DNA from: an uncultured Lachnospiraceae bacterium
GTDB taxonomy: Bacteria > Bacillota > Clostridia > Lachnospirales > Lachnospiraceae
Assembly (NCBI GenBank): GCA_947625775.1
Contig: CANQPM010000020.1
Span: forward strand, 1 to 59,179
Direction of reading: 5' to 3'
Length of the DNA: 59,179 nt
Below the pieces are notes generated by a model. It made no database searches and was not told the DNA's origin. It saw only the letters and a list, made by a program, of their open reading frames with translations. Made by a program: the position numbers and the translations under genes. The first letter of the stretch is position 1; the number at the start of each line of letters is the position of its first letter. This document shows positions 1-59,179 of this stretch, in pieces.

Positions 1-189
1 GCGCGCCCTTCCTGGAATCCCGTAAGACTTCAGGGATGGCGATACTGCAAGGCATATGGTTTTTTCCGTCCTGCTGGTATCCGCCACTACAAGATTTGTG
101 TCCAGAGGGTCAAGCTGGCGCTCCACGCACTCGACGGATGCATAAAAAGATTTTAGGTCTATGGCGATATACTGGTTCTGGTCTGCCAT
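1..189 (-). CDS. Y-family DNA polymerase (UmuC/DinB-like), N-terminal fragment cut by window edge
   Basis: Sixty-three residues are visible, starting MADQNQYIAIDLKSFYASVE. The sequence shows the catalytic IDLKSFYASVE motif of Y-family translesion polymerases (first metal-binding Asp, then the SFYASVE steric-gate region), followed by DTNLVVADTSRTEKTICLAV, which is typical of Clostridia UmuC-like proteins. The ATG at 189 is supported by an AAAGGTGG ribosome binding site at 200-207, complement strand. The rest of the gene, including the second catalytic Asp-Glu pair, lies left of the window. In the family this enzyme copies damaged DNA; in Clostridia such genes are common on plasmids and integrative elements. 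Family assignment is firm; function in the element is inferred. Confidence 0.75.
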   Translation of the reverse strand, partial: MADQNQYIAIDLKSFYASVECVERQLDPLDTNLVVADTSRTEKTICLAVSPSLKSYGIPGRAR

Positions 190-326
190 GCGCAGCCCAC
201 CACCTTTCTGGGTTTAACAAAATCTAAAAATATTATAACAGAAAATATGTGGGATTATTTACCAAAGACACAAACTATTTTACACTACCTAAATCTGAGT
301 CCCTCTTATGACTGGCGTTATATGCA

Positions 327-1007
327 TTAATTTAGATTTATTATGTTGAATTTTTCAGACAATTTTAAAATATTTTCTTCTTTTGTTGTTGGAAATATTA
401 CAGTACAATTGTTATCAGTCAGCACTTTAATGCTTTTTGTTATTTGCTCTCCAAAAAGTTTTACATCATAAGAATTCATCCACGGATAGCAAAAAATTTT
501 TTTTCCATAAGCATAACCAATCGCTATAGAAGCTTTCCAACGCACACCACTCACGTACTTAATGCTTCTCCCAACTCTTGGCTCGGACAGCTCAAACATA
601 TTTTGGATTATATCCGCACTCAAGTCACAATGATTTGCCTTGACCCCGGCTATAATCTGCTCTCTTATTGATTTTCTCCTTAAAAGTGGGTTACGCGTAC
701 CATATATATCAAAAAGTGGCTTATGAGAACCATATATATCGTGACCGACATACCAGCTGGTTTTTAAAATAGCACTTATTGTTTCTTCCTTATCATCAAC
801 ATATATCCTGCCTCCATAAAAACGTACATTACCCGTTAAACCGCAGCTTATAGCAGCTCCCCCATTTCCAAATTCCCCTATAATACCGTTAAGAATTCCT
901 ATATGAAGTTCAAAACTTTTATCCTGTATCCATTCATTAACAATACCATGATGAAATATTTTACATGTTCCTCCCGCAGAAAAATTTTCAAAAACTATTT
1001 TTTCCAG
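327..1007 (-). CDS. ABC-ATPase-like protein with eroded catalytic motifs, paralogue A
   Basis: I do not recognise a named family. The protein has the motif order of an ABC ATPase without the catalytic residues. A Walker-A-like stretch reads GIIGEFGNGGAA with no GKS/T. It is followed by GGRIYVDDKEETIS, a Q-loop-like SWYVGHDIYG and KSIREQI. A signature-like segment VSGVRWKASIAIGYAY has no LSGGQ. The Walker B position reads KKIFCYPWMNS instead of a hydrophobic run ending in DE. The H-loop position reads IFPTTKEEN with no His. The start is unclear: TTG at 1028 opens the frame, but GAGGAGG followed 8 nt later by CTG at 1007 matches the start region of the paralogue at 1238-1891. An inactive subunit, an immunity protein or a binding scaffold are all possible. 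Confidence 0.5.
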   Translation of the reverse strand: MEKIVFENFSAGGTCKIFHHGIVNEWIQDKSFELHIGILNGIIGEFGNGGAAISCGLTGNVRFYGGRIYVDDKEETISAILKTSWYVGHDIYGSHKPLFDIYGTRNPLLRRKSIREQIIAGVKANHCDLSADIIQNMFELSEPRVGRSIKYVSGVRWKASIAIGYAYGKKIFCYPWMNSYDVKLFGEQITKSIKVLTDNNCTVIFPTTKEENILKLSEKFNIINLN

Positions 1008-1237
1008 AGCTGCCGCCTCCTCTCTCAAGTCCTTAGTAATCCATTCTTCTCTGTTATACTAACCGCCCTGACAGTCATATGTAAAATGCCCTATGCTTTC
1101 AGAATAACCAATCCCTGCGATGCCAGTGTACTGACCTGTTGATATTTAGCATAACTATAATATCCAAAATTAATAAAAATTTGTTTGCGGCAATATTGAT
1201 TTAGCTAAATATAATGCGGTCAATACATCAGGGTATA

Positions 1238-1891
1238 TTAGTCCACATTTATTATATTATATTTTGCTGATAATTTCTTAATATTCTCTTCTTTTGTTGT
1301 TGGTAATACTACAATACAATTGTTTTCAATTAAAATTTGAATGCTTTTTGTCATCTGCTCTCTTAAAAGTTCTACATCTCTGGAATTCATCCACGGATAG
1401 CAGAAAATTTTTTTTTGATAAGCATAGCCAATCGCAATGGAAGCTTTCCAACGCTCCATTCCCACTTTCTGAATACTTTTTCTCGCTCCTGCCTCCGAAA
1501 CTTCAAACATATTTTGTATAGCATCCGCATTCAGGTCACACTGGGATTCCCGAACCCCGTCCATAATCTGCTTTCTAATTGTTTTTCTTTTAAGCGGTTT
1601 ACGAAAACCATATATATCATAACCAATATACCAGCTATTTTCTACAATAGGGCTTATCGTTTCTTTTTTATCATCAATATAGATTTTACCCTCGTATAAA
1701 TTTGTATTATTTGCTAGAATATAGCTTAATATAGCTCCTCCATTTCCAAATTCTCCAACAATACCATTAAGGATTCCTGCATACATTTCAAAAACAGTTC
1801 CATGACCTCGCAAACAATCTTGTGTGACACCATATTGAAATAAATCACATGCCCCTCCTACAGAAAAATCTTTAAAAACTATTTTTTCCAA
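1238..1891 (-). CDS. ABC-ATPase-like protein with eroded catalytic motifs, paralogue B
   Basis: This is a close paralogue of the gene at 327-1007, with the same motif order. GIVGEFGNGGAI sits at the Walker A position, SWYIGYDIYG at the Q-loop, MERWKASIAIGYAY at the signature helix, KKIFCYPWMNSRD at Walker B/D-loop and VVLPTTKEEN at the H-loop. It lacks the insertion that paralogue A carries after DIYGSHKP. I place the start at TTG 1891, 8 nt after AGGTGG; an in-frame GTG lies at 1903. The intervening 200 bp has no clear gene. Conservation of the altered motifs between the copies suggests selection for a non-ATPase role rather than decay. No transporter partner is visible next to them. Confidence 0.5.
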   Translation of the reverse strand: MEKIVFKDFSVGGACDLFQYGVTQDCLRGHGTVFEMYAGILNGIVGEFGNGGAILSYILANNTNLYEGKIYIDDKKETISPIVENSWYIGYDIYGFRKPLKRKTIRKQIMDGVRESQCDLNADAIQNMFEVSEAGARKSIQKVGMERWKASIAIGYAYQKKIFCYPWMNSRDVELLREQMTKSIQILIENNCIVVLPTTKEENIKKLSAKYNIINVD

Positions 1892-2065
1892 AACTGCCAC
1901 CACCTATCATGCAACAGCTCTCCCTTGTGGTAGACAAAGCAAGTGCGCCTGCCATTCTTCAGCAATTCAAATCCTTTCAAATATACGGATTATGAAGATG
2001 TACTTAAAACCAGCTGGTCTTAATTAACGAATGCTTGTATTTTACCACAATCATTTGTCATGACT

Positions 2066-2345
2066 TATATTCCTTTATAACCTGCTTTTTTGTCAAAAAA
2101 CTTTCCATATGCGACCTCCCTGCTGCGGGCGATTATTTCCCGCCACTCTCAAGGATCTTCTTCCACAATGCCTGTCCACTAATAATCCCGCGATACGTGC
2201 TCCTCAGCGGAAAAGCCTTCAGTCTCATTTGCAAACAATGGCAGGAAGCCTATCTCGTTTATCCAGTTTACAAGCTCCTTCCATGTGCGAATCCTGTATG
2301 GTCCCACTCCAGTCCCTTCATAATCCAATTCTCGCTTTCATTATA
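2066..2345 (-). pseudogene. AlkZ-related (winged-helix-like) protein remnant
   Basis: Reading the complement strand gives PYRIRTWKELVNWINEIGF, then GFSAEEHVSRDY, stop, WTGIVEEDP, stop, EWREIIARSREVAYGKFFDK. From memory this matches the C-terminal half of a protein common in Lachnospiraceae, annotated as AlkZ-related, where the two stop positions are probably tryptophans (TGG to TAG and TGA). The stops are at codons reading TAG and TGA inside otherwise well-preserved sequence. No N-terminal half was found upstream, so this is a truncated and decaying gene. The rest of the 1892-2432 gap shows nothing else I can support. Confidence 0.5.
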
Positions 2346-2432
2346 TAATTATGGTATGAAAAAAATGCACAGATTTCTACGCACCTTTCCATAAGACTGT
2401 CATATTGTATTTTCTGCATGAGCTTCCGCCCG

Positions 2433-3479
2433 CTATTTTACAAGCAGCGCTTCGCGCTCTACAAGCCACTCACGGACTGTATCCGTATCAACTTCAACCG
2501 CATCCGCAATTTCCTCACAGGACATTCCCTTATCTTGAAGCTTATACGCTGTTGATTTAGCCTTTTTCATCTCACCCACGGAAATACCTGAATCATACCC
2601 TTTATTATAAACACCTGCACTCAAATTGCACATGCTCTGCACCTCCTCGCTCATTTCCCTGCTCACACTGATTTTAAACTCGTTCTGCAATGCGTCCAAC
2701 TTATCTTCATAGCTGAGGTTTGTAGAGAACATCTTACTCAAAAGCCGAATCGCATTGTCCTCACTATTTTCTCCCTTGCGTCCAAGCCGCATCACTACGA
2801 CCGTCATCAGGTCATAGTCCTTTTTCTCCTCGTTGAAACTCCCTCTCAGGCACTCCTCCGTGAAAGAATATCTGTTGATGGTGTCGGAGCGGAAATTTGC
2901 CGTGTCTTCACAAACCCAGATGCTCACGCACCTCTTAATCTTCCCATACTCCTGATCCTTAAATATTGTGCCACGCTGCGATGAAATCATTCTCGCCGTA
3001 TAATATATCCCACGTTTCGGAATAGGATAACCGGGCGTGTCCTTATTCTGAATTTCCAGGTTTAATAAAATTTCAATCAGCTCTCCATCTGACGGAAGCA
3101 CCGCGGTAAAGCGAATGTCATAATAAACTGTGCCATCCTTCTGCGACTTGTCTGCAGTAGGTTCACCTTCTATCTTGTCATCTCCGCTCATCATGCTGGT
3201 ATCGCCTTCCTTATCCGGATGATCCTGATGAACCGCTGTTTTTCTCAGCTCAGGCTCGCCTTCGATAAACCTCTCCGCGATCTCCTGCACCGTATACTCC
3301 GCATACTCGTCAAGCGCGCTCTTTAATATATATGCCAGAACCGATTTCTGTGCCACGATGTTCCTCGCCGCTTCATCATACTTAAATGTGGCATCCTCAT
3401 CCGCAGCTTTTAAGTTCTGCGCAATCTCACTTGGCACATACACGGTTCCTGTTTTCTTTTCCCTGTCGGACGAACTCAT
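2433..3479 (-). CDS. PD-(D/E)XK nuclease family transposase-like protein (PDDEXK_2/Rpn type)
   Basis: About 348 residues. The core YYDIRFTAVLPSDGEL...ILLNLEIQNK matches the PDDEXK_2 pattern: Asp in the first strand, then Glu-x-Gln. The preceding region HQDHPDKEGDTSMMSG is a low-complexity linker. The C-terminus has an HTH-like stretch (GMSCEEIADAVEVDTDTVREWL) often seen in these proteins. Family members are nuclease-fold proteins linked to recombination or transposition (Rpn). I chose the ATG at 3479 because GGGGAGG lies 8 nt upstream; an ATG at 3524 has no ribosome binding site. It stands alone, and such genes are scattered in many copies in Lachnospiraceae genomes. Confidence 0.7.
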   Translation of the reverse strand: MSSSDREKKTGTVYVPSEIAQNLKAADEDATFKYDEAARNIVAQKSVLAYILKSALDEYAEYTVQEIAERFIEGEPELRKTAVHQDHPDKEGDTSMMSGDDKIEGEPTADKSQKDGTVYYDIRFTAVLPSDGELIEILLNLEIQNKDTPGYPIPKRGIYYTARMISSQRGTIFKDQEYGKIKRCVSIWVCEDTANFRSDTINRYSFTEECLRGSFNEEKKDYDLMTVVVMRLGRKGENSEDNAIRLLSKMFSTNLSYEDKLDALQNEFKISVSREMSEEVQSMCNLSAGVYNKGYDSGISVGEMKKAKSTAYKLQDKGMSCEEIADAVEVDTDTVREWLVEREALLVK

Positions 3480-3650
3480 ACTCCATACCTCCCCGTATAA
3501 ATCAAAACTGACGGAGTATCCCATACATCCGTACTTTTATTTTACCACCAACAAATTCATAATGCAACACATCCAAAACTGTCTGTTTAAACCTGATTGG
3601 TACTGAACATGAACAGATCCATAGGACACCGCCTTTACATCAGTTCTGCC

Positions 3651-4397
3651 TCACAGGAACAACTCGTTTTCTTTTCTTCCAGAGCAGTTCTTTTTGATTG
3701 CCAAGGCCGCTACAGAAACCATCACTCCGTTTACCTTCCTTGCATTTTGCGGACACAGTTTCATGCAGCGCATACAGGAGATACATTTTTTAGAATCCGC
3801 AATAAATTGGTTGGAATCAATCGCCTGAACAGGACACGTTTTCGCACATAACCCGCATTTTATGCAGGACTTATCCGGCTTTGGCACAAGACCTGCGCTA
3901 CCCGCTTTTTTATATGGACGGTTACCTGGAATTGTAGAAACTGACTTTGTTTTCCCTGCGATTTGTTCAGCGAAATCCGTTAGCTGCTTTCGATCAGCCT
4001 CATCCGGTCTGCCTGTGGCATACTGCGGCATAATCGAATGCTCGGCAACAGCGGATATTGCCGCCGTTACCTTAAAACCACATTCCTTTGCGGCGTCCTC
4101 CATCTCCACAAGCGTATCCTCGTAGGCTCGGTTTCCATAGACGCAGATAAGGACACAGCCTGCTCCGTTTCCGCGAATTGTCCGAAGCCGCTCGATTGCC
4201 ACGGCTGGCGCACGTCCGCCAAAAGACGGCATGGCAATAATGACCATATCCTGATCAGTAATTTCACATTTGTTAAAGTCTGCTGTTGCATCGCTCAAAT
4301 CAATCTTTGCTGGGTTTTCGCTCCAGTGTTTTCCGATGATATCGGCGATTTTTTCAGTGCCTCCTGTAGGGCTGAATACAATTTCTACTATGTTCAT
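3651..4397 (-). CDS. EFR1 family ferredoxin (flavodoxin-like domain plus 2x[4Fe-4S])
   Basis: 248 residues. The N-terminal flavodoxin-like domain begins MNIVEIVFSPTGGTEKIADI, the FMN-phosphate-binding SPTGGT loop typical of EFR1 proteins. The C-terminus carries two 4Fe-4S motifs: CIKCGLCAKTCP and CISCMRCMKLCP. It is likely a cytoplasmic electron carrier. AAGGAGG lies ahead of the ATG. It sits 35 bp downstream of the Rrf2 regulator gene on the same strand, so the two probably form a small redox operon. All eight cluster cysteines are present. The physiological partner cannot be told from the sequence. Confidence 0.8.
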   Translation of the reverse strand: MNIVEIVFSPTGGTEKIADIIGKHWSENPAKIDLSDATADFNKCEITDQDMVIIAMPSFGGRAPAVAIERLRTIRGNGAGCVLICVYGNRAYEDTLVEMEDAAKECGFKVTAAISAVAEHSIMPQYATGRPDEADRKQLTDFAEQIAGKTKSVSTIPGNRPYKKAGSAGLVPKPDKSCIKCGLCAKTCPVQAIDSNQFIADSKKCISCMRCMKLCPQNARKVNGVMVSVAALAIKKNCSGRKENELFL

Positions 4398-4432
4398 AAG
4401 AAATCCTCCTTAATGATGATTTATGGGATAGC

Positions 4433-4849
4433 CTAAAGCCTTTTCCGCATCAGGCTGATACAGTCGGCCAGCGTTTTCTCCGCAAGTGCGCGTGAAAATG
4501 TGTCTTCTATCTCCGTAAACATATCGGTTAAAACTGGCTTGATATGTCGCCCGACGATACATTCATCGCTTGGATTCTGATGAATGTCAAAGATGCGAGG
4601 CGTTTCTGTTTCATTTACAGCCTGATAGATTTGAAGTAGAGTAAGTCCCTCCGCTTTTGGCTTTAATGTATACCCGCTGACCCCGCGGTGGCTTTCAATG
4701 ATGTCCTTTTTATTAAGCATACTGATAAGTTTCCGAATGTAACTGGCGTTGGTTCCGACACTTGCGGCAATTTCCTCCGAAGTGAGGGGCTTCGCGGATT
4801 CGGAAATCAAAATCAGCGTATGAATTGCGGAAGAAAATTTGGTATCCAT
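4433..4849 (-). CDS. Rrf2 family transcriptional regulator
   Basis: 138 residues with the Rrf2 winged helix: SAIHTLILISESAKPLTSEEIAASVGTNASYIRKLISML, then a GVSGYTLKPKAEGLTLLQIYQAV wing and dimerisation helix. Classical Fe-S Rrf2 regulators (IscR, NsrR) have a three-cysteine cluster in this region. Here only two cysteines (DECIV and ADCIS) are visible, so it more likely resembles cluster-free YwnA/CymR-type members. GAGGTGA precedes the ATG. It is upstream of, and probably controls, the EFR1 ferredoxin gene 35 bp away. Confidence 0.8.
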   Translation of the reverse strand: MDTKFSSAIHTLILISESAKPLTSEEIAASVGTNASYIRKLISMLNKKDIIESHRGVSGYTLKPKAEGLTLLQIYQAVNETETPRIFDIHQNPSDECIVGRHIKPVLTDMFTEIEDTFSRALAEKTLADCISLMRKRL

Positions 4850-5019
4850 CAGTGATTCACCTCGTGCGGATAATGTCTTTTACAAGAGTGCTCATGACAA
4901 ACCGCCCCTTTCTTGTATAAGTATCTGATACAAATACATCATATGTAAAAACAAGAAGTTTGTCAATAGATTCATAATTTTATTCATTGCACTGCCAGGA
5001 TTCCGTATCCCGCCTGATT

Positions 5020-5210
5020 TCATTCTGCTATAGTAAACACTGCGGTTATATCTCCGCTGCCAAGCGCCTTTTCCAGTCTGTAAGATCGTCGATTTTTCCG
5101 ATTTGGGTATAGCTCCATGAATTGGAACCGTAAAATATGACAATCTGATTCCCGCTGTAAAGTACAATATCGCTTTCAGTTGTAGTAGAGGGAAGAATGG
5201 ACATGAATTA
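5020..5210 (-). pseudogene. Cyclophilin-like fold protein remnant
   Basis: The complement strand reads FMSILPSTTT joined directly to SDIVLYSGNQIVIFYGSN, then SWSYTQIGKIDDLTDW. After a one-base shift it continues ALGSGDITAVFTIAE and stops. This resembles the small bacterial cyclophilin-like domain often encoded near flavodoxins and Rrf2/MarR regulators. The stretch between LPSTTT and SDIVLY is shorter than expected and the frame shifts near the C-terminus, so the gene is broken. Its position beside a redox regulator and ferredoxin fits the usual neighbourhood. The assignment rests on recall of the family pattern. Confidence 0.5.
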
Positions 5211-5299
5211 TAATCTTGCAGCCTTTGATACAAAGCCAAGGAGTAATTGAAAAGTATGCCTTTGCGGTGCAAAGTGTGTGTCGGGTAAGGCCTAGATTT

Positions 5300-5965
5300 T
5301 CATACTTCGTATAATGTAAATTCGCTCTTATGAAAATCAAGCATACCTTCATTACGCAGCCTGCATAGCTCGTTGGACATGGCGCTTCGATCTACCGAAA
5401 GAAAATCCGCAAGCTGCTGTCGGTTAAAGGGAATGGAAAAAGAACTGCTGTTTTGCCGCTTCGCTTCATCGGAAAGATAAGACAGCAGTTTTTCTCTTGT
5501 GGAGCGCTGCGACATATATCTAAGTTTCTGAACGAGGCTTTTATTCTTATCCGAAATCGTATAAAACATATTTTTTACAAGCTGGGTGTGAAAGGGGCAG
5601 GCAGAAGGGCATACCGTCAGTATCCGTTCTATATCGAAAAAGAGAACCGTACTTGTTTCCGCAGCTATGACATCGTTCATAAGAGTTCCACTGTTCGGCA
5701 CAATATATGCTTCTCCAAACATCTCTCCGGGGCAGATTTCATTCAGAATGTTAAGATTGCCCCAATAGTCCTCCTTCTGAATGTGAAGTCTGCCCTCCAA
5801 AAGTATCATCAGATTGCGAATGTACTCACCTTGACGAAATGCATATACACCCTTATTATACCCTCGGACTGTTGCGTTCAAGCAATTCAGCATGGAAAGA
5901 ATGTCGTCATCACCTACACCGGAGAACAACTTTGTTCTTTTTAGAATAGAGACATACTTTTTCAC
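5300..5965 (-). CDS. Crp/Fnr family transcriptional regulator
   Basis: 221 residues. The N-terminal cyclic-nucleotide-binding-like beta roll (LFSGVGDDDILSMLNCL...FRQGEYIRNLMILLEGRLHIQ...GEMFGEAY) is followed by a dimerisation helix and a C-terminal HTH (SIPFNRQQLADFLSVDRSAMSNELCRLRNEGML). There is no Fnr-type N-terminal cysteine cluster; Cys residues occur singly and as CPSACP. GTG start at 5965 with GAGG upstream. It is transcribed divergently from the two-cluster ferredoxin gene at 6076, and the 110-bp spacer holds GTTG/CAAC half-sites. Control of that ferredoxin, in response to redox or nitrogen-oxide stress, is an inference from this arrangement. Confidence 0.8.
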   Translation of the reverse strand: MKKYVSILKRTKLFSGVGDDDILSMLNCLNATVRGYNKGVYAFRQGEYIRNLMILLEGRLHIQKEDYWGNLNILNEICPGEMFGEAYIVPNSGTLMNDVIAAETSTVLFFDIERILTVCPSACPFHTQLVKNMFYTISDKNKSLVQKLRYMSQRSTREKLLSYLSDEAKRQNSSSFSIPFNRQQLADFLSVDRSAMSNELCRLRNEGMLDFHKSEFTLYEV

Positions 5966-5980
5966 AAAAACCTCTTTTCC

Positions 5981-6004
5981 GTTGTAAAAACAACATACTT
6001 GTTG
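5981..6004. promoter_or_regulatory. Overlapping inverted half-sites between divergent crp-like and ferredoxin genes
   Basis: GTTGTAAAAACAAC (5981-5994) is a perfect inverted repeat. Its right half is reused in CAACATACTTGTTG (5991-6004), giving three alternating GTTG/CAAC half-sites in 24 bp. The pattern lies in the only spacer between two divergent genes, one encoding a Crp/Fnr regulator, so it is a plausible operator. I could not identify a convincing -35/-10 pair here. Confidence 0.45.
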
Positions 6005-6075
6005 CTTTCATTGTATTATGATAAAGCCAGAAAGTCAAGAGACACCGAAACGTTTCAGAAAAGGAGGAATATATT

Positions 6076-6768
6076 ATGCTTAGAAAAATCATCAAAATCG
6101 ACGAGGACAAGTGCATTGGCTGCGGGATTTGCGCTGAAGCCTGCCACGAGGGAGCTATCGGTATAGTTGACGGCAAGGCGAAACTGCTCCGAGAGGACTA
6201 CTGCGACGGTCTTGGTGACTGCTTACCTGCCTGCCCGACAGGAGCAATTACTTTTGAGGAACGTGAAGCGCCAGCATACAACGAAGCTGCGGTAAATGCG
6301 GCAAAGCAGAATAAAGGCGCTGAAAAACTGCCCTGCGGCTGCCCCGGCACAGCTTCAAAAGCAATTCACCGTGAAGATACGCAGGCTGAAAATGTGACAG
6401 TCCACAGCCGTCTTTCTCAGTGGCCTGTACAAATCAAGTTAGCTCCCGTGAACGCGGAATATTTTAACGGCGCAAATCTGCTTATCGCCGCAGACTGCAC
6501 TGCTTACGCTTACGGTAACTTCCACAACGATTTCATCAAAAACAGGATCACCCTGATTGGCTGCCCGAAACTAGATATGGTGGACTACACTGAGAAATTG
6601 ACGCAGATTATTGCCGGGAACAATATCAAGAGCGTGACTGTTGTTCGAATGGAAGTACCCTGCTGCGGCGGCATCGAAAATGCGGTAAAGCAGGCGCTGC
6701 AGACTAGCGGAAAGTTTATTCCGTGGAGTGTTGTGACTATTTCCACAGACGGTCAGATAGTCGAATGA
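6076..6768 (+). CDS. 4Fe-4S dicluster ferredoxin-like protein
   Basis: 230 residues. Two N-terminal 4Fe-4S motifs are visible: CIGCGICAEACHEGA and CDGLGDCLPACPTGA. A linker (PCGCPGTASKA) is followed by a domain ANLLIAADCTAYAYGNFH...LIGCPKLD...VVRMEVPCCGGIENAV with further conserved cysteines (GCPKLD, PCCGG). Proteins of this type are common in Clostridia, often next to Crp/Fnr regulators and hybrid-cluster protein genes; no hcp is present here. AAAGGAGG lies before the ATG. It is the only plus-strand gene in the first 8 kb and ends in a strong terminator. Confidence 0.75.
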   Translation: MLRKIIKIDEDKCIGCGICAEACHEGAIGIVDGKAKLLREDYCDGLGDCLPACPTGAITFEEREAPAYNEAAVNAAKQNKGAEKLPCGCPGTASKAIHREDTQAENVTVHSRLSQWPVQIKLAPVNAEYFNGANLLIAADCTAYAYGNFHNDFIKNRITLIGCPKLDMVDYTEKLTQIIAGNNIKSVTVVRMEVPCCGGIENAVKQALQTSGKFIPWSVVTISTDGQIVE

Positions 6769-6785
6769 ACAGAATACGAAATCAA

Positions 6786-6823
6786 AACTCCTCACATCCG
6801 ATGTAGAAGTGAGGAGTTGTTTT
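6786..6823 (+). terminator. Intrinsic terminator of ferredoxin gene
   Basis: AACTCCTCAC and GTGAGGAGTT form a perfect 10-bp stem around a 13-nt loop, followed by GTTTT. It lies 18 bp after the stop codon at 6768. Confidence 0.8.
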
Positions 6824-6902
6824 GAGACATATAGATTAGCCTCTATATGCCTTGTTTATGTTATGCTGTATTAATTTTAGCCTTGCGGCAGATAAAAACT
6901 GC

Positions 6903-8144
6903 CTATTTAATCTCATAAGCGGCATCAACCAGTCTGCAGCTTGAAGCTATTTCGTCAAACATTTCAAACCGTTTATACTCGCTTTCCGCAATCAGAAGCT
7001 CCCTGCGGGCGCGTGTCATTCCCACAAAGAACAGCTTCCTCTCTTCCTCGTCTTTTTGAAATTCCTCAGAATTAAGTATAATCACAACGGGAAATTCAAG
7101 CCCTTTGCTTTCATGTACTGTAAGCAGGTTCACCTTGTCAGCGCAAGGCTCCCAGTCGCTCTTAGTATCATCCCTGTATTCAGCCATTTTGGACATGAGC
7201 CCATATAATTCCTGTACGGTATTTATTCGGGCATTCCTTATTTTTTTGGAAAGGCTGCCAAGCGCATAGCCTCCGTCTTCACCCAGCAATGTCCCTGTGA
7301 GCGCCTTTATCAGCACTCCCATATCCGCATAATATGAATATTTCAGGAAATACAGCGCGTCAAAAATTCTTTTCATTATTTCCATTTGACCTGTATATGT
7401 CCCACCACACTGGTATGGGATGCAGTCCATAATGGAGTCAAAATTTATCGGTTCAATGCTGCCGTCGCGGCACATTTTTTGGTAGAGTGTTTCCGAAGCC
7501 CTTTTTTTCGGCAGAAGGCTTTCTTTCCCCAGAACGGCAAAAATCCTGTACAGCGATACGTCCGTGCCGTCAAATCCATTATTGTTCTCAATGCATGCGC
7601 ACGCTGCCGCCATAAGCTCCAGACAGCTTGACGGTCTGTTTTCCTTCTTTCTGGCTCTGTCGTTATATTCTGGCTTTTCCACTGAAAATATGACTGCCTC
7701 CTTACAGCTGTTCCGTTCTGCAACCGCATCAATCCTGACTGAATATGACTGGAAGCCGTATCCGCGTATTCTCGTCGGCAGTGTTGTGGTAAGGCACAGG
7801 TCCTTTTGGCATATGACATACCCGCTCTCTTCAAGGAAATGCGCAAGCCGCCTAAATTGCCTAAAGTCCTTGTCTTTCAGCGCATTATACTCAGCTCTGC
7901 AATGAAACCACTCCTCTAAATACTCCCTGTCAAACATATGGGCAAGCCTGTCCATAATCTTTTCATATGATGCCATTTCCCCCTCATGCAGACATCCGCA
8001 TAAGCATTTCAGCAACTTCATCAGGAATTCGTATCTCTTTGAGTAAACCCCGCTGATGTTTTTCTCTGAAATTTCATATGCCTTTTCACACTTTAAAAGC
8101 TTTTCCAGCTTCCTGACATTGATAATGTCAAAATCATTGTCCAT
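6903..8144 (-). CDS. UvrD/Rep-type helicase C-terminal domain protein with possible nuclease-like N-terminus
   Basis: 413 residues. The C-terminus carries SF1A helicase motifs V and VI: VNLLTVHESKGLEFPVVIIL and EERKLFFVGMTRARRELLI. The N-terminal half has no Walker A or DEXX box. Instead RIDAVAERNSCKEAVIFSVEK is followed by a helix LELMAAACACIEN, loosely resembling the D...ExK plus Q-motif of RecB/Cas4 PD-(D/E)XK nucleases. This is not a complete helicase; it may act with a separate ATPase half or bind nucleotide regulators. ATG 8144 follows AAGGAGG by 8 nt. A terminator-like hairpin lies just upstream in its leader. Its role in an integrative element is inferred from Y-family, Rad52-like and DUF3854 neighbours. 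Confidence 0.65.
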   Translation of the reverse strand: MDNDFDIINVRKLEKLLKCEKAYEISEKNISGVYSKRYEFLMKLLKCLCGCLHEGEMASYEKIMDRLAHMFDREYLEEWFHCRAEYNALKDKDFRQFRRLAHFLEESGYVICQKDLCLTTTLPTRIRGYGFQSYSVRIDAVAERNSCKEAVIFSVEKPEYNDRARKKENRPSSCLELMAAACACIENNNGFDGTDVSLYRIFAVLGKESLLPKKRASETLYQKMCRDGSIEPINFDSIMDCIPYQCGGTYTGQMEIMKRIFDALYFLKYSYYADMGVLIKALTGTLLGEDGGYALGSLSKKIRNARINTVQELYGLMSKMAEYRDDTKSDWEPCADKVNLLTVHESKGLEFPVVIILNSEEFQKDEEERKLFFVGMTRARRELLIAESEYKRFEMFDEIASSCRLVDAAYEIK

Positions 8145-8169
8145 AGAACTTTTCCTCCTTTTTTCGCAC

Positions 8170-8201
8170 AAAAAAAGCGCCAATGCAAAAAGCATCAGCG
8201 C
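8170..8201 (-). terminator. Terminator-like attenuator hairpin in leader of UvrD-like gene
   Basis: Read on the minus strand, GCGCTGATGC, TTTTT and GCATTGGCGC form a 10-bp stem (two G-U pairs) followed by seven Ts, just 25 nt ahead of the start codon and upstream of the AAGGAGG site. A terminator between promoter and ribosome binding site suggests attenuation. A nearly identical element precedes the Rad52-like gene at 54217-54248. Confidence 0.65.
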
Positions 8202-8272
8202 CTGTATGCGTTGTTTTACCTCTCGGTAGTGACCGTCTTTAAGACATACATAAATTAATGGTTACGCTTGTG

Positions 8273-8301
8273 ATTTTAACATAAATGGAATGTTTAGTCC
8301 A
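8273..8301 (-). promoter_or_regulatory. Candidate promoter for UvrD-like gene
   Basis: On the minus strand a TGGACT -35 (8301-8296) and a TAAAAT -10 (8278-8273) are 17 bp apart. They lie about 70 bp upstream of the leader hairpin at 8170-8201, so a transcript would pass through it. Confidence 0.4.
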
Positions 8302-8337
8302 TAATAATGTGTGGATTAATTACGGCTGCTCCTTCTA

Positions 8338-8375
8338 TTGATAAAATAGTTAAAATCTGATATGCTAAAGTTAGC
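8338..8375 (+). promoter_or_regulatory. Promoter and operator of the toxin-antitoxin pair
   Basis: TTGATA (8338-8343), a 17-bp spacer and TATGCT (8361-8366) form a good sigma-A-type promoter. The inverted repeat GCTAAAGTTAGC (8364-8375) overlaps the -10, where a Phd-type antitoxin would bind to repress its own operon. The AGGAGG site and ATG at 8391 follow. Confidence 0.55.
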
Positions 8376-8390
8376 TAAAGGAGGTGTGAC

Positions 8391-8633
8391 ATGGTTACTT
8401 CAACCGCTACTGCAACAGAATTTCAAAATAATTTTGGAAAATATTTAAACCTTGTTATGAACGGACAAGAAGTCGTCGTAACGAAAAACGGGCGCGAGGT
8501 AGGAAGATTCATCCCCAGGGCTGCCGCCGTATCATATTTGACCGATTCCCTGACGGGCATTTTAAAGGAAGACTATGACTTAGACGAAGCAAAATCGGAA
8601 AGACTTAAAGAAAAGTATGAAACTATTGATTGA
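8391..8633 (+). CDS. Type II antitoxin, Phd/YefM family
   Basis: 80 residues: MVTSTATATEFQNNFGKYL, then GQEVVVTKNGREVGRFIP, the Phd/YefM DNA-binding fold. The C-terminal tail DSLTGILKEDYDLDEAKSERL would neutralise a toxin. A GGAGGTG site precedes the ATG. The stop overlaps the toxin start (8617), giving the 17-bp overlap typical of translationally coupled TA pairs. The family binds its own promoter; a palindrome overlaps the -10. The antitoxin is intact although its partner is broken. Confidence 0.8.
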   Translation: MVTSTATATEFQNNFGKYLNLVMNGQEVVVTKNGREVGRFIPRAAAVSYLTDSLTGILKEDYDLDEAKSERLKEKYETID

Positions 8634-9024
8634 CGCAAACATTCTGCTTGATGTTCTTCAAAACCGCAAGCCATATGTCTGTGACTCATCTGTTATATGA
8701 AAACTGTGCGAAACTGACAGGGCTGACGGTTATGTTTCAGCATTGACTTTTGCAAATTTAGTCTATATTATGCGCAAAGAAATGACTCCGAAGAAAATTG
8801 AGGAAATCCTGCATTCATTGTCCTTAATTTTTGAGTTTACTGAAGTCAGTCCGTCTGACCTTATGCGTGCAGCACAGTTAAACTGGAATGATTTTGAAGA
8901 TGCCATACAGAGCATAACTGCTGAACGGATACACGCAGACTATATAATTACAAGGAATGTAAGGGATTTTGCCAAAAGCAGGATAACAGCACTCACTCCT
9001 TCTGAACTGATTGCAAGAATATAG
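8617..9024 (+). pseudogene. PIN-domain (VapC-like) toxin with in-frame TGA
   Basis: From ATG 8617 the frame reads MKLLIDANILLDVLQNRKPY, with the first PIN catalytic Asp, up to a TGA at 8698-8700 (codon 28). Beyond it the same frame is open to 9024: KLCETDRADGYVSALTFANL, then NWNDFEDAIQ and HADYIITRNVRDFAKSRI, the usual later PIN acidic residues. The stop probably replaces TGG (VIWKLCE). No frameshift is needed, so this is a single nonsense mutation in an otherwise intact RNase toxin gene. A separate product starting inside the second part is unlikely because it would lack the first catalytic residue. Confidence 0.75.
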
Positions 9025-9120
9025 GCATAAATTGCACTTCCCATCTTAAGCAGAAAAAAGGGGGTGTTGCTTTGCGCGGATGTGTATGAGACTGATTTTT
9101 ATAAAAAAGACTGCATTGTT

Positions 9121-9172
9121 TCTAAAAAAGCTCAAAACCGATGTTTCATTTATGGTTTTGGGCATTTTTAGA
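9121..9172. terminator. Long bidirectional terminator-like hairpin
   Basis: TCTAAAAA-GC-CAAAACC pairs with GGTTTTG-GC-TTTTTAGA over about 19 positions with a 14-nt loop, with A- and T-tracts on either side. It lies 97 bp after the toxin frame. The remainder of the 9025-9420 gap contains a short open fragment without a start (about 9235-9345) that I do not recognise. Confidence 0.6.
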
Positions 9173-9363
9173 AATTATCATTTCTTAATTTGCTCAAAAA
9201 CATTGTAATTACTCTTGTTTTGCGCTAAAATAAAAACAAAGGGAAAATATAAGCCAGAGCTTCTGTTTGATGATTATGAAATCCTGTCAATGGTAACGGA
9301 ACATCCAATGGCACGGTGGAAATGCGGCAGGAAAAGTATAGAATAAACCCAATACATATGTAA

Positions 9364-9404
9364 AATGCCTTCGAGCCATTTTCGGTTCGAAGGCATTGTT
9401 TTTT
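9364..9404 (+). terminator. Intrinsic terminator
   Basis: AATGCCTTCGA (9364-9374) and TCGAAGGCATT (9387-9397) form a perfect 11-bp stem followed by GTTTTTT. No intact gene ends immediately upstream on the plus strand, so it may belong to a lost gene. Confidence 0.65.
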
Positions 9405-9769
9405 GAGACTGTCGCTTTGATTGAACTTAGTGTGATATGCCCATTTTCAAATTCAAATCACACTGCCTGAAACATATACCCATATTTTCACTTGCTTGTC
9501 CGAAAACTTTATCTCGATCAATAGCCTCCACTTTTTGTTTAAAATTAACATTATAATCGCTCGCTGAATTCACTTTGCTCTCACATAATCTCATATTGTT
9601 AACCTTGTCCTCTATTTTCAAGTTTGGATCTTGAGTTTGGGGACAGTCTTCCCCTTAATAACTAGTCAGCAACCACCAGTTCAACTGGTGGTTTACTATC
9701 AGTCCTCCAAGGGGCTACTGTTACTGCTTGCCCCATAGGGCAGTGTCGCAAGCATCGTTATTGGTCCGC

Positions 9770-10130
9770 TTATAAAGCGGTGCTTCTGGAATCTTCTTTC
9801 ATAGATTCCTCTGCCTGCCCTTTTACATATTTCTGTACTGCTTCTTCTGTAATATTACCGATTGTCTCAACATAATATCCTCTTGCCCAAAATGCTTTGT
9901 CCCATTTGCTTTGCAATTCTAGATGCCTGTCGTAAAGCATTAACATACTCTTCCCTTTTCAGGTATCCCATAAAATTTAATATGCTAATCTTCGGTGGTA
10001 TCGCTACACTTAAATGTACATGATTGATGCACACTGCTCCCGCTATGATTTCAACATTCTTGTACTGGCATTTCCATTTGGTATGTGATAAACTTGGTAT
10101 GTGATAAACTTTTATTGTCCATTTGGACAT
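9770..10130 (-). pseudogene. tnpA: IS200-family TnpA (HUH Y1 transposase), disrupted
   Basis: The N-terminus MSKWTIK...LSHTKWKCQY joins directly to KNVEIIAGAVCINHVHLSVAIPP, losing roughly 28 residues normally found between these blocks. The HUH motif (HVH) is kept. At AAAAGGG one extra base shifts the frame. The true continuation GKSMLMLYDRH, KWDKAFWARGYYVETIGNIT, carrying the catalytic Tyr region, lies in another frame and ends at 9770. A 16-bp tandem duplication sits at 10078-10109 near the 5-prime end. The gene is therefore inactive. Confidence 0.75.
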
Positions 10131-10186
10131 CCTCCTATGCTTGAAACTTGGCTTGTGACACCAATTTTATTATAGCATAGGAGGAT
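10129..10186 (-). promoter_or_regulatory. 5-prime stem-loop sequestering the tnpA ribosome binding site
   Basis: ATCCTCCTATGCT and AGCATAGGAGGAT form a perfect 13-bp stem with a 32-nt loop immediately before the tnpA ATG. The AGGAGG site is buried in the stem. Repression of IS200 transposase translation by such a structure is established for Salmonella IS200. Confidence 0.65.
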
Positions 10187-10364
10187 TTTTATTAATATCC
10201 TCACCGTTTTCAACCACCCTATTCTCCCCAGCATAGCTGGGTTATTAGGCCTTTCATTCACATATCTTATATAAAATTTTGTGTTTACACAACATATGAA
10301 ACGATCACAATTAATACAATATCAATCAAAACATTTTACTTTTAATATTTGTCAATGCCCTTCA

Positions 10365-11033
10365 TCATAAATTTTTTAAGCAATCAATCCACGCATGCGC
10401 CATAATTTCATGTCCTCGTACAGTCGGATGGCTTCCATCAAGCGTTTCATACCTGCAGCCCATTTTTGAAATGTCTGCCAGATATACTTTTTCCTTTCTG
10501 CATACTTCACGGACGGCATTATTGTATTCCTCAATTCCTACGCCTGCAAGCTGTTCCGGAAACATCCACTCATCATAACCCTTTAATGCGCTCCTCATAA
10601 GCGTTCCGCATATTATGTCTGCTGACGGATAAAAATACTTCAGCTTTTCCAGCATATACTGATACGCACTTTCAAAGCATAAATAATATTTTTGAAACAT
10701 TCGGCTCTTTACCCTTACTCCGTTCCCAAAATCATTAAATCCCATATATATCATTATCACATCAGGCTTACAAGCGTCAGTATGCAGATTTGAAAGGCGA
10801 TCGTCACTGCAGGCAGACGGAAAACCCGCACTCGTAACCCTGCTGCCAGAATATGAATTATTGACACAAAGCTTCATCCCAAGCTCCTGAATGACCTGTG
10901 CCCACCACGTATCTTGGACCGTGCTCATATCGTTTTCCTCTATTATATCGGCTTCATAATAAACAGCATATCCAAGAGGATTATATCCTTCATATGTACT
11001 GATTGAATCTCCTATGATTGATATGTTTTTCAT
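10365..11033 (-). CDS. SGNH/GDSL hydrolase
   Basis: 222 residues starting MKNISIIGDSISTYEGYNP. Block I GDS contains the nucleophile Ser10, the later GFNDFG is the block III Gly-Asn-Asp, and DGSHPTVRGHEIM supplies the catalytic Asp-x-x-His. There is no signal peptide, so it is likely cytoplasmic. The frame is open to 11150, but AAGGAAATGAGA ahead of ATG 11033 supports the shorter form, which removes a strange N-terminus overlapping the next gene. Family members are esterases or lipases; the substrate is unknown. It is 19 bp downstream of the transglutaminase-like gene on the same strand. Confidence 0.75.
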   Translation of the reverse strand: MKNISIIGDSISTYEGYNPLGYAVYYEADIIEENDMSTVQDTWWAQVIQELGMKLCVNNSYSGSRVTSAGFPSACSDDRLSNLHTDACKPDVIMIYMGFNDFGNGVRVKSRMFQKYYLCFESAYQYMLEKLKYFYPSADIICGTLMRSALKGYDEWMFPEQLAGVGIEEYNNAVREVCRKEKVYLADISKMGCRYETLDGSHPTVRGHEIMAHAWIDCLKNL

Positions 11034-11052
11034 TCTCATTTCCTTATAATAG

Positions 11053-11724
11053 TCATTGAACTGGCGTAGTTGTACCTTCCACATAATAAGCCCAAAGGTC
11101 ATCAAAATCCTGTGTACCATAGGGTATGTACTTATCTGGCACTTGGGCATATGTTTTGCAGAAACGGTAATAATATACCGTACCGCCTTTAGCTATATTA
11201 TCTTCCACCTGTGGGTCAAAAACATATTCAACGCCGTTAATATTCGCAACAACCCATGTGTGCCCTGTGTATCCGCCCCCTGCCTTGTGTGTCAGCCCTG
11301 ATATAAGGTAACTGTCTAACCCGATTGCATTAAGCATTTTTGAATATATAAATGAATAATCATCACATACTCCTGTTGCACTCATAAGCGCTACATACTC
11401 TATACAGTCATAAAAATTTGCAAAATATAAAGAATCTGTATCTACCATATCATAATCAGGCATACCATACTGCATATACGCTATAAGCCAGTCATAGCAC
11501 GCCTTAGCCTTATCGTAAGTTGACATCTCAGGGGTAGTTATCTGTGACAGCAGATAATTTATTACATCATTCAAAGGCTGCGATTCTGTCGGCGTATCCG
11601 TCGGCGTGATTGTCGCTGCATTGAGGATGTCCGCTTCTGGATTGCCCTTTGCGCATACTGTTATGGAGCAGAGAGATACTGCCACCATAATTGCTGTTAT
11701 CATTTTACAAATTCTTTTCTTCAT
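11053..11724 (-). CDS. Secreted transglutaminase-like (papain-fold) protein
   Basis: About 223 residues. Signal peptide MKKRICKMITAIMVAVSLCSITVCA, then a Thr/Pro-rich linker, then a transglutaminase-like core. The Cys is in ATGVCDDYSFIYSKML, the His in YTGHTWVVANI and the Asp in YVFDPQVED, giving a complete Cys-His-Asp triad. Bacterial family members are mostly peptidases or amidases on the cell surface rather than crosslinkers. Two ATGs are adjacent; the second, 6 nt after GGAGG, is preferred. It is one of three such proteins in the window (see 15374 and 24987). Confidence 0.75.
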   Translation of the reverse strand: MKKRICKMITAIMVAVSLCSITVCAKGNPEADILNAATITPTDTPTESQPLNDVINYLLSQITTPEMSTYDKAKACYDWLIAYMQYGMPDYDMVDTDSLYFANFYDCIEYVALMSATGVCDDYSFIYSKMLNAIGLDSYLISGLTHKAGGGYTGHTWVVANINGVEYVFDPQVEDNIAKGGTVYYYRFCKTYAQVPDKYIPYGTQDFDDLWAYYVEGTTTPVQ

Positions 11725-11769
11725 CATGGTCCTCCATTCTGCCGCATCTCGTGCGGCGGTTCAAAATAA

Positions 11770-12456
11770 TTAATGTTTTCCAAACCTATGAAACCTATGC
11801 CTTTTCTTGTAGTCATTCACTATCGGCGCACTGCATTCATTCAGCACTGCGGATGTTTCAGCTCTGCTCTTTGATTTACGCACCGCGGATAATGCATCAG
11901 AAAGCACATTGTAATTGAGCTGCGTGCCAATGCTGTCACTTTCATAGTTGATTGCCCTTTCAGCCTGTATGCCGAATCTATCCGCTACATTAACCGCATC
12001 AATGTTTGCGCCCAAAAACAAGAATTCCCAGCCGTATTCATTTCTTTCTTTTTCTACCATCTGCCTAACCTTAGCATATGTATAAATACGGCTGGCATTT
12101 TCCATACCATCAGTCGTTACAATAAAAAGCGTCTTCTCAGGCCTGTCCTCCTCCCGTGCATATTTATGGACATTGGCGATATGATGAACCGCGCCTCCTA
12201 CCGCATCCAAAAGTGCCGTACAGCCGCGCACGTAATACTGCCTGTCATTCATTGGCTCTACCTTGCTTACGGGAACCCTGTCATATATCACATCGCTAAC
12301 GTCGTCAAAAAGCACGACTGAAATATACGCCTCCCCTTCTTCCTTACGCTGTTTCTCTAGCAGCGAATTGAAACCTCCGATTGTGTCAGACTCAAGACCG
12401 CTCATCGAACCGCTCCTGTCCAGAATAAAAACAACCTCCGTTAAACCTTTGCGCAT
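11770..12456 (-). CDS. VWA domain protein (TerY-like)
   Basis: 228 residues. The metal-ion-dependent adhesion site reads FILDRSGSMSGLESDTIGGF, followed by RGCTALLDAVGGAVHHI and FIVTTDGMENASR, completing the MIDAS. No signal peptide or membrane segment is present, so it is cytoplasmic. The TIGGFN sequence right after DxSGSM is typical of TerY-like VWA proteins of stress and chemical-defence loci. The C-terminus is basic (KKRHRFHRFGKH). AGGAGG precedes the ATG by 8 nt. It lies downstream of the macro-domain gene on the same strand. Confidence 0.75.
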   Translation of the reverse strand: MRKGLTEVVFILDRSGSMSGLESDTIGGFNSLLEKQRKEEGEAYISVVLFDDVSDVIYDRVPVSKVEPMNDRQYYVRGCTALLDAVGGAVHHIANVHKYAREEDRPEKTLFIVTTDGMENASRIYTYAKVRQMVEKERNEYGWEFLFLGANIDAVNVADRFGIQAERAINYESDSIGTQLNYNVLSDALSAVRKSKSRAETSAVLNECSAPIVNDYKKRHRFHRFGKH

Positions 12457-12561
12457 AATATCGCCCTCCTTATTTATGTTGCCTCATAACGTTTCTCCTG
12501 ATGGGTTTATTATACCAAAGCTTTATGCAAAAACGGTCGCCTGCGAAGCGACTTTATATTT

Positions 12562-13686
12562 TTATGAAATAATGCAGGGCAGACCGTGTTCTTCGAGCTG
12601 TATGTCAAGCTCTATCATGTCATATATTTCATTTTCTATAAAATATGAGAAAATAATGTCCGTCTTGTCACATGGGGACAGGGCATAGCCCGCCCTTGCA
12701 AGAAGGTCTTTTGCCTCGTCAAGATTAAGCTTGGCGCCAATGCATAGGCAGAGCGCCGTCAGTTTCTGCGGGTGGTAGTCAGGATTATTTTTTATCTTTG
12801 AAAAGACCTTTTTATCTATGATGGCGCGTTTCCATACTTCGGCGTTTTCCATTTTTTTGTCATGAATAAGATACATAAGATACTGCGAAAAAGTATCCGT
12901 GGTGTGTTTTATCCGTTCCTCCAGCCTGCTCTCATGTTTTGATGCAAAAAAATCTGCGGCGCCATTCCATAGATTTGATGACAACAAAGGTCTGTCTGCT
13001 TTGTGTGCACGCGGTGCTTCCAAAACAGGCGCGCTATTTTGTGCTGTGCTTTTTTTCTTTTTTTTCCGTCCTTCTTTTTGAACAGAAGATGCCATAGCTA
13101 TCGTATGTTGAGGAGCCATGCGGACAGATGCGTATTCCATTGCCTGCTTTTCCGCCACATAATTTTGGTCAATATAAGCTTCAAGATTGATGGACAATTT
13201 ATTACCTATATGTGCAGAATGGTCATCGAAGACGACAAGGTATATTTGGATGTCATCATGTATAAGGAATGAATTTATTTCCTCAACCGCTATTCTCATG
13301 CCTTCTTCCTTTGGATATCCAAAACTGCCTGTGGAAATCAGGGGGAATGCAATGGATTTGATGCTGTTCATCTTGGCAATCATCAGACTGTTACGGTAGC
13401 AGGCTCTTAGTTTTTCCTCCTCACCGTGTGCTCCGTCTATATAACGGGGGCTTACGGCGTGGATTATGTATTCCGCCTGCAGGTTAAATCCAGACGTGAT
13501 GAAAGCTGTGCCTTCTGCGGCAGAGCCAATATGCTCTTTTCTGTATTTAAGAAGCTCGTCATAACCTGCCGCGTTGTATACGGCTCTGTCACATCCATTG
13601 CCTACAGCCGGATGGGAATTGGCTGTATTGACGATTGCCTGTGTGTCCATTTTTGTGATGTCGTTGCGGATTATTTTTAGGGGCAT
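12562..13686 (-). CDS. Macro-domain protein with C-terminal HTH-like domain
   Basis: 374 residues. Residues 1-160 form a macro domain: LKIIRNDITKMDTQAIVNTAN, then GCDRAVYNAAG and FPLISTGSFGYPKE, the ADP-ribose-binding loops. A lysine-rich linker (RKKKKK) precedes a C-terminal domain with VWKRAIIDKKVFSKI...KLTALCLCIGAKLNLDEAKDLLARAGYALSP, which reads as an XRE-like helix-turn-helix. Macro domains bind or remove ADP-ribose. The ATG at 13686 is 8 nt after GGGAAG; a GTG three codons upstream overlaps the ribosome binding site. It pairs with the VWA gene downstream. The fusion hints at a regulator sensing ADP-ribosylated ligands (inference). Confidence 0.75.
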   Translation of the reverse strand: MPLKIIRNDITKMDTQAIVNTANSHPAVGNGCDRAVYNAAGYDELLKYRKEHIGSAAEGTAFITSGFNLQAEYIIHAVSPRYIDGAHGEEEKLRACYRNSLMIAKMNSIKSIAFPLISTGSFGYPKEEGMRIAVEEINSFLIHDDIQIYLVVFDDHSAHIGNKLSINLEAYIDQNYVAEKQAMEYASVRMAPQHTIAMASSVQKEGRKKKKKSTAQNSAPVLEAPRAHKADRPLLSSNLWNGAADFFASKHESRLEERIKHTTDTFSQYLMYLIHDKKMENAEVWKRAIIDKKVFSKIKNNPDYHPQKLTALCLCIGAKLNLDEAKDLLARAGYALSPCDKTDIIFSYFIENEIYDMIELDIQLEEHGLPCIIS

Positions 13687-13920
13687 TTTTATCACTTCCC
13701 AATTTATTTGAATTTTCTTTCATAAGATAATTATAATTGTTTTCGTAGAAAATTTCGAGCCTTTAATAGCTTTTTTATATCTGTTTATGTGATTTGCTAC
13801 GGATTGTAGTGCCTATGACACATTGACACTACTTCCGGCTTTGTTTCTTTTATTTTTTCTTGGTACCATAAGTTCGTTACCCATAATCCTTTCAATTTCT
13901 TTTAGTGTATCGCACTTTAG

Positions 13921-13963
13921 AATAAAAAAAGTGTGTAGGGTTTTTTACTAGTAACTTACACAC
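13921..13963 (-). terminator. Minus-strand terminator after the long envelope gene cluster
   Basis: GTGTGTAAG pairs with CCTACACAC (one G-U) and is followed on the minus strand by TTTTTTTATT. It lies downstream of the last gene of the 14-51 kb run. Confidence 0.65.
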
Positions 13964-14029
13964 TCTATTTTACACTCCCTATTCTGATATGCCCGTGATA
14001 ACTCTAAATATGCAATATGCGTCAATATT

Positions 14030-14116
14030 CATGGATTTATTTCAATTGCCTTATTGAACTACACAATAGCCAATTCATAATTCTGCTCCTCTAAATATCT
14101 CTGTAAATTTTTTCAT
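14030..14116 (-). pseudogene. Remnant of a TM-TPR gene (partial duplication of the 14346-15377 gene)
   Basis: The minus strand reads QRYLEEQNYELAIV, stop, FNKAIEINP, stop. This closely matches QKYLEEQNYEQALIEFNKAIEIDP in the neighbouring intact gene, and it is preceded by a truncated MKK start at 14116. Two stops and a deletion make it non-functional. The rest of the 13687-14345 gap contains an open 45-codon stretch without a recognisable relative (14190-14345). Confidence 0.6.
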
Positions 14117-14345
14117 AATTCATCTCATAAAATTGAAGCCATTGTCCAATGTAATTTTGTTCCTCCGAAAAGTTCAGCAATGAGTTTTCAAATCATCATA
14201 ATATATTTCATATTTTCAAAGTCTTCTTTTTCGTGTATCAATTAATTTTTTATTTTCCAAACACCACTTCAAAACAATCACCCATCGATTTTGACTGTTT
14301 TCTAAAGTTATTTCATTTAAATGTAATTTAGACTGATCATTTCTA

Positions 14346-15377
14346 TCAATCACCCAATACAATGTCTCCATATTTATCTATTTCATATTCATTGGAATAC
14401 AATTCTCGGTTATCACTATAACTATGAATTACAACAGTATTTCCCATGTATTGATATACACATTCTTGTTTATCCCCATTGCTAAACATAGTTGTTGACT
14501 TAAATAACCTTCCGTCCGTTCCATATTCATATGTAGATATTCTGTCCTTACTTTCAATGCACGAAAGCCTTCCATTGACACCATAGATATATTCACTCTC
14601 ACCATTACCAGTAGCTATTATATTCCCATATTGATCATAGATAGTATCTCCTAATGTATATCCTTCAGGTGAATATATAGACTCCTCTGTAATTTTATAT
14701 AACTGTCTTCTCATTTCTAAACACTTATCATACTCACCTAAGACATAATAACACAATGGCAGCATATACCCATATTCGTTAATCCCCCTATCTCCAGTCA
14801 ACTCTATATACTCTTCAATTTCACTCACCAATGGAGTACATATCCCTATCATCTGTTCATCACTTATGCAACAATTTGAATAAATGGGACAAATATAACC
14901 CCTACACATTTCTTGAATATCCAAATAATTATATTCTTCATTATGCAATAAATCATATATAGATTGCTCTAATTTTTGTTTTAATTCTTCGTTTTGTTCA
15001 ATGTTGTCAATCAAATCATCTTCTACTTGTATTGTATCTTTTCCATTCACTACACTTAATTTATCTATATAGTCTTTTAACCTTATATCATTTGTAACCT
15101 CATATCCCGTCTGCAATACCTTAATTGCTTCTTCTATATCTCCTCTATTTTCATATACTTGCACTTTACCTAAATACGCCTCAACATTCATTGGATCAAT
15201 CTCTATTGCCTTATTAAACTCTATAAGTGCCTGCTCGTAGTTCTGCTCCTCTAAATATTTCTGTCCCAAATCCAAGTGTCTGTTTATACGGTTTGTCGGC
15301 GTGTTGTAAATGCCTATACCCATTGCTACTGCTATGGCTACCACCACTATTAAAAATATTCCTGTAAGCTTTTTCAT
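14346..15377 (-). CDS. Membrane-anchored TPR protein with YD-like C-terminal repeats
   Basis: 343 residues. Residues 5-25 are a single N-terminal membrane segment (GIFLIVVVAIAVAMGIGIY), so the rest is probably outside. Residues 35-90 contain TPRs (LDLGQKYLEEQNYEQALIEF, AIEIDPMNVEAYLGK). An acidic coiled region follows. The C-terminus has repeats of the type YDQYGNIIATGNGE, YGVNGRLSCIES, YGTDGRLFKSTT, resembling YD/RHS-like strands. The ATG overlaps the stop of the upstream transglutaminase-like gene by four bases (ATGA), showing translational coupling. Function unknown; it is the last gene of the long minus-strand run. Confidence 0.65.
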   Translation of the reverse strand: MKKLTGIFLIVVVAIAVAMGIGIYNTPTNRINRHLDLGQKYLEEQNYEQALIEFNKAIEIDPMNVEAYLGKVQVYENRGDIEEAIKVLQTGYEVTNDIRLKDYIDKLSVVNGKDTIQVEDDLIDNIEQNEELKQKLEQSIYDLLHNEEYNYLDIQEMCRGYICPIYSNCCISDEQMIGICTPLVSEIEEYIELTGDRGINEYGYMLPLCYYVLGEYDKCLEMRRQLYKITEESIYSPEGYTLGDTIYDQYGNIIATGNGESEYIYGVNGRLSCIESKDRISTYEYGTDGRLFKSTTMFSNGDKQECVYQYMGNTVVIHSYSDNRELYSNEYEIDKYGDIVLGD

Positions 15378-16147
15378 AATCCGCCTTCAATTCTACTACT
15401 TCCCAAAGCTACCTCCCATTCCGACATTTTTATAAGCGGCTTTGACGGATAATTTTCATATGTCTTTTTGTAATAATCCTTTCCATTTGCATCCTGCATC
15501 TCCGTGTCAAAAATATACCATTCATCGTCAAGCTTCACTTCTGCCCATCCATGTGGAGTTGTGCCTCCTCTGCGTGCGCCTGTTTCTCCTGTAACCACAC
15601 GCGCTTCATAACCAAGCCCTGATACTAAATAAGCAAATGCAGACGCATATCTGTAACAATTTCCTTCACCAGAGGTATATAGCTGCATTGCATATTCCCC
15701 AGTCCAGTCGCCTGCAGGCGTATCATATGTTCTTTTATATGAAGTATTATCAATGATATACATATAACAAGCATTAATTTTTTCTTCCTCTGACATATCA
15801 GGTCTAATAATCATAGAAAGGATATTATAAACGGTATCTTCCAGCATCCTGCTTTCATCAGGCTCTTCCGCCATTCCAATAAACCTGCCGTCCTTGCCAA
15901 ACATAAAACCGTTTATTGTGGTATCTATCGCCATAGTGCCGTCTATAGGGCAGAAGAAAAACCAGTCGCTGCCAATTTGAAGCCAATCCATGGCAAATGA
16001 GCCGTCAGAATACATATAGTATATTTTATCTTCCAATTTGATGAGCTGTCCCGATATCGTATTTTCATTTGCTTGCGCCACTTTAGCAGGAAGCCATACG
16101 GCAATTATAAAAGTTACCATTGCAGCATATATCTTATATTTCTTCAT
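15374..16147 (-). CDS. Secreted transglutaminase-like protein with cell-wall-binding-type repeats
   Basis: 257 residues. Signal peptide MKKYKIYAAMVTFIIAVWLPAKVAQA. Residues 40-95 resemble choline-binding-type repeats (KIYYMYSDGSFAMDWLQIGS, DWFFFCPIDGTMAID, GFMFGKDGRFIG). The core domain carries Cys in SGEGNCYRYASAFAYL, His in TTPHGWAEVKL and Asp in WYIFDTEM. It is likely an envelope peptidase or amidase held at the wall by the repeats. GGGAGA precedes the ATG. The stop codon overlaps the start of the TPR gene at 15377. Confidence 0.7.
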   Translation of the reverse strand: MKKYKIYAAMVTFIIAVWLPAKVAQANENTISGQLIKLEDKIYYMYSDGSFAMDWLQIGSDWFFFCPIDGTMAIDTTINGFMFGKDGRFIGMAEEPDESRMLEDTVYNILSMIIRPDMSEEEKINACYMYIIDNTSYKRTYDTPAGDWTGEYAMQLYTSGEGNCYRYASAFAYLVSGLGYEARVVTGETGARRGGTTPHGWAEVKLDDEWYIFDTEMQDANGKDYYKKTYENYPSKPLIKMSEWEVALGSSRIEGGL

Positions 16148-16170
16148 AAAAATGTCTCTCCCGCAATATA

Positions 16171-16779
16171 TTAGTCGTCTATGTACTCTATATGTCCATC
16201 GGAATATGTAATCTCCCAGTAACCGCTGTCAGAGCCACAATCTTCTATGTACCGTCTGCCAACCTCCATAATATCACTCTCCGTCTGCAATTCATTCTGA
16301 ATCTGTGTGTCGGATGTCTGTAGGGCTTCCTCCTCTGCTTTTGCCTGCTCTACTGCTTTTGCCTGTGCTTCGGCTTCCTTTTTCGCCTGTTCAATAGCTT
16401 TTGCCTTAGCTTCTTCCTCAGCTCTTGTCTGTTCTACTGACTTCATATGTGTTTCATCTGGTTTCATCTGTGCCACATCTTCTTCCGATGCCTCCTCTAC
16501 AGACATTTCATTCTCCAATTCTTCCCCTGTCTCGTCCACCGTCTGTATTTCCGTTTCCGAATACAAAATCATCCCATTTTTTGTTTCATGTACAGTTTCT
16601 TCTTGCCTTTCCGTTTCCGGCTCACTCTGTTTTTGAATATTATCCCCCAGCTCTTCTTCCGCCCCTGCCTCTTTAGTATTAATATACTCCTCTTTGTCCA
16701 TATCCTGCGCCTCACTGTATGCAAATATGCTTCCTACAATCAAAATTCCAGCAACTGCATATACCACAAATTTTTTCAT
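16171..16779 (-). CDS. Secreted or membrane-anchored acidic coiled-coil protein
   Basis: 202 residues. An N-terminal hydrophobic segment (FVVYAVAGILIVGSIFAY) is followed by a Glu-rich, low-complexity region (ETERQEETVHETK) and an Ala/Lys/Glu coiled coil with repeats EEAKAKAIEQAKKEAEAQA and KAVEQAKAEEEA. A short C-terminal tail (GYWEITYSDGHIEYIDD) looks like a small beta element. No enzymatic motif is seen. It resembles linker or scaffold proteins of the wall. GAGG lies before the ATG. Function unknown. Confidence 0.6.
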   Translation of the reverse strand: MKKFVVYAVAGILIVGSIFAYSEAQDMDKEEYINTKEAGAEEELGDNIQKQSEPETERQEETVHETKNGMILYSETEIQTVDETGEELENEMSVEEASEEDVAQMKPDETHMKSVEQTRAEEEAKAKAIEQAKKEAEAQAKAVEQAKAEEEALQTSDTQIQNELQTESDIMEVGRRYIEDCGSDSGYWEITYSDGHIEYIDD

Positions 16780-16816
16780 TGTTATAACCTCACTATATTA
16801 ATTCTTCATACTTAAC

Positions 16817-18190
16817 TCATAACTCAATCAATATATTTACATTAAAGGAATCGGTATCCAGAACAACTTCTGATATGTATAATGTAAAGCCAAAATCACT
16901 TTCCCCATATTCTTTGTCAGCCTCTATGCAAAAAGCCTCATATGCCCTACTCTGCCCCCCAACTTCTATTTCTGCAAAAATTCGACTGTCCACAGACGCA
17001 TATTCACTATTTACAACTCCTGTAATTTTCCAATAACTTCCCTCTTTTACAACATTAAACTCCGCACTGTTATCCACAATAACCTTGCTTTTGCTCAGCC
17101 CAACCTCTGGTGCTTCCATCACAGGCGGAATCTTCCCCAAAGTCTGAATATGGCGCTCTACCTTTTCCAAAATCACAATATCTGGCTCATAAACAACTAA
17201 ATCTGTCATTGTATATGGAACTACTTCTGAAAATACCGCTTTTGAAAATTCTCCTGCCATTAGCGGAAGTAGCGAATTACCAAAAGAATCCCTATACATT
17301 AGAAGATTTCCACTACCTCTTTCACATTCTGTCATAACCAAATCATTATCTACCTTTTCCCCCAGACTATACTCCCATACATTTCCGCCTGCGTAATTAA
17401 TATATTCCTCTGGTTTCACGCCCATTGGAAACAGCATCAAGCTTAAATCTCCATAATAGTCATTCGTTATCCGCGCACTGCTCTCGTCATAAACTGTATG
17501 TTTTTTGCCGCAAAAATCAAGAAGCGTATCATATACCAACAGAGCACCCTTCTGATTCCAGTGTGAATCCCTTTCATAATAAAGAATTTCATCCTGTGAG
17601 GCAAAAAGCTCATAAAGATCAACATAATTTACTTTATTCTTTTCAAGCCACGGTTTCAGCCGTTCAACATCACTCTTTTCCGCTATATGATAAGACAGCA
17701 TATCTGGCATATTTTCTCCATATAACGAATTTTTATTTGGCGCAACTGTAAATATAAATTCTTTACCCAGTGTTTCAGCATACTGCTGCATCATTGACAC
17801 ATTATGCGCAATATTAAACAACATTCTGTCCGAAGATGAATTTTTATGCTGAAAATCATCCAGCGTAGCAGTATAATACAGCCATCCGTTTTTGCCAACA
17901 ATCACATTACTTATTGGTGATGTCTCAAAAATTTCTGCCCTAATCACAGCATCTGCTGTCACAAGCTCCTGCCGAAATGCGAAATGATCTTCAAAATACT
18001 CCCCAAGCTCCTGCAGATAATCCCAATTCCATTTTTTCTGGCTGCAAAACCGCGGCAGTTCAGCAAGGCTGCGTTTTTCCTTTTCGCCATTATCTGCTCC
18101 CGCTCCCATCGCAAGAAGCGGTATCAGGCACATTCCAAATGTAACTGCTAAATATAAAACGCATAAGCATCTTTTTGTCTGTTTCCCCAT
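16817..18190 (-). CDS. AlgX/AlgJ-like (DHHW-type) SGNH acyltransferase partner
   Basis: 457 residues. One N-terminal membrane segment (CVLYLAVTFGMCLIPLLAMG), then an AlgX/AlgJ-type SGNH-like domain: VIVGKNGWLYY, FIFTVAPNKNSLYGENMP, YYERDSHWNQKGALLVYD (the D-x-H-W motif), and later LLMYRDSFGNSLLPLM with the nucleophile-like Ser. These proteins take acyl groups from a MBOAT protein and attach them to exopolysaccharide. The MBOAT gene lies immediately upstream (18216). I start at ATG 18190, preceded by AGAGG; an ATG at 18211 has poor spacing. The C-terminal 100 residues form an extra beta domain. Confidence 0.75.
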   Translation of the reverse strand: MGKQTKRCLCVLYLAVTFGMCLIPLLAMGAGADNGEKEKRSLAELPRFCSQKKWNWDYLQELGEYFEDHFAFRQELVTADAVIRAEIFETSPISNVIVGKNGWLYYTATLDDFQHKNSSSDRMLFNIAHNVSMMQQYAETLGKEFIFTVAPNKNSLYGENMPDMLSYHIAEKSDVERLKPWLEKNKVNYVDLYELFASQDEILYYERDSHWNQKGALLVYDTLLDFCGKKHTVYDESSARITNDYYGDLSLMLFPMGVKPEEYINYAGGNVWEYSLGEKVDNDLVMTECERGSGNLLMYRDSFGNSLLPLMAGEFSKAVFSEVVPYTMTDLVVYEPDIVILEKVERHIQTLGKIPPVMEAPEVGLSKSKVIVDNSAEFNVVKEGSYWKITGVVNSEYASVDSRIFAEIEVGGQSRAYEAFCIEADKEYGESDFGFTLYISEVVLDTDSFNVNILIEL

Positions 18191-18215
18191 AATCAACCTC
18201 TGCACAAGCATATTC

Positions 18216-19628
18216 CTAAAACCTAAAATAAATAAACGTATGATACGTGCCGCCTGCCATACTCATTATGCATAGTGCCAGTAGTATTATAGTGCATAAA
18301 TAACCAATGCCGCTTATAACCTGTCGATTTCTTATCATAATCCATTGCACACCTGATGCCTCTACCCATTCTCTTATTGGCATGGTGCAGATTACAGATA
18401 CCACAAACACGAATAAAAACAGCCCATTATATGTTTTCATCGTAGCGGCCTCAATCTGCGCATTCCATTCAAAGCACCCAAACATAGCTGATAAAACCGC
18501 CATAGCCTGTCCCATTGTATCAGCGCGGAAAATCACAAAGCCGATGCATACTGCCAGCAGTACATAAGCATGGCTGAACAAATTTAATTTTTTCGGGAAA
18601 TTAGGGAACACTGTTTCCAAAGATATAAGAGCGCCATGAAACAGTCCCCACACGACATATGTCCAATTCGCGCCATGCCATAATCCGGTGCAGAAAAACA
18701 CAATCATCCTGTTAAGCCACGTCCTTGCCTTCCCTTTGCGGTTGCCACCAAGCGGAATGTAGAGATATTCCCTAAACCAATCTGTAAGAGAAATATGCCA
18801 TCTTTTCCAAAACATCTGAATGCTTGCTGCCGCATACGGCATCTGAAAATTTTCCGCAAAATTAAACCCAAATATCCTGCCCATTCCGATTGCCATATCA
18901 CTGTAACCGCTAAAATCAAAATAAATCTGCAGCATATACGAAACAGCTCCTGTCCATGCCGCCAGCATTCCAAGCTCGCCTTGTTCCAAGGCAAATACAT
19001 AATCCGCCGCCACTGCCATCGTATCAGCCAGCAGCACCTTCTTGGACAATCCTATAATAAACCGTCTCATTCCCTGGCACATCTTGTCCAAATTCACGTT
19101 TCTATTGTCAATCTGCTCTGAAATGCTGTGATATTTGATAATCGGTCCAGCTATAAGCTGCGGGAAAAGCGATATGTACAGCAGAATTTTCAAAAAGCTT
19201 TTTTCCGCCTGCACCTTTCCCCTATAAACATCCACCACATAAGACAGCGCCTGAAATGTAAAAAACGAAATTCCTACTGGAAGACGGATATCAGGCAGCA
19301 TCAGCCTCCAATTCACCAGCTTATTTACCATAGCAGCTATCATATTTGAATACTTGAATATGCCAAGCATTCCTAAATTTGACGCCACAACCCCAAAAAG
19401 AAGCAGCCTCCTTGCCTTGACAAAATGTGTCATCAGCCTTGCTGACACATAATTAAAAAACGCGCATGCAATCATCAGCAGCACATATTGTCCCTCACCA
19501 TATGCATAAAACACCAGACTTGATGCCACTAAAAAATAATTTCTGACAGTCACAGAAGGGAGCAGGTAATATATTATAACTGTTAAAGGAAAAAAGACAC
19601 ACACAAAAGAAATAGAGCTAAATACCAT
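18216..19628 (-). CDS. MBOAT family O-acyltransferase (AlgI/PatA-like)
   Basis: 470 residues with about ten membrane segments. MBOAT motifs are visible: LPVGISFFTFQALSYVVDVYRG, FPQLIAGPIIKY, IYFDFSGYSDMAIGMGRIFGF, WKRWHISLTDWFREYLYIPLGG, and the catalytic His in TGLWHGANWTYVVWG. With the adjacent AlgX-like protein it forms a typical acyl transfer pair moving acetyl groups across the membrane onto a polysaccharide. AAGGGAG lies 6 nt before the ATG. The substrate is probably the polymer built by the O-antigen-ligase-like protein at 21636-23210 (inference). Confidence 0.85.
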   Translation of the reverse strand: MVFSSISFVCVFFPLTVIIYYLLPSVTVRNYFLVASSLVFYAYGEGQYVLLMIACAFFNYVSARLMTHFVKARRLLLFGVVASNLGMLGIFKYSNMIAAMVNKLVNWRLMLPDIRLPVGISFFTFQALSYVVDVYRGKVQAEKSFLKILLYISLFPQLIAGPIIKYHSISEQIDNRNVNLDKMCQGMRRFIIGLSKKVLLADTMAVAADYVFALEQGELGMLAAWTGAVSYMLQIYFDFSGYSDMAIGMGRIFGFNFAENFQMPYAAASIQMFWKRWHISLTDWFREYLYIPLGGNRKGKARTWLNRMIVFFCTGLWHGANWTYVVWGLFHGALISLETVFPNFPKKLNLFSHAYVLLAVCIGFVIFRADTMGQAMAVLSAMFGCFEWNAQIEAATMKTYNGLFLFVFVVSVICTMPIREWVEASGVQWIMIRNRQVISGIGYLCTIILLALCIMSMAGGTYHTFIYFRF

Positions 19629-19666
19629 TCCATACTCCCTTCTGCATAATCAATATTAACGCAAAT

Positions 19667-21622
19667 CTATTCAAAAATATAAAAAGTTACATCGGGCTTT
19701 TCCTCTTTAAGCTTGTTAATCTGCTCCTCAATATCCTCATTCATGGCTTCTTCTTGGCTGTATATTGAAACTGACGTCAGGCTTTCCAGTTCTAAGAGCG
19801 GCTGCAAATCCTTAATTTCTGATTTTTTCATATTGCAATGGAAATACCGCAGTTTATCCAAGCCTGTAAGCCATGAAATGTCTGATAATGTGTTAATATT
19901 TATATCCAAACTTTCCAAGTTCTCTAATTTGCCAATCCATGAAACATCTTCTATGCCGCCCGCCCCATATATTTCTAAACTCGTTAAATTAGGCAAATTT
20001 TCAAGAGGCTGTAAATCTGTCGCTGTTTCGTTTAAACTCAAGGACAGGCTTTTTAACTCTTTTAGCGATGATATCACATCAATATCCTGTGCTTCAGAAA
20101 GAACTATATTCAAATTTTCCAAATTTACTGCTTCGTCCAATCCTATAATTTTTATATCCGCTGAATATGCATAGATACTCTTAGTTCCTTGACCGCATTC
20201 TATCCTTTTTAAATTATCACAGCTGTCAAACCGCCAAGTATCAATCCATTCAACTGATTTGCACACTATCTCCTCCAGCCTGCTTCCATAAAAAGCATTA
20301 TCTGCCATAGCTGTAACATTCTCTGGCACAGTATAGCTAAGTGACTTATTTCCCATAGGATATGCAATCAATTCATTTTCCCGCTTATCTATAAGCGCAC
20401 CGTCTGCGGATTCATAATACTGGTTTCCATCCTCGACCAATATTTCCTCTAAATAAGCGCACCCTGCAAAGGCATCTTCATAAACCCTTTCCACCCTGCT
20501 AGGTATCATGTATGTGCTTTCCTTCTTAGCAGCAGGATAAGCAATCAGTTCTTTCCCATCCTTTGAAAACAGCACTCCGTCTATTACCTGGAAAAATTCA
20601 TTTTTTTCATCGACCTTTATCTCATCTAATTTTAGGCAGAAGCCAAAAGGACTACGATAATAATATTCATTTTCCCCTAGACTTTCCACAGAAGCTGGTA
20701 TAAAAACATTTGTCAGCTCATTAGACCAGTAGAATGCGTCGTTTGATACATTTGTAACTGGTATTGCCTTATTATGATATGTCAATTGTTCAGGAATCAA
20801 AATATCTCCTGAATAATACACATCTCTTATAATCTTTGCTTTCTCACTGCCGTCTTCGTCATGGACTTCCGCCACTAGATATTGTTTCTGTCCATTATCT
20901 TCTTCACCGATCTCAATTCTTATGCTTTCAGATTCTTCTTCGCCTTCACCTACAACCCAAATCTCACAGTCATCGCTTTTACTTGGTTCTTCCTTTGACA
21001 TCACAGTAATATAGGCATATCCTCCATTCGGCTGGCACGTAACCAGTCCTGTATCAGACACTGTGGCAACCTGCGGATCGCTGCTCTGCCAGTCATACTT
21101 TTCATTATCATCCCCCAATACTTCAAGCTGAATATCTGGATCGTCCGTGTTTACTCTGCGTGAAATCCTCTTATAATTTAATACAATCGGCATATCTGCC
21201 TGCTCAACGACCGCCTCTGTCTCTATTACATCAGTCTCCTGTCCCAGTTCATCATCTGTATTATTCTTCGCCGACAGCTCATCCAAAATCTGCTGCAGAA
21301 ATGCCTCCAATTCTTCGGGATTATCTACTTTCTCTATCCCTTCCCTCAGAGTGTCCATCGCATCCTCATACAACTCCAAAGCATACTGCGCCTTCGCCTT
21401 TCCTAAATATGCCTCAGCACACTTCGGCTCAATCGCAATCGCCTCATCAAATACAGCTATCGCAGATTCATAATCTAAATCTTCCAGATACTTTTCTCCT
21501 AAATCCAAAAGATCTCGCAGCTTTCTATTGTTTGACTGCAGGCTGATTACCGGTATCAATACCAACGCTAACAAGATTACAATGCCCGCGATTAATATTC
21601 TTCTCTTTTTTTGTTTGTCCAT
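19667..21622 (-). CDS. Membrane-anchored TPR protein with leucine-rich repeats
   Basis: About 651 residues. N-terminal membrane segment (ILIAGIVILLALVLIPVISL), then TPRs (LLDLGEKYLEDLDYESAIAV, DEAIAIEPKCAEAYLGK), then a Big-like strand region (SDPQVATVSDTGLVTCQPNG). A BspA/LRR_5-type region follows (FIPASVESLGE, YMIPSRVERVYEDAFAGCAY, YTVPENVTAMADNAFYGS) and C-terminal internalin-like LRRs (LENLPNLTSLEIYG, IGKLENLESLDINI). It is exposed at the cell surface and likely binds a partner. ATG 21622 is 9 nt after AAGGAG. It shares its N-terminal TM-TPR module with the genes at 14346 and 36218. Confidence 0.7.
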   Translation of the reverse strand: MDKQKKRRILIAGIVILLALVLIPVISLQSNNRKLRDLLDLGEKYLEDLDYESAIAVFDEAIAIEPKCAEAYLGKAKAQYALELYEDAMDTLREGIEKVDNPEELEAFLQQILDELSAKNNTDDELGQETDVIETEAVVEQADMPIVLNYKRISRRVNTDDPDIQLEVLGDDNEKYDWQSSDPQVATVSDTGLVTCQPNGGYAYITVMSKEEPSKSDDCEIWVVGEGEEESESIRIEIGEEDNGQKQYLVAEVHDEDGSEKAKIIRDVYYSGDILIPEQLTYHNKAIPVTNVSNDAFYWSNELTNVFIPASVESLGENEYYYRSPFGFCLKLDEIKVDEKNEFFQVIDGVLFSKDGKELIAYPAAKKESTYMIPSRVERVYEDAFAGCAYLEEILVEDGNQYYESADGALIDKRENELIAYPMGNKSLSYTVPENVTAMADNAFYGSRLEEIVCKSVEWIDTWRFDSCDNLKRIECGQGTKSIYAYSADIKIIGLDEAVNLENLNIVLSEAQDIDVISSLKELKSLSLSLNETATDLQPLENLPNLTSLEIYGAGGIEDVSWIGKLENLESLDININTLSDISWLTGLDKLRYFHCNMKKSEIKDLQPLLELESLTSVSIYSQEEAMNEDIEEQINKLKEEKPDVTFYIFE

Positions 21623-21635
21623 AAATACTTTCTCC

Positions 21636-23210
21636 TTATAATGCATTGATTATTTTTTCATACTCTTTATTAAAATACAGTTCCGGCTTCTGTTGTATTC
21701 GGTAAGCGCGCACGCTTGTCTGTTTCTTTACTTTTGTAATAATTTTCGGAATCTCTTTCATCGCGTTTTTGCATTGCTCCATCACCTCCACATTATTATC
21801 TGTGTCTGCCTGCAAATACAAGGATAATAAAATCCGAAAGTAATCCTCATATTCCTCTGTTTTATATTTTCTAAGCCTTAGTGCCTGCTTTCGGTTTTCA
21901 ATGAAAAGCCCCGCCTGTCCTTTATTTGCCGCCGCATTTGACTTAATCATATATGCCGCATAGAGATACTTATTATCCTTTAACAGCCTGTCGGCATAAA
22001 TCTCCGCACTGTCCAAATCCTTTGACTGCAGCAAATACTCTTGCTTATATTGCGCTGACAGAGGATTCCACAGCACCGCCTGTCCGTAATCACCCTGACG
22101 CGCCAGATGCCGCGCTGTTACATCGGCAGTAACCAGAACTGCCGCGGCAAACATTCCCACAGCGGCGGCAATCCGCAGGCTTTGCAGCCTTTTACCGCGA
22201 CATATTCTTTCTTTTGGAAACAGCAGCGCCACAATACATACAATGCTTATAAACTGTAAATGAAAGTCAAAAAAGCTGCACGCCGCGATTATACAAAGCA
22301 GCTCCTTTTCCACAGCGCCCATTTTATTTAGCCTAAGTTGCCTGACAATATAAAAGACAGCTCCTGCTCCCGCCAGTATTCCATAATCAAGCAGCCACTG
22401 TAACCATTCATTATGTACATACCGTACACTGTACACCCCTGTTTGCTCTGCCTGCTGAAGATAAAAATATCCCATATACCCCAAACCTAGAGGATGCTTT
22501 ACCAACATTTTCAACGCATCTTCCCAATATAGCAGCCTTCCCTGCAAAGTGCTTGAATTAATACCCACAGTCATAAACCTACCAAATCCGTACAAGTCCT
22601 GACTGCATATATTAGCGGTAAATATGATCAAGCCTGCCGCTGCCATAAGCATAATAAAACCTTTATTTTTCCCGCGATGCCTTATGAAGCAATAAAACAG
22701 ATATACGCAAAGCGCCGCAAACACTGCCCTGCTTCCAGTTGCCATCACACAGATTATCAAAAGAAGCTGTATGATATGCTTACCCCGTTTCCAAAGCCGC
22801 TCAGAAACCACCACTCCAATCAGTAGAAACAATGCCATCGTATTAGGATATTCGAACGGTCCCGCCAGCCTCCCCGTTTCAGTTGCAATCCAAAACTTGA
22901 ATGTATCGCATTTGCGAAACAGGCTGCACACAGAAAATAAAATACCCAAAACAGGCAGTGTTATCAAAATGCGCCTCTTATTCTCCACGCTCATCTGCAT
23001 AGATGCCATTCCCGCTGCCAAATATGCGCACAGCCGCAAAACGCCATGTATGCTTTCTCCCCTGTCTATTCCGAAAAAAACAGAAAAAATACCACCCAGC
23101 AAAATAACCGCTTTACATAATATTCCATATTTATCATCTATAGACAAGCTTCCCTTCTTTACCGCCACATACCAGATATATGCCAGTGACGCAAGCAGCA
23201 AAAAACTCAT
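21636..23210 (-). CDS. O-antigen ligase/polymerase-like membrane protein with C-terminal TPR-like tail
   Basis: About 524 residues. Ten or more membrane segments, including GTETG-type loops (IATETGRLAGPFEYPNTMAL) and the ligase signature YVHNEWLQWLLDYGILAG with its conserved His, as in the Wzy_C/O-antigen ligase family. The C-terminal 130 residues are helical repeats. Such proteins polymerise or ligate surface glycans outside the membrane. ATG 23210 (MSFLLLAS) follows AAAGG; an upstream start at 23252 would overlap the next gene. It sits among acyltransferase genes and probably builds the polymer they modify (inference). Confidence 0.75.
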   Translation of the reverse strand: MSFLLLASLAYIWYVAVKKGSLSIDDKYGILCKAVILLGGIFSVFFGIDRGESIHGVLRLCAYLAAGMASMQMSVENKRRILITLPVLGILFSVCSLFRKCDTFKFWIATETGRLAGPFEYPNTMALFLLIGVVVSERLWKRGKHIIQLLLIICVMATGSRAVFAALCVYLFYCFIRHRGKNKGFIMLMAAAGLIIFTANICSQDLYGFGRFMTVGINSSTLQGRLLYWEDALKMLVKHPLGLGYMGYFYLQQAEQTGVYSVRYVHNEWLQWLLDYGILAGAGAVFYIVRQLRLNKMGAVEKELLCIIAACSFFDFHLQFISIVCIVALLFPKERICRGKRLQSLRIAAAVGMFAAAVLVTADVTARHLARQGDYGQAVLWNPLSAQYKQEYLLQSKDLDSAEIYADRLLKDNKYLYAAYMIKSNAAANKGQAGLFIENRKQALRLRKYKTEEYEDYFRILLSLYLQADTDNNVEVMEQCKNAMKEIPKIITKVKKQTSVRAYRIQQKPELYFNKEYEKIINAL

Positions 23211-23227
23211 AAAACGCCTTTTATCCC

Positions 23228-24958
23228 TTAATCCTGCAAATCCTGCACACAATAACCTTCCGCATCAAAGCTGTACTCTATGCCGTCTATGCTCTTTGAC
23301 GCATCTTTACAAAAACCGCCGTCCTTAAACCGATACCGCCATCCTGCATCATCACGTTTCCACCCTTCACACGATATCCCTCTTTTAAGATATGAGCTTA
23401 GCCCGATTTCTTCTTTCGTTTCATCATCCTGAAAATGCCACCACTCCGAAAACAAATCATTGTAACCTGCCCCCTTCATGTAATCTGCCAGCAGATACGC
23501 ATTATCATTGTTTCGTGAAATTACGGAATACGCACTCAAATCATGTATATCTGTCTGCATTCTGAGCTCCTCGCCCGTGTCAGTCCTTACAAGCGTCAAA
23601 TCCAAAGCAATTCCCCTGTTATGCGCGGATACTGAAGCCGCCAAAAAGCTTGAAAGCCTGTATCTGCCATTATCCGTCATTATTTCGCGCAGCGTCGCTC
23701 CTGAAGCCGCATCCTCATCAATCGGACTGTCAATCACTGCTTCCGCCGTATCGTAATAATACCGCGTCGCCTCGTTAGGTCGAAAAGCATCATAAATGCG
23801 GAAATGATAACCATCATCTGCCGCAGCTTTTATAGCTTTGCGCAGCTTTTGGGCGCATGGGTACAGGTACGGCACTAAATACTCGCCATTACCAAGACAT
23901 ACATTTTCATATCCCTGAATCACATTTCCCGTAATCCCCGGGATACTGTACCCATGAACAGCAGTCTTTGAATGAATGCTGCCCGTAATTTCATATTCAC
24001 ACAAATCGCCTATAAATTCAGGCAGATTAATCAGGCAGAAAGACGAATCCACAAATCCGACATGCCTGTCATAATATACCTTGAAATATTCGTCCCTTTC
24101 TTCTAAGACGCAAAGAGCATGTCCTGCGGGAATCGTATCTATACTTTTTCCAGACTGTGGCTCATCAAGCAGCGAAAGCGGCTCTATTGGCCACACAGTG
24201 CAATACAGTGGAGAAATATCCGTATGAAATGATGCCTCTGGGTAAACCGCTTTATATTCCTCCCTGTCACGCTCGCTGACATTATCATAAGCCACGACGC
24301 GAAAGCAGACCTCCATGCCAGAAGGAAGCCTGTCCGTCTGATAAAGCATATCTTCCGCCTCAGTAAAAAGACTTTTGCTTTCCCAACATTCTTCTTTCTG
24401 CGCCCATTGCTGCACTTCATACCACTTAGCCTGGCAAGGCTTCCATGTAATGGCATACCGGCAATCGCCGATATGCTCCCATTCCAAAGATAATTCATCC
24501 TCAGACGAATAATGCTCCTCACTTTCAACATCCGCCTGCATTATCGGCGCTACTATAAGCTCCTGCACAGCTCCTGAAAGCGTTATTCTATGTCCAAATA
24601 TTTTTATGTGCTTGACAGCCTGCAACCGAAACCTCATTTTCGCCATATCAGCTATATCATCCAAAATAATCATATTTCCAACATACTCCCCATATGGCAT
24701 AAACTTCCTTGTAGCTTTATCATATATATAGAGACGGCATGCATCCGATTTGGAAGTCGGCTCCATTAAAATAACCAATTCATTGTCTCGAATAGAAACG
24801 TCTATATCACCCAAGGCAGTTGCAAGACGCAGCCGCCACATATAAACTGCGGCAATTACAACAATTCCTGCTACAACAGACACCCACAAAAATATATTAA
24901 GCTTTTTTTCAGTCCTCCTGTTTTTATGTCTCCTGCCCTTTGTGACGCGTTTCTTCAA
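23228..24958 (-). CDS. M15 family D-Ala-D-Ala peptidase-like protein (VanX/VanY-type) with wall-binding C-terminus
   Basis: 576 residues. A membrane segment at about 23-42 (NIFLWVSVVAGIVVIAAVYM) anchors it. Residues about 270-320 are SH3-like (GHALCVLEERDEYFKVYYDRHVGFVD). The catalytic domain shows YDAFRPNEATRYY, the zinc motif SAHNRGIALDLT (SxHxxGxAxD) and FSEWWHFQDD (E-x-x-H). C-terminal repeats CEGWKRDDAGWRYRF and GIEYSFDAEGYCV look like choline-binding-type modules. It likely trims peptidoglycan stem peptides outside the cell. The start is TTG, 7 nt after GAAGGG. Use in peptidoglycan editing fits the racemase/ligase neighbours; vancomycin resistance is not implied. Confidence 0.75.
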   Translation of the reverse strand: MKKRVTKGRRHKNRRTEKKLNIFLWVSVVAGIVVIAAVYMWRLRLATALGDIDVSIRDNELVILMEPTSKSDACRLYIYDKATRKFMPYGEYVGNMIILDDIADMAKMRFRLQAVKHIKIFGHRITLSGAVQELIVAPIMQADVESEEHYSSEDELSLEWEHIGDCRYAITWKPCQAKWYEVQQWAQKEECWESKSLFTEAEDMLYQTDRLPSGMEVCFRVVAYDNVSERDREEYKAVYPEASFHTDISPLYCTVWPIEPLSLLDEPQSGKSIDTIPAGHALCVLEERDEYFKVYYDRHVGFVDSSFCLINLPEFIGDLCEYEITGSIHSKTAVHGYSIPGITGNVIQGYENVCLGNGEYLVPYLYPCAQKLRKAIKAAADDGYHFRIYDAFRPNEATRYYYDTAEAVIDSPIDEDAASGATLREIMTDNGRYRLSSFLAASVSAHNRGIALDLTLVRTDTGEELRMQTDIHDLSAYSVISRNNDNAYLLADYMKGAGYNDLFSEWWHFQDDETKEEIGLSSYLKRGISCEGWKRDDAGWRYRFKDGGFCKDASKSIDGIEYSFDAEGYCVQDLQD

Positions 24959-24986
24959 AATATCACCCTTCCAGTTCCCAGCATAG

Positions 24987-26219
24987 CTATTCTATCTTGG
25001 GGTACAACTCCCTATCATAATTGTGAGTACCATTATGCGCCTTGGAATACTTCATCAGCTCCTCATCCGTCAGATAAAAAAATGTAGCTCCGCCCGCCCT
25101 TCTCGTAGTGTCAAAATGATGCCAGCCTTCGCCAATATCTATTAGATTCCAATAATGCATCGAATTATTTACCCTTATCTTCTCAATGTCCATATTTTTT
25201 ATCCCCGCCCGGGTCAGCAGGCATTTTGCCGTCATGGCATATGTATAACAGTCGCCCTCTCTCTCTATTATGCCTTGATATGCCCCCTGCACCCAGTTTT
25301 CCTTTGACGCGCCGTTAGAGTACGAAATATGGTCATGGCACCACCAATATATTGTCTCTGCCTTTTCATACGGCGTCATCCCTTCATCCAGTATTTCCGC
25401 CAGCAGCTTGTCTGCTTCCGCATTGATAACCTCCTCCGTTACCGTTTCAGCCGTAATAGGCTTTACATGCAGTATCGTGGAAACTGTTGTATTATTTCCA
25501 GCCTTATCAGAAGCAGAATACGTCACTTCATAATCACCAGGCTCACTTGTATTTACAGTGTCTGTGTTTATTATAAGCCTGACCTCCTTATCACAATTGT
25601 CTGTAACAGTAACGCCTTTTTTGTATTGGACGCTTTCATTTGCGGTAATTGTGATCTCCTCTACTCCCTTTATCTGAGGCGGCTCCTCATCCCGCACGAC
25701 CTCCAGCTGCGCCTGCGTTTCAGTTATATTTTTTCCTTCATCCTCAACCTCAATGATTACGCTATGGATGCCTATCGTCACGCAGTCGGGAGGGCTCTGG
25801 AAACGTACTGAAGTTTTTGTGACATCCTCTACCGTCTCGATAAAATCCTCTGGAGCAACATCAGTACCTGAATATATGCGTAAATTCTTTATTGTGACTG
25901 TCGGCGGGACTGTATCTCTTACATGTATTACAGAAGCAGTCCTCCTTCCATATGCGCAAATAACAGTTCCATAATCCCCTATACTATTCAAAGGTTCATC
26001 AACATTTACGTCGTCTGCAAAGCAAGCAGCTTCATTTTTCCAATTCAGGAACACTGAAATTTCAGGATATGCATCCCCAGCCTCAACAGTTATTTCACTT
26101 TTTATGCAGTACACAGGAAGCAGCCTGTATGCCGACCATACGATAATCAAGAGAAACGCCAACATAACAGCTGCAAGGCATATTTTACATGCAGTTCGTC
26201 TCCATGTTTTTTTCTTCAC
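24987..26219 (-). CDS. Membrane-anchored transglutaminase-like protein with Ig-like (DUF5011-type) repeats
   Basis: 410 residues. N-terminal membrane segment (KICLAAVMLAFLLIIVWSAY). Two to three Ig-like/DUF5011-type repeats follow (DTVPPTVTIKNLRIYSGTDV, DEEPPQIKGVEEITITANES, YEVTYSASDKAGNNTTV). The C-terminal transglutaminase-like core has Cys in IEREGDCYTYAMTAKCLL, His in MHYWNLIDIG and Asp in HHFDTTRR. It probably acts on the envelope. The GTG start overlaps the stop of the adenylation-domain gene by four bases (GTGA), so translation is coupled. Confidence 0.75.
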   Translation of the reverse strand: MKKKTWRRTACKICLAAVMLAFLLIIVWSAYRLLPVYCIKSEITVEAGDAYPEISVFLNWKNEAACFADDVNVDEPLNSIGDYGTVICAYGRRTASVIHVRDTVPPTVTIKNLRIYSGTDVAPEDFIETVEDVTKTSVRFQSPPDCVTIGIHSVIIEVEDEGKNITETQAQLEVVRDEEPPQIKGVEEITITANESVQYKKGVTVTDNCDKEVRLIINTDTVNTSEPGDYEVTYSASDKAGNNTTVSTILHVKPITAETVTEEVINAEADKLLAEILDEGMTPYEKAETIYWWCHDHISYSNGASKENWVQGAYQGIIEREGDCYTYAMTAKCLLTRAGIKNMDIEKIRVNNSMHYWNLIDIGEGWHHFDTTRRAGGATFFYLTDEELMKYSKAHNGTHNYDRELYPKIE

Positions 26220-27730
26220 TCCACATGAATCTTTTTTTTTAATTCCATTCTGTCAATCTTGCCGTTTGCCGTCATTGGCAGTTTTTCAAGCTTTATGATT
26301 TTGTTCGGAAGCATATATCTTGGAATCATATTTTTCAACGCTGCCATTATTTCTTTTGTTTCAGCACAGCCCACATAATAAAGCAGGATTTTATCATGTT
26401 CCTTATCATATACGCATCCTGTCATTTCGACTGTTTCTATCGTGTTGGCATATGTTTCTATCTCACCCAGCTCAATCCTGTGTCCCATATGCTTAATCTG
26501 AGAATCTTTTCTGGATACAAAAACCAATTCCCCACGCTCATTGTAACGCCCTATATCGCCTGTCTTGTATATGATTTCAGGATATGCACTGTTTAAAGGA
26601 TTTTGGACAAATGCACTTTCTGTCCTTTCCGAATCATTGTAATATCCGTGTGACAGGCAGGTTCCCCTAATACATATCTCTCCATTCTCACCATTCTCCG
26701 CCTTCTCATTCTGCTCTGTTAATAGAATAATCTCCGTATTTTTAAACGGCTTGCCGATTGGTATGGCTTCATTGGTTTGAATTTCACGCTCCACCTTATA
26801 ATAGCAGCATACCCCCGTCCCCTCTGTAGGTCCGTACAAATTTACAAACATCGCGTCAGGCAGAACTTTTTTCCAGCGTTCCAACTGCCTTACAGGAAAC
26901 ACCTCGCCCGCAAACGCAATCGTACGCAGATGTTTTGGCACAATCTCGTCAAAGGTCCCAAACGCCGAAACCATAGTTAGCGCTGAAACAACCCAGCATA
27001 TAGTATTAATCTGACGACTGTTTAAAAACTCTACCAGCTTTATCGGGAACGAAAATAACTCCTTTGGAATCAGGTACGTCGTAGCGCCAAATTTAAGCGT
27101 GGGATAAATTTCCTTTAGGCATGCATCAAAATATAGAGGCGCTTGATTGCCAAACACAGTATCTTCTCCAAATTCAAGCACCTTAGAAAGCTGCTCAACA
27201 TAATCAATAATGCTGCGGTGGCATCCTGTCACTCCTTTAGGAATCCCCGTAGAGCCTGATGTAAATACTACATACACAAGATCTGTATCAATAGCCGCGT
27301 CACGTGACCTTTTCAATGCCTGTTCGTCTATTTTTGTCAGACATATATCGTCATAAAGAGCTATCTCACCTTTAAACTGAAATTCCTTCGCGCTTTCGTA
27401 ATTGTTTTTATCGCATATCATTACTTTGGCATTCAAGCTCTTGATAATAAGTTCGATTCTCATACGCGGCATCTCCGCGTCTACAGGCACATAAAAGCAA
27501 CCCGCAGCTACTACCCCATAAAAGGCGGTTATTGTTTTGGGATGCTTATCCATAAAAACCACTACCGGCTCCTTGAAACATCCCCTTTGACAAAGCCATG
27601 TCCCTACAGCCATGCTCAGCTGATGAACTTCTCGGAATGTCAATGCATCCGTGCCATCAGAAAACGCCGTTTTATTTGGCTTTTTCTCAACAATCTCATC
27701 TAAATAATCCAATACATTGTTTTTCATCAT
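26216..27730 (-). CDS. DltA-like amino-acid adenylating enzyme (carrier-protein ligase)
   Basis: 504 residues, the length of stand-alone DltA. Adenylation motifs are complete: A3 TSGSTGIPKG (157-166), A4-like NQAPLYFDACLKEIYP with Asp202, which binds the alpha-amino group in amino-acid-activating enzymes, A5 NLYGPTEGTG, A7 YKTGDIGRY, A8 KHMGHRIELGEIE and the A10 lysine in MTANGKIDR (491). DltA charges D-Ala onto DltC; here the carrier is probably the acyl carrier protein at 31961. An Asp/Glu racemase gene overlaps by one base upstream, so the activated residue may be D-Asp or D-Glu rather than D-Ala (inference). Specificity cannot be read reliably from the sequence. Confidence 0.8.
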   Translation of the reverse strand: MMKNNVLDYLDEIVEKKPNKTAFSDGTDALTFREVHQLSMAVGTWLCQRGCFKEPVVVFMDKHPKTITAFYGVVAAGCFYVPVDAEMPRMRIELIIKSLNAKVMICDKNNYESAKEFQFKGEIALYDDICLTKIDEQALKRSRDAAIDTDLVYVVFTSGSTGIPKGVTGCHRSIIDYVEQLSKVLEFGEDTVFGNQAPLYFDACLKEIYPTLKFGATTYLIPKELFSFPIKLVEFLNSRQINTICWVVSALTMVSAFGTFDEIVPKHLRTIAFAGEVFPVRQLERWKKVLPDAMFVNLYGPTEGTGVCCYYKVEREIQTNEAIPIGKPFKNTEIILLTEQNEKAENGENGEICIRGTCLSHGYYNDSERTESAFVQNPLNSAYPEIIYKTGDIGRYNERGELVFVSRKDSQIKHMGHRIELGEIETYANTIETVEMTGCVYDKEHDKILLYYVGCAETKEIMAALKNMIPRYMLPNKIIKLEKLPMTANGKIDRMELKKKIHVE

Positions 27731-28446
27731 TATTTAGTAATCAACTCACTATATCCAAGCTTTAACCGCCCGCACCTGCGTACAGCCTCTGCCGCAAGCA
27801 CCTCCATAACGTCAATATAGCCTGCCCCAATGGGAAAGTCCCGCTTGACCAGCGACAACTCCGTACATGCCAGAATGATTACCTGTGCTCCTTTCTCCCT
27901 AATTTTTGTGGACACTCCTTCGAATGCTTCCATATCTGCCGTATTGCCGGCTTTGATATCATGGTAAATAATATTTGTGACAGTTTCCTGAGTTTTCCTG
28001 TCAGGAATAATGCTGCCAATGCCGCGGCTGTCCAGCGCCTTCTGAAACATCCCGCTTCCTATTGTGCCTTCCGTCGCTAAAACACCCGCCTGTGTGATGC
28101 CTCGTTGTTGCAGGCGTGCAGCCGTTTCATCTACCGCATTTATTATAGGCAGTCCTATTTCCTCCTGAAGTCTGTCGTGAAAAAAATGCGATGTGATGCA
28201 GGGAATTGCCAGAACGTCCGCACCCATCCGTTTAAGCTGCTTTCCCACTGATGCCATCTCAGGAAGCGGCGACTGCGCGGACTTGCCCAATATATAACAG
28301 GTTCTGTCCGGTATGGACGGCTTGCTGATTATGTAAAGCTCCATATGCTCCTGGTCTGTCCGCGCATCGCTCATCTGCGTCAGCAGCCGCATAAAATATG
28401 CTGTTGCCATAGGTCCCATCCCACCTATTATTCCTAACTTTGCCAT
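27730..28446 (-). CDS. Aspartate/glutamate racemase family protein
   Basis: 238 residues. Start MAKLGIIGGMGPMATAYF is the family signature. The two catalytic cysteines are present: Cys83 in LAIPCITSHFF and Cys194 in IILACTELSLV. The family interconverts L- and D-Asp or Glu without PLP. It is tightly coupled to the adenylating enzyme (stop and start share one base) and follows asparagine synthetase by 58 bp. In this context it would supply a D-acidic amino acid for activation. This arrangement differs from canonical dlt operons, which have no racemase. Confidence 0.85.
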   Translation of the reverse strand: MAKLGIIGGMGPMATAYFMRLLTQMSDARTDQEHMELYIISKPSIPDRTCYILGKSAQSPLPEMASVGKQLKRMGADVLAIPCITSHFFHDRLQEEIGLPIINAVDETAARLQQRGITQAGVLATEGTIGSGMFQKALDSRGIGSIIPDRKTQETVTNIIYHDIKAGNTADMEAFEGVSTKIREKGAQVIILACTELSLVKRDFPIGAGYIDVMEVLAAEAVRRCGRLKLGYSELITK

Positions 28447-28504
28447 TAATCCTTACAATACCTTTCATTTTATAAATTATTTATTTCCAAATGCGCATCG
28501 GTCA

Positions 28505-30346
28505 CTAAACGGAAAGATGAAAACGCTCGCATAACATAGTAACTGTCATCACGATGAACAAATAATCAATCTCGTATGCTCCCATCAGCTTAAAATTGTC
28601 CTGCCTATATATGTTTTTCATCTCATTGACATAGTCCGCATCAAATATGTTGTATTTTTTAATCAGGCTGTCCTCAAGAAATTCTATCCTACAGGATTTT
28701 TTAATCATAGCTGACATACCTGGTGCCTGAAACGGAAATTTCTTCCTCTTTAAAACCGCATCAGGCACAATGCCCTCGCCCGCTTTTTTTAAGATATATT
28801 TTTCGTTCACTCCGTTCAGCTTATATTTATCAGGGATGCTCAAAACAAAGGAAAGCAGCTCCATATCAAGGAAAGGATGGCGCCCTTCAACAGAATGTGA
28901 AAAAAACATGCGATCGCCATGCTCACCTAGAAGATGATCCGAAAGACGAAGCTTGCAATCAATATAAGAACGCCTTTTCTGACTGCTAAGTCCTTTGACA
29001 CGCTCCACATTGATAGGGCTCTCGGCAATAGCAGAAAATTTTTCCGCTTCACCGCGCACATCCTTACTGTAAATCCGATTGTGAAGCTCCCTCAGCTTAT
29101 AATGGTTACGTTCATAGCGGAAATACGGATTACCCCAAAGTTTTTCGTTTATTTCACATTCCTTAGCAGACATAGTATCCTTCTGCATTCCGCGGAACTG
29201 ATCCACCATATATCCTACATAGCCGCTAAACAGCTCATCTGAACCCTGTCCTGTCAAAACTGCCTTGGCAGGCGATTCTCTTACCAAACCAGACAGCAGA
29301 TACGCCGCCACGTCATAGCTTTCCTTTAATCCTGTTTCCGCATGGTAAATAACCTGTCCCAGATTTTCCCACAAGTCCTTTTCCGCAATCCTGGCGCTGT
29401 AATGAGTCGAGTCCACGCACTCGCATATCAGCCTTTGAAATCTACTCTCATCCAATTCTCCAGAGTCCATTTCAGCCGAGAAGGAATAGCAACTATCCAT
29501 CATATACCGCCCTATATAACACGCCACCATAGAGCTGTCGAGACCGCCCGAAATATAAAAGCCAACAGGAACATCTGCCACCAGCCTTCTAGCGATTGCA
29601 TTTTTCAACAGTTCCCGCAATTCTTCTATATAATATGTTTCCCCTTTATCGTCCTTATCCTCCTCAGAGTATATCAAGTCCCAATACTCAATGTCCTCTA
29701 TTTCCTGATTGAGCCTGCAGCAGAGCATATGACCGCAACGCAGGGAATAAATGCCTTCAAAAAATGTATTTGGCGAAACAACGCCGGGAAAATTCATTAA
29801 CTGATCAACAGCTTTTAAATTCAGTCTCCTGTTTACCCCAGGATATTGCAGAATAGCCTTGATTTCAGACGCAAATACCAATTTTCCATTGACTGTAGTA
29901 TAAAATAAAGGCGCAATGCCCATCTGATCCCGCACCAACAGCAGCTTTTTTTGCTTATCATCATACAGTGCGACTGCAAACTGCCCGTTCAGCCGCCTTG
30001 CGAAATCCATGCCACATTCCTCATAAAGATGCAGCATAACTTCCACATCTGTATTTGTGCGAAAGGAATGTCCTTTATTTTTAAGCTCTGTACGCAGTTC
30101 CTGATAATTATATATTTCCCCATTGCAAATCATGGAAACCGTCATGTCTTCATTTTGGATAGGCTGCATGCCATTATGCAGGTCAATGAAGCTGAGCCTG
30201 TTAAATCCAAACGCAGCTTCGTCCATCATCAGTATGCTGCTGCCGTCAGGTCCCCTATGAAGCACCGCCCGCAGCATATTTTCTAAAATATGCCTCTCAT
30301 TTTTTTCCTCATTCGTCAGATTAAATATTCCGCAAATAGCGCACAT
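28505..30346 (-). CDS. asnB: Glutamine-hydrolysing asparagine synthetase
   Basis: 613 residues. Start MCAICGIFN places the N-terminal nucleophile Cys2, with the glutaminase motif LHRGPDGSSI, ICNGEIYNYQELR and FNRLSFIDLHNGMQ. The synthetase half has YISGGLDSSMVA (PP-loop) and LTGQGSDELFSGYVGY. I start at 30346 so that Cys is exposed; GAGGGG lies 10 nt upstream. It amidates Asp to Asn with Gln and ATP, or modifies an Asp carboxylate in peptidoglycan or on a carrier, as AsnB-like enzymes do in Bacillus and Lactobacillus for meso-DAP or D-Asp. Placement between the MBOAT and racemase genes suggests a biosynthetic role rather than housekeeping. Confidence 0.85.
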   Translation of the reverse strand: MCAICGIFNLTNEEKNERHILENMLRAVLHRGPDGSSILMMDEAAFGFNRLSFIDLHNGMQPIQNEDMTVSMICNGEIYNYQELRTELKNKGHSFRTNTDVEVMLHLYEECGMDFARRLNGQFAVALYDDKQKKLLLVRDQMGIAPLFYTTVNGKLVFASEIKAILQYPGVNRRLNLKAVDQLMNFPGVVSPNTFFEGIYSLRCGHMLCCRLNQEIEDIEYWDLIYSEEDKDDKGETYYIEELRELLKNAIARRLVADVPVGFYISGGLDSSMVACYIGRYMMDSCYSFSAEMDSGELDESRFQRLICECVDSTHYSARIAEKDLWENLGQVIYHAETGLKESYDVAAYLLSGLVRESPAKAVLTGQGSDELFSGYVGYMVDQFRGMQKDTMSAKECEINEKLWGNPYFRYERNHYKLRELHNRIYSKDVRGEAEKFSAIAESPINVERVKGLSSQKRRSYIDCKLRLSDHLLGEHGDRMFFSHSVEGRHPFLDMELLSFVLSIPDKYKLNGVNEKYILKKAGEGIVPDAVLKRKKFPFQAPGMSAMIKKSCRIEFLEDSLIKKYNIFDADYVNEMKNIYRQDNFKLMGAYEIDYLFIVMTVTMLCERFHLSV

Positions 30347-30360
30347 ACCTCTTTTTCCCC

Positions 30361-31956
30361 TCAAAACCGATTATATATAAACTGGCTTGCATCATACCCG
30401 ATGCCATATTCCCCCATAATAAGCACTGCCAAAAATAAACCATACCACAATGCAAAACGCACAGCATATGGCATTTGGCTAATACGCTCTCTGACACCTG
30501 CTCCGCGCTGGACAAGGCTTACAATAACCATCAGCGCCACCCCGACAAACAAAACCGCATAATCATATACTGACAATCCCAAGCCTGCCAGCGAGCCGTC
30601 CCATATAATATGCCAATTATGGACAGTCAAAGCAGAGCCAAGCATACGAAACGTGTCAGCAATGTTGTCATAACAATCAAAAAGATTCAAGCAGCATACC
30701 AATGCAAAGGTACGCCCTGTCTCAAACAGCAGATATGCCTTACGCTTTTTTAAATTAGGAAAGCACTTGTGAAAACGCGTATAAACAGGCTCCAGCTCTT
30801 CTGAAACCATCAGGATAAACCAATTCGCTATCCCCCATACGACAAAATTCCAACTCGCGCCATGCCATATGCCTGTAGCCGCCCACACAATAAACGATGA
30901 TACATATACCGGAATACGCCTGCCAAGCTTATCTCCCATGTGCGAGCCTGCATACTTATACAACTTCCTCATCAGCCTGCTCGATGAAACGGGATAAAAA
31001 ACATAATCTCTAAACCACGAACACATTGATATATGCCATCTGCGCCAATATTCTTTCAAGGATTTTGAAAAATAAGGACGGATAAAGTTTTCACGAATAC
31101 GGATGCCCAATGCTTCCGCAACGCCAATCGTTATATCAATGCCTCCCGTAAAATCCGCATATAACTCTATTGTATAAAACAACATTCCTATAAGGCAGAA
31201 TACTCCTCGGTAATTATCCGAATTTTGAATAATTGTATTGACAGCTATCATAACGCGATCCGCAATAACCAGCTTTTTAAAATATCCCCATAACACCCTC
31301 TGCAAGCCGTGGCAAAAATTCCTTGCGTTAAAAGAATGCCCGCTGTACAATGTTTCCGACAAATCCTCAAAGCGGCTGATTGGTCCTTGGACAACCTGCG
31401 GAAAAAATGATATAAACAGAGCAAGCTTAAATATATTTTTTTCTGCCGACACTGTTTCGCGGTATATGTCAATCAAGTATCCTATAGCCTGAAGTGTATA
31501 AAAAGAAATTCCCATAGGAAGGACTACATCTACAAATGAAAGCCGCTTACCGCTCCCCGCTATTTTTAAAACCGTGTTAAAATTAGCAATAAAAAAGTTC
31601 CCATATTTTACTGCTGCAAGGATTCCAATATTCAACAAAAGCGTCGCTGCAAGCAGGCAGATGTGTTTCCTGCGCTGCTTTTCCTTATAAGCCTTTTTAT
31701 CCTCCTTAGTCATCCCTTTCTTATGTTCACTTAAGTATTTTTTCTGCTCTACCATACCACGTTCTATGAAGATGGCTGCAAAGTAGACAGTAATTGTCGT
31801 CACTAAAATATAAGCAAGATTTTCAATACCCGACATACAGTAAAAGAAATAGCTTGCCGCCAGCAGAACTGACCACCGAAATTTTATAGGAACAACATAA
31901 TACACACAGAATAATACAGCTAAAAAAGCCAAAAAACCATAGGACGCGAAAAGCAT
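30361..31956 (-). CDS. DltB-like MBOAT acyltransferase
   Basis: 531 residues from ATG 31956, which follows GGAGG by 12 nt; the frame extends upstream into the carrier-protein gene. Multiple membrane segments and MBOAT motifs: LPMGISFYTLQAIGYLIDIYR, FPQVVQGPISRF, ELYADFTGGIDITIGVAEAL, YWRRWHISMCSWFRDYVFYP and the catalytic His in TGIWHGASWNFVVWG. It sits directly downstream of the acyl carrier protein gene, exactly as DltB follows or precedes DltC. It probably moves the carrier-bound residue across the membrane onto an envelope polymer. Confidence 0.85.
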   Translation of the reverse strand: MLFASYGFLAFLAVLFCVYYVVPIKFRWSVLLAASYFFYCMSGIENLAYILVTTITVYFAAIFIERGMVEQKKYLSEHKKGMTKEDKKAYKEKQRRKHICLLAATLLLNIGILAAVKYGNFFIANFNTVLKIAGSGKRLSFVDVVLPMGISFYTLQAIGYLIDIYRETVSAEKNIFKLALFISFFPQVVQGPISRFEDLSETLYSGHSFNARNFCHGLQRVLWGYFKKLVIADRVMIAVNTIIQNSDNYRGVFCLIGMLFYTIELYADFTGGIDITIGVAEALGIRIRENFIRPYFSKSLKEYWRRWHISMCSWFRDYVFYPVSSSRLMRKLYKYAGSHMGDKLGRRIPVYVSSFIVWAATGIWHGASWNFVVWGIANWFILMVSEELEPVYTRFHKCFPNLKKRKAYLLFETGRTFALVCCLNLFDCYDNIADTFRMLGSALTVHNWHIIWDGSLAGLGLSVYDYAVLFVGVALMVIVSLVQRGAGVRERISQMPYAVRFALWYGLFLAVLIMGEYGIGYDASQFIYNRF

Positions 31957-31960
31957 GGCT

Positions 31961-32191
31961 CTAGTTTTCCTCCTCCAGCTTTTGGATAAGCGCATACAAG
32001 CTTTTTGCCGAATTAAAATTCTCGGGAACAATATCCTTTGCCGAAATTGTCACGTCAAATGTATCACCAATTTCCGCAACTAATGTTACAATGTCAAAGG
32101 AATCCAGTATCGCATCGCCGATAAGCTTTTCTTGGTTTAAAAAATCCACATCAGGATGCAGATTGTTTAAAATTTCCAATAATTTTTCCAT
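31961..32191 (-). CDS. Acyl/aminoacyl carrier protein (DltC-like)
   Basis: 76 residues. The 4-prime-phosphopantetheine attachment Ser31 lies in GDAILDSFDIVTLV, in place of the usual DSL; the DSFD form occurs in DltC-type carriers. The acidic helices (LVAEIGDTFDVTI, ENFNSAKSLYALIQKLEEEN) fit the fold. GGGAGA precedes the ATG. The gene lies between a small lipoprotein gene and the DltB-like gene (5-bp gap), completing an adenylation-carrier-MBOAT-SGNH set with neighbours. Confidence 0.85.
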   Translation of the reverse strand: MEKLLEILNNLHPDVDFLNQEKLIGDAILDSFDIVTLVAEIGDTFDVTISAKDIVPENFNSAKSLYALIQKLEEEN

Positions 32192-32204
32192 AAATATAAT
32201 CTCC

Positions 32205-32774
32205 CTATTCGTCCAATATTGTTGTTTTATATTCTATGGATGATATGCAGCCATCTTCTATGATGAAACAAAGCTTTATACCATCCTTACAATATACTGT
32301 CTTTCCGTCTTCTTCTGTTGATGTCTCCCCGTATGCTTCTGCCAGCTTTTCTGCGGAATCGCCAATGCATATTCCTTCCATAGTGGCGACGGTGTCATCC
32401 TTAAACAGCACAGAAGAAACAAAATCCTCCCCGTCAAGCGGATATGTATCCAGTTCAAAGCTGTTGTAGGTATATATTTTGTCAATCCCGTCAAACGCAC
32501 AGCTTGGCGCTTCAAAATATGAATTAGCCTCGCCAAGCTTCTCCAAGACAGGAGCCGCAGGGGCATTAATTTCTATTACGACATCATCATAGACAAATGC
32601 GTACCCTTTATAATCCGCCTCTTTCTCCTCTTTACTTTCGATTTCCTGTTTTGTATTCTGCTCCTTGCTGCTCTCGCTCTCATAAACTTCCACTGATGCT
32701 GCTGTCTTGCCATTGTCTTTACTGCAGCCTGATATAAACAGAAAAAGCATTAAAATAACCAGTTTCTTTTTCAT
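32205..32774 (-). CDS. Small lipoprotein
   Basis: 189 residues. Lipoprotein signal peptide with lipobox FISGCSKD (Cys17). A Glu/Lys/Ser-rich linker follows, then a domain with KGYAFVYDDVVIEINAPAAP, VLEKLGEANSYFEAPSCAFD and GICIGDSAEKLAEAYGE, resembling two copies of a small ligand-binding repeat common in Clostridia lipoproteins. It sits between the SGNH protein and carrier protein genes, 6 and 13 bp away, so it is part of the same operon. It may escort the modified polymer outside (inference). Confidence 0.65.
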   Translation of the reverse strand: MKKKLVILMLFLFISGCSKDNGKTAASVEVYESESSKEQNTKQEIESKEEKEADYKGYAFVYDDVVIEINAPAAPVLEKLGEANSYFEAPSCAFDGIDKIYTYNSFELDTYPLDGEDFVSSVLFKDDTVATMEGICIGDSAEKLAEAYGETSTEEDGKTVYCKDGIKLCFIIEDGCISSIEYKTTILDE

Positions 32775-32780
32775 TTTGAA

Positions 32781-33851
32781 TCAGTACTCCCCCTCATTTA
32801 TGCTTTCATATTGCTTCTGTGCATCCATCTCATACAATCTGCGTTTTTCTTCCCAGCTTTTAGAAAGCTTTGCGTCGCCGCGCCTATCACTGACATTTGT
32901 TTCATTTATCAGATACGCACCCATATATCTTGACAGCTTTTCTGCCCCTGACAAATTCATATGGAGACCGCCGTCATATGTATCAGTATTGTAATCAATC
33001 CCTATTTCTTCCGTAAGCTTTAAAAAATTGATATACGGAAGCTTTTTTTCCTTGGCGTATTCCACTATCTGCTCCTCCCACTCATCGTACCAGAAAGGAT
33101 ATAGGGACGGGGCTTTAACCAGCACCAGCTGAATATCGTTGGCATCGCAAAGCTCCACAATATCATCCAAATATCGATATGCGTTTTTTCCAAAATGATA
33201 ATCGCCTAACGGTTTTGGATCAGGGATATTTCCCGCTGGCTTCACGTCTACACGCATATAATATCCGTTATGTGACACCTTCGGCTTTTTAAACATATAG
33301 TTTATATCGTCCTTTGACAACTCGTTCCATCTGGAATGATAGCGCAGAATGGGAAATACATAATCCAGATATTTCTCCTTGTCAGTCATCGAAGCCTTTA
33401 TCGACTTCACCTTTGACCACGACCATTCCATGCCGTCAAGCGTCATTCTGTTGTAAGCTTCCTTTTGCGGCTTGTCAAACTGCATTGACTGAATATTAAA
33501 AACAACCGCTTTCGGCTTCTCATACCGCAATGTATCTTCTAAAATATAATAAGACTGCCAAATCAGCTGTTCAGCGCTCCCCCTGATATAGCTATTAATG
33601 CCGAAATCATCCCATAACACCTGCGGAGAAAAATTCTCATATACCTCGCAATCGCCTATAAAAATCACATCATGGTTTTTCTCCTCCTGATAGTATTCCG
33701 CAATCATAGCTCCTTCCACAATGCCTGACGCATACTTAGGAACAAGAAGCCTTTGCAGGAAATACAGGCTTCCCAAAACAATAAAAGCACTCAGGAAAAA
33801 ACGCAGTATTACCTTTTTATTCATTTTCTGCCTCTTTTCAACATCTATCAT
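32781..33851 (-). CDS. DltD-like SGNH-fold protein with Cys at the nucleophile position
   Basis: 356 residues. N-terminal membrane segment (KVILRFFLSAFIVLGSLYFL), then an external SGNH domain. Block I reads VIFIGDCEVYENFS, with Cys68 in place of the catalytic Ser, and block V reads YDGGLHMNLSGAEKL (Asp-x-x-His). The order resembles DltD, the membrane-bound protein that completes D-alanylation. The start at 33851 overlaps the upstream stop (ATGA); the alternative ATG for MNKKVIL is 6 nt after GAGG. With the MBOAT, carrier and adenylation genes downstream it completes a Dlt-like set. The Ser-to-Cys change may allow a thioester or thiol acyl intermediate. Confidence 0.75.
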   Translation of the reverse strand: MIDVEKRQKMNKKVILRFFLSAFIVLGSLYFLQRLLVPKYASGIVEGAMIAEYYQEEKNHDVIFIGDCEVYENFSPQVLWDDFGINSYIRGSAEQLIWQSYYILEDTLRYEKPKAVVFNIQSMQFDKPQKEAYNRMTLDGMEWSWSKVKSIKASMTDKEKYLDYVFPILRYHSRWNELSKDDINYMFKKPKVSHNGYYMRVDVKPAGNIPDPKPLGDYHFGKNAYRYLDDIVELCDANDIQLVLVKAPSLYPFWYDEWEEQIVEYAKEKKLPYINFLKLTEEIGIDYNTDTYDGGLHMNLSGAEKLSRYMGAYLINETNVSDRRGDAKLSKSWEEKRRLYEMDAQKQYESINEGEY

Positions 33852-34285
33852 AATGCCTTTTCTTCAAATTCGCCTATTATACTGCCACAAAATCGACAAA
33901 ATACGTTTTCCGCATCATTAGGCTTACCGCATGCTGGACAGATTCTTTCTTTCTTATGCATGACTTCCACTGCTGTATCTTTTACGGCAACGTTCTTTAC
34001 TGACAATCCGCCTGCATGCTTAATTGTCCAAATCCCTGCCACAAAGCAAATACCCGCCACCATAAAGACTGCCACATAATATCTGCTGATTCTCCCAATC
34101 CAAACATCCGCCGATAAGAGCGTAATTCCCCATGTCTGGCTGAAAAGCCAGATTCCTGCAAGCAGCGCGATTATTCCGATAAAAATCTCAATATATCCGT
34201 TTTTACTCCGCGTCTTTTCTTGAGCCGCCGATTTCCCTGAAGTAGTCGGCGACAGGTCTTTTTCCTTCTTCCGCCTCGATTTCAT
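33848..34285 (-). CDS. Zinc-ribbon membrane protein
   Basis: 145 residues. Two hydrophobic segments (IEIFIGIIALLAGIWLFSQT and YVAVFMVAGICFVAGIWTI) and a C-terminal zinc ribbon with CPACGKPNDAENVFCRFCG (CxxC...CxxC). The N-terminus is basic. ATG 34285 follows AGGAG by 9 nt. The gene overlaps the 3-prime end of the VWA gene by 83 bp in another frame, unusually long; either the VWA tail or this start could be different from my call. Function unknown. Confidence 0.6.
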   Translation of the reverse strand: MKSRRKKEKDLSPTTSGKSAAQEKTRSKNGYIEIFIGIIALLAGIWLFSQTWGITLLSADVWIGRISRYYVAVFMVAGICFVAGIWTIKHAGGLSVKNVAVKDTAVEVMHKKERICPACGKPNDAENVFCRFCGSIIGEFEEKAL

Positions 34286-36221
34286 TATAATCAACTCCTA
34301 CATGATATTCCTTTTCTGCAAAAAGCCCTTCCTGTTTTAATGCAACGGAACATATTCTTGAAAAATTCTCTGGTTCCAATACAGCTTCATAAACAATCAT
34401 ATACTCATTTACCATATAGGAGCCGATCTCGTTGTAAATCTCTCCCAGCATATCACTTGACTGCGCCTGTAAAAATTTTCCCTGACAGCTGTTTGCAATA
34501 TAGCTGAGGTATTCCGTGTCCGCGCCGCCAAAGCCTATGGTATATACATAAATATTGTTCTGCCTAAGCTGATTCAATACTTCATCTATCTTGGATGTGT
34601 CTCCATCCTCGCCGTCAGAAAGCAAAATAATGATTTTTCTTCCCATTTCAGACATAAGCTCATCGCCAGCCGTCTGAAGCCCTGACCAGATGCTTGTCCC
34701 ACCGCCCGATTCTATTGTCTGCACTCCTTGAACGACCGCACTGGCGTTTCCTGTCAATGGCGTGACTACCTGCGCCATATCATCAAATTCAACTAAACCC
34801 ACATTTATATCGTGGCTAATGCTGTTTACAAAAGAAACGACAGCCTTTTTGGTAGCTTCCAATGGCTCTCCGTCCATGCTACCGCTGTGATCCACAGCTA
34901 AAACTACAGAAGCTTCGCTTATATTAGACAATTCTTCCGCGCTTGTGACAGAAAAATCATCCACTTCAGCCCCCATATCCTTTAATACAAAATCCTCTTT
35001 TTTAAATTCTTTTTCTGTGTCAAATGCTATATTGACCGTAATATGCACCTCTGGATACAGAGTTGTATCTATATTCCTTATAATCAAGCCATTGTATAAT
35101 TCATCAGCTGTACCCAACACAAACTCATAAAAGGAATTGTCTGTTTCTATGAAGTACAGCGCCTGGCTTATCTGTTTCCAGCACTCGCTTAAATCGTCCT
35201 GTTCATACGCCTGATACTGCCGCCTTTCTGTCTGGACGCTACTGCCAGTTTTAAATTTATACAAAAAATCATCAAGCATAACCGCGATTGTATCATCATG
35301 GTCAGCTTGCGCACCTAATACTGTTTTTAATAATTCCTTTGACTTATTTTCATTTCCCGCACAGAAATATAAATATGCGCGTTCCAAATCATATGCCGCC
35401 TGTTTACGATCCCCAATTGCAGTTGTTGTTTCTATAAAATTGATTGCCCTCTGCGCGGCCTCTCCTGAATTTTCTCCGTTCCCTTCTGTCATTCCCTGAT
35501 ACTTTCCGTCTATGGCAGTTATGTTTGCCAGCAAAGCCTTATTCTCAAATGAATCGTTCTTTTTATACAGCAGCTTTGCCGTTTCAAACGCGCCACTGTA
35601 ATTTCTGTTTTTCAGATTGCCCGCAACCTGCACCTTCATGCCCAGAACAGAATTATCATCCTGCAGCGCTTCAAGCGCCTCATAGCTTACCATATCCACG
35701 GAAGACATAATATCAAGCATCGTCTGCAGCGTTTCCTTATCCGCTTTAACGTTTATTTTATCCTCTATGCGGAATAAAACAGCCATCAGCTCCTCAAAGG
35801 CATCTTCCTCCAGCTTTTGCTTCTCGTCCTGATACACCAATTCATCTTCCGATGTCAATTCATTTATATCTTCCATCAGTTCACTGTACAGCTGCACTGT
35901 TTCCTGCAGTATGGCATCAGAAGACTTCTCCATAAATTTTTCCGCGCTGCGTATTCCTGACTCATAATCCGACTGAAATCCGGAAGACAAGACAATCAGC
36001 TCCTGCGCAATTGCGTTTTCCTTCATCTGGTTATTCTGAATCGCAAGCACTCTCCCCTGCTCATACGCGCCCATCTCAATCAGCCTCGAAGCCATATAAT
36101 TCTGCTGATTTTTCAGTTTCTCTATGCCATACATTTTTATCAGGATAAATGCCGCCATAATTCCTATGCCTATCACTAATACGAGTACAGCCGCTTTAAA
36201 AGCCGTCTTTTTCTTTTTCAT
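34203..36221 (-). CDS. Membrane-anchored VWA domain protein
   Basis: 672 residues. N-terminal membrane segment (AAVLVLVIGIGIMAAFILI), then a long helical region (TPR-like) to about residue 400, then a VWA domain with a complete MIDAS: VVLAVDHSGSMDGEPLEATKKA, GTSIWSGLQTAGDEL, IILLSDGEDGD. The VWA domain is probably outside the cell, where it could bind proteins in a metal-dependent way. The ATG overlaps the stop of the TPR-LRR gene (ATGA). Several VWA proteins in this locus suggest a multi-part surface complex. Confidence 0.7.
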   Translation of the reverse strand: MKKKKTAFKAAVLVLVIGIGIMAAFILIKMYGIEKLKNQQNYMASRLIEMGAYEQGRVLAIQNNQMKENAIAQELIVLSSGFQSDYESGIRSAEKFMEKSSDAILQETVQLYSELMEDINELTSEDELVYQDEKQKLEEDAFEELMAVLFRIEDKINVKADKETLQTMLDIMSSVDMVSYEALEALQDDNSVLGMKVQVAGNLKNRNYSGAFETAKLLYKKNDSFENKALLANITAIDGKYQGMTEGNGENSGEAAQRAINFIETTTAIGDRKQAAYDLERAYLYFCAGNENKSKELLKTVLGAQADHDDTIAVMLDDFLYKFKTGSSVQTERRQYQAYEQDDLSECWKQISQALYFIETDNSFYEFVLGTADELYNGLIIRNIDTTLYPEVHITVNIAFDTEKEFKKEDFVLKDMGAEVDDFSVTSAEELSNISEASVVLAVDHSGSMDGEPLEATKKAVVSFVNSISHDINVGLVEFDDMAQVVTPLTGNASAVVQGVQTIESGGGTSIWSGLQTAGDELMSEMGRKIIILLSDGEDGDTSKIDEVLNQLRQNNIYVYTIGFGGADTEYLSYIANSCQGKFLQAQSSDMLGEIYNEIGSYMVNEYMIVYEAVLEPENFSRICSVALKQEGLFAEKEYHVGVDYNEIEAEEGKRPVADYFREIGGSRKDAE

Positions 36222-37690
36222 GATTCTTTATCCTTTAAATTTAATACATCCACGTCTATCCGTTTCAATCTGGGATATATACTGCGGAGCGTTTCCATAT
36301 TGTTAATCGGATTATCATATAACATCAATACATTAAGTCTCGGTAAATTTGCAATGTCGCTGATATCCGCCACTTTATTTGAATACATCCAAAGCTGCTG
36401 CAGATTTTCCAGCTGCTGTGCAGGCGATACGCTTGATATGCTGTTATCAGAAACGTCCAAATATTCCAAAAGCTCCATATTCTCAATTCCCTGTATGCTG
36501 CGAATATTATTTCCCCATAATCCCAGAGATACCAAGTCCTTCATGCCCGTAACTGCGCCGATATCACTGATGTCATTCCATCCCAGATTCAAAACCTGCA
36601 GCTGATTTAACCCGGATAGCGCAGATATATCATTATTCGTCAGATTGTCTCCCACCAGAGACAGCTCCTTCAAGCTTTCAAGACCAGCAATTCCTGAAAT
36701 ATCAAGGTCGGGCTGATAAGCTATTACCACCCGCTCCAAAAATGGCATCATGCGTAAATCCTGCAGGGAATAAATAACTGTCCAACCATCTACCGTATAT
36801 GTATATCCATCAACTGTATATGCTTCTTCCTCAAGAGATACGTTGTACTTGTCACTTCCCGATGCGACCATCGTACCAATAACATACAGCTCTGTTATAC
36901 GCTCAATATCATCATTATATATTGGCTCGCCATACGGTATCTGCATCTCATCGCGCACAATCTGTTCAATAATCGGTTCTTGGATTTCTACTTCTTCATC
37001 TCGTATATCAATATTATAATTGCTCGCCACAATGTCGCTGCTGAATCCCAATGAATTGACAGCCACAGCCTTTATATCCGTATTGCCGTTTGGCAGGACA
37101 ATCGGCTTGCCGTATATCAAGCTTTCCTTATCAGGCTCTGTGCCATCCGTTGTATAATAAACTATCTGCCCTGCTTCCTCTGCGGAAATCTCTATCTTAA
37201 TTCTTTCCTGATATGTTCCTGAATCATAATTCATTTTTGGCATGGCAGGATGTGCTTCCGCATACAGCTGCTCTATGCCTTCATCATCCGTTTCCCTTAC
37301 AGCTTCCTCCAGCAGCGCGCCTGCTTCCTCATATTCACCTTGACTAATATACAGATTAACAAGCTTATAATACACATCCGGCTGACTGCTGCCAGACAAA
37401 AGCAAGTCCTTATATGTCTCTTCTGCATAAGAATACATATGGCTTGATTCATATGCCTCAGCCAATCCCATTTTAGCTTCTTTATTTTTGGGATCAATGC
37501 TCAATACGCTTCTATATGATGCTATCGCCTGTTCATAGTTCAGCTCCGACAGATACTGGTTGCCCATCTCAATATTTTCACTTGTTTTCCTTACTTTGCT
37601 GATTTTGAGATAGCCTCCTATACTCAGAACTGCCACGCAGATTAATATAAGTGCTGCCGCAATTATCCTAAATCTTTTGCTCCACTTCAT
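36218..37690 (-). CDS. Membrane-anchored TPR, chitobiase-C-like and leucine-rich-repeat protein
   Basis: 490 residues. Membrane segment (IIAAALILICVAVLSIGGYL), TPRs (MGNQYLSELNYEQAIASYRS, SIDPKNKEAKMGLAEAYES), a CHB_HEX_C-type beta domain (TYQERIKIEISAEEAGQIVY, YTTDGTEPDKES) and C-terminal internalin-like LRRs (LAGLESLKEL-type, LSGLNQLQVLNLGWNDISD, MELLEYLDVSDNSISSVS). Surface protein of unknown partner. It begins 3 bp after the stop of the zinc-ribbon gene and shares the TM-TPR module with the genes at 14346 and 19667. Confidence 0.7.
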   Translation of the reverse strand: MKWSKRFRIIAAALILICVAVLSIGGYLKISKVRKTSENIEMGNQYLSELNYEQAIASYRSVLSIDPKNKEAKMGLAEAYESSHMYSYAEETYKDLLLSGSSQPDVYYKLVNLYISQGEYEEAGALLEEAVRETDDEGIEQLYAEAHPAMPKMNYDSGTYQERIKIEISAEEAGQIVYYTTDGTEPDKESLIYGKPIVLPNGNTDIKAVAVNSLGFSSDIVASNYNIDIRDEEVEIQEPIIEQIVRDEMQIPYGEPIYNDDIERITELYVIGTMVASGSDKYNVSLEEEAYTVDGYTYTVDGWTVIYSLQDLRMMPFLERVVIAYQPDLDISGIAGLESLKELSLVGDNLTNNDISALSGLNQLQVLNLGWNDISDIGAVTGMKDLVSLGLWGNNIRSIQGIENMELLEYLDVSDNSISSVSPAQQLENLQQLWMYSNKVADISDIANLPRLNVLMLYDNPINNMETLRSIYPRLKRIDVDVLNLKDKES

Positions 37691-37693
37691 TTT

Positions 37694-38143
37694 TTACTCC
37701 TGCCTGCTGCCACATTTCCCACAAAATACTGCATCCTCCGCCAAAGGAGCGCCACAATTTTTGCAGACGTTTACATTCTCAGGCGCATTTATCGTTTCCC
37801 TAATCATTTCTGTTCCGCATTTGTCACAGAATTTGCTGTTTCTGGACACCTCACTGCCACAATTGGGACAAATATTTATATTCTTAATTTCATTTATTTT
37901 AGCCTCATCTGCCTGTATATTAGCCTGTATGCCTTCTATTTCCTTCCTTTTGCCTGCGACATCATCATTATCTGCCAAAAGCCCTTCTTGAATTACATAC
38001 TCCCCCACCTGCATATACAAGTCCTTTATATTTTGTTTCAATGTGCTAATCTCTACATTCAGACGCGTAACCTCTGCCATTTCCTTACTCTTAGATATCG
38101 CCGCCTGTGTAGCCTTACTGAATTTTTCACCCCATCCTGCCAT
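37694..38143 (-). CDS. Double zinc-ribbon cytoplasmic protein
   Basis: 149 residues. An N-terminal coiled coil (FSKATQAAISKSKEMAEVTR, LNVEISTLKQNIKDLYMQVG) is followed by two zinc ribbons: CPNCGSEVSRNSKFCDKCG and CKNCGAPLAEDAVFCGKCG. No signal or membrane segment. GGAGG before ATG. Such proteins are common, poorly understood partners of T7SS and Ser/Thr kinase loci in Clostridia; the role here is unknown. Confidence 0.65.
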   Translation of the reverse strand: MAGWGEKFSKATQAAISKSKEMAEVTRLNVEISTLKQNIKDLYMQVGEYVIQEGLLADNDDVAGKRKEIEGIQANIQADEAKINEIKNINICPNCGSEVSRNSKFCDKCGTEMIRETINAPENVNVCKNCGAPLAEDAVFCGKCGSRQE

Positions 38144-38155
38144 TTCTTTTTCCTC

Positions 38156-38536
38156 CTATTTATTAATCTGCAATGATTTACGATAACTCTGAAAAGCGAA
38201 ATACCCGAAAAGCAAAAGATATATAACGCTTACCCAATTCACTGTATGATACTTAAAAATGCTGCGCAGCAGGCTGTAAACATATGTTGCTGCATATATT
38301 GCCAGTCCTATTGACGCCATCTTAAACTTACACTCGGACAATGCCAGAATCAGCATAAATAAAAATCCGATATAAGACACCGCAGACATTACGCTTCCCA
38401 GTGAAATAAAATTCCCCAGTACCTGCAGCGCCACACAGACAAACATAAGTGGAACACTAAGCGGCAGCATCACTCTTATAATCGGATTCTGCGCAAAAAA
38501 AGCATTGATTGACTGACACACCTGTTCAAATTTCAT
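38156..38536 (-). CDS. Small polytopic membrane protein
   Basis: 126 residues with four hydrophobic segments: MLPLSVPLMFVCVALQVLG, VMSAVSYIGFLFMLILAL, IGLAIYAATYVYSLL, WVSVIYLLLFGYFAF. No recognisable motif. GGAGGG lies before the ATG. The gene lies between the double zinc-ribbon gene and a 49-residue membrane ORF, so it is probably part of the secretion/kinase operon. Confidence 0.6.
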   Translation of the reverse strand: MKFEQVCQSINAFFAQNPIIRVMLPLSVPLMFVCVALQVLGNFISLGSVMSAVSYIGFLFMLILALSECKFKMASIGLAIYAATYVYSLLRSIFKYHTVNWVSVIYLLLFGYFAFQSYRKSLQINK

Positions 38537-38561
38537 AATCGTAATCCCTCCATAAATAAAA

Positions 38562-38711
38562 TTATTCTTCTTTTCCGTTTATGTCATTTCTTAACCTGTT
38601 CCTTTGGACTGCAAACACCCTTGACAATATCAATATTATCAAAATGCCCAGCGCAGCACCCGCTGCGCCGCCATAATGCATTAACATTCCCGTTGTTATT
38701 TCACTATCCAT
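38562..38711 (-). CDS. 49-residue single-pass membrane protein
   Basis: A short gene: MDSEITTGMLMHYGGAAGAA, then LGILIILILSRVFAVQ, then a basic tail RNRLRNDINGKEE. It has one membrane segment with a short extracellular N-terminus. Its ATG (38711) overlaps the stop of the Ser/Thr kinase gene (38704) and GGGAGG lies upstream inside the kinase gene, so it is translationally coupled. A kinase partner or T7SS accessory role is inferred from position. Confidence 0.6.
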   Translation of the reverse strand: MDSEITTGMLMHYGGAAGAALGILIILILSRVFAVQRNRLRNDINGKEE

Positions 38712-40980
38712 CAATCCACCCTCCCGTTATCAACTGCTGATACATCTGCTGAAGCCATTGAAGCTCCGCGTCATTTGCGCTTTGCTTTGCCTTTTCGCAT
38801 AAATCCATTGTCATATCATAGTATTCAATAAACTGCTTATAATCCCTCTCCTCGTTAGCCTTTGTTCCCTGAATGTCCGCCTCAAGAACGGCAAGGCGCT
38901 TATAATACACATAATTAGACTCATCGCTCTCAGCAAGTTCTTCCAAAATTTCTTTTGCTTCACTCAGTCTGTTTAATTTTTCAAGCAGAACAGCCTTGTT
39001 CATCTGTGTCGTGGCATTGCCCCATCCGTGAGCGATAATCTCATCAAATACGGACAGCGCGGTTTCATCATACATATCATTTCCTGTAACAGCTGCCAAA
39101 TCTATATAGTCTTGGGCAAGCCGCTCTAAAATCAGTATCTGATTGGCTTCCTCTATGTCTGTCCTTGCCCGCATAAGCAGCTCCTCGGACTCAAGTAAGA
39201 TTTCCTCCGTATTGCCCATCTTCCGCAGCGTCTTGTCATATAGCACATATGCACGCAGCTTCATTTCAGCATTGTCTGTTGTCTCAATGCACTCGTTGAA
39301 ATGAGCAACTGCCTCATCATACTCTCCCTTAGCTGATTCTATTTCCGCACTGACAAGCAGAACATAATCGGAATCCATTCCCCGCTCACGTCCCTGACGC
39401 AGCACCTCCTCCGCATTGTCGATTTTACCGCAATAAACAAGCGAAATCGCATAATCGCCATAATATTGACTTACCTGGCTGTTTAACCCGACTGCTGCCT
39501 GATAATATACCACTGCGTCTTTATACTGCTCCAATTCAAAAAAACAATTGGCAAGCAGGTAATATGTATCATCCGCAAACTCCTGACCTAAAAAATCCTC
39601 TTCATTCAGCAACGTGTCCTGAATAAAATCTGTGTCTTCCTCGTACATACCCTGCTCCGCCAAATAAACTGCTTTTTGGTAGTTTGCGTCAAGTTTTTCT
39701 GGCATATAACTGCTGGCTTCTTCATACAATTCCTCAAAATCATCTGAATTACTTTCCCTTGCAGCAATAAGCTTCTCTATCATTGCCTCATATTTTTCAA
39801 GCCGCTCCTGCTTCATCTTCTGGTCTCCCGAAAAATACATAAACACTGATGCCCCTATAAAAAGCATTAACACAAAATAAGCAAGCTCCTGTTTTATCAG
39901 CATTGCTTTATATTTCCTGTCATATTTATGTACCCGCTTGACTGCACGGAGCATCTCCTCAGCATTCGCAAATCTTTTGCCCGCATCGGCTTCCATAGCC
40001 TTATTGATTATAACGCTGAAGCCATTGCTGTATTGCGGGGCTGCATTTTCAATCGGCGGATTTTTCCCTGGCTGTGAAGACGGACGTATTCCTGTAGCAA
40101 GATGATATACTGTCGCGCCTATGCTATATACGTCCGCGCGCAGGTCTATTTTTATGGCAGAATTGTCTATTGTTACACTTTCTCGGGCTTTGGTGGAAAT
40201 CACTCCTCCTTCTTCGACTGTATTGCCATACTGATTTGACAATACTGTCATTTTTTCGCCTGTGCCCTCATTACTTACACCATTATTTATATTTTGATTT
40301 GACAATACAGTAAATGCCTCATTTTTGTTTTTGCTTTCCTGACGATTTGACAATACCGTTGCTGTCTCACTTAAATTTTTATGTGACAACACTGTCGCTT
40401 TATCATCTGTATTAACACTTGTTTCCAATGTTTCTACCGCCTGACATTGCTCCGGTGACGCATATCCTTCCGAATAGCCTACCGTAACCATCTTGCCCTC
40501 TGTTAAAAATCCAGCTATATTAAAATCAATCAGACATATATTGTCATCAGGCTTTAGCATAATATTTGCAGGCTTTATATCGCCGTGCAGAATAGGAGGC
40601 TTCTGCTTATGAAGATACGCCATTACTTCGCAAAGCTGCCGTGTATATTTCAACACCTTTTCCTTTGTAAACAGAGTGTTTTCTTCAATAAGCTGCTCAA
40701 ATGATTTTCCCTCGACAAAATCCATTACTGTATATACATCATTCCCTATGCTTATAAAATCAAATACCTGCGGAAGATACTCGTGGTGTAAATTTTTAAG
40801 GATATCCGTTTCCATTCTTTCATCCAATATCCCATCAACCCACGCATGCATTTTTTTCAGGACAACATATTTTCGCAGTCGCTGGTGATATGCCTTAAAA
40901 ATCACGCCTCCCCCGCCCGAACCAATCTCGGTTATCTCGCTATAAAGCCCTTTAAACTCATTCTCTGAAACCCCAGCCAT
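38704..40980 (-). CDS. Membrane Ser/Thr protein kinase with TVLS-repeat insert and extracellular TPRs
   Basis: 758 residues. Residues 15-300 form a kinase domain: glycine loop IGSGGGGVIF (19-28), VVLKK with Lys42/43, HGDIKPANI (132-140, HGD for HRD), DFN (152-154, for DFG), SPEQ (175-178, APE position), DVYSIG (283-288). Between SPEQ and DVYSIG lies an insert of about 100 residues with four TVLS motifs (Thr196, 208, 224, 245). Residues 366-384 are a membrane segment, and 390-758 are TPRs, presumably outside. Catalytic Lys and Asp residues are kept, so activity is plausible. It precedes a coupled 49-residue protein and follows PP2C and FHA genes. The layout (kinase fold, single TM, outer domain) recalls the pseudokinase EssB/YukC of T7SS. 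Confidence 0.8.
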   Translation of the reverse strand: MAGVSENEFKGLYSEITEIGSGGGGVIFKAYHQRLRKYVVLKKMHAWVDGILDERMETDILKNLHHEYLPQVFDFISIGNDVYTVMDFVEGKSFEQLIEENTLFTKEKVLKYTRQLCEVMAYLHKQKPPILHGDIKPANIMLKPDDNICLIDFNIAGFLTEGKMVTVGYSEGYASPEQCQAVETLETSVNTDDKATVLSHKNLSETATVLSNRQESKNKNEAFTVLSNQNINNGVSNEGTGEKMTVLSNQYGNTVEEGGVISTKARESVTIDNSAIKIDLRADVYSIGATVYHLATGIRPSSQPGKNPPIENAAPQYSNGFSVIINKAMEADAGKRFANAEEMLRAVKRVHKYDRKYKAMLIKQELAYFVLMLFIGASVFMYFSGDQKMKQERLEKYEAMIEKLIAARESNSDDFEELYEEASSYMPEKLDANYQKAVYLAEQGMYEEDTDFIQDTLLNEEDFLGQEFADDTYYLLANCFFELEQYKDAVVYYQAAVGLNSQVSQYYGDYAISLVYCGKIDNAEEVLRQGRERGMDSDYVLLVSAEIESAKGEYDEAVAHFNECIETTDNAEMKLRAYVLYDKTLRKMGNTEEILLESEELLMRARTDIEEANQILILERLAQDYIDLAAVTGNDMYDETALSVFDEIIAHGWGNATTQMNKAVLLEKLNRLSEAKEILEELAESDESNYVYYKRLAVLEADIQGTKANEERDYKQFIEYYDMTMDLCEKAKQSANDAELQWLQQMYQQLITGGWIDG
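40225..40410 (-). repeat. Four TVLS motif repeats inside the kinase gene
   Basis: DNA encoding residues 191-252 of the kinase contains four imperfect copies of a short unit: ATVLSH, ATVLSN, FTVLSNQ and MTVLSNQ, spaced 12-21 residues apart. On the plus strand each reads GACAATAC or GACAACAC. Their Thr residues are candidate phosphorylation sites for FHA recognition. Confidence 0.7.
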
Positions 40981-40992
40981 ATTACATATCTC

Positions 40993-41700
40993 CTACCTAA
41001 TTTTCCCTGTGTCAACTTCCACAAATATCATGGATAAATTATCCTTTGCCCCATTTTGATAAACCCGCTTCCTAATCTGCTCCGCCACAGACGCTGTTTT
41101 CCTCCACATAAGGCTTCTAAGCCGTGAAAAAAGAAATTTTTCTTCACAATATTTGTAAATCCCATCGCTGCACAAGAAAAAACAAGTTTTCTTTTTAATT
41201 ACCCCTGAAAAAATATTAGGAGAAATCCTTTTCTGTGCGCCCAGAGCCTGTGTCAGACCTCCCTGAAACTGATCCTGCACATCATCTGATGTTGCCTGCA
41301 TACAGTCCCAGCCCTGGCAACGGTACATTCTACTGTCGCCTACATTTATTACGACATATGCAGCTTTCTGTATCAACAACAGGCACAGTGTGGTACCGCC
41401 TAATTGCCCCATCTCATAATACATTTGATAGATGCCTTCGTTTATGCTTCTGACTTTTTTCTCCAGTTCATCAACTACATCATAAAATGGCATTGCACCA
41501 ATGCAATCTCTAATTTTTTCCCACCACTCTTCCAATAATGTGACAGCCATCTTGCTGGCAAGCTCTCCCCTGTAATGTCCGCCCATTCCGTCAGCCACCG
41601 CAAAAATCCCCACATGCTCTGCATTTACCACAAATATTGCATCCTGATTGTTAAGACGCTGCAGACCTGTTTCAGATAACGATATAATATTCCGTATCAA
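40993..41700 (-). CDS. PP2C-family Ser/Thr phosphatase
   Basis: 235 residues. PP2C metal-binding motifs: FAVADGMGGHYRGE, LGGTTLCLLLI, VINVGDSRMYR, FFLCSDGIYKY and GAKDNLSMIF. Cytoplasmic, without membrane segment. I place the start at TTG 41700 (LIRNIISLSETG), 7 nt after AGGAG; an earlier in-frame TTG at 41727 would overlap the upstream gene and lacks a site. It lies 12 bp before the kinase gene, forming the usual kinase-phosphatase pair, and directly after the FHA-containing gene. Confidence 0.85.
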   Translation of the reverse strand: MIRNIISLSETGLQRLNNQDAIFVVNAEHVGIFAVADGMGGHYRGELASKMAVTLLEEWWEKIRDCIGAMPFYDVVDELEKKVRSINEGIYQMYYEMGQLGGTTLCLLLIQKAAYVVINVGDSRMYRCQGWDCMQATSDDVQDQFQGGLTQALGAQKRISPNIFSGVIKKKTCFFLCSDGIYKYCEEKFLFSRLRSLMWRKTASVAEQIRKRVYQNGAKDNLSMIFVEVDTGKIR

Positions 41701-41713
41701 GCTCCATCTCCTG

Positions 41714-43306
41714 TTAAATCTCGTCAACCAGTTCCACGCAATACCGGTGTTTGCCTATTCTTATTTTCCCACCGCTTATAATTGGCACTTCTCCGTCTAT
41801 TGGCAACGCCACATTTTCATAATATGTACCGTTGCTACTCTCGCATCTCTTCAAATACATTAATTCTCCCCTTAAAAATATCTTACAGTGTTCCCTTGAA
41901 AGCTCCTCATCATCACTTATCACAATATTCTGTGTACTGCTGCGTCCAATGCTTACGGCATCGTTAATCGGCACTTTAAAAAATATGCCTGGATTGTCAA
42001 GATTGCGCAATATCAACTGTTTTTTTCCCCAAAGCTCCTTTTCAGGTGTTCCATTCTGACCAGTATCTGGCAAACGTGTCATAACTGTGTCAGCGGGTGG
42101 CTCTTCTGGTGGCTTTTCAGGCGCAGGCGCAGCAGCAGGAGCTTTTCTTCCCTTTTTTTGTTTAAGTACAATCAAAACAACTGCCACTATAGCCAGCACT
42201 GCAATAACAGCCAAGATCACTATTAAAACTACTATATAAGTCTGCGGAGTTTCGCTTTTTTGCTCGTTCTCATCATCATTATCGGTTTCTTCATCTAATG
42301 CTGTGGGGCTTAAGCTTGGAAGAGAACTTTCTGGCTCTGTCTGTATTTCTGATTCTGGTTCTGCCACAGTTTCAGGCTCAGCCTGCACAAGACTTGCATT
42401 TCCAAACGGCATCTCCACGCTGGTCTTTAGTTCCACAGCTCCCTCTGACGTGCCCAGCTTTAGCAAAATGCTTTTAACACTGCCATCTTTTAAGCTCTCA
42501 TCAGGATTAAGCTTTAAACATATGCCTGTCTGATCCGTCATAATTGCATTTACAATATCCTCATTAGCTGTATTTTCATCCAAAAGAAAATAATCCGCTT
42601 TTGCCGCCCTGGAAAACGAAAACATGGTTTCAAGCTGAGTTGAATTATTTTTCTGCGGTATGCCAATCGTATATACAGGACACTGGCTGCTCTCAATGTA
42701 TCTGCGCACCTCGTCATTTGTGTAGCCGATAAAGTTGTCGTCAGCCCCGTCAGACAAAACGATTATTCTTCTGTACGCATATGTATCCTCTGATTTAAGT
42801 CCTAATATTGCATTATATAGGACATCACTCAGGTATGTGTCCTGATCATTATAAGAAATATTATCAACAATATTTTCCAAAATCGAATGGTCATTTGTAT
42901 AATCACATAAAAACATAGCTTCCTTTGAAAACGTGGCTATTTTAATCTGCTCATTTTCCTTTGCGCCTGCTATTATTCCCTTTATAATTGCCTGAATATC
43001 TGCGTGTTTTTTTTCAGGAATAGATTTTGAATTATCCACCAAAATCAATGTACGCATAAAGGGATTCAGCTGCTCAAACGCGGAAGCCGCAATCTGTTCC
43101 GCAGGACATACTGTATTTCCAATTTGAACAGAAGTATCAGATGGTAGTTCTGTAACTCCTTTAATATAGATATAAATTTCACCGCCATATACATTTGTTT
43201 CCAAAATTTTTGCATCTTCGGCATATACCGTCAATGATGCCAGCATTATAACAAAAATACTCATCACTGCCGCTGCCATTTTCCGCCTTTTGCCTTTTTG
43301 CTTCAT
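41714..43306 (-). CDS. VWA-TM-FHA membrane protein
   Basis: 530 residues. Signal peptide (MAAAVMSIFVIMLASLTVYA), then an external VWA domain with MIDAS LILVDNSKSIPEK and RRIIVLSDGADDN, a Pro/Glu-rich spacer, a membrane segment (VVLIVILAVIAVLAIVAVVL), then an internal Pro-rich linker with DTVMTRLPD and a C-terminal FHA domain: VSIGRSSTQNIVISDDEELS, REHCKIFLRG, SSNGTYYENV. The FHA would bind phospho-Thr from the kinase; TVMT in the linker resembles the kinase TVLS sites. ATG 43306 is 7 nt after AAAGGTGG. The topology links an outer adhesion module to inner phospho-signalling. Confidence 0.8.
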   Translation of the reverse strand: MKQKGKRRKMAAAVMSIFVIMLASLTVYAEDAKILETNVYGGEIYIYIKGVTELPSDTSVQIGNTVCPAEQIAASAFEQLNPFMRTLILVDNSKSIPEKKHADIQAIIKGIIAGAKENEQIKIATFSKEAMFLCDYTNDHSILENIVDNISYNDQDTYLSDVLYNAILGLKSEDTYAYRRIIVLSDGADDNFIGYTNDEVRRYIESSQCPVYTIGIPQKNNSTQLETMFSFSRAAKADYFLLDENTANEDIVNAIMTDQTGICLKLNPDESLKDGSVKSILLKLGTSEGAVELKTSVEMPFGNASLVQAEPETVAEPESEIQTEPESSLPSLSPTALDEETDNDDENEQKSETPQTYIVVLIVILAVIAVLAIVAVVLIVLKQKKGRKAPAAAPAPEKPPEEPPADTVMTRLPDTGQNGTPEKELWGKKQLILRNLDNPGIFFKVPINDAVSIGRSSTQNIVISDDEELSREHCKIFLRGELMYLKRCESSNGTYYENVALPIDGEVPIISGGKIRIGKHRYCVELVDEI

Positions 43307-43331
43307 ATAATTACCACCTTTGCCTTTTATT

Positions 43332-43622
43332 TTAAAGAAATGCCTTGGCATTTCTGCTTATTTCATATTCAGCAGCCTCATACTGTTCCATACAGTAATT
43401 TGCTGTTTCATGCAGCTGATCCAGCCGTGCCTCAACTGTCCCAATACTGCTGCGAATCTGTTCCAACCGCTGTCCAATTTGATAACTTCTTCTTATATCC
43501 TCTGGCATTTCACTTTTCACTCTGTCAATCTGCTTTTGAATTGCTTTTATTTTTATGCTTAAAGACGGCAGAACATAATTGGCCTTTCTCACTTCTTTGA
43601 AATTCACATATATTTTTGGCAT
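43332..43622 (-). CDS. Small helical protein, T7SS-associated
   Basis: 96 residues, almost all helical: YVLPSLSIKIKAIQKQIDRV, KSEMPEDIRRSYQIGQRLEQ, IRSSIGTVEARLDQLHETA. No WXG motif, but the length and two-helix pattern fit the WXG100/ESAT-6 superfamily or an associated chaperone. It sits between a WXG-like gene and the VWA-FHA gene. It has no signal peptide and no membrane segment. Family assignment is uncertain. Confidence 0.55.
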   Translation of the reverse strand: MPKIYVNFKEVRKANYVLPSLSIKIKAIQKQIDRVKSEMPEDIRRSYQIGQRLEQIRSSIGTVEARLDQLHETANYCMEQYEAAEYEISRNAKAFL

Positions 43623-43632
43623 TCCTACACCC

Positions 43633-43890
43633 CTATTCCTCAGTCAGTCCATCGTAAAACCTAATCATATCATGTCCAATGCCATACAACTCATCCGCGT
43701 TTCTTTTTACTGTGCCAAGAAGCTTGTCTATCAGATCATTTATTCCTTCTATTTCACCTGAAACCCAATACTCATTCACTAAAACCTTATACCGCAGCAT
43801 ATCTTTTCGGATATCCATAAGCTCCTCTTCTATCTTCCGAAGTTTCCTTACCTCTGCCATGATTTCTTCATATTTTGCGTCAGTACACAT
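43633..43890 (-). CDS. Small helical WXG100-like protein
   Basis: 85 residues. Helical hairpin with a W-x-x-G turn: VLVNEYWVSGEIEGINDLID, then LLGTVKRNADELYGIGHDMI. This resembles the WXG100 turn but with one extra residue. Likely a secreted or chaperone-type T7SS component. The start ATG 43890 has a weak upstream site; an internal ATG for MAEVRK is possible. It ends 11 bp before the 96-residue helical gene begins. Confidence 0.55.
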   Translation of the reverse strand: MCTDAKYEEIMAEVRKLRKIEEELMDIRKDMLRYKVLVNEYWVSGEIEGINDLIDKLLGTVKRNADELYGIGHDMIRFYDGLTEE

Positions 43891-43926
43891 ACCAAAACAT
43901 CCATTTCATCACAAAATCAGCTATAC

Positions 43927-43953
43927 CCGAAGCGTGTACGAAACACGCTTCGG
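43927..43953 (-). promoter_or_regulatory. Strong intercistronic hairpin
   Basis: CCGAAGCGTGT and ACACGCTTCGG form a perfect 11-bp stem with a 5-nt loop between the lipoprotein gene and the small helical gene. There is no T-tract, so it is more likely an mRNA processing or stabilising structure than a terminator. Confidence 0.5.
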
Positions 43954-43992
43954 ATATATACTGAAAAATTAATGCATTTACATTCGTTATAA

Positions 43993-45999
43993 TTATAATG
44001 GCTGGAAACCAGAGGTATCATTATACTCGATTTCTACAACCACGCCTACAAATACACTAAACTTGCCATCAGGCGTGGAAATTTTAAGCGTAGTGCTTCC
44101 TGGACCGACTGCTGTCACTGTTCCCGAACCAGCACTGCAGACAGACGGATTTTGCGATTCAAATATCAAATCTCCCGCACTGTAGCCATCTGGTACAGAC
44201 ACGATTCCTACAGTCATAGTCTCGCCCTCCTGCAGATACAGCATCTGTGTAGATGTCTTAATGAATCCGAATACAATCTCCTCAAAATCAAAAATTTTGT
44301 ATTCATCATACGGCTTGCCTTCTTCATCCGTGGGGGCTGTTTCTACCTTTTCCTTACCTCTTGTGCATTCTTCTACCAACACGCCGTTTTCCCAGTGAAA
44401 CCGCTTATTGACGCGGCTGCTTTCAGAATCCCATATTACAGCTGAATATTTAAGCTTGTCGCTGATAAACGTCATTATGCAACCGTCTTCATTTACAGCC
44501 CATCGCAGCGGCACATACAGGTATATGTCAATGCAGGCTGGCTCATCACCTAACAGGTCAACATCGACATTTCCGATTGCGACGACTCCTGATGTTACCT
44601 TTATGTTTACAATGCTTTCTTCTAAGAAACAAAGTTCCGCCTTAACGCAGGGTTCTACAGTAACTGTGGCATCCGCGTGAAAATCAAAGTTGGGGTTTTG
44701 ATTTTCTAAAGACTTTGCCAGCCCTTTTCCTTTCTCATAATTTACTGTTGCCACAATCTCTGAAGTATATGTAAGCGTAATCTGTCCGTCAAAGCCCAAA
44801 TTTGCCACAAGCGAAATTCTTACATTCAAGGGAGTAGTGCCTATAGGAAGCTTCATTGTTCCCAAAGGTACTTGCTTTGACAAATGATCTGATTTATACT
44901 CTGCTTTCACACTGTCATCAAAGGATAATGTAACATTTGCTTTCTTGAGCCCTTTAAAGATTCCATAATCCACATCAGTGGTAACTTTAATATTGGAAAT
45001 AGTTACATCAAAGGAAACACCATTCCCTAAATCCTTGTTAAAGTTTATGCTATTTTTGTCTATATCAAATCCAGTAAGCATAACTGAATTATCATTATTT
45101 GAAAGTACAGGATGCTCAGCAATTATTTCAGACTGTGCATTTGGTCTGTAGTCCGCAAATGCAAGAAGCGGTCTGTCGGGTGTATCTGCTCTACTGATTG
45201 TCACGCCCTCAGCAGGCTCTACATTAATCACCGTCGGCTCATAAGTGCCTGACACCTGCACTTCCTCATACACGTCTTCCAATCCTGCATTCGTATATGT
45301 AATTTCATCTCCCGATACAGAATTTACCTTGATTGCATATGCAGGGCTTTCTTCAGACGGTTTGATATAAACTACATCTCCTGTCTGATAAGTCGTACCA
45401 TCACGCACAACTGCCGTAGTTCCATCACCTTTTAGGGTGACTGCTGTAGCTTCAGCCTCCTTCACTCCTTCATTGTATTTATATTCAAACTTCTGTGGCA
45501 GCACCAGATTATTGGCATAATCGTATGCATACGCCAAAATCAGCGCAGCATCTTCCTCTGTAAGACTTGCGTCAAGAGCTGCCTCATCTATATTTGCAAT
45601 TTTGCTGGCAAAAAAGTCTGTGAGATTGTCCTCAGTCACTTCTATGCCCGTGTCACAGCTGTTTATTTTTTCTATCCCTATTGCCCTTACGGCTGTCTCT
45701 ACCGCGTAGCGCCATGTTGCACCATCTTCTGGATTAAACTTGTCTTTTTCAGGCAGAACTCCCCATTCGGCGCATGCCTGTATCTCGTCATAGTACGCAC
45801 TCCCAGAATTTACGTCCGAATAAAAATCCTGTTCGTTTTCATATGCATTATAGCCAAATTTATCTCCTAATAGCCCTGCCCATTCTCTTTTAGTCAAATC
45901 TCCGCCTGTCTTAGCTGTTTCGGAAGAACTCTGACAGCCACACAATATGGCTGTCAGAAGCATCAGAGCCGACAGGAGGAAAACTATTCGTTTCTTCAT
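43993..45999 (-). CDS. Lipoprotein with SLH-like N-terminus and Big2-like C-terminus
   Basis: 668 residues. Lipoprotein signal with lipobox LCGCQSS. Residues 30-150 (WAGLLGDKFGYNAYENEQDF, ACAEWGVLPEKDKFNPEDGA, LTEEDAALILAYAYDYANN) resemble S-layer-homology repeats. The centre is a beta-rich region without a known match. The C-terminus has a Big2-like strand set (VCSAGSGTVTAVGPGSTTLK, ISTPDGKFSVFVGVVVEIEY). It sits between the WXG100-like genes and the small helical genes, so it may be an extracellular component of the secretion system or its substrate. Confidence 0.65.
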   Translation of the reverse strand: MKKRIVFLLSALMLLTAILCGCQSSSETAKTGGDLTKREWAGLLGDKFGYNAYENEQDFYSDVNSGSAYYDEIQACAEWGVLPEKDKFNPEDGATWRYAVETAVRAIGIEKINSCDTGIEVTEDNLTDFFASKIANIDEAALDASLTEEDAALILAYAYDYANNLVLPQKFEYKYNEGVKEAEATAVTLKGDGTTAVVRDGTTYQTGDVVYIKPSEESPAYAIKVNSVSGDEITYTNAGLEDVYEEVQVSGTYEPTVINVEPAEGVTISRADTPDRPLLAFADYRPNAQSEIIAEHPVLSNNDNSVMLTGFDIDKNSINFNKDLGNGVSFDVTISNIKVTTDVDYGIFKGLKKANVTLSFDDSVKAEYKSDHLSKQVPLGTMKLPIGTTPLNVRISLVANLGFDGQITLTYTSEIVATVNYEKGKGLAKSLENQNPNFDFHADATVTVEPCVKAELCFLEESIVNIKVTSGVVAIGNVDVDLLGDEPACIDIYLYVPLRWAVNEDGCIMTFISDKLKYSAVIWDSESSRVNKRFHWENGVLVEECTRGKEKVETAPTDEEGKPYDEYKIFDFEEIVFGFIKTSTQMLYLQEGETMTVGIVSVPDGYSAGDLIFESQNPSVCSAGSGTVTAVGPGSTTLKISTPDGKFSVFVGVVVEIEYNDTSGFQPL

Positions 46000-46023
46000 A
46001 TATGCTCTCCCTCCGAATGAATC

Positions 46024-46326
46024 TTATATGAATTGCTCTGCATTTGATGTAATTTTTTGTTCAGTTCCTTCAAAATCGTAGCCCGTATTGCGCACTAATT
46101 TTGCATAATTCTCTACTACATTATAGTACTCCTCAAATCTGGGCTCCATTCCTTGTATTTTGTTTCTAATTGTTTCTGCCGCATTACTCTCATATATACC
46201 TGCAAGATTTTTAATCGTTGTCTGAATATCGTGCAACTTATTTATCAAGGTACTATTGTGTTTATCAATTTCTCCCGCCCATGATTCAAAACTACCATAA
46301 TTAATATATTGTTGTTCCTCTGACAT
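46024..46326 (-). CDS. WXG100-like (ESAT-6 superfamily) protein
   Basis: 100 residues, the family length. Two-helix hairpin: YGSFESWAGEIDKHNSTLIN, then a turn LAGIYESNAAETIRNKIQ, where YES takes the WXG position (compare WxGxA). C-terminal export-type signal YDFEGTEQ, similar to YxxxD/E. GAGGAGG precedes ATG. Adjacent to a second WXG100-like gene (14 bp) and near essC, so a secreted T7SS substrate is likely. Confidence 0.75.
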   Translation of the reverse strand: MSEEQQYINYGSFESWAGEIDKHNSTLINKLHDIQTTIKNLAGIYESNAAETIRNKIQGMEPRFEEYYNVVENYAKLVRNTGYDFEGTEQKITSNAEQFI

Positions 46327-46340
46327 ATTTTTTTCCTCCT

Positions 46341-46640
46341 CTATCTCAAACTATTAATCGCCGTAATTGCATTTTGCTGTGTTCGTTCATAGTCATCTGC
46401 TGCTTGCCTCAAAAAAGTAGCATACTCATTCATAAGTTCTCTCATTTTGCGAAAATCAGGTTCAAAATCTTTTACCTTTTTACAAAATGCTGTTGCATCA
46501 GCTCCCTTAAAATCTGTTGTAGTAAATGTTTCCACCGTATTAAACAGACCTTGATACTCATTATAATAGTCTGCTGCATACGCATCCACCGTATCAGCCG
46601 CCTTCCTCAATTCTCGCGGTGTTACTAGAATACTTTCCAT
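46341..46640 (-). CDS. WXG100-like (ESAT-6 superfamily) protein
   Basis: 99 residues from ATG 46640 (MESILVTP), 6 nt after AAAGGAG; an upstream start at 46679 is less likely. Helical hairpin with turn TTTDFKGADATAFCKKV, FKG at the WXG position. C-terminal ADDYERTQQN fits the YxxxD/E-type signal loosely. Forms a tandem pair with 46024-46326, as EsxA/EsxB-like pairs do. Confidence 0.75.
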   Translation of the reverse strand: MESILVTPRELRKAADTVDAYAADYYNEYQGLFNTVETFTTTDFKGADATAFCKKVKDFEPDFRKMRELMNEYATFLRQAADDYERTQQNAITAINSLR

Positions 46641-46722
46641 ATTCTTCTCCTTTCTTGCATTAAAGCTTATCGCAGTCATACGGTCATTTGCCGCTTCACT
46701 GCTCTTTGTTAATAGTTACTTT

Positions 46723-46980
46723 TTAAATTAACATCAGTTTTGAACCATTTTTTAAATGAAGGCTCTCAACTGAAGAATTTACATTATAAATCCTGCCATC
46801 TTCCATACTGCACAGCGCTGTTGTGTCATCAGGCATATATGCACCGCCTGTTATCCCTTCAAAAAAGCCAGAAATAAGACGCACCGCCTGATGCACACAC
46901 AGAGTACGCGGCAGAAGAATATCATATCCTGCACCAGTCGCCGGAATACAGAGCCGCACTAAAACCTTATTCTTATTCAT
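46723..46980 (-). CDS. YukD/EsaB-like ubiquitin-fold protein
   Basis: 85 residues: VLVRLCIPATGAGYDILLPR, then TLCVHQAVRLISGFF and SVESLHLKNGSKLMLI, the pattern of a beta-grasp YukD/EsaB protein (the usual C-terminal LKDGDxL is here LKNGSKL). Its start overlaps the end of essC by eight bases. YukD/EsaB are standard small cytoplasmic components of Firmicute T7SS. Confidence 0.75.
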   Translation of the reverse strand: MNKNKVLVRLCIPATGAGYDILLPRTLCVHQAVRLISGFFEGITGGAYMPDDTTALCSMEDGRIYNVNSSVESLHLKNGSKLMLI

Positions 46981-49900
46981 CCTCCTCTGCCTCCTTACCC
47001 ATACGTTCTGAAACCAACAGTTTCACTGATTGGGTATTTGCTTTTTTGATATAGAATCCGCCAGTAAAATCTATATTTTTTGCCAGCGCCGCATTTTTCC
47101 TGTTATATTTCAGCCGCATCTGATCTACAATTCCATTTCCTATCCAGATTCCCTCACCATTGCACCAGCTTTCCACACTGTAACGGTTAGACGACTGGTA
47201 ATCGTCAAATACCCAGTAAAAGATTTCGTACTTGCCGCTTGTTTTTTCTAATATCACCTTTAACTTATCTACACCGTCACTGCTAAGCTGCTCTTTAATC
47301 TGCTGCAGCCCCATCAGCAGCACGACAATTGGGTGCATGTCCAAAGAATCCGGCAACACTCCATTTGACAGTTTATATTCATTGTTGCGATCCCTTGTTA
47401 TCTCAAAAAGCTTTACAACCGCAGCTTCTGGTTTTTCTGTCAGATAATGCTCACTATCCTTTTTATCCAAGTACAGTACCTTGCCTGGATCAAACACATA
47501 TGTTTCAATCTCAGTGTTATGCTGCAGCATATTTGCAAGCCCTTCCGCGAATGCGGTGATATCCTGCCTGTCCACTGCAAGAACCTGCTCCACGCTTCCC
47601 TTACGAAAATTGATGCAGACTGGCTCAGCTGTTACCGTATTAAGTCCGATAGGCACATTTTCAAACGAAACACTGACCTCCTCCAAGTGCTTTCTATATA
47701 CTGCCCTAGGCATAGAAGGAATCTGCTTTGCCTTTTTCTGCCCCATATCTATAAGCTCCTGACAGAAACTCCTTATTACATCCGCTGCTTCCTCAGGATT
47801 TACCGATACGCATGCTGTCTGAAATTCATAAACCTGCTTTTCACGGTAAATGCCGCGTCCCGCAATTCTTGAAGGATACACTCCTCCGGTATTTCCAAGA
47901 ATTGCTGTATAGTCCGATTTATCATTCATCTGCAGGACAAATACCTGTGAAAAATTCTGCTGCAGCTTAAACCTTATTCCCGACTGTGACAAATTCGTAA
48001 TGATAAAGTAAATGCCGTATTTCGTGCAGTCCCTTGTTATAGAAGCCATACGATCATCAAATGCTTCATACTGCTCGGCAAAATTTGCATATTCATTTAT
48101 AATAACCACTATGCTTGGCGTATCCGTATTTCCTTGCCGACAATAAGACAAATAATCTCCTCCAGCAGAGGCAAAGCGCTTCTTGCGCTGCTTTATCTCA
48201 CGGCTAAGCAGCTGGTACAGGTTGGCAATCCGCTCATCATCGCCTGAAAGCACCACTCCTCCCGTCTGCGGAGCCTTTTCAAACATCTGCAGCGTCTCAG
48301 AGCCAAAATCCATAATATACGTATTCAGCTCGCTGCTCGTATGTGTTCGATACAATGAATACAACACTGTGGCAAGAAATTCTTCTTTTCCGCTTCCTGC
48401 CGAACCATAGCAGATTGCATTTCCCATCTCCGCAAGCGGCATTGTAAGAAGCCGCTGATCCTGCTCAAATGGATCATCAAGCTCACCTATAATTGGTTTT
48501 AAAACAAATTTGTTCTGGATATCTTTATACTTGTATTTCTTCTCTAGCCGTTCCACAGTAATACGCGCTGGAATCTCAGGAAGCCACAGCGGTCTGGCAT
48601 CAAGCTGCTCTTCCTGGGCAATCCGCGTAAGATACTCTACAATCTCTACTATTTGTTTTTTCGCCTCTCCTGAATTTGCAATTTCCCTCTGCGGTTTTGC
48701 CTCTTCTAAGACATTTCCTTGATGGTCAATCATCTGTACACATTCATCCCGTTCTACCGCCGCCATATCAGAAGGCAGATACGGAGCCCCGCACCATGCT
48801 GACTGCCCCTGTTCAAACAATTCATTATATCCAACCTGCAGATAAAAACGTCCCGTTTCCACAAGTTCCGCAGCATCCGGACGCTTTAGCATCTCCATAC
48901 TGTCTGCCCTGTCCTGAACCTTCAAACATATTTTAAATTTGGAGTTTGCCCAAATCTGATCGCTCACGACACCGCTTGGTTTCTGTGTTGCAAGAATTAA
49001 GTGCACCCCAAGGCTGCGCCCTATACGCGCGGTGCTAATTAACTGAGTCATAAATTCGGGCTGTTGGCTTTTTAACTCGGCAAACTCATCTGCTACAATT
49101 AAAAGATGTGGAACTGGCTCGTCAACAACCTTATTGCGATAAAGTTTCTGATACTTGTATATGTCCATTGTCCCTTCATTAGCAATTTGTCTTGCCCTCG
49201 CAAATATTTTCTGTCTTCGCTTTAATTCACTCTGTATTGACAGCAAAGACCTAGTAATTGCCGCACCATCTAGGTTTGTAATGGTTCCCGCAAGATGCGG
49301 CAGATGATACTGTTCGCTCTCAAAAGCGCCTACAAGTCCACCGCCCTTATAATCAATCAATATAAATGCAACATCTTCAGGACTGTAATTTACAGCCAGT
49401 GACAGTACAAACGTTATAATAAATTCGGATTTCCCCGATCCTGTCATTCCCGCAATCAATCCATGCGGACCATGCACCTGCTCATGCAAATCCAAGTAAA
49501 ACAGCCCGCCATCTGAATTAACGCCAATTGGCGCTTGAAGAGAAGTAACAGGATTGCTTGTCTTCCATCTGCTGATAATATTTAAATGTTCATATTTGCC
49601 TACCTTATACATATCCAAAAATGTCAGCATATCAGGCAGCGCATATTTACCGCCTTGAAGATCAAGCTTATAATCTGCTATATTTCTAACAGCTTTTTCA
49701 GCTTCCTCTTCTGATACTATATCCTGCGCAAAATTAACTGGCGCTCCTCCTGACAGCTTGTAATTAAACATCATGCCCTGCTTACTGTTTACCTGAAGAA
49801 TCATCGTGCATTCCTTAGGCAGGTTGCTCATAGTATCATATGCGGCAAGATAACTAAAGCACGGCAGTTCCTCATCCTTTAACATTTCTGATAAAAAGGC

Positions 49901-51553
49901 GCAGCTGTCGGAGAGTGTCTTACTGGTTGATACGACAACATAATGTGGCGCTTTTAACCCATATTCCTTGTATTTCTGCATCTCCCGCAGAAAATAAGCA
50001 GACAATTCCCGCACTTCTTCCGGATTTACAGCCAAAAAGCGCAGCTTAAAATCATTGTCCCATATGTGTGGCATCCATCTGACATAACCGTATCTCTCCA
50101 AATGGGACTCATCACAGATAAATACAAGCTTTACTTCATCATAGCTGTGAAGCGCGGCAATCTGAATGAGCAGATTATTTAATATTCCATTTACAGCGCT
50201 TCTGTCGCCTACTATTCCAGACACTCTATGCTCTACAAGAGAATATACCACTGGAACATTTGAAATAATCTGTTTCTCCTCACTGAATCGACAGACTTCC
50301 TCACGCATAACGTCATCATCTATACAAAATCTTTGTTCAGGAAACGATAGTTCAGCACAAAGCGGAGTATTTCCGACTCCTATTCTCAATACCAGAAAAT
50401 CTGGTCTGCCAATTACGCGATTCCAAAGCAACATATCATAAAAATCATTACGCTTCATCAACGATAATATAAAAGGATGATTTTCCTCCAGTATTTCCTG
50501 CTGCCATTTGGATGCCTTGTATATTTCAGCCCGAATATTCTCTAAATATTTTAAATACTTTTTCCTTCTCTCCTGCTCCTTTTCCCTTTTCTTATTTTTG
50601 TCACGCTTTTTTACAATAAACGGAAACAAAACCATTCCCGCCAACATGGAAATGGAGGTAATAAAAGCTGGAACAGCGCTTATAAATTCCCCACCGTTGC
50701 GCAGTGTTGTTGTCATTGTCAAAATACCTGATGAAAGTGACGCTGCCCCCATTACCAAAGAAGGAGCCAGTGCCAGCACTAATGGCGTATCATCTCCCTT
50801 TTCTTGCGCTGTCGGAGCATCAATCTTTAACATCAATGGTTCAATTTCTCTATTAAAATGCGGAGAACGGTAATAAATTTTTTCCTCAATTTCATCTGGT
50901 TCTATGTAGGGGACTATCGTCTCACTTTGGTAAGGTTTAAAAATCCTGTCATCTATTATAACTGTCTGGTCAGGATTATTTATCGCCAAAAAGTGATAGC
51001 CAAATACAATTTTTACGCCAAGAATATATAAAATATCCCCATAATCTAAGGATACGGGTTTTTTTACCCGTTTTCCGTTTACATAAATACCATTTTTACT
51101 GTTATTGTCAATAAGAGTCCATGTATCATTTGCCAAAGAAATCTGTGCATGAATAGGCGATACATATGGATTATTTATCCTAATCTGATTATCAGACTGC
51201 GTTCCTATATTAATAGTCCTATTTGAGTCAATACAATACTTATTAAAAGTACAGCGATCTTGCGTGTACGACTCTGTAAAAATATAACCTCTCTGTTTTT
51301 GAAGAATAACTGGATAAATCTTTCCAACCTCAAGCTCAAGCATTGAAGTTTCTCTATCCGTGTCAGGCATATGCAGTTTCAAACCACGCCCTGCCTTTAT
51401 TTTCCAAACTTCAGCTTCTCCTTCAATACTGATAAGCTTTCTTTTAATATCTGTAAGCTCCAGCTCTGTATCTTCTATCCAATAACGCCCACGCACTTTT
51501 TCTGGAAGAAGCACATCATATAATTTGTCCTCACACATCAATGTTACAATCAT
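46973..51553 (-). CDS. essC: EssC: T7SS FtsK/SpoIIIE ATPase with FHA domain
   Basis: 1526 residues. Residues 1-85 resemble the degenerate first FHA of Firmicute EssC. A second FHA spans about 105-190 (TINIGTQSDNQIRINNPYVS, NNSKNGIYVNGKRV). Two membrane segments at about 258-283 and 290-314. The first FtsK ATPase has Walker A AGMTGSGKSEF (about 704) and Walker B LLIVADEFAEL (about 820). The second has GSAGSGKEEF (about 1054) with IVVIINEYANF at the B position. The third domain (from about 1328) is degenerate. This is the motor of the secretion system. The ATG has a weak site (CGGATGAAAT). The putative inverted-repeat switch lies 170 bp upstream. Confidence 0.9.
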   Translation of the reverse strand: MIVTLMCEDKLYDVLLPEKVRGRYWIEDTELELTDIKRKLISIEGEAEVWKIKAGRGLKLHMPDTDRETSMLELEVGKIYPVILQKQRGYIFTESYTQDRCTFNKYCIDSNRTINIGTQSDNQIRINNPYVSPIHAQISLANDTWTLIDNNSKNGIYVNGKRVKKPVSLDYGDILYILGVKIVFGYHFLAINNPDQTVIIDDRIFKPYQSETIVPYIEPDEIEEKIYYRSPHFNREIEPLMLKIDAPTAQEKGDDTPLVLALAPSLVMGAASLSSGILTMTTTLRNGGEFISAVPAFITSISMLAGMVLFPFIVKKRDKNKKREKEQERRKKYLKYLENIRAEIYKASKWQQEILEENHPFILSLMKRNDFYDMLLWNRVIGRPDFLVLRIGVGNTPLCAELSFPEQRFCIDDDVMREEVCRFSEEKQIISNVPVVYSLVEHRVSGIVGDRSAVNGILNNLLIQIAALHSYDEVKLVFICDESHLERYGYVRWMPHIWDNDFKLRFLAVNPEEVRELSAYFLREMQKYKEYGLKAPHYVVVSTSKTLSDSCAFLSEMLKDEELPCFSYLAAYDTMSNLPKECTMILQVNSKQGMMFNYKLSGGAPVNFAQDIVSEEEAEKAVRNIADYKLDLQGGKYALPDMLTFLDMYKVGKYEHLNIISRWKTSNPVTSLQAPIGVNSDGGLFYLDLHEQVHGPHGLIAGMTGSGKSEFIITFVLSLAVNYSPEDVAFILIDYKGGGLVGAFESEQYHLPHLAGTITNLDGAAITRSLLSIQSELKRRQKIFARARQIANEGTMDIYKYQKLYRNKVVDEPVPHLLIVADEFAELKSQQPEFMTQLISTARIGRSLGVHLILATQKPSGVVSDQIWANSKFKICLKVQDRADSMEMLKRPDAAELVETGRFYLQVGYNELFEQGQSAWCGAPYLPSDMAAVERDECVQMIDHQGNVLEEAKPQREIANSGEAKKQIVEIVEYLTRIAQEEQLDARPLWLPEIPARITVERLEKKYKYKDIQNKFVLKPIIGELDDPFEQDQRLLTMPLAEMGNAICYGSAGSGKEEFLATVLYSLYRTHTSSELNTYIMDFGSETLQMFEKAPQTGGVVLSGDDERIANLYQLLSREIKQRKKRFASAGGDYLSYCRQGNTDTPSIVVIINEYANFAEQYEAFDDRMASITRDCTKYGIYFIITNLSQSGIRFKLQQNFSQVFVLQMNDKSDYTAILGNTGGVYPSRIAGRGIYREKQVYEFQTACVSVNPEEAADVIRSFCQELIDMGQKKAKQIPSMPRAVYRKHLEEVSVSFENVPIGLNTVTAEPVCINFRKGSVEQVLAVDRQDITAFAEGLANMLQHNTEIETYVFDPGKVLYLDKKDSEHYLTEKPEAAVVKLFEITRDRNNEYKLSNGVLPDSLDMHPIVVLLMGLQQIKEQLSSDGVDKLKVILEKTSGKYEIFYWVFDDYQSSNRYSVESWCNGEGIWIGNGIVDQMRLKYNRKNAALAKNIDFTGGFYIKKANTQSVKLLVSERMGKEAEEDE

Positions 51554-51747
51554 ATTTCATCCGTTCTCGGCAATGCCGTATTTAATGTCATATTTTGTCT
51601 TTTTGAAATTTTTGTAATTTTGGGAATTTTTTCAATAACACTTAACTTTTATTAACAGGCTCCCATATGCTTTAAATGCTTTTGCAATGCCTGTCATTTT
51701 TAACTTTAATCACCATGAAGCTTTATCAAAAAGTGTACTTTTTGACA

Positions 51748-51776
51748 ATATTCGATTTCTTAAAACAAAACTTCAA
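51748..51776 (-). promoter_or_regulatory. Candidate promoter reading toward essC
   Basis: On the minus strand TTGAAG (51776-51771), 17 bp and GAATAT (51753-51748) lie inside the candidate invertible segment, with the -10 abutting site 1 and about 195 bp upstream of the essC start. The -10 is weak (3 of 6). Confidence 0.35.
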
Positions 51777-51834
51777 TCTTCACAAAAAATTTTCAAAACA
51801 TCTAAAAATATTCGTCAAATGTCGTAAAAAAAGG

Positions 51835-51863
51835 TTGATTTTTGCCTCTTATTGTGATAAATT
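51835..51863 (+). promoter_or_regulatory. Candidate promoter reading away from essC
   Basis: TTGATT (51835-51840), 17 bp and TAAATT (51858-51863) inside the same segment. In the present orientation it reads into the recombinase 3-prime end; after inversion it would read toward essC. Confidence 0.35.
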
Positions 51864-51907
51864 GACATATGTAATAATCTATCAAAAAGTACACCTTTTG
51901 ACAGTTC

Positions 51908-52561
<654 letters not shown>

Positions 52562-52873
52562 TCACAAGCTTTTCCACAATTTTCATTATGGTTTCAATCA
52601 CACAAACAATATAAAATTGAATCGTATTTTTAATACTCATAAATGCCTCTCTATATACTATTCATCTAATAAACAACCGCTTTTCAAAATTATTATTCCA
52701 TAAATAATCTTCTTCAATTTTGTCTTAAAAATACGAGCTTCCATACAGAACATAAACCATCTGGAAATTTTGATGAATTTTGTATATTCTTTGGTATTTC
52801 GTATTATTTTATCTTCAAATCCGCCTTATGTTTTTATTTTATCTTTTATCCCCTCTCATTTTAAGATTTTATA

Positions 52874-52908
52874 CAAATAAAAAGACATCTGCATATTTTC
52901 TGCAGATG
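52874..52908 (-). terminator. Minus-strand intrinsic terminator
   Basis: CATCTGCA and TGCAGATG form a perfect 8-bp stem, followed on the minus strand by TCTTTTTATTT. No gene is visible in 52556-53254 apart from terminator-like hairpins. Confidence 0.6.
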
Positions 52909-53151
52909 CCTCATAGCCTATATTTTGCACAGATGATGTATCCCAAAGGGTTATTATACATAATTTACTAATCACTTCCAGAATATACCATAAAGAAATT
53001 GCCAAATCAATTATAATTTTATGCAGCCATAGGTTAAACTTTATACAACCATAGATGCAGCCTTACTATTTGTGCCACAAATTTCTCTATCTGCGGTGAA
53101 AAACATAGGCAGACGGGCAAAATAAAAAAATGTATCAGAATTTAATAAAAT

Positions 53152-53190
53152 AAAAGAGACATACAGCATTACGCCATATGTCCCTTTTTT
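53152..53190. terminator. Bidirectional terminator-like hairpin
   Basis: AAAAGAGACATA pairs with TATGTCCCTTTT (one mismatch) with a 13-nt loop and T-tracts. It lies downstream of the Rad52-like gene and its in-frame extension. Confidence 0.55.
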
Positions 53191-53254
53191 GTATCTCATC
53201 CAATATTATTGATTTTTGAACGACTATACAGTATCCTTATTTCTTCTTTTTCCC

Positions 53255-53449
53255 TCACGTTTTTTCATATGTCTTTTTAGGCTTTTCATTGGATTTTTCA
53301 TTATCCTTTTTAGAATAAGGCTTTACTGGCAACATTACAGCCAAATCCTTTTCATTATCTGACACATACAGCATCATTATTTCCCTGTTCTTGACAGCTC
53401 GCATCATAATCTTTTCGCTGCTGAATACCTGTGTACTCTGTCCATAGGC
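53255..53449 (-). other. 64-codon in-frame extension after the Rad52-like stop
   Basis: Immediately after the TGA at 53450-53452 the same frame stays open for 64 codons: AYGQSTQVFSSEKIMMRAVK, NREIMMLYVSDNEKDLAVML, then a Lys-rich tail ending KKTYEKT. The only starts inside are the paired ATGs of KIMMRA, without a good ribosome binding site. It could be a C-terminal region cut off by a nonsense mutation, a small separate gene, or a readthrough product. Confidence 0.5.
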
Positions 53450-54190
53450 TCACGTCCTGCATTTTGCTGAAACATATCTCAGCACCTGCTCATCTTCAAC
53501 CTGGTCAGTCACAGCTTTAGCCTGCATTTCTAGTCCGGGCATCAGGCTGTTTAAAAGCTTGTCCTGTTCGATTGCCGTCATGCTTTCGGTCAAATTAAAC
53601 GGAATATACATATTGATTTTCCTTCCGCCTTTTACCTCCACGGGAACAAAATACCCAAAGTTTTCCCTCACATGGGCTTTACCTGTTATTTTCAGCAGAT
53701 ACAAAGCCGCCTCAGCCGAATCCGAACCCGCAATGCACTGGACAGCGCCGCCTTTTCGTAGATTTACCGCATCAGAACCTACCATACATGTGGCTTTTAC
53801 ATGCATAAGGCTTTCCATACAATACATTAAGGCATCGCCAATACACATCCTGGCTAATGCAGTAACGCTCCTGCCTTCTAATGTCTCTGCTATTCCCATG
53901 CCCGTTTTAATACAGACAACCGCTCCGCTGTCATCCCTGACGGCAATCCTGCATGAGACAGCCATACGGCCGTTATTCTGCCCGCCAGGACCGTATTCAA
54001 GCATCGGTTTTCCAATCAGCAGGTCATAATTGCAGCACCCAAATACATCATCAAGGCGCTGTTTAATGCATTTTTCCTTAATGCGCCTCTGGCCTGCAGA
54101 TGTCGCTTCATACGCTTCTTCAGGAAATGGGACGTTTATCTTTTCCCATACCTCCTTAAAGCTTTTTTGATTGATGGTCCTTTCCCCCAT
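53450..54190 (-). CDS. Possible Rad52-like single-strand annealing protein
   Basis: 246 residues from ATG 54190, which follows AAAGGAGG. The core ATSAGQRRIKEKCIKQRLDD, VFGCCNYDLLIGKPMLEYGP, MAVSCRIAVRDDSGAVVCIK, TGMGIAE resembles the N-terminal half of Rad52/22-type annealing proteins (RLDDVFG...W/Y, basic and beta strands with a glycine-rich GMG). The following region ALARMCIGDALMYCMESL fits the later helix. Homology is distant and rests on pattern only. Its leader closely matches that of the UvrD-like gene at 8144. In mobile elements such proteins support recombination or replication. Confidence 0.5.
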   Translation of the reverse strand: MGERTINQKSFKEVWEKINVPFPEEAYEATSAGQRRIKEKCIKQRLDDVFGCCNYDLLIGKPMLEYGPGGQNNGRMAVSCRIAVRDDSGAVVCIKTGMGIAETLEGRSVTALARMCIGDALMYCMESLMHVKATCMVGSDAVNLRKGGAVQCIAGSDSAEAALYLLKITGKAHVRENFGYFVPVEVKGGRKINMYIPFNLTESMTAIEQDKLLNSLMPGLEMQAKAVTDQVEDEQVLRYVSAKCRT

Positions 54191-54216
54191 CGTTCTCCTC
54201 CTTTCAAAATGAGCAC

Positions 54217-54248
54217 AAAAAAAGCACCTATGCCAAATACATAGATGC
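54217..54248 (-). terminator. Terminator-like attenuator hairpin in leader of Rad52-like gene
   Basis: On the minus strand GCATCTATG, TATTTGG and CATAGGTGC form a 9-bp stem followed by seven Ts, 27 nt ahead of the start codon. The plus-strand sequence from 54213 is 19/21 identical to 8166-8186, including GCACAAAAAAAGC. Confidence 0.65.
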
Positions 54249-54325
54249 ATATCCGCTCTCCCTGTGCTTCTGCTGCTGAACACCCATAATATACGGGTAT
54301 ACATAAGTTAATAAATTACCGCATT

Positions 54326-54354
54326 AGAATAGCATAAATATATTGTTAATTCAA
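54326..54354 (-). promoter_or_regulatory. Promoter of the Rad52-like gene
   Basis: Minus-strand TTGAAT (54354-54349), 17 bp and TATTCT (54331-54326), with TG just upstream (extended -10). The leader hairpin at 54217-54248 lies about 80-100 bp downstream. The rest of 54361-54500 shows nothing I can name. Confidence 0.55.
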
Positions 54355-54500
54355 CCATTAAATTTGAATTATAATTCAGCAAAAAATCCAAAAAAACATC
54401 TTTTCTGTTTCCACTTTACAACCTTGAAAAGCAATCCGCAATCCCTCTGGTTTAATTCCCTCTTCCAATTTTTTTGTTACATTTTAATACTGCCATTATT

Positions 54501-55394
54501 TTAACCTTTTTCCCTGGAGAAATCTTTAATCTTAGCATAAAAGTCTTCCAGTATGAATCTCGCATCTATGCTTTCGTACACCTTGATAGGCCTATGTAAT
54601 CCATTATGAATGTAATGCATGCTGGCATCAAACTCCGGCGCAGGCATATAGGACCATTTCCCACAGTCCGGGAACATCATAACCCCGATGGACGGTGAAT
54701 CTCCAAGAATCCTGTACTCTGCAGGTCTTGATTCCCATTCATTATTAAATGCCACAACATTTTCCGCAAGGTATTTCCCTATCTCGCCATACGGCCTTAC
54801 CCTGTCATATAATTCCGCAAATGTAACAGGCATCATGCGGTACACATTTCTTGGTATCTGCCAGACCTTCATATCCGACTTGAACAATACATTCGCCGCG
54901 CATACATCATTTTTGAGGTTATATTCCCAGCCACCCGCCGGATAATCCCTGCCGCCAATCCATACAATGGTCGTGTTCGTGCTGCATATTTCCGGTTTTA
55001 AGAGGATTGCCGACGCTATATCCGTAAGAGTAGCCAGTGACGCTATGTACAAAGGTCTTTTGTCATCTTTCATAGCTTCTTCAATGATAAGCCTTGCTCC
55101 TGGAGAATCCATTGGCGTTTTTTCATCTGGCATAGCTTTTGGAGCGCCGTTTTCAATCCTTACATTTCCAGTCATTCCCATCTTTTCGAGAATAAGCATT
55201 CCTTCTTTGTAACTGTCCTGCTGGCTGATGGCGGACTTCCCCTCGCCAAAATGGGCAGGAATGATGCCTCTTAAATCAAAAGACTGTGTCAAGATGGCAT
55301 GAACCATCGCAAACTGGTCATCTACTTCATTCTTTAAATCCGTATTGAGGATCACCCTGATTTTCTTTGATTCCGGTATGTTAAAATTGTACAT
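54501..55394 (-). CDS. Nucleoside-hydrolase-like (IUNH fold) protein
   Basis: 297 residues. The N-terminal motif VILNTDLKNEVDDQFAMVHA keeps the Asp pattern (D...DD) of the calcium site of IUNH enzymes, although DTDPGxDDA is altered to NTDLKNEVDDQ. It continues YIASLATLTDIASAI, TTIVWIGGRDYPAGGWEYNL, KNDVCAANVLFKSD. It starts right at the stop of the GH105 gene (GCGTAAATG), so the two form an operon. The substrate may be a glycoside or nucleoside-like sugar. Family assignment is good; substrate unknown. Confidence 0.7.
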   Translation of the reverse strand: MYNFNIPESKKIRVILNTDLKNEVDDQFAMVHAILTQSFDLRGIIPAHFGEGKSAISQQDSYKEGMLILEKMGMTGNVRIENGAPKAMPDEKTPMDSPGARLIIEEAMKDDKRPLYIASLATLTDIASAILLKPEICSTNTTIVWIGGRDYPAGGWEYNLKNDVCAANVLFKSDMKVWQIPRNVYRMMPVTFAELYDRVRPYGEIGKYLAENVVAFNNEWESRPAEYRILGDSPSIGVMMFPDCGKWSYMPAPEFDASMHYIHNGLHRPIKVYESIDARFILEDFYAKIKDFSREKG

Positions 55395-56504
55395 TTACGC
55401 CTCCATTTCTGTGCTTGCCATTAAAAAAGCACCTATTCCCAATAAATTGTCTATCTGCTTTGGCTCGCTGATATAATATTCATAGGAGCCGTCCCTGTAT
55501 CTGCCGCCGCCAAGCCCTGACACATAAACAGTTCCTTTAAGGTTCATCATTCCATTTTCATCAACTTCAATAAACTCCCTTATAATGCCATAATACGCCT
55601 TTTTGGCAATCTGCACATACTCACTACCGATATACCCTTTGCGCACAGCCTTCATGAGAAAATATACAAACATACATGAGCAGGAACACTCTGGGTAGTT
55701 GCCATATTCCGAATATCGGTCAGGCACCTGATACCACAGCCCGCTCTGCGGATGCTGTACGCTTTTTAACCCCAGAGCCAGATTGCCAGCCATCTGTATA
55801 AGTTCCCCGCATATCTTCCCATCGTCAATGTAATCCAGAGTATCAACCAAAGCGCATGCATACCAGCCTATCGACCTACCCCAATACTGTGACGAGCAGC
55901 CCGTATCTTTATCCGCCCAGAACATCGCCTTTGTCTCATCATAGCCATGATACAGCAGATGTGTTTTCGGATTTTTCATATTCTTTTCAATCAGTCGGAA
56001 TTGAAGCATAACATCCGAAAAATCTTTTTTGTCTTCAAATGTGGAAATATATTCTGCATAAAACGGCTGTGCCATATACAGACCGTCAAGCCACATCTGG
56101 TTTGGATACATTTTCTTATGCCAAAATCCGCCCTCCGCCGTGCGCGGGTGCTCCGCCAGCTGCTGTCTCAGCGTTTGGGCAGCCTTTCTGTATTTTTCCT
56201 TTCCCGTTGAACGGTATAGATAAAGCAATGTTTTTCCGTTATTTATAAAATCAAGGTTAAAGGCTTTTTTATCATAAAATCTTATGTTTCCGTCATCCAA
56301 TATGAAATAATCCATATTGCTTTCTATATATTCATAATACTTTTTGTCTTTTGTGGCAGAATATACCTTTTCCAAGCCTTTGCAGAGTACGCCGTAATCA
56401 TACGCCCAGCGTTTCCGCAGCTTTGGGAATTTTTCCATCGCTGAATCCGCCATCCATACAGACCACCTTCTTGTGATCGTATTCTTATCAGAAGCGTTTT
56501 CCAT
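55395..56504 (-). CDS. GH105-type unsaturated glucuronyl/rhamnogalacturonyl hydrolase
   Basis: 369 residues. (alpha/alpha)6 barrel motifs: RTAEGGFWHKKMYPNQMWLD, GLYMAQPFYAEY, YHGYDETKAMFWADKDTG, SSQYWGRSIGWYACALVD and NYPECSCSCMFVYFLMKAVR. WLDGLYMA and GRSIGWY are hallmarks of YteR/YesR family enzymes, which remove unsaturated galacturonic acid from pectin fragments. No signal peptide, so cytoplasmic. GGAGGGG before ATG. No transporter or lyase is visible alongside. Confidence 0.8.
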   Translation of the reverse strand: MENASDKNTITRRWSVWMADSAMEKFPKLRKRWAYDYGVLCKGLEKVYSATKDKKYYEYIESNMDYFILDDGNIRFYDKKAFNLDFINNGKTLLYLYRSTGKEKYRKAAQTLRQQLAEHPRTAEGGFWHKKMYPNQMWLDGLYMAQPFYAEYISTFEDKKDFSDVMLQFRLIEKNMKNPKTHLLYHGYDETKAMFWADKDTGCSSQYWGRSIGWYACALVDTLDYIDDGKICGELIQMAGNLALGLKSVQHPQSGLWYQVPDRYSEYGNYPECSCSCMFVYFLMKAVRKGYIGSEYVQIAKKAYYGIIREFIEVDENGMMNLKGTVYVSGLGGGRYRDGSYEYYISEPKQIDNLLGIGAFLMASTEMEA

Positions 56505-56595
56505 GCTTCCCCTCCTCCACTTTAGTATATTTTTGTTCCATTTTATCTTAATACCAGCTTTATTTCAATTATAAATAAAGTATATTTGAATTTAT

Positions 56596-56796
56596 TTTGA
56601 GTTTCCCCATTTTTAGAATACGAATGCCCCAGCATCCTCTATTTAAAAGCGTTCAAACAGATTTAGCTGTTATGATTTACCTCTTTTCGGGAAAAGGCTG
56701 TTTATCCCTTTATAACAAAGATTCAGTGTTTGCATTTTTTAATGGAATAAAAGCGGACACTAAAGTCATCCCTGAAAAAAGATGGGGAAACTCAAA
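56596..56796. mobile_element. 201-bp MITE-like element with 15-bp inverted repeats
   Basis: TTTGAGTTTCCCCAT (56596-56610) is repeated in perfect inverted form as ATGGGGAAACTCAAA (56782-56796). The inside shows no transposase; a plus-strand open frame of 68 codons is not convincing. No target duplication was identified. It may also be a long-range hairpin or an old IS end pair. Confidence 0.45.
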
Positions 56797-56809
56797 TACA
56801 TAATTCGTA

Positions 56810-56838
56810 TTGTTCATAGCCTGAAAATATGTTATACT
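56810..56838 (+). promoter_or_regulatory. Promoter of the DUF4062 gene
   Basis: TTGTTC (56810-56815), 17 bp and TATACT (56833-56838), with TG three bases upstream of the -10 (TGTTATACT), an extended -10 promoter. The DUF4062 start is 130 bp further on. Confidence 0.6.
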
Positions 56839-56849
56839 TTTCCTTGTTT

Positions 56850-56905
56850 AGAGAAAGTTATGCTTCTCTACGAATATCAATTTGCAGAGTCGGTAAGTTC
56901 CGACT
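56850..56905 (+). promoter_or_regulatory. Two tandem hairpins in the DUF4062 leader
   Basis: AGAGAA/TTCTCT (56850-56869, 8-nt loop) and AGTCGG/CCGACT (56888-56905, 6-nt loop) follow the promoter within the 130-nt leader. They may control translation or mark an RNA leader; neither has a T-tract. Confidence 0.4.
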
Positions 56906-56967
56906 TCTCGGATGATTAAACATATTGTAAAGTGATAAAAGAAAAAAATGGCAGGGAGAATATTGAT

Positions 56968-57948
56968 ATGAAGAACAGACGAAAGTTTTCTGTCTTTATA
57001 AGCTCTACCTATGAAGACCTTAAAAACGAAAGACAGGCATTAGTAGGTGTAGCACTAGAGAATAATTTTATTCCTGTAGGAATGGAGCAATTTCATGCTG
57101 CTCCTACAAACCAATGGAATGTTATAACAAAAATGATCGATGAGTGTGATTTTTACCTACTTGTTATTGGAGGTCGGTATGGAACAATCGATGAAGAAAC
57201 TGGTATAAGTTACACAGAGAAAGAATATAATTACGCAAAGGCTAAGGGATTACCAGTGCTTGTCTTGATTAAGAAACCTTCAGCTATTGTTGAAAGTGAA
57301 AAGGATACTGGCGATGGAAAATATGATAAAATGAAAAGACTTGATGAGTTCAGAGAAAGGGTTGAAAAAGATAATAATACTGTTGATTATTTCACGGATA
57401 TAAACAATTTAAAGTATGTGGCATCACCGACATTTGGAAATGCCATTAATTATGTTGACGATAATGCCGGATGGATTCGATATCGAGATATAGTATATGT
57501 AATCAATGAAGAATTAGAGAAAAATCCCACAGTAACGAGTAAAGATATCAATAAATTTTTTCGGGTTGAAAAAGAAACGTTAATTATTGGAAATCCTGTT
57601 GTAGGTCTAGATGATGTTGGCAACATTCCTGTGGAATCAGCGTTTCTATTAGTGTATGCAGCTGATGGTGATGGTCAAATAATGAAGACACAAACTCTGG
57701 ATTCGCATACTCAAGTTTCTGCGTCGGGTAAGCAGTTTATGGCTAATAATTCAAAAAGAGAATCCGCAAGATGGGTAGAGGCGTTAGACCGACTTATAGA
57801 ATGGGGATGGGTTAAAGCTGTAGGACAAGGAGGTATAATATTTGAATTGACAGGAACTGGTTACGACAAAGCGGATTGGCTGAAAGATAATATGGGAATT
57901 GATACTTCAAAAGATCCACTTGACGAATTAAAAGAGTTTGAATGTTGA
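56968..57948 (+). CDS. DUF4062 domain protein
   Basis: 326 residues. The N-terminal DUF4062 domain reads FSVFISSTYEDLKNERQALV, EQFHAAPTNQWNVITKMIDE, CDFYLLVIGGRYGTIDEETG, SYTEKEYNYA. The middle region has no known motif, and the C-terminus (SARWVEALDRLIEWGWVKAV, IIFELTGTGYDKADWLKDN) resembles a winged-helix. DUF4062 is often the N-terminus of STAND or other defence proteins; here it lacks an ATPase. GGGAG lies 9 nt before ATG 56968; an earlier ATG at 56932 has no site. It has its own promoter and is the only plus-strand gene in this part. A defence role is possible but not shown. Confidence 0.7.
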   Translation: MKNRRKFSVFISSTYEDLKNERQALVGVALENNFIPVGMEQFHAAPTNQWNVITKMIDECDFYLLVIGGRYGTIDEETGISYTEKEYNYAKAKGLPVLVLIKKPSAIVESEKDTGDGKYDKMKRLDEFRERVEKDNNTVDYFTDINNLKYVASPTFGNAINYVDDNAGWIRYRDIVYVINEELEKNPTVTSKDINKFFRVEKETLIIGNPVVGLDDVGNIPVESAFLLVYAADGDGQIMKTQTLDSHTQVSASGKQFMANNSKRESARWVEALDRLIEWGWVKAVGQGGIIFELTGTGYDKADWLKDNMGIDTSKDPLDELKEFEC

Positions 57949-58027
57949 TATTTATAAATTTTAACAAATTAACGACAGCCATTTCCTACATAAAAAGGGA
58001 ATAGCATACGAGCCATTCCTTTTTAGA

Positions 58028-59179
58028 TTAAAGCATAATAAACTGCGGAAATCCGCCTTTTGCAAGCAGGTCGTCAAGCCCCTTTCCAAGCTCCATGCTC
58101 CACTCTGTCCCTGCTGCGGCATAGCCGTTTTCAACAAGCCTGTCAAGCAGCGCATTGTAGTATGCCATGACTGCGGCATTCGTGTCCCTGTCCGCATCAA
58201 ATGCCACCGCAAAAATCCTTACTCCTTTCCCTGCCATATAATCAAGAAGGCATCTGCCGCTTCCGTCTTTCTCAAACAGAAGCATATACGAGTTTACCCC
58301 CGGAAGGGATATGACAGGCACATTCAGTTTGAAATTTGAATACTGCCCTTTTTTCTCTCCTTCGGTAATGATGCAGAGCTCCATGTTGTTGCCACTGTTA
58401 CAGTATATGCTGCAGTGGTTTTTCGACTCGCACCCGTACATATAGGTATTTTTTATAATGCCTTTTTCCTTTAAGGCTGTGTCTGCGTAAAAGCTCTGGA
58501 ACGGGCGTACCTTGCCGCTGAATGACTCCAGCTTAATGCGCTCTTTTGCTCCATCCTTAATAAGAAACGGACCTGACATATCAAGATAAATGTCCTCACC
58601 ATTTTCCTTAAAGCTCGGAAATCCGTTTTTCATACGGCACTTTTTGATGCCCATATAATCCATCCTTATTCGCAGCCTTTTAATCTGTCCTTCAACATTG
58701 TAGACGGGCATTGCCAGACCGCTGCAGCCTGTAAACGTCCATGCGTCAATATCAGGCTTGTAATATGCCCCAGGCATGCCTTTCAGCGATGATATGCCAA
58801 GTTCATCAAGGATATCCCGGACAAGCTGCATATGCGTAGGATTTGATGATTTATAAGGCTTCGGCACATAGCCGTTACTTCTGGCATAATCGTTCTCAGG
58901 AAATGATTTCATCATGCTTTCCCTTATCATGTCATCAGTCCAGCCTTCTTTGCGAAGGTATTCATAATGCCTGTCCTCCAGCACAAGCTTTGACAGAACG
59001 TGCCGAAAAAATCATCAAACAAAACATATGAGTGACTGTCTGCATCCGAATCAAGAACCTTATCCTCTACAAATGCCGTACTTTCCTCGTCATTCCTTCT
59101 GCTTTCATCTTCCGCCTGCCGCAGCATTCGGTACTGTCGGTATTGGCTTTCCTCACTTTCTTCTTCCGCATATAGCCTC
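58028..59179 (-). CDS. DUF3854/Toprim-like protein, frameshifted and cut by window edge
   Basis: The stop is at 58028. The visible part reads DRHYEYLRKEGWTDDMIRES, then GMPGAYYKPDIDAWTFTGCS, KGQYSNFKLNVPVISLPGVN and VRIFAVAFDADRDTNAAVMA, the DUF3854 core with a Toprim-like FDAD. Upstream, the same protein continues in another frame (ADSHSYVLFDDFF before RHVLSKLVLEDRHY), with a one-base shift at a six-A run (59006-59011, six T on the coding strand). Both frames are open to the window edge. This is a damaged gene, a sequence error or a slippage site. DUF3854 proteins are linked to replication or priming on plasmids and integrative elements. Confidence 0.7.

Follow-up and report, generated by a model that had tools for sequence, protein, structure and literature searches.

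A gene for a small serine recombinase lies upstream of essC, the ATPase gene of a type VII secretion system (T7SS), in DNA from an uncultured Lachnospiraceae bacterium, and two near-palindromes stand between the two genes. The question raised by this locus is whether the recombinase inverts the DNA between the palindromes, and whether secretion is switched on and off in this way. We analysed the whole stretch of 59,179 nucleotides, hereafter called the window. An earlier note on this DNA had proposed an invertible segment carrying a promoter in each direction; its invertase sites flanking a promoter-sized segment before the T7SS genes stood up to the analysis, and its promoter in each direction is less well supported. 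As judged from sequence, it is very probable that the locus is a serine-invertase phase-variation switch, inversion being carried out by the adjacent recombinase. Inversion is the best reading because the centres of the sites co-vary among relatives, a sibling segment is naturally inverted and the promoter holds a fixed place within the segment.

Layout of the locus and its crossover sites

The secretion genes were assigned to a T7SS on the basis of a TIGR03928 score of 979 bits for EssC (cut-off 778) and of two WXG100 proteins above cut-off (Table 1). Their order through the kinase gene is common to G017 C62 and G023 C1 over the extent of these stretches; in G015 C111 it holds for the first five genes only. 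The cluster would presumably be read as one transcript. Like the T7SSe and T7SSj systems in the accessible part of PMC11217815, the window has an EssC with an FHA domain, WXG100 proteins, a PPM phosphatase and a kinase, the latter with TPRs as in T7SSj. It differs in that the FHA partner has a VWA domain and gave no DUF6382 match at E 0.001, and in that the 85-aa protein gave no ubiquitin-like match. Beyond the cluster, the same strand carries MBOAT and asparagine-synthase genes (28505-32031), which may form a separate biosynthetic cluster. An Rfam scan of positions 46000-54000 and a tRNA scan gave no matches, and 2 terminator-like hairpins were found in the region against 0.9 +/- 0.9 expected.

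Table 1. Features of the window at and around the predicted switch
Feature	Position	Strand	Sequence or size	Remarks
essC-proximal (distal) crossover site	51726..51745		TCAAAAAGT GT ACTTTTTGA	centre GT on + strand
Recombinase-proximal crossover site	51882..51901		TCAAAAAGT AC ACCTTTTGA	centre AC on + strand
Segment predicted to invert	51746..51881		136 bp	homologous segments 71-159 bp
Small serine recombinase, predicted invertase	51908..52555	-	215 aa	Pfam Resolvase E 5e-30
Leader, distal site to essC	51554..51725	-	172 bp	
essC, T7SS ATPase with N-terminal FHA domain	46973..51553	-	1526 aa	TIGR03928 E 3e-294
Rest of T7SS cluster	38704..46980	-		same strand as essC; 85-aa protein, two WXG100 proteins, 668-aa protein, two small proteins, VWA-FHA protein, PP2C phosphatase, kinase with TPRs
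Terminator-like hairpin upstream of recombinase gene	52882..52912	-		
Predicted promoter	51835..51863	+	TTGATT-17-TAAATT	points away from essC in the deposited orientation
Block common to window and NRPS-linked cassette of same-genus genome G017	51716..53425			C24 87%, C89 93%

The recombinase belongs to the small serine recombinases by its Resolvase domain at residues 17-161, and a match to HTH_23 at 176-210 stayed under the cut-off (20 bits against 24.6). Its nearest solved chain is 2r0q (E 8e-27), followed by the gamma-delta and Tn3 resolvases and then by the DNA-invertase chains 4m6f and 3uj3. It is not a member of the Mpi family (NCBIfam NF009949), for which it scored 46.6 bits against a cut-off of 272. 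The open reading frame is intact, and the protein is 97% identical to that of G017 C89 and 94% to that of locus L012; identities to L013, L014 and L015 are 90, 90 and 87%. A second recombinase, 62% identical, is encoded elsewhere in the genome of the window (G000 C11:40854-41303, L144).

The pair of near-palindromes between the recombinase gene and essC is real, and comprises the two 20-bp sites of Table 1. For the 24-mers around them (51724-51747 and 51880-51903), the inverted match of 21/24 given in the earlier note was confirmed; in direct orientation the match is 88%, since both sites are palindromes in themselves, and direction is given only by the centre. The 20-nt arms are 95% complementary. 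The recombinase-proximal site starts six bases past the recombinase stop codon, and its centre is GT if read from the recombinase side. One half-site deviates (ACCTTTTGA), with the same change in many sibling pairs. When the 3.75-Mb assembly (42 contigs) was searched, the two window sites alone matched with at most 2 mismatches, and no further site of this type was found at that threshold. They account for 4 of the 18 rows returned; the other 14 all carry 3 mismatches and are fewer than the 23 rows obtained with the pattern written backwards, and were therefore put down to chance and ruled out as real sites.

Site pairs, inversion and cargo among relatives

In order to place the pair in a family, the search was restricted to one genome per species and the best 80 of 433 recombinase homologues were kept. 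Eleven of the 80 contigs end less than 400 bp from the recombinase, and counts refer to the other 69, with at least 400 bp downstream. A site pair lies within 400 bp 3' of the recombinase in 42 of these 69 homologues, against a background in the rest of the same loci of 18 single matches in 980 kb and no two-site bin among 2131 bins of 460 bp. In all 42 the two centres are reverse complements of each other and none is palindromic: 32 are GT/AC, 6 AC/GT, 2 AA/TT, 1 AG/CT and 1 CT/AG. These are three kinds of centre (GT/AC, AA/TT and AG/CT), or five if order is counted, with four pairs outside GT/AC or AC/GT. This agrees with the inverted sites proposed in the earlier note and speaks against direct subsites of a resolvase res, and with GT and AC centres rejoining is expected only after inversion. 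The 42 pairs, like the 47 segments considered below, are related, and therefore represent fewer independent events.

Fewer than two sites within 400 bp were found in the remaining 27 of the 69 loci: in four the pair lies at a greater distance or is more widely spaced (L030, L035, L044 and L082), in six there is a single site and in 17 none. A recombinase retained beside a missing site had been named in the earlier note as evidence against inversion, and this was seen in part, in the 6/69 homologues with one site and the 17/69 with none. Eleven of the 17 fall together in a group of 16 rows in the recombinase tree, none of which has a site pair, and a change of specificity is therefore likely there; support for the group is 81/79, and 99/90 for 15 rows, with the bootstrap not settled. 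A de novo search for palindrome pairs near 25 recombinases without a close pair returned only the wide pair of L082. That pair (L082:943-2880) and the one at L044:10666-11487 are 1918 and 802 bp apart, have complementary centres and perhaps bound larger invertible segments. A plasmid search gave 40 records with distant recombinases, none of the 20 matches listed extending over the sites, and viral contigs held 7 recombinase relatives. The recombinase of L073, 71% identical to that of the window, comes from a MAG titled Akkermansia and adjoins an Oscillospiraceae row in the tree; this MAG is perhaps mis-binned.

Inversion itself was observed in a sibling. L013 and L014 belong to one genome and L015 to another, and the segment of L015 is naturally inverted relative to that of L013: once the L013 segment is inverted, the two align over 63/75 positions with a score of 86, against 21 in the same orientation and a maximum of 36 in 200 shuffles. 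The promoter TTGCAA-17-TATAAT points toward the operon in L015 and away from it in L013 and L014. The first downstream proteins of the three loci are similar at both ends, as compared without alignment.

A graph assembler breaks where two continuations follow the same site. Of the 11 loci with a contig end near the recombinase, five were followed to another contig, and in three of these five, from three genomes of which two are not titled MAG, both sites lie at contig ends. One contig of G751 (L025) begins at the first base of a site and another stops at the last base; both contigs stop 4 bp past a site in G752 (L031), and both begin 2 bp before a site in G753 (L028). In the stretches read from these three genomes, the recombinase is on one of the two contigs only. 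In G754 and G755 the sites are near contig ends with offsets that do not match. Mixed orientations would leave contig ends at both sites in this way; cassettes repeated within a genome can do so too. Both orientations were seen among siblings (L015 against L013, and the split contigs in 3/5 loci), and the copy in the window may behave likewise.

The genes behind the switch were scanned through 30 downstream proteins, not always from the first gene and several cut to their first 600-1000 residues; 7 of the 30 had no Pfam match at E 1e-5. They include AMP-ligases or NRPS (L012, L034, L036), glycosyl hydrolases (L018, L049), a polysaccharide deacetylase (L029), LRR, Cna_B, VWA and dockerin proteins (L020, L023, L024, L030, L080), an SPFH protein (L022), kinase and FHA-ABC proteins (L046) and a TNB-domain protein (L013). 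The last of these is the first long open reading frame behind the invertible promoter (L013:10860-12314), has a Cas12f1-like, TnpB-like TNB domain and starts near the distal site; L014 and L015 have a similar protein, the L013 copy being the one scanned. The nearest copies (L012, and C24 and C89 of G017) precede a 288/292-aa protein, an AMP-ligase and a large protein, which carries NRPS domains in L012. When 18 proteins of the window served as queries, essC was not found among the 80 loci beyond an 88-aa stretch in L046, many flanks being short. These observations suggest that the module is a plug-in, a reusable on/off unit which relatives carry before quite different genes.

Predicted promoters in the segment and the probable output at essC

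Promoters were scored with approximate weights in 47 segments (the 42 pairs, L030, L035, L101, L102 and the window; L044 was dropped for its 802-bp spacing and L097 as the same as L049). The -10 of the best promoter stops 17-21 nt short of a segment end in 43/47 segments, against 6% in mononucleotide shuffles. It points toward the recombinase in 40/47 and toward the operon in 7/47; requiring a margin of 2 leaves 35 and 6. Among the latter, L046 (876-10870) has its best promoter facing the operon (11.0 against 9.4), with a kinase-LRR and an FHA-ABC protein behind it and a PP2C-like match further on.

The best promoter of the window (Table 1) scores 9.6 and lies 18 nt from the segment end. Its hexamers and orientation are unchanged in L012 and G017 C24, the segments of which are otherwise about 80% and 77% identical to that of the window. 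Taken alone it is not beyond chance, its score being reached by 13.5% of dinucleotide shuffles; it also fails the 9-of-12 rule, by which 11 promoter-like sites were listed in the region against 9.0 +/- 3.2 expected. The best pair directed at essC is TTGACG-18-GAAAAT at 51818-51789 (-), with a score of 8.6; its distance of 43 nt to the segment end departs from the position usual in the family, and it is partly kept in L012 (TTGATG-18-GAAAAT), its -10 being lost in a gap of G017 C24. Of the promoters formerly proposed for the two directions, the one at 51835-51863 has the place and spacing of the family, whereas the one at 51748-51776 was no top hit (the next pair on the minus strand, which overlaps it, scored 5.3). 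Equal promoters in both directions were rejected, the family having one promoter near one end in 43/47 segments; in the window the weaker essC-ward candidate (8.6 against 9.6) may nevertheless act.

Because the best promoter of the window faces away from essC, we read the deposited orientation as OFF, which is probably correct; the score margin is small. In the mechanism we propose, the recombinase would bind the two palindromic sites and pair them in inverted alignment, and the 136-bp segment, with one main promoter close to one end, would flip. In the ON state transcription from this promoter would pass the distal site and enter essC and the T7SS cluster, from a predicted start about 200 nt before essC in the inverted form; in the OFF state it would be directed at the recombinase gene from its 3' side. 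Since the parts are intact, the copy in the window is expected to be active, with T7SS output following its inversion. The promoter in the segment would then be active and the main promoter of essC.

The alternative that survives best is that the switch flips while essC has other promoters, so that inversion would only modulate the T7SS or mainly make antisense RNA over the recombinase gene. There is room for this in the 172 bp between the distal site and essC, where a weak 9-of-12 promoter match, TTGAAA-16-AAAAAT, occurs, in the essC-ward pair inside the segment, and in the 40/47 family segments that face the recombinase 3' end. Against it, the best match in the leader scores only 7.2 with a 15-nt spacer, and the leader is not conserved with the orthologues of G017 and G023, DNA homology ending at 51557. 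The leader is predicted to be without a convincing promoter of its own, and we regard this alternative as rather unlikely.

The module may instead have arrived beside essC and no longer flip, which we think improbable. Such a locked switch would agree with the distribution of the cassette. The essC search matched 27/144, 38/397 and 36/392 genomes in overlapping sets, with at most 30 loci taken per set; 86 loci were read and 72 were usable, having an essC match and at least 800 bp upstream, two of them being the window itself and some places occurring twice. Among these 72 only the two entries of the window have the cassette before essC. A recombinase of this kind and its sites are likewise missing from the 1.5 kb upstream of essC in its three nearest orthologues (73, 71 and 69% in the N-terminal part). 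The deviating half-site would also fit a locked switch; however, that change is common among sibling pairs, the sites and promoter hexamers are conserved, and the intact recombinase is still nearly identical to its relatives in G017 C89 and L012.

Other elements were seen upstream of essC in these loci. A tyrosine-integrase-like gene lies there in the same orientation in L112:3506-4645 (G017 C62; Pfam Phage_integrase E 1e-24), L199:2469-3587 (G138 C19) and L201:77-949 (G640 C23), the last two identified by tblastn at 35-38%, and near essC in the opposite orientation in L134. Clear inverted repeats were not found at these genes, but it is curious to meet another class of recombinase there. An inverton served by the integrase upstream of essC in G017 was rejected for want of convincing inverted repeats. 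Four evenly spaced hairpin palindromes precede the essC homologue of L194 (2603-2760), and palindrome pairs there were rejected as repeated hairpins.

That the palindromes are direct-orientation subsites of a resolvase res, the enzyme resolving dimers or cointegrates, is most improbable and largely refuted: the nearest solved chains are resolvases and the palindromes do align directly, but the centres are inverted in 42/42 pairs, changed centres included, where accessory res subsites would have no reason to co-vary, and the natural inversion in L015 and the many unrelated kinds of cargo also speak against it.

Known systems and a possible transferable cassette

Hin/Gin-type serine invertases are small serine recombinases which invert a promoter segment between palindromic sites of about 26 bp with a 2-bp centre. 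The predicted switch of the window shares with them the small serine recombinase, the pair of palindromic sites with a 2-bp centre and, as predicted, the inversion of a promoter segment; it differs in that the recombinase gene lies outside the segment and its sequence is closer to resolvase chains. The flg and cwpV switches of C. difficile are, in the accessible parts of their descriptions, likewise clostridial DNA-inversion switches that set the expression of the genes behind them, with other cargo, and RecV acts on the flg switch. RecV is a tyrosine recombinase. The Hin invertase is treated in the accessible part of PMC11868660. Gut-bacterial invertons, as presented in the accessible part of PMC11892184, have a promoter flanked by inverted repeats with recombinase genes near, and their surface-type cargo is like that of several siblings here; the invertases named are tyrosine-type or site-specific integrases, and the words 'serine' and 'type VII' are absent from its main text. 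Phase variation touching a T7SS is described for ESX-1-associated variants (PMC11898584, accessible part), where the mechanism is indels in homopolymeric tracts and not DNA inversion. A search by titles and the openings of abstracts, with most subscription papers outside its range, found no T7SS under DNA-inversion control. Serine-invertase promoter switches are already known; as far as this search goes, what is apparently new is a T7SS as the output and a cassette family that swaps its output.

Homology between the window and the sibling cassettes stops 7-10 bp outside the distal site. The ends of G017 C24 and C89 overlap by 77 exact bases, and no close copy of the L012-type NRPS was found in the genome of the window, the best match being 32% with the first 1000 residues as query. 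We tentatively suggest, as a possibility that we would not yet favour, that a transferable cassette of about 1.7 kb, consisting of recombinase, sites and promoter and with the distal site as its edge, swaps its cargo at the crossover site, and that the T7SS has here come under stochastic, OFF-biased control. An edge at a crossover site makes a site-specific route tempting, but much the same edge would result from ordinary recombination. If the recombinase created the edge by joining sites from different loci, it would both flip the promoter and rewire which operon is phase-variable.

T7SSs have roles in bacterial competition and in contacts with hosts. If our reading of the locus is true, a heritable on/off switch would turn secretion into a bet placed by a clonal population, and it could explain T7SS loci that are silent in culture. 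The sibling loci offer a ready set in which to follow the attachment of one switch to surface-type proteins, AMP-ligase/NRPS genes, glycosyl hydrolases and a T7SS.
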